Made by a program: the position numbers and the translations under genes. A DNA stretch of 19,854 nucleotides from positions 132 to 19,985 of the forward strand of contig DDWF01000078.1 of NCBI GenBank assembly GCA_002345845.1, read 5' to 3'. Every line of letters starts with the position of its first letter. Position 1 is the first letter of the stretch. This document shows positions 1 through 19,854 of this stretch, one piece after another. Below the pieces are notes generated by a model that saw nothing but the letters and a program-made list of their open reading frames with translations, made no database searches and was not told the origin of the DNA. The stretch comes from Betaproteobacteria bacterium UBA2293. GTDB taxonomy: Bacteria > Pseudomonadota > Gammaproteobacteria > Burkholderiales > Rhodocyclaceae.

Positions 1-197
1 GTATTGCGGTTGATGCCGAGCATCTCCGCCGCTAGCGTCTGGTTGGCGCCGGCCTTGGCCAGTACCACTTCGAGCATCGGCTTTTCGACGCTCTTCAAAA
101 CCATGTCATAGATGGCGCCCGGCTTTTCCCCGTCCAGGTCGCGAAAGTACTGCTCCAGTGCGTTCACGACGCACCGCCCCAAGTCCTGTTGGCTCAT
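1..197 (-). CDS. fis: Fis family DNA-binding protein (partial, C-terminus cut by window edge)
   Basis: Nucleoid-associated DNA-bending protein. Fis dimers bend DNA and affect rRNA promoters, recombination and chromosome structure. Sixty-five residues are visible from the ATG at 197; the frame leaves the window within the recognition helix. The C-terminal half carries the Fis signature: EKPMLEVVLAKAGANQTLAA followed by EMLGINRNT, equivalent to the helix-turn-helix of the Fis/NtrC C-terminal fold. The whole protein should be about 75 to 80 residues. The ATG overlaps the dusB stop codon (ATGA), so the two are translationally coupled. This dusB-fis order is also the known arrangement in Escherichia coli, which supports both identifications. 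Only the last dozen or so residues are missing. Confidence 0.92.
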   Translation of the reverse strand, partial: MSQQDLGRCVVNALEQYFRDLDGEKPGAIYDMVLKSVEKPMLEVVLAKAGANQTLAAEMLGINRN

Positions 198-1207
198 GCT
201 GCCAACGCCTCCTCTGAATATTTTAAGTGTCGATGCTCTTCCGCCAGACGGAGGAAGAAGTCGTTCACTGCCTGCATCTGTTGTTCGATGCTGGGCAGGA
301 CGTTCATTTCCTTGCGGAAGGCCGCCGAGCCAACCAATCCCTTGGTGTACCAGGAGATGTGCTTGCGGGCGACCTTGAACCCCGTTTCCGGGCCGTAGAA
401 ATCGTAGAGGTCAGCCAGATGCGCCTTGAGAATCTCGTGAATCTCGCTGACTTCGGCCGGCGGCAGGTGCTGGCCGGTCTTCAGATAGTGTTCGATCTCG
501 CGGAACAGCCAGGGCCGGCCTTGGGCGGCGCGGCCGATCATGATGCCGTCGGCGCCGGTGACGTCGAGCACGTGCTTGGCTTTTTCCGGCGTCGTGATGT
601 CGCCGTTGGCGATCACCGGGATTTTGATCAGTGTTTTTACCAGCGCAATGGTGTCGTACTCGGCTTCACCGGTGTATTGCTGGCAGCGCGTCCGGCCGTG
701 GATGGCGACGGCGCGCACGCCGGCGGATTCGGCAATGCGGGCGATGGTCGGTGCGTTCTTGTTGGCGATGTTCCAGCCGGTACGAAATTTCAGCGTCACC
801 GGGGTATTCGGGATGGCGCCGACGACGGCGTCGAGAATCTGGCCGACCAGTTGCTCGTCCTGCATCAGCGCCGAGCCGGCCATGACATTGCAGACCTTCT
901 TGGCTGGGCAGCCCATGTTGATGTCGATGATCTGGGCGCCGTTATCGACGTTGTGCCGGGCCGCTTCGGCCATCATTTTCGGGTCGGCGCCGGCGATCTG
1001 CACCGAGATCGGGGCCACTTCGCCGACGTGGTTGGCGCGGCGCAAGGTCTTGGCGCTGCCATAGAGCAGCGAGTTGGAGGTGACCATCTCGGAGACGGCC
1101 AGCCCGGCGCCCATCTTCTTGCACAACTGGCGGAACGGGCGATCGGTGACCCCGGCCATCGGTGCGACGAAGAGATTGTTCCGTAAGGTAAAACCGACGA
1201 ATTCCAT
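194..1207 (-). CDS. dusB: tRNA-dihydrouridine synthase B
   Basis: FMN-dependent enzyme that reduces specific uridines in the tRNA D-loop to dihydrouridine using NADPH. The 337-residue product has the Dus TIM-barrel landmarks: APMAGVTDRPFRQLC near the N-terminus (FMN site), QIIDINMGCPAKKV with the catalytic cysteine in NMGCPA, HGRTRCQQYTGEAEYD, PVIANGDITTPEKA and MIGRAAQGRPWLFREI. The start was set at the ATG at 1207 because MEFVGFTLRN lines up with the known DusB N-terminus; an in-frame TTG at 1231 would add eight residues and cannot be excluded. It is upstream of and overlaps fis by four bases. The NMGCPAKKV and ARKHISWY segments favour DusB over DusA or DusC. Confidence 0.95.
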   Translation of the reverse strand: MEFVGFTLRNNLFVAPMAGVTDRPFRQLCKKMGAGLAVSEMVTSNSLLYGSAKTLRRANHVGEVAPISVQIAGADPKMMAEAARHNVDNGAQIIDINMGCPAKKVCNVMAGSALMQDEQLVGQILDAVVGAIPNTPVTLKFRTGWNIANKNAPTIARIAESAGVRAVAIHGRTRCQQYTGEAEYDTIALVKTLIKIPVIANGDITTPEKAKHVLDVTGADGIMIGRAAQGRPWLFREIEHYLKTGQHLPPAEVSEIHEILKAHLADLYDFYGPETGFKVARKHISWYTKGLVGSAAFRKEMNVLPSIEQQMQAVNDFFLRLAEEHRHLKYSEEALAA

Positions 1208-1246
1208 GGGCGGCGAAGGAGGCTGGGTCAAGCGGGGAAGCCGCGC

Positions 1247-1252
1247 ATTTTA
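1247..1252 (-). promoter_or_regulatory. candidate -10 element for dusB-fis
   Basis: The 69-base gap between the menA stop and the dusB start contains TAAAAT when read on the minus strand, about 40 bases before the dusB ATG. A TTGACT lies upstream, but its spacing of about 22 bases is too long for a standard sigma-70 promoter, so only the -10 is proposed. Weak evidence. Confidence 0.25.
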
Positions 1253-1276
1253 CCCGAGTCGGCGCCTAAAAAATAG

Positions 1277-2149
1277 TCAAATCGTGAAGGCCAGGGTTAA
1301 CAGCAGGGCGAACACGAGTTGCAGGCCGGCCGTCGCCGCCAGGATATTGTTGAAGACTGGCCCCGGCGCCTCGCGGTAGAAACGGCTGATCAGGCGCAGA
1401 GCCAGCGGCAGCGAGAGCAGCGGTAGCAGGGCCGGCCAGCCGAGGTCGGCGAGCAGCGGCAGCAGCAGGTAAGGGGCGAGCATTTGCGCCGCGTACAGGT
1501 GGCGAGTTGCTGGCCGGCCCAGGCGCACGGCCAGCGTGTTCTTGCCGTTGGCCGCATCGCCGTCGTGGTCGCGGTAATTGTTGACGGTGATCACCGCCGC
1601 CGCGTGCAGGCCGACCAATGCCGCGGCGAGCAGGGCGCCGGCGCGCAGGTCCAGCGTTTGCAGGTAATAGCTGCCGCCGACTGCGACCAGGCCGAAGAAG
1701 AGAAAGACGAAAACTTCGCCGAGCGGCCCGTAGGCGATCGGCTTCGGGCCGCCGGTATAGGCCCAGCCAGCGGCCAGCGAGCACAGGCCGATGGCGACGA
1801 TCGGCCAGCCGCCGTGCCAGACGAGATAAATGCCGCACAGGAAGGCCAGGGCGAAGGCCAGCCAGGCACCGGCACGGATCGCCTGGGCGCTGAGCCAGCC
1901 CTCGGCCGCCGCCCGCTTCGGGCCGAGGCGGCCGGGCGTGTCGGTGCCGCGCAGGAAGTCGCCGACGTCGTTGAACAGGTTGGTGCCGATCTGGATGAAG
2001 GCGGCGCCGAGCGCCGCCGCCAGCAGCGGTAGCCAGAGCAGGACACCGCTGTCGTGCCAGGCGACGGCGCTGCCGACGACGACCGGCGACAGCGAGACAG
2101 TCAGCGTCTTCGGGCGACAGGCGAGGAACCAGGCGGTGCTTTGCTTCAT
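1277..2149 (-). CDS. menA: UbiA-family prenyltransferase, MenA-like (1,4-dihydroxy-2-naphthoate polyprenyltransferase)
   Basis: Integral-membrane prenyltransferase of 290 residues. MenA attaches the polyprenyl tail to 1,4-dihydroxy-2-naphthoate, giving demethylmenaquinone. Two aspartate-rich motifs typical of the family bind the prenyl diphosphate through magnesium: NLFNDVGDF (residues 58-65) and NNYRDHDGD (190-198). The second is written NN.RD..GD, the MenA-type form rather than the UbiA form. The N-terminus (ACRPKTLTVSLSPVVVGSA) also fits MenA. About eight to nine hydrophobic helices are visible. It stands alone: no other men gene is present, and its neighbours are ubiH and dusB, separated by 67 and 69 bases. 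Whether this organism makes menaquinone, or the enzyme acts on another quinone precursor, cannot be told from the window. Start is the ATG at 2149; no strong ribosome binding site is visible. Confidence 0.8.
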   Translation of the reverse strand: MKQSTAWFLACRPKTLTVSLSPVVVGSAVAWHDSGVLLWLPLLAAALGAAFIQIGTNLFNDVGDFLRGTDTPGRLGPKRAAAEGWLSAQAIRAGAWLAFALAFLCGIYLVWHGGWPIVAIGLCSLAAGWAYTGGPKPIAYGPLGEVFVFLFFGLVAVGGSYYLQTLDLRAGALLAAALVGLHAAAVITVNNYRDHDGDAANGKNTLAVRLGRPATRHLYAAQMLAPYLLLPLLADLGWPALLPLLSLPLALRLISRFYREAPGPVFNNILAATAGLQLVFALLLTLAFTI

Positions 2150-2216
2150 GCGGATGGGGCGGAGAGCGGGGAGCGAGACTTTAGCGCAGTTGCCGCACTG
2201 CTGCCCTTGCCGCGGA

Positions 2217-3366
2217 TCAAGGCCAGGCGCGGGCGCCCCAGATCATCCGCTTGGCGACGAAATGGCGGGCCGGCGGGCACAGGTCGATGGCGAGCAGACC
2301 GAGGCCGCGGGCCAGCTTGAGCGGGCCGAAGTCGTTGGAGAAAGCCTTGACGATCCGGTCGGTAAACAAGGCGCCGCCGCGGCGGTCGAGTTGGCGGCTA
2401 GCGGCGTAGCGCTGCAGGCTGGCGGTTATGCACTCCCCATGGTCGAGGCCGTTGGCGAGCAGCGTTTCGGCCAGCTGCCAGGCGTCGCGCAGGCCGAGAT
2501 TGAAGCCCTGGCCGGAGACCGGGTGCAGCGTCTGGGCGGCATTGCCAATCCACACCTGCTGGCCTTCGACCAGGGTTTTGCGCTGGCGCAGGGCGAGCGG
2601 GAAGCGGCTGCGCCGGCCGGGGCTGGCAAAGTGTAGGCGCTGGCCGAACTGGGCTTGCAGGGCGGCGGTGAAGGCCGTGTCGTCAAGCGCCATGACGGCG
2701 TCGGCCTTGGCCGGCGGCAGCGTGAATACGATCGAGTATTCGTCGCCGAGCGGCAGCAGGGCGAGCGGTCCGTCGGGGGTGAAGCGTTCCCAGGCGCGTT
2801 TGTTGTGGCCGGGCGTCGGGGTGACTTCGCAGATCACGGCGTGCTGGGCGTAGTCGCTGACCGAAACGGCCGGATCGTCGCCGGGTGTGCCTTCGGCATG
2901 AACCAGCAGCCGGCAGCGGATGGTGCGCAACTGGCCGGCATGGCGCAGGGCGACGGTGGCGCCGTCGTCGTCCGCCGTGATGTCGACGATTTCGGCCTCT
3001 GCGAGCAAGCTGCCGTCGGTCAGGTTGGTGGCCAGCGAGGCGGCCAGGTCGCGGTAGCGGACGACGTAGCCGAGCGCCGGCAGGCGGTAGTCGGCACGGT
3101 CGATCAGGGTGCGGCCGAAGCCGTCCTTTTGTGAGATGTGGATGGTTTCGATCGGCGTTGCCGCGCGTGTCGGCCAGGAATTGATCTGTTCGAGCAGTTC
3201 GCGGGCGCCGTGCGACAGGGCCAGGGCGCGCGGGTCGGCCTGTAGGGCGACCTGAGGGCGGCGGTCGAGCAGCAGTGATTTCTGCCCGCCGGCGGCCAGC
3301 GCCAGATGCAAGGTCATGCCGACCGGGCCGGCACCGATGATCAGGATATCGACGTATTCGACCGCC

Positions 3367-3374
<8 letters not shown>
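2217..3374 (-). CDS. ubiH: UbiH-type FAD-dependent monooxygenase (2-octaprenyl-6-methoxyphenol hydroxylase)
   Basis: Flavoprotein hydroxylase of the UbiH/UbiF/VisC family that adds a ring hydroxyl during ubiquinone synthesis; 385 residues. The FAD Rossmann motif IIGAGPVGM is at residues 12-20. The C-terminal FAD motif GNAAQTLHPVSGQGFNLGLR is almost the wording of E. coli UbiH, as is the following SLQRYAASRQLDR region. The middle DG motif is changed to EG (LLVHAEGTPGDD). The frame is open for 34 more codons upstream, but that extension is arginine-rich shadow sequence inside pepP; the ATG at 3374 gives a normal N-terminus and overlaps the pepP stop by eight bases. The pepP-ubiH order matches the E. 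coli pepP-ubiH operon, which supports UbiH over other family members. Confidence 0.88.
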
Positions 3375-6366
<2,992 letters not shown>

Positions 6367-6454
6367 CGGGTAGGGGTCTGTTCGTTGTAAAATGACGCGA
6401 TTTTAACACTCGGGCACCGGCCGTTCCGGTCCTGGCCCTTCGCTGATTGCCTCG
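6367..6454. promoter_or_regulatory. divergent promoter region between amgK and lptD
   Basis: The 88-base gap must hold the promoters for both divergent transcripts. It contains TAAAAT on the plus strand (6388-6393) and its exact inverse ATTTTA (6400-6405), separated by GACGCG. Each strand therefore offers a -10-like TAAAAT, and together they make a small palindrome. Clear -35 hexamers are not seen, and no strong Shine-Dalgarno precedes lptD. Inference from position and composition. Confidence 0.4.
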
Positions 6455-8998
6455 ATGCCCGGTTTTCCCCGACGTCCGCTCGCCGTTTTTGTTTGCTGCC
6501 TGTTCGCCGGCATGCAGGCCAGTCATGCTGCTGACGATATTCGCCAGTTGGGCGGCGCGGACGCAGAAATCACCGCTGATCGCAGCGCTGAGGCACCGTC
6601 AGGGGGCAGCGATGAGCCGGTTGCTCTGCGCAAGGAGCGGCGTTTCAACCAACTGAGTGGCCGGCAGGGCGCAACCCCCGATACTCGTGCCAGCGTCAGC
6701 GATGTTGTTAAACCGCAGAACAAGGACGACGAGCATCCGCTGTTTCTGATTGCCGACAAGATGGATGGCCAGGCCGACCGCCTGACCATCGCCGAGGGCG
6801 ATGTCGAGCTGCGCAAGGCTGGCGCGCTGCTGTTCGCCGATCGAGTCGCCTATCGGGTCATCGAGGACGAAGTGGAGGCCACCGGCAATGTCCGCCTGAT
6901 GCAGGATGGGGCGACCATCGAGACGCCCTACCTGCGCATGCGCCTGGCCGATCAGATTGGTCATGCCGAAAAGGTGGATTACCACATCGTCCGCCAGGTT
7001 GACAGCGAGTTCTATCGCCCGGGACGCACCGTCGTTACCGTGGCCAGTAGCAATGGGGCCACCAACGGAGCGCCAATGATGCTCAATGTGCCCGACGGCT
7101 ACGGCCTGCCGACCACCTCACCGCCGCGCCGGCCGTCGGCGGCGAGCGGCCAGGCGGAGCGTGTCGATTTCGAGGGCGAGAATCAGTTCCGTTTTTCAAC
7201 GACGACCTATTCGACCTGCAAGCCGGGCCAGGACGAATGGCGTCTGCAGGCCGAGGAAATGCATCTTGACTACGATCGCCAGGTCGGCGACGTGCGCCAT
7301 GCCTCGCTGTGGTTTCAGGAAGTGCCGATTCTCTATCTGCCCGCCGGTTCCTTTTCGCTCAATCAGCAACGCAAGTCGGGCATTCTGCAACCCTCGCTGT
7401 CGACTTCCTCGAACAACGGTATCGACGTCACCGTGCCGTACTACTGGAATATCGCCCCTGACTACGACGCCACGCTCTATCCGCGCTACATGGGCAAGCG
7501 GGGTTTCCAACTGGGGGGCGAGGCGCGTTATTTGGGGAGCAGTTTCAACGGCACCACGCAAGCCGAGTACCTGCCCAAGGATGAGCAGACCGAATTGCGA
7601 CGCTATGCCTATAGTATTCAGCATCAGCACAGCCTCGGCCGGGGTTTTTCGGCTACGGTGAACTGGCAGGGGGTATCTGACGATACCTACTGGGAAGACC
7701 TCTCTTCCGGCTTGATCAAGACATCGCAGACGCAGTTGCCCCGCCACCTGACTCTGGGCTATGCCCCCTTCTCGTGGTTGCAGTCGTCCGCTCAGGTATT
7801 GCGTTACCAGACTCTGCAGCCTGATCCGGAAAATCCCATCGTCCAGCCCTACTTCCTCGAACCGCGGCTGAACGTCACTGCCTACAAGGCGAACGTCCTC
7901 AATACCGATTTGTCGATGATCGGCCAGTATTCGCGCTTTACTCATCCGGATACAGTGAATTATCCGAATGGCGATCGCCTGGTTCTCTATCCGCAGGTTT
8001 CGCTGCCGATTGTTCATCCGGCCTTTCAGATCACGCCCAAGTTCGGCGTGCATATGACCCGCTACCAGATGGACAAGGTGCTGGCCAACGGCAGCCAGAG
8101 CATTTCCCGGACGCTGCCAATTTTCACCCTTGATTCAACGGTCACCTTCGAGCGCGAGATGCGCTGGCTGGACAACAACTACATCCAGACCCTGGAGCCT
8201 CGCCTCTATTACGTCAATATTCCCTATCGCGAACAGAAGGACATCCCGCTGTTCGACACGGCGCTATCCGACTTCAATTTCGCCCAGATGTTTTCGGAAA
8301 ACCGATACAGCGGCTTCGACCGGGTTAACGACGCCAATCAATTAACGGCGGCGCTGACCACGCGCCTGCTCGATGCCTCGACCGGTGCCGAGCGCTTCAA
8401 AGCCATGATTGGCCAGCGCTACTACTTCAAGCCGCAAAGGGTCTCGATTAGCGGCGAGAACACCCGTCAGGATAATTTTTCCAATCTCGTCGCGGCGGTC
8501 AGCGGTGTCGTGCTGCCGAAAACCTACGCCGATGCTGCCTGGGAATACAACTACGATGCCGGGGCCAACGAGCGCTTTTCTGTTGGCGCGCGCTTCCAGC
8601 CGGAACTGGGCAAGGTGCTGAGCGCCAGTTACCGTTTTACGCGCGATCCGCTCAACGAACAGAAGCCGATCGTCGATCAGGTCGACATCGCTGGCCAGTG
8701 GCCGATCGCCCAGCGCTGGTACGCTGTCGGGCGCTTCAATTACTCGTTACGCGATTCGCAACTGCTTGAAGCCATCGGTGGTATCGAGTACAACGACGAT
8801 TGCTGGTCGGTGCGGATCGTTGGCCAGCGTTTGGAGGCCCTTTCCGGTTCGCCGAATACGTCCTTGTTCCTGCAGCTCGAACTTAACGACTTCGGCAGCA
8901 TTGGCTCCAATCCGCTCAACCTGCTGCGGCGCAGCATCCCTGGCTACGGCAAAACCAACGAACTGCCCGATAGCGGCAGCCTGCTCTCAACACCATGA
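6455..8998 (+). CDS. lptD: LPS-assembly protein LptD
   Basis: Outer-membrane beta-barrel that, with LptE, inserts lipopolysaccharide into the outer leaflet; 847 residues. Residues 1-25 form a signal peptide (two arginines, a hydrophobic core, cleavage after ASHA). An OstA/LptA-like N-terminal domain covers about 95-180 ([20 protein letters not shown]). The barrel follows from about 260, beginning with the conserved [17 protein letters not shown] region. The mature part has only two cysteines, Cys255 (TYSTCKPGQ) and Cys783 ([10 protein letters not shown]), compared with four in E. coli; one long-range disulfide remains possible. A proline-rich stretch near 215-232 precedes the first cysteine. 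The stop overlaps the surA start (ATGA), so the barrel and its chaperone are translated in tandem. Confidence 0.96.
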
Positions 8999-10311
8999 TT
9001 ACCATGCCCCAAACCGTCTACCGCCTGCTCGTCCTGTTCACACTCTTCGGCCTGCTGACCTCACCGTCGGGGCGCATCGCCGCGGCCGAGCCGCTCGAGG
9101 CGGATCACATCGTCGCCGTCGTCAATTCGGAAGTGATCACCCGCCACGACCTGAATAGTCGCCTCGAGTCGGCCCTGCGGCAACTGCGCGCCCAGGGCAC
9201 GCCGTTGCCGCCGCAGGAGCAGCTCGAACGGCAGATGCTTGAACGGCTGATCATGGAGCGCGTCCAGTTGCAGTACGCGCAGGAAACCGGCATCAAGCCC
9301 GATGACGGCCAGCTCGACCAGGCCATCGGCCGCATTGCTGCCGGCAACAAGCTGTCGCTGGCCGATTTTCGCAAGGCCCTGGAGGCAGACGGCATCACCT
9401 TCGCCAGCTTCCGTGAGGAAATCCGCAACGAAATGAGCATGGTCCGCCTGCGCGAACGCGAGGTGGACAGCAAACTGGTCGTCTCCGAAGGCGAGATCGA
9501 CAACTATCTGGCCAATCAGGCGGCCAGCGGCGGCAACGAGGAATACCAGCTGGCTCACATCCTGCTGCGGGCACCTGAATCGGCCAGTCCGGAGCAATTG
9601 CAGAAATTGCGCCAGCGCGGCGAGGAAGCCCTGAAACGCGCCAACGCCGGTGAAAATTTCGCCGAACTGAGTGCCGCCTATTCCGATGCGCCCGACGCCC
9701 TGCGGGGCGGCTCCCTGGGCTGGCGCCCGCGTGACCGCCTACCCACCCTCTATGCTGAGGCGATCACTACCCTGCAGCCGGGCCAGGTCAGCGACCTGCT
9801 GCGCTCCTCGGTGGGTTTTCACATCGTCAAGCTGGTCGAGCGGCGCGGTGGCAATGCTCCCGCTTCCGTGCAGCAGACACGCGCCCGGCACATCCTGGTC
9901 CGCATCAACGAAGTGGTGTCGGAAACGGAAGCGCGGCACAAGTTGGAGATTGTCCGTGAGCGCATCGCCAATGGCGTCGATTTTGCCGAGCAGGCCAGGC
10001 TCTATTCGCAGGATGGCTCGGCCGCCAAGGGCGGTGACCTCGGCTGGTTGAACCCCGGCGATACGGTGCCGGAGTTCGAGCGGGCAATGAACGCACTGCA
10101 GCCGAACGAACTGAGCGCGGTCATCAAGTCGCCGTTCGGCATGCATCTGATCCAGGTACAGGAGCGCCGCGAGCGTGACGTCTCCGCCGAGCGCCAGCGT
10201 GCCGTTGCCCGCCAGGCACTGCGTGAACGCAAGCTCGACGAGGCCTACGAGGACTGGTTGCGCCAGTTGCGGGATCGCAGCTACGTCGAGAATCGTCTGG
10301 GCGAACAATGA
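8995..10311 (+). CDS. surA: periplasmic chaperone and peptidyl-prolyl isomerase SurA
   Basis: Periplasmic chaperone for outer-membrane barrel proteins, LptD being a major client. The 438-residue product has a signal peptide (about 1-31, ending IAAAEP), a SurA N-terminal domain (about 35-170, starting [15 protein letters not shown]), and two parvulin domains: P1 about 184-284 ([10 protein letters not shown] through [10 protein letters not shown]) and P2 about 295-393 (RARHILVRI through [10 protein letters not shown]). The GGSLGW and GGDLGW turns are typical of parvulins. Length is near that of E. coli SurA. The start overlaps lptD by four bases, and the stop overlaps pdxA by four. A second ATG three codons in (9004) is an alternative start. 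Confidence 0.95.
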
Positions 10312-11300
10312 TCGCTCCCGTCATCGCCGTCACCAGCGGCGAACCGGCTGGCATCGGGCCGGAGTTGTGCCTGAAACTCGCCGGCTGGCGCGGGCCGGGG
10401 CGGCCAGTGGTGCTCGGCGATCGCGCGCTTCTGCGCCAGCGGGCTGAATTGACCGGCGCCGCCGTCATCTTGCGCGACTATTCGCCAGCGTTGCCGGTGG
10501 CCAATGGGGTCCTCGACATCGTGCACATTCCCTTGCCTGTGCCGTCGTCTGCCGGCGAACTGACTGCCGACAATGCGCCCTACGTACTCGAACTGCTCGA
10601 CCGGGCGCTAGCCGGTTGCCGAAACGGCGAGTTCGCCGCGATGGCGACGGCGCCGGTGCACAAAGGCATCATCAACGACGCTGGCATCGCCTTCACCGGT
10701 CATACCGAATACCTTGCCGACAACACCGGCACGCCGCTGGTCGTCATGATGCTGGCCGGCGACACGCCGCGCGGTCCGCTGCGCGTCGCCCTGGCCACCA
10801 CCCATCTGCCGCTGCGCCAGGTGCCGGACGCGATCACCGCCGATCAACTCGAACGGACACTGCGCATCCTGCATGCCGACCTGTGCAGCAAGTACGGCAT
10901 CGGCGAGCCGCGTATTCTGGTCGCCGGCCTCAATCCGCACGCCGGCGAAGGCGGTTATCTGGGCATGGAAGAAATCGAGATCATCACGCCAGTACTGGAG
11001 AAGTTGCGGGGCGAAGGCATGCTGCTCTCCGGACCGCATCCGGCCGACACCATGTTCACTCCGCCGGTGCTGGCCGGTGGCGATGCCGTGCTGGCGATGT
11101 TCCACGATCAGGGCCTGACGGCGTTGAAATACGCCACCTTCGGCCACGGCATCAATGTCACCCTCGGCCTGCCGATCATCCGCACCTCGGTTGATCACGG
11201 CACGGCGCTGGCCCTGGCCGGCAACGGCCGGGCCGATCCCGGCAGCCTGTTTGCGGCTGTTGCCGAAGCCGCGCGCATGGCCGAAAGGAAAGCTGCATGA
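10308..11300 (+). CDS. pdxA: 4-hydroxythreonine-4-phosphate dehydrogenase
   Basis: Oxidises 4-phosphohydroxy-L-threonine with NAD in the DXP-dependent pyridoxal-phosphate pathway; cytoplasmic, 330 residues. Signature stretches are [11 protein letters not shown] (9-19), FTGHTEYLA (129-137), [16 protein letters not shown] (207-222), [10 protein letters not shown] (241-250) and [11 protein letters not shown] (from 265). Candidate zinc-binding histidines fall at 166, 211 and 266, the same numbers as in E. coli PdxA. It is placed by ATGA overlaps between surA and ksgA, the order known from enterobacteria. Confidence 0.96.
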
Positions 11301-12064
11301 AAGGACACGTCGCTCGTAAGCGCTTCGGCCAGAACTTCCTGGTAGACAGCGGCATCATCGGCGCCATTGTCTCCGCCATTGACCCGCAGCGCGGCGATAC
11401 CGTCGTCGAGATCGGCCCCGGTCTGGGGGCAATTACCGAACCGCTGATGGCACGTCTCGATCATCTGCATGTCGTCGAGATCGACCGCGACCTGATCACC
11501 CGCCTGAAGAAGCAACATCCGCCGGCGCGCATGACCATTCACGAAGGCGACGCCCTGGCTTTCGATTTCGCCAGCATCGGCAAGGATCTGCGGCTGGTCG
11601 GCAACCTGCCCTACAACATCTCGACGCCGCTGCTCTTCCATTTGGCCGAGTACGTCGGCGTCGTCCGCGACATGCATTTCATGCTGCAGAAGGAAGTGGT
11701 CGAGCGCATGGTAGCGGTGCCCGGCGACGGCGATTTCGGCCGCCTGTCGGTGATGCTGCAATACCGCTTCCATCTCGAATGGTTGATCGACGTGCCGCCG
11801 GAGAGCTTCGATCCGCCGCCCAAGGTGCAGTCGGCAGTGGTGCGCCTGATCCCCAAGGACGTCGCCGAACTGACGGCCAAAGACATGACGCAGTTCTCCC
11901 GCATCGTCCAGACCGCCTTCGCCCAGCGCCGCAAGATGTTGCGCAACACCCTGAAAGGTGTGCTCGACGACGCCGGCTTCGCTGCTCTCGGCATCAGTCC
12001 GACCCTGCGCCCGGAGGATCTGGCGGTGGACGAATACGTGCGCATCGCCAATTACCTGGCGTAA
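11297..12064 (+). CDS. rsmA: 16S rRNA (adenine1518/1519-N6)-dimethyltransferase
   Basis: RsmA (KsgA) dimethylates two adjacent adenines in helix 45 of 16S rRNA and acts as a late check on 30S assembly; its loss gives kasugamycin resistance. The 255-residue protein starts [16 protein letters not shown], the conserved RNA-binding entry. It has the S-adenosylmethionine motif [12 protein letters not shown] (residues 36-47), EIDRDL (61-66) and the catalytic NLPYN (103-107). [14 protein letters not shown] towards the C-terminus is also typical. It is the last gene of lptD-surA-pdxA-rsmA, and its TAA runs straight into the terminator. The apaG and apaH genes that follow in E. coli are absent here. 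Confidence 0.96.
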
Positions 12065-12090
12065 AAAAACCCGCCGGAGCGGGCTTTTTT
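12064..12090. terminator. bidirectional intrinsic terminator between rsmA and the DUF2892 gene
   Basis: CCCGC, a CGGA loop and GCGGG are flanked by a run of A on the left and six T on the right. Read on the plus strand it ends the lptD operon; read on the minus strand it also has a T run and can end the convergent DUF2892 transcript. The A run begins in the rsmA stop codon. Confidence 0.88.
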
Positions 12091-12107
12091 GCGGTGCGGT
12101 TTGCGCC

Positions 12108-12299
12108 TTAGTCTTTCTTCACCGGGCACGTACTCAGGCCGAGGATCGGGTAGAGCGGGCACCAGCCCATCAGGCCGGTAGCCAGGGGGACGATGCCGAT
12201 CCAGGCCCAGACCGGGCCGCCCATCAGTGCCCAGGCGATCAGGGCGATACCGGCGACGATGCGCAGGATTTTGTCGATGCCGCCAACATTGCTTTTCAT
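12108..12299 (-). CDS. DUF2892 small inner-membrane protein
   Basis: A 63-residue membrane protein of the DUF2892 (YgaP transmembrane-like) family. The family pattern is clear: MKSNVGGIDKILRIVAGIAL at the start, then GLMGWCPLYPILGLSTCPV near the end, with two hydrophobic helices (about 12-28 and 30-46). The WCPLY and STC cysteines are the family's conserved pair. In other proteins this domain is fused to rhodanese, and stand-alone copies often lie near sulfur or redox genes (family knowledge), but the function is unknown. A good ribosome binding site (GGAGAA) precedes the ATG. It lies directly downstream of the Crp/Fnr-type gene, with a palindromic candidate operator between them. Confidence 0.85.
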   Translation of the reverse strand: MKSNVGGIDKILRIVAGIALIAWALMGGPVWAWIGIVPLATGLMGWCPLYPILGLSTCPVKKD

Positions 12300-12364
12300 G
12301 TCTGTTCTCCATCAAGTGAGAGGTTGCTACGGAGCGCACTGTAGCCGGCAAGCTGCGCCCGGTA

Positions 12365-12383
12365 TGTAACCTGTGTCACACAG
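12365..12383. promoter_or_regulatory. candidate Crp/Fnr-type operator upstream of the DUF2892 gene
   Basis: Read on the minus strand, TGTGACACAGGTTACA has two near-symmetric half sites (TGTGA and TGTAA in inverse) with six bases between, the spacing used by Crp-type dimers. A second, perfect palindrome CTGTGT-C-ACACAG (12371-12383) overlaps it and includes the stop codon of the regulator gene. The site lies about 65 bases before the DUF2892 start. Seen directly; its role is inference. Confidence 0.4.
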
Positions 12384-13050
12384 TCGCGATACGTTGCAGG
12401 CCGCTGCGGTCGCTGATGGCGATCTGTTCGCGACCGAGGCTGACCAGTCCCTGAGCGGCAAAACCCTTGAGCAGGCGGCTGACGATTTCGCGAACGCTGC
12501 CGAGTTCGTCGGCCAGTTGCTGATGGGTGATGGCGATCAGCGTTTCGTTGCGGGCCAGCAGCAGCTTGGCCAGGCGCTGGTCGAGGCGGGCAAAGGCCAC
12601 TTCCTCGACCAGTTGCATCAATTCGCTAATGCGCTCGGCGAAGAGATGGAAGACGAAATCGCGGAACGGTGGGTGGTCGACCATCAGTTCCGCGAACAGC
12701 GGCACCGGGAGGACGAGCAGGGTGAGCGGTGTTTCGGCAATGCCGCGGGCATTGTAGTCGCTCTTGCCGAGCAGGCAACTCGAGGAAATGATGCAGGAGC
12801 CGCCCGGTGCAACGCGGTAAAGCACCAGTTCGCGACCGCTGGCCGCCAGCTTGCAGACCTTGATGCTGCCGGCGAGGAGCAGGGGAAATCCCTGGCAGGG
12901 CTGGTGTTCGGCAAAGACCTGGGTGCCGGCCGGCAGGCGCATGACGGCCGTTGGTTGCAGCAGGGCGGCGAGGTGCGCAGCCGGCAGACAGTTCAATGCC
13001 GGATAGAGGGCGAGCAGGGCCGGGGCATCGACGTTTGCCGTGGTGTTCAT
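12376..13050 (-). CDS. Crp/Fnr-family transcriptional regulator
   Basis: A 224-residue regulator with an N-terminal cyclic-nucleotide-binding-like sensor domain (about 10-130, LLLAGSIKVCKLAASGRELV inside) and a C-terminal winged helix. The recognition region is ITHQQLADELGSVREIVSRL (174-193). The sensor lacks the usual FGE cAMP pocket; at that place it has SCIISSSCLLGK. It carries five cysteines (21, 52, 66, 86, 92) but not the N-terminal iron-sulfur cysteine cluster of Fnr. The signal is unknown; redox or sulfide sensing by cysteines is only a guess. The frame is open further upstream, but the ATG at 13050, one base after the exoA stop, gives a normal start. It is likely co-transcribed with exoA and may control the downstream DUF2892 gene. 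Confidence 0.87.
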   Translation of the reverse strand: MNTTANVDAPALLALYPALNCLPAAHLAALLQPTAVMRLPAGTQVFAEHQPCQGFPLLLAGSIKVCKLAASGRELVLYRVAPGGSCIISSSCLLGKSDYNARGIAETPLTLLVLPVPLFAELMVDHPPFRDFVFHLFAERISELMQLVEEVAFARLDQRLAKLLLARNETLIAITHQQLADELGSVREIVSRLLKGFAAQGLVSLGREQIAISDRSGLQRIATV

Positions 13051-13051
13051 G

Positions 13052-13816
<765 letters not shown>

Positions 13817-13874
13817 GAAGTGACGGGGGCGAGGGAGGAACCCGATTCTGCCACAGCCCCCCTGGCCAAAGGCT

Positions 13875-14399
13875 TCATTCGGCGGGCTTGTCGGCGGCTG
13901 GCTCCGTCGCCGGGGCCAGACCGCCGGAAGGCTTGCTGCCGTAGGCGGCAGTCTTCGGGTAGCCGGCCAGATCGAGCAGATTGTTGTAGGCGCCGGTCTC
14001 GAAGCCACGGAAGCTCTGTTGGCCGACCTTGAGCGTCGGGACGAAGACATCGCCGACCAGGGCCTTCAGTTCGGCAGCGTCTTCCGCCTTTTGCAGCATT
14101 TTCTCGGTGAATGGGATGCCGCGGCCGTTGAGCATGTCGCGCGCCTGCTTGCACTCGGTGACGCAGTCGGCCGCCGTGTACAAGGTCACGGGAAAGTTCT
14201 CGCGTGCCTTGCGCACAGCAAACGGCAGGTCTTCGCTGGTGGCCGATGAGCCTTCGCCGACGCGGGTGACTGCCTTGGCCTTGCCCGGCGGCGGGGTGTC
14301 GGAAATGATCGTGCGGCCGGTGGAGTCAACCCAGCGGTAGGCCTGGGCGGAAGCGCCGACGCTGAGCAGCGCCAGGCAGAGGACGAGCAGGTAACGCAT
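13875..14399 (-). CDS. DUF4124 and glutaredoxin-like domain protein, exported
   Basis: A 174-residue exported protein. Residues 1-20 are a signal peptide (MRYLLVLCLALLSVGASAQA). Then comes a DUF4124 module (AYRWVDSTGRTIISDTPPPG, about 20-39) and a glutaredoxin-like domain (about 70-150) starting FPVTLYTAADCVTECKQAR, with cis-proline VPTL (120-123). The two cysteines (79 and 83) are spaced CX3C instead of the CXXC or CXXS of ordinary glutaredoxins, so disulfide chemistry may differ. The tail (150-174) is rich in alanine, proline and glutamate. The start at 14399 was chosen because GGGAGA lies at good spacing. It follows prlC by 19 bases and is probably co-transcribed with it. Substrate unknown. 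Confidence 0.8.
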   Translation of the reverse strand: MRYLLVLCLALLSVGASAQAYRWVDSTGRTIISDTPPPGKAKAVTRVGEGSSATSEDLPFAVRKARENFPVTLYTAADCVTECKQARDMLNGRGIPFTEKMLQKAEDAAELKALVGDVFVPTLKVGQQSFRGFETGAYNNLLDLAGYPKTAAYGSKPSGGLAPATEPAADKPAE

Positions 14400-14418
14400 G
14401 GCAATCTCCCGAGTGGGT

Positions 14419-16476
14419 CTATCCGGCAATCATACCGCTATGACGCAACAGTGCGTCCACGCTTGGCTCACGGCCGCGGAAGGCGCGGAAGGATTCGAGT
14501 GCCGGGCGGGCGCCGCCCATCGACAGGATCTCGTCGAGGAAGCGCTTGCCGACGGTGGCGTCGAACGGGTCGCCGGCCTCCTCGAAGGCGGCGTAGGCGT
14601 CGGCCGACAGCACTTCCGCCCACTTGTAGCTGTAGTAGCCGGCGGCATAGCCACCACCGAAGATGTGCGAGAAGCTGTTCGGGAAGCGGTGCCATTCGGG
14701 CGGGATCAGCACGGCGACCTCCCGGCGCACGGTATTGACCAGATCCATGACAGTCAGCGGGCCCTTGGGGTCGAAGTCGCAGTGCAGCAGCATGTCGAAC
14801 AGCGAGAACTCGATCTGGCGGACCGTCATCATGCCGCTTTGGAAATTCTTCGCCGCCAGCATCTTGTCGAACAGGGCGCGCGGCAGCGGTTCGCCGCTAT
14901 CGACGTGGGCGGTCATGTCCTGCAGCACTTCCCATTCCCAGCAATAGTTCTCCATGAATTGCGACGGTAGTTCGACGGCATCCCATTCGACGCCGTGGAT
15001 GCCGGAGACGCCCAGTTCCTCACCGCGCGTCAGCAGGTGGTGCAGGCCGTGGCCGGACTCGTGGAACAGGGTGATGACTTCGTCGTGGGTGAAGGTCGCC
15101 GGTTTGCCGCCAACCGGCGGGGCGAAGTTGCAGTTCAGATAGGCGATCGGTTTTTGAATTCCGGCCCCGGCCCGCCGGCGCGAGCGCGCCTCATCCATCC
15201 AGGCGCCGCCGCGCTTGGTTTCGCGGGCATACAGATCCATGTAGAACTGGCCGACCAGTTCGCCGGCCGGAGTCTCGATGCGGTAGAAGCGCACCGCGTC
15301 GTCCCAGGCCGGTGCCAAGTCCGGCTTGACCTTGACGGTGAACAGGCTTTCGATGACCTTGAACAGTCCGGCGATCACTTTCGGCTCGGTGAAGTATTGC
15401 TTCACCTCCTGTTCGGAGAAGGCGTAGCGTGCTTGCAGCAGCTTTTCCGAGACGTAGGCGGCATCCCAGGGCTGGAAATCGGCCAGGCCCAGTTCATCCT
15501 TGGCGAAGGCTTTCAGTTCGGCGATGTCCTTCGCCGCATACGGCTTGGCTTTGGCTGCCATGTCGCGCAGGAAGGCGAGCACCTGCGCCGGCGTGTCGGC
15601 CATTTTCGGCTGCAGCGAGACTTCGGCGAAATTGTTGAAGCCGAGCATCTGCGCATCTTCGGCGCGCAGTTCGAGGATGCGGTTCATGATCGGCGTGTTG
15701 TCCCACTCCGGCTTGCTCGAACCATCGGTGAATTCGGCGGCGCGGGTGGCATAGGCGCGGTACAGGCGGGCGCGTAGCTCGCGGTTGTCGGCGTATTGCA
15801 TCACCGGGCCGTAGGAGGGGGCGTGCAGGGTGAATTTCCAGCCGTCGAGCCCAGCCTTATCGGCCGCCTCGCGGGCGGCTTCCTTCGCATAGTCGGGCAG
15901 GCCGGCCAGCTGGGATTCGTCGGTGATGATCTCGGCGAAAGCGTTGGTGGCGTCGAGCAGGTTTTCCGAGAACTTGGCGGACAGTTGCGACAGTTCTTCC
16001 ATGATCGCCTGGTAGCGCGGCTTCTGCTCTTCCGGCAGTTCGGCGCCGGAGAGGCGGAAGTCGCGGATCTCGTTGTCGACGATCTTCTTCTGCTCGCGCG
16101 ACAGCGTCGCGTATTCCGGGCTGGCCTTCAGCGCCCGGTACTTGTCGAACAGTTTCAGGTTCTGGCCGAGCTCGCTGTAGAAGCGCGAGACTTCCGGCAG
16201 CATCTCGTTGTAGGCCTCGCGCCAGGCCGGCACGTCGTTGACCGAGTGCAGGTGGCCGACGACGCCCCAGGCACGGCCGAAGGCTTCCAGACCCACTGAC
16301 AGGGCGCCGGCAAAGTCGTTCCAGGTGGCGGGCGTGCTCTCGGCCGTCAGCCGTTCGATCAAGGCCCGGCCATCGGTGAGCAGGGATTCAATGGCCGGCT
16401 TGACGTGCTCCGGCTGAATCAGGTCGAAACGCGGAAGGTCGGAGAAGTCGAGCAGCGGGTTTTGGGCGGTGGTCAT
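14419..16476 (-). CDS. prlC: oligopeptidase A (M3 family zinc peptidase)
   Basis: Cytoplasmic zinc endopeptidase that degrades short peptides, including cleaved signal peptides. The 685-residue product starts MTTAQNPLLDFSDLPRFDLI, like E. coli OpdA (680 residues). The zinc motif is FHESGHGLHH (471-480) with His472, Glu473 and His476, followed by the third ligand Glu502 in VEWDAVELPSQFMEN. PLPRALFDKMLAAKNFQSGM after it is another family block. The ATG at 16476 was preferred; an in-frame TTG at 16491 would add five residues. No strong ribosome binding site is visible. A terminator for the upstream DUF2189 gene lies about 17 bases before the start, so prlC probably has its own promoter or depends on readthrough. 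Confidence 0.95.
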   Translation of the reverse strand: MTTAQNPLLDFSDLPRFDLIQPEHVKPAIESLLTDGRALIERLTAESTPATWNDFAGALSVGLEAFGRAWGVVGHLHSVNDVPAWREAYNEMLPEVSRFYSELGQNLKLFDKYRALKASPEYATLSREQKKIVDNEIRDFRLSGAELPEEQKPRYQAIMEELSQLSAKFSENLLDATNAFAEIITDESQLAGLPDYAKEAAREAADKAGLDGWKFTLHAPSYGPVMQYADNRELRARLYRAYATRAAEFTDGSSKPEWDNTPIMNRILELRAEDAQMLGFNNFAEVSLQPKMADTPAQVLAFLRDMAAKAKPYAAKDIAELKAFAKDELGLADFQPWDAAYVSEKLLQARYAFSEQEVKQYFTEPKVIAGLFKVIESLFTVKVKPDLAPAWDDAVRFYRIETPAGELVGQFYMDLYARETKRGGAWMDEARSRRRAGAGIQKPIAYLNCNFAPPVGGKPATFTHDEVITLFHESGHGLHHLLTRGEELGVSGIHGVEWDAVELPSQFMENYCWEWEVLQDMTAHVDSGEPLPRALFDKMLAAKNFQSGMMTVRQIEFSLFDMLLHCDFDPKGPLTVMDLVNTVRREVAVLIPPEWHRFPNSFSHIFGGGYAAGYYSYKWAEVLSADAYAAFEEAGDPFDATVGKRFLDEILSMGGARPALESFRAFRGREPSVDALLRHSGMIAG

Positions 16477-16492
16477 GGTCGTCGGGGGCAAG

Positions 16493-16515
16493 AAAAAGGG
16501 CGGTCTGCGCCGCCC
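16493..16515 (-). terminator. intrinsic terminator downstream of the DUF2189 gene
   Basis: On the minus strand GGGCGG, a six-base CGCAGA loop and CCGCCC are followed by TTTTTCTT. The hairpin lies between the DUF2189 stop (16537) and the prlC start (16476). Confidence 0.75.
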
Positions 16516-16536
16516 CTGGGTGTCGGGAGGAGCGGC

Positions 16537-17304
16537 CTATTCTACAAGGTCGCGATAGGCGTGCCATGAAGCGTGGCCGAGAATCGGCATCAGCACGACC
16601 AGGCCGAAGAGCAGCGTGGCGAAACCAAGCAGGGTCAAAGCGACGATGATGGCTGCCCACAGCAGCAGCGGCCAGGGGTTGTGAGCGACGGCGCGCAGAC
16701 TGGCGAGCATGGCGGTGGCCACATCGGCGTCACGGTCGAGCATCATCGGCACCGAAACGACCGCCAGGGCGAAGACGACCATGGCCATGATGGCGCCGAT
16801 GGCGAACCAGGTGGCGATGAAGCCGAGGTGTTCGCCGCCAAGAATGATGTCGCTGAGTACGGCGCTGCCGACCATGTCGCCGCCGATGAGGGCGAAAGCG
16901 ACGGCCGAGAAGCGTTCCCAGATGATCGCCATGAGCGCCAGCAGCAGACCGAACAGCGCTAGCGACTGGCCGTTGCGGCGGAAGCAGCGCAGCGAGTCGA
17001 TGAACAGCAGGCGCTCGCCACGACCACTGGCGCGGCTCAGTTCATAGAGGCCGGCGGCGAGCAAGGGGGCGAGCAGGAAGAAGCCGGAGATCGCCACCGT
17101 CAGCAGATGCGGATGGTCGAGCACCGCCAGGATGATCAGGTCGCCACCGAGGGCGAACAGCAGACCATAGGCCAGCGAGGGCAGCGGATTGGCCTTGAGG
17201 TCGCGCCAGCCGGCCTTGAGCCAGGCCAGCGGACGCTCGGCGGAGATGGTGCGGACCGCCGGCAGATCAAAACCGGTCACATCGAAATCGAAGGAATGGC
17301 GCAT
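16537..17304 (-). CDS. DUF2189 integral membrane protein
   Basis: A 255-residue inner-membrane protein of the DUF2189 type. It opens with a soluble segment containing AVRTISAERPLAWLKAGWRD, a family hallmark, followed by about six hydrophobic helices (roughly 42-62, 66-87, 113-133, 138-155, 162-186 and 215-245). A basic loop, RCFRRNG, lies between helices two and three, and LRAVAHNPWPLLLWA precedes the last helices. The function is not known; the family is common in proteobacteria. A clear AGGAG ribosome binding site precedes the ATG at 17304. It is flanked on both sides by terminators (purC's upstream and its own downstream), so it is probably a single-gene transcript. Confidence 0.83.
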   Translation of the reverse strand: MRHSFDFDVTGFDLPAVRTISAERPLAWLKAGWRDLKANPLPSLAYGLLFALGGDLIILAVLDHPHLLTVAISGFFLLAPLLAAGLYELSRASGRGERLLFIDSLRCFRRNGQSLALFGLLLALMAIIWERFSAVAFALIGGDMVGSAVLSDIILGGEHLGFIATWFAIGAIMAMVVFALAVVSVPMMLDRDADVATAMLASLRAVAHNPWPLLLWAAIIVALTLLGFATLLFGLVVLMPILGHASWHAYRDLVE

Positions 17305-17367
17305 GGCAGGCTCCTGGCATAGGAATACTGCCGTCAGACCGGAGCTGTGCCAGAGGGTTCCCCAAGC

Positions 17368-17391
17368 AAAACGCCCCGCAGGGCGGGGCGT
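17368..17391 (-). terminator. intrinsic terminator of purC
   Basis: On the minus strand ACGCCCCGC, a three-base loop and GCGGGGCGT are followed by TTTTG. The nine-base perfect stem lies about 30 bases after the purC stop codon. Confidence 0.88.
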
Positions 17392-17419
17392 CGTGTTGCC
17401 GCGTGGTCTGCCGAATGCC

Positions 17420-18352
17420 TTACAGCGTCTTGCCGGTCAGCTTCTCATAGGCCTCGATGTACTTGGCGCTGGTGCGGGCGATGACGTCGGCCGGCAGCTT
17501 CGGGCCGGGGGCGACCTTGCCCCAGTCCAGGGTTTCCAGGTAGTCGCGGACGTACTGCTTGTCGTAGGACGGCGGGTTGCTGCCTTCGGCGTACTGGTCG
17601 GCCGGCCAGAAACGTGAGGAATCCGGGGTCAGCGCTTCGTCGATCAGGTGCAGGGTACCGGCGGCGTCGATGCCGAACTCGAACTTGGTGTCGGCGATGA
17701 TGATGCCGCGCGTTGACGCATAGACGGCGGCTTCTTCATAAAGGCGGATGGCCGCATCGCGGGCTTCGGCACACAGCTGGGCGCCGCTCTTGCCGGTGCC
17801 CTTGAGGGCGTCGGCCAGGGTGGCGTCGCAGTTGGCGGCGGCCTGCTCGTAGGAAACGTTCTCGTCGTGGTCACCGACTTCGGCCTTGGTCGCCGGGGTG
17901 AAGATCGGGCTGGGCAGCTTGGCCGCCATCTTCAGGCCGGCCGGCAGGGCGATGCCGCAGATGGCGCCGGTCTGCTGGTAATCCTTCCAGCCGGAACCGA
18001 TCACGTAGCCGCGGACCACGGCCTCGATCGGCAGCGGCTGCAGGCGCTTGACGACGACGGCACGGCCGCGCACCTGTTCGCGTTCGTTGGCGGCGACGAC
18101 CGATTCCGGGTCAATGCCGGTCAGCTGGTTGGGCACGATGTGGCCGAGCTTCTCGAACCAGAAGTTGGCGACGGCCTGCAGCACCTCGCCCTTGCGCGGA
18201 ATCGGGTCCGGAAGGATGACGTCGAAGGCGGAGAGGCGGTCGGTGGTGACGATCAGCAGCTTGTCGGCGTCGACGGCGTAGATGTCGCGGACCTTGCCCT
18301 TGTTGAGCAGCGGCAGGCTGGTGATGGAGGATTCGAAGAGCGGAGCGGTCAC
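17420..18352 (-). CDS. purC: phosphoribosylaminoimidazole-succinocarboxamide synthase
   Basis: SAICAR synthase joins CAIR and aspartate with ATP in purine synthesis. The product is 310 residues if started at the GTG at 18352. Landmarks are [14 protein letters not shown] (15-28), [20 protein letters not shown] (38-57), [19 protein letters not shown] (108-126), then [13 protein letters not shown] and [15 protein letters not shown]. It belongs to the long form (about 300 residues) found in betaproteobacteria and yeast, not the 237-residue E. coli form. No in-frame ATG fits; the frame is open 37 codons further upstream, but that part crosses the promoter and is not conserved-looking. The ribosome binding site is weak. 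Terminator downstream and -10 upstream define a single-gene transcript. Confidence 0.95.
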
Positions 18353-18379
18353 GGTCGTGGTCCCGAAAGCAAAAGCGCG

Positions 18380-18385
18380 ATTATA
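18380..18385 (-). promoter_or_regulatory. -10 element of the purC promoter
   Basis: A perfect TATAAT on the minus strand lies 27 bases before the purC GTG, giving a short leader. The -35 is poor (around TCAAGC at 17-base spacing). No purine-repressor-like palindrome was recognised. Confidence 0.55.
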
Positions 18386-18713
18386 AATCAAGGCAAAAAG
18401 CCGCTTGACGGCGATTGTACGGATTAAGCGCGGGGCAATCCGGATCGCGAATCCGGCTGGCAACTGATTGACGCCAGCCTGCCGGCTTCAGGCAAGTTGG
18501 CAGCCGCGGGCGAAATCCGGTGCAAACGGCATATCCGCTCGACATGGTTGCGCACAGTGCTTAAGCTGTGACGCGGGCAATCAATCGCCTCAAGAGACTG
18601 CCCAGGCAAGCGCGAGGATGATTCGGTGGCATGCCGTAAATGCTGTCGGGAAGTTGTTGTGGGGAACACAATTGTTCAGCGAATGCAACATTACAAGCAC
18701 CTTGGGAGGCGCC
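18386..18713. other. non-coding stretch between purC promoter and repeat ORF; several small hairpins
   Basis: No convincing gene. Stem-loops seen are CCGGAT/ATCCGG (18440-18456, five-base loop) and, partly overlapping, GGCTGGC/GCCAGCC (18455-18479, 11-base loop), followed by smaller ones. They exclude one another in part and lack T runs, so they are not clear terminators. GAACA/TGTTC at about 18663-18676 is another small dyad. No integrase gene remnant was recognised on either strand. Frames open across it have no ribosome binding site or family resemblance. Confidence 0.4.
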
Positions 18714-18929
18714 ATGTTCACCAGCTTAGACGGCAGCAGATCAGGATATACGACGCTCACGCCGTATATCCTGGCAAAGCGCCATGTTTCGCCGCCATCC
18801 ATCCTTGAGAATAATCCAGCCACCCCTTTCGAAAGCCCCCCTGGGTGGCCTTCTCCGACTGATGTGCTGACCGGAATGGATGGCATCAAACCAGCTTATA
18901 CGGCGCTTATGCCGTCCACTTCACGTTAG
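18714..18929 (+). CDS. possible small protein of 71 residues with an internal repeat
   Basis: Short open frame whose ATG is preceded by GGGAGG (18705-18710), a good Shine-Dalgarno at slightly short spacing. The product begins MFTSLDGSRSGYTTLTPYIL and ends GMDGIKPAYTALMPSTSR; the two ends resemble each other (T, DG, YT, L and P shared at equal spacing) 50 codons apart. No signal peptide, helix or known domain is recognised. The TAG stop is formed by the GTTAG of the recombination core at 18925, as is common for cassette genes. Against it: the same DNA holds nested inverted repeats, another alignment of the repeats breaks the frame, and a 99-codon frame is open on the other strand. It may be a chance frame over structured DNA. 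Confidence 0.35.
   Translation: MFTSLDGSRSGYTTLTPYILAKRHVSPPSILENNPATPFESPPGWPSPTDVLTGMDGIKPAYTALMPSTSR
18721..18915. repeat. nest of direct and inverted repeats at the left edge of the cassette array
   Basis: CCAGCTTA plus TACG(A/G)CGCT(C/T)A(C/T)GCCGT occurs twice: at 18721-18765, where the two parts are split by 20 extra bases, and compactly at 18891-18915. Inverted repeats are CAGGATATACG/CGTATATCCTG (18742-18752 and 18763-18773, ten-base loop), GCCATCCAT/ATGGATGGC (18794-18802 and 18876-18884), GCCACCC/GGGTGGC (18819-18825 and 18843-18849), the palindrome CTTTCGAAAG (18826-18835) inside the last pair, and ACGGC/GCCGT (18900-18904 and 18911-18915). The pair at 18819 lies inside the pair at 18794, so the segment could fold as a branched structure. 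Confidence 0.7.
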
Positions 18930-18931
18930 CC
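18925..18931 (+). other. integron recombination core (GTTAGCC), attI-like or degenerate attC, at the left edge of cassette 1
   Basis: GTTAGCC is identical to the R' core of the complete attC at 19412-19418, and the next gene starts three bases later, as the second cassette gene does. Upstream, CCACTTCAC loosely resembles an L' box, but no matching R'' (GGCTAAC) or paired L'' is found within 150 bases. It therefore fits an attI site or a decayed attC better than an intact attC. Confidence 0.6.
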
Positions 18932-18934
18932 CTG

Positions 18935-19354
18935 ATGATCACTGACCAACAATCTCTGCAGGCAATCCGTGACAGTTGGGCTGGCGTTCGAGAACTGAAA
19001 AAGCACGCACAACTGATGAGACTTGTTCCAGGCATGGGTTTCATAGACTTTGGGGGCTCGACGCCAGATGCATTTTGGAACCTGCCATTCGCACTTGCAT
19101 ACTCCGTATTGGATCAAGCGTTGTCGGCACTGAGAGATCAAAGTGTCTTTGTTTGTGGGACATGGATGCTTGGTCCGAAAATGGAGGCGTCCAAACAGCA
19201 TTTGCCGTGGCAAGACTACGATCTTGTGAGCCGCGGGAAGGATGCGAGAAATGATTTAGCGCACCGAGCGATTCTCTTGCCCAAGAAGGAGTGCTTCTTG
19301 TACGTCGATGCGGTAGGTGTAGAGCTAAAAGCATGGGGAATAGTTAATGGCTAA
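18935..19354 (+). CDS. cassette-encoded hypothetical protein with HEPN-like RX4H motif
   Basis: A 139-residue soluble protein not recognised as a named family. It looks mostly helical: an N-terminal helix (about 5-30), a hydrophobic helix DAFWNLPFALAYSVLDQALS (45-64), and near the C-terminus RGKDARNDLAHRAILL (100-115), which contains RNDLAH (Arg105 to His110). An arginine, a polar residue and a histidine at RX4-6H spacing in a helix is the active-site pattern of HEPN ribonucleases, common in toxin and defence systems; this is motif resemblance only. The ATG follows the GTTAGCC core by three bases with no ribosome binding site, and the TAA lies within the R'' arm of the attC behind it, both typical of integron cassettes. 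GC is visibly lower than in the housekeeping genes. No antitoxin-like gene shares the cassette. Confidence 0.75.
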   Translation: MITDQQSLQAIRDSWAGVRELKKHAQLMRLVPGMGFIDFGGSTPDAFWNLPFALAYSVLDQALSALRDQSVFVCGTWMLGPKMEASKQHLPWQDYDLVSRGKDARNDLAHRAILLPKKECFLYVDAVGVELKAWGIVNG

Positions 19355-19418
19355 CACCTCATTCCACCGGACTTGGCGCGGCAAGCCGCGCCAAGTCCGG
19401 TGAATTCAAACGTTAGCC
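19349..19418 (+). other. attC recombination site (59-base element) of an integron cassette
   Basis: This 70-base imperfect palindrome starts with R'' GGCTAAC (19349-19355) and ends with R' GTTAGCC (19412-19418), exact inverse complements. Next to them are L''-like TCATTCCACC and L'-like GGTGAATTCAAAC, with the same wording as the L boxes of the aadA attC. The centre is an 18-base perfect stem (19365-19382 with 19385-19402). The unequal 9-base arms between R and stem leave the unpaired and extrahelical bases that integrases use. Insertion is expected between G and TTAGCC. The site belongs to the cassette whose gene ends in its R'' arm. Confidence 0.92.
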
Positions 19419-19421
19419 GCT

Positions 19422-19796
19422 ATGACACCATCGCACTCCAAGCTCGCCAGTATTGTTGCCATCGCCTACGTCTTGATTGTTGTAGGGGGCATGCTGCTTC
19501 ACTTTTTCAACACCGGCGACCTCGGCACTCTTAAGTACAGCCTTATGCTTCCCGCCACGCTGGCCGCCGTTTTCGTTGGCAGCCTAGTCGCATTTGGTCT
19601 ATGGCATCGCTTTGCCTGGGCGTGGTGGTTAGGCCTGGCTGCAGTTGGCACCCAACTCATTCGCTTCGGTAGCTGGTTCATTGGTCGCTTGAGTGTTGGT
19701 GATGCGCCTGTGGCTTCATGGGCCATCGCCGTTCTGCTCTTGGCCTTCCTATTTCTGTTGCTCGCTAAGGCCACGCGCCAACAATGCACTCGTTAA
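19422..19796 (+). CDS. cassette-encoded hypothetical four-helix membrane protein
   Basis: A 124-residue integral membrane protein with four predicted helices: about 9-28 (ASIVAIAYVLIVVGGMLLHF), 40-60 (LMLPATLAAVFVGSLVAFGL), 63-85 (RFAWAWWLGLAAVGTQLIRF) and 97-115 (ASWAIAVLLLAFLFLLLAK). The tail KATRQQCTR is basic. Loops are short and there is no catalytic-looking motif. No family is recognised; small multi-helix proteins of unknown role are frequent in integron cassettes. The ATG follows the GTTAGCC core by three bases, without a Shine-Dalgarno. The TAA at 19794-19796 is four bases before a GGCTAAC core. Expression would depend on an upstream promoter or readthrough. Confidence 0.7.
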   Translation: MTPSHSKLASIVAIAYVLIVVGGMLLHFFNTGDLGTLKYSLMLPATLAAVFVGSLVAFGLWHRFAWAWWLGLAAVGTQLIRFGSWFIGRLSVGDAPVASWAIAVLLLAFLFLLLAKATRQQCTR

Positions 19797-19800
19797 ACGC

Positions 19801-19854
19801 GGCTAACCCAGCATATATGGACTCCCCCGGAAAACAAGGAAACTGATCGATAGT
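19801..19854 (+). other. start of a second attC (R'' core), interrupted or atypical, cut by the window edge
   Basis: GGCTAAC at 19801-19807 repeats the R'' core of the first attC and lies just after the stop codon of the second cassette gene. The following bases (CCAGCATATATGGACTCCCC) lack the L''-type TCATTC seen in the first attC. From TGGACTCCCCCGG (19817-19829) the sequence resembles the terminal inverted repeats of some IS3-family elements, which start with TG and have a CCCCGG block. Window end prevents a decision. Confidence 0.45.

Follow-up and report, generated by a model that had tools for sequence, protein, structure and literature searches.

An integron cassette array upstream of purC

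How did integron cassettes come to lie beside a housekeeping gene with no usable integrase gene next to them, and can such an array still gain or lose cassettes? We addressed these questions in a 19,854-nt stretch of DNA from Betaproteobacteria bacterium UBA2293, the whole of which is referred to here as the window. The host is a freshwater-type bacterium, and positions 6455-17304 of the window carry ordinary housekeeping genes including lptD, surA, pdxA, an M3 peptidase gene and the gene for a DUF2189 membrane protein. The first-pass annotation, made from the sequence alone, had described an integron cassette array beside housekeeping genes, inserted directly behind purC. The array is borne out by its cores, attC and cassettes, while its placement had to be revised, as purC is encoded on the minus strand with its start at 18352 and the array lies upstream of it in divergent orientation, beginning 573 bp away. 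The features of this region are as follows.

17423..18352, minus strand: purC, SAICAR synthetase (Pfam PF01259, E 4.4e-69; NCBIfam NF010568, 455 bits)
18353..18391, minus strand: purC upstream stretch common to relatives (10 of 80 purC loci match by blastn over 32-42 nt)
18926..19412, plus strand: cassette 1, 487 nt from R' core to R' core (R' cores at 18925 and 19412)
18935..19354, plus strand: cassette 1 gene, encoding a 139-aa HEPN-like protein with an invariant RNxxxH
19349..19418, plus strand: attC of cassette 1 (covariance model, 52 bits; DNA fold)
19413..19854, plus strand: cassette 2, incomplete, with an interruption close to its end, extending as far as the window edge (R' core at 19412; loci L093, L094 and L095 carry homologous cassettes)
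19422..19796, plus strand: cassette 2 gene, encoding a 124-aa predicted membrane protein (database relatives, hydrophobic segments)
19801..19813, plus strand: opening 13 nt, on the R'' side, of the cassette 2 attC (GGCTAACCCAGC, shared with the attC that this cassette has in L093 and L095)
19814..19854, strand not assigned: end of an IS1111-attC-type insertion sequence (IS), which splits the second attC (subterminal repeat ATGGACTCCCCC at 19817-19828)

The GTTAGCC and GGCTAAC cores had been recognised at first pass but counted as three. There are four. GTTAGCC stands at 18925 and 19412, GGCTAAC at 19349 and 19801, with no fifth core of either form anywhere in the 19,854 bases. The two short plus-strand genes reported between them correspond to the ORFs at 18935-19354 and 19422-19796. 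The single complete attC was likewise confirmed by a covariance-model search of the window, a check that the same annotation had proposed. The model was based on 28 attC sites chosen in relatives by a simple caller or by eye, excluding the window; with it, 19349-19418 scored 52 bits (E 2.3e-10), the next best match in the window reaching 11.8 bits. The bottom strand of this site folds at -30.5 kcal/mol (z -8.8, equalled by none of 200 shuffles), and the fold leaves one base extrahelical and a spacer unpaired. Rfam gave no match at gathering thresholds, and an initial loose listing of attC sites was discarded as consisting mostly of chance stems. The low G+C content attributed to the cassettes holds in direction without being extreme, with values of 0.515 (cassette 1) and 0.561 (cassette 2 as far as it is visible) compared to 0.644 for positions 1-18391.

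Cassette genes and an insertion sequence

The cassette 1 protein contains the Rx4-6H motif of the HEPN superfamily, and R105, N106 and H110 are invariant in 21 aligned sequences (21 of the 23 family members found, two shorter ones being omitted). It also agrees with the helical-bundle fold of HEPN proteins. Pfam gave no match with the single protein; the 21-member family yielded weak matches including DUF4145 (7), HEPN_Swt1 (5) and HEPN_RiboL-PSP (2), with a best E of 0.0048. Searches of the cassette proteins with PADLOC and PHROGs returned nothing. An HEPN-type protein with an Rx4-6H motif has been described from another integron cassette (PDB 3jrt, PMC3710099). The family in the window, in contrast, matched no PDB chain by sequence at E 10, and judged by its sequences it is probably separate from that of 3jrt. 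Among 299 relatives the family was found in one genome (G110) at E 1e-5. This homologue (G110:C358:12041-12450, in loci L221 and L222) is split into two reading frames, and no attC was found in the short loci around it.

The cassette 2 gene has 30 database relatives with up to 95 % identity. Copies 94-98 % identical to it lie between attC sites in each of three other genomes (L093, L094 and L095), and such similarity between genomes suggests that the cassette moved rather recently. An array carrying the gene at 98 % identity (L128, G051:C8:70002-86241) is headed by an internally deleted intI and is another stage of intI decay.

Directly after GGCTAACCCAGC the second attC ceases to match, and the following 41 nt (19814-19854) are identical at 37-39 positions to IS ends in the loci of nine relatives. 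We found 12 matches to this end, two of them at contig ends outside the fetched regions. The other ten, all within fetched regions, lie behind the R'' core of an attC, eight at the same offset as in the window and two one base nearer. The IS of one relative (L143) has perfect 12-bp subterminal repeats by eye and a transposase with PF02371 and PF01548 (IS110 family). Subterminal repeats and a transposase of this kind characterise the IS1111 family, in which certain elements insert at one end of attC (PMC11187229). ISKpn4 and ISPst6, described there as attC-targeting members of that family, resemble the L143 element in their 12-bp subterminal repeats, IS110-type transposase and insertion near the attC end; the comparison with the window itself extends to the 41 nt of its IS that are visible. 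Of the features of the IS1111-attC group, the window displays the fixed position within attC, and it contains one IS end (41 nt) only. The IS would have taken the attC of cassette 2 as its target, and with the IS in place this site can probably no longer serve to excise the cassette. Rightwards of the second attC the window shows nothing but this IS end, and the array may extend beyond it into the rest of the 81,612-base contig, a continuation that the first-pass annotation had expected. A plasmid search with the IS end gave no match. At another locus (L141, minus strand, around 8032) approximately 47 nt of the IS end lie inside an attC with the rest of the IS absent; this is a relic or footprint of an IS1111-attC-type element.

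An attI region and the remains of intI between purC and the cassettes

The closest purC proteins, 93-97 % identical, belong to Dechloromonas, Azonexus and other betaproteobacterial genomes and MAGs, taking the best 80 of 569 (the 80 loci amount to 1.34 Mb, many of the contigs being short). Homology of the window to these loci by blastn stops at approximately 18391. Within the reach of these contigs, none of the 80 loci contains either of the window's cassettes or the attI core described below (≤ 4 mismatches). Over this 1.34 Mb the covariance model found one attC and the simple caller 16 matches, one of which has a GTTA core like that of the window. The covariance-model match is a lone attC approximately 1.6 kb upstream of purC in a different Azonexaceae MAG (L039:8351-8435, plus strand); it has the opposite orientation, lies between two ORFs reading towards purC and shows no sign of kinship with the array in the window. 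We rejected the possibility that the array is a regular part of the purC locus, as the 80 loci, on contigs that are often short, hold no attI core with ≤ 4 mismatches and this one attC.

Cassettes beside a housekeeping gene without intI are what would be expected had an integrase placed one or two of them in a chance attG site upstream of purC, with no attI involved, and the absence of both attI core and cassettes from the 80 purC loci, together with the lone attC in L039, fits such an ectopic insertion. The sequence between purC and the first cassette argues against it. It contains three further features.

18524..18632, minus strand: 5' remnant of the integron integrase gene intI, decayed, 109 nt or about 36 codons (homology to intact integrons starts at 18524)
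18539..18567, plus strand: Pc-like promoter inside the intI stub, directed towards the cassettes (TCGACA-N17-TAAGCT)
18690..18927, plus strand: attI region (69-78 % identity, over part or full length, to sequence beside intact intI in seven relatives; core pattern)

The stretch 18524-18927 matches intact Azonexus/Dechloromonas-type intI-attI junctions in register to the GTT core, and in the case of the intact integron L120 the identity is 70 % over 408 nt (E 6e-59), extending up to that core. Its first 109 nt correspond to the start of intI, on the opposite strand, in the intact loci. When positions 18390-18940 were used as a DNA query, matches were found in 23 of 149 relatives, and 31 of the 32 matches listed lie in or reach the part from 18690 onwards. 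The attI match stands directly beside a full intI in seven genomes (69-78 % identity), and in relatives the same attI core immediately precedes the first cassette whether intI is present or not. The core (18891-18927) ends in a GTT, which we take to be the crossover triplet. With this homology to an intact junction, we rejected ectopic insertion at an attG site as highly improbable. An attI homologous to those of intact integrons, an intI stub, cassettes and an attC together indicate an attI-headed array that lost its integrase, and what the window contains is very probably a chromosomal integron of Azonexus/Dechloromonas type, seen at its proximal end, that no longer has its own integrase gene at the site. 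The purC side does form the edge of the array, as had been proposed; a simple insertion at that edge does not describe it, given that attI, the Pc-like promoter and the intI stub intervene.

Judged by sequence, two components of a complete integron, attI and attC, are both represented in the window, whereas no functional intI stands beside attI. None of the three frames on the strand of the stub reads like IntI and two of them contain stops, MAFFT places a 1-nt gap in it relative to intact genes, and tblastn with five IntI proteins found nothing in the window. From the purC upstream stretch to the stub, approximately 130 bases have no matches, hence the deletion junction itself is not seen.

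The inverted repeat of the attI core covaries over 36 distinct sequences, in which 90.7 % of cells are paired. Twelve cells are changed on both sides, a number reached by none of 500 shuffles; two pairs show two-sided change, a number reached by 60 of 500. The attI also contains repeated units, CCAGCTTA-ACGGC at 18721 and 18891 and GCGCCATGTT at 18709 and 18779 (within 18700-18788 and 18891-18905), which are reminiscent of the accessory direct repeats DR1 and DR2 of attI1.

Uneven decay of the locus and the Pc-like promoter

Conservation differs along the region when identity between the window and six intact loci is set against identity among the intact loci. The stub past the promoter motif (18564-18629) is 59 % identical compared to 86 %, and the leader 56 % compared to 81 %. 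In contrast, the distal attI (78 vs 79 %) and middle attI (70 vs 71 %; both within 18690-18850) are as conserved as in the intact integrons, so that intI decayed and much of attI was spared. Identity is also lower in the Pc stretch (18524-18563, 71 vs 89 %), the proximal attI (62 vs 70 %) and the core (74 vs 82 %).

TCGACA-N17-TATGCT occurs at the same position as the Pc-like motif in most intact relatives. A generic sigma-70 scan of 18350-19854 called no site, leaving the Pc-like motif uncalled, and its TAAGCT agrees with TATAAT at three of six positions. The Pc of class 1 integrons also lies inside the integrase gene, intI1, as outlined in PMC8946536. Among relatives the motif accompanies 11 of 12 attI cores with intI or an intI fragment; it was chosen after the sequences had been seen, and among 4000 random stretches 12 of 12 was never reached, and at least 11 in 0.2 %. 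The motif accompanies seven of the 24 intI-less cores, lying 175 to 353 nt ahead of them, and the other 17 show none. Retention of Pc is not general among intI-less cores.

The cassettes would have been captured at attI by the integron integrase acting on the bottom strand of the attC hairpin, with the integrase gene later mostly deleted and the array left beside purC. Transcription from the Pc-like promoter in the stub may still enter the HEPN-protein cassette and continue into the membrane-protein cassette. Without another integrase in the cell to act in trans on attI and attC, the array would be static. We see an even chance that the site is a mere relic on which no integrase has acted since intI decayed, an account consistent with the stops in the stub, the IS inside the second attC and the reduced conservation of the Pc stretch, proximal attI and core. 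The undiminished conservation of the distal and middle attI and the rather recent movement suggested by the cassette 2 gene speak against it, and the arrays of related genomes bear on it from both sides.

attI-headed arrays without intI in related genomes

We ran the attI core pattern (≤ 3 mismatches) on 149 relatives, obtaining 41 matches in 28 genomes compared to one for a reversed control. Four matches (in G058, G049, G061 and G081), each with three mismatches and with neither IntI nor attC in the fetched 3-10 kb, were dropped before counting; four other three-mismatch matches were kept because they head an attC or belong to a shared locus, a selection that leans towards the pattern. The 37 retained cores comprise nine with full intI, three with an intI fragment, 24 with none and one (in G062) left out of the evaluation, its contig ending 231 bp upstream, which leaves 36 evaluable. 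For the 24, tblastn of the upstream sequence fetched (2.6-7.5 kb) found no neighbouring intI. Of these, 23 are followed by one or more attC sites on the same strand, the remaining core being at a contig end; the proportion becomes 23 of 28 if the four dropped matches are counted.

The frequency of such units raises the possibility that sites like that in the window are still served in trans by an integrase encoded elsewhere in the genome, which we regard as a real prospect falling somewhat short of an even chance. An integrase scoring over the cut-off was found in 16 of 17 genomes with intI-less cores compared to 68 of 132 others (Fisher p 4.6e-4), although the 17 (16 genomes plus G062) were counted by hand, kinship was not controlled and confounds the enrichment, and the integrase of G050 contains a stop. 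In several of the genomes with intI-less cores, moreover, the resident IntI belongs to another clade and its adjacent candidate attI looks different by eye, an observation that weighs against service in trans and favours a dead relic.

Two intI-less loci have both flanks in common between related species and different cassettes between them. In G036 and G038 the left flanks share 4620 nt at 94.1 %, with 88.6 % over 1040 nt around attI, and the right flanks share 88-93 % over 12.3 kb in three pieces, and no IntI match was found at this locus. Between the flanks lie 4.4 and 4.0 kb with five and four attC sites, respectively, and unrelated cassettes, the only similarity being three stretches of 50-154 nt. 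G054, G065 and G045 have a second common intI-less locus of differing content, with one, two and one attC, respectively; in G045 most of the 9.4 kb is not bounded by attC. Two more pairs of genomes have a common left flank and a different first cassette, one pair being comparable over 92 nt only. The simplest reading of these sequences is that intI was already absent before the species split and that cassettes changed afterwards. That cassettes changed at orthologous intI-less loci argues against a dead relic. Shared flanks with different cassettes suggest either an integrase acting in trans or homologous recombination. The latter could take place between arrays or individual attC sites, and import of the entire region could also account for such turnover.

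A bolder reading, which we judge less likely than not, is that Azonexus/Dechloromonas-type bacteria possess a distributed system of intI-less units dispersed over the genome. Each would consist of an attI, sometimes a Pc, and cassettes, would have survived the loss of its own intI, and would still be filled and emptied in trans by an integrase encoded elsewhere; the window would be one such unit in which the stub is still recognisable.

Relation to known integrons

Arrays of attC-bounded cassettes with no usable intI nearby are known as CALINs (IntegronFinder 2.0, PMC9024848). The window resembles them in this respect and differs in that its attI can be identified and that a Pc-like promoter and a stub of intI are kept; the program's default is two attC sites, while the window has one complete site and a second that is interrupted by the IS and cut by the window edge. 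Both CALINs and decayed intI genes are established in the sources on which we draw (PMC9024848, PMC12444791, PMC2426708 and PMC3607928), with pseudogenes making up nearly a third of the intI genes in one survey (PMC2426708). In Xanthomonas, intI has decayed or is missing in some lineages and arrays remain, as here; host, locus and attI are different, and the passages of PMC12444791 cited here do not describe its CALINs as attI-headed. One attI-headed CALIN has been reported, from the Shewanella prophage M16-3, where an attI heads an intI-less array and the prophage also has a complete integron. By the account in PMC9892861 that is one prophage case, whereas the arrangement here recurs in the genomes of relatives and involves another attI. 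The chromosomal integron of Dechloromonas aromatica RCB (PMC2426708) comes from a related host, and the likeness drawn here is one of host. Dispersed attI-headed arrays in this group appear in none of the titles or abstract openings among the open-access matches listed.

According to PMC9024848, attI is poorly described outside class 1 and is not detected by IntegronFinder 2.0, and attI is therefore easily missed in intI-less arrays. An attI model for this group makes a working entry site, a promoter and service in trans of intI-less arrays directly testable. If such arrays are served in trans, this would change the view of how cassette reservoirs move, including those with stress- or defence-type genes such as HEPN. 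If the system is distributed as proposed, many CALINs would be working outposts and not dead remains.

Finally, one flank is common to eight of the nine full-intI loci of the relatives and to L128, with its deleted intI; the purC flank of the window has no match at those flanks. Two loci (L154 in G012:C6 and L215 in G034:C193) hold possible class 1-type integrons, in which the sequence beside intI resembles what we take to be the class 1 attI1 region.
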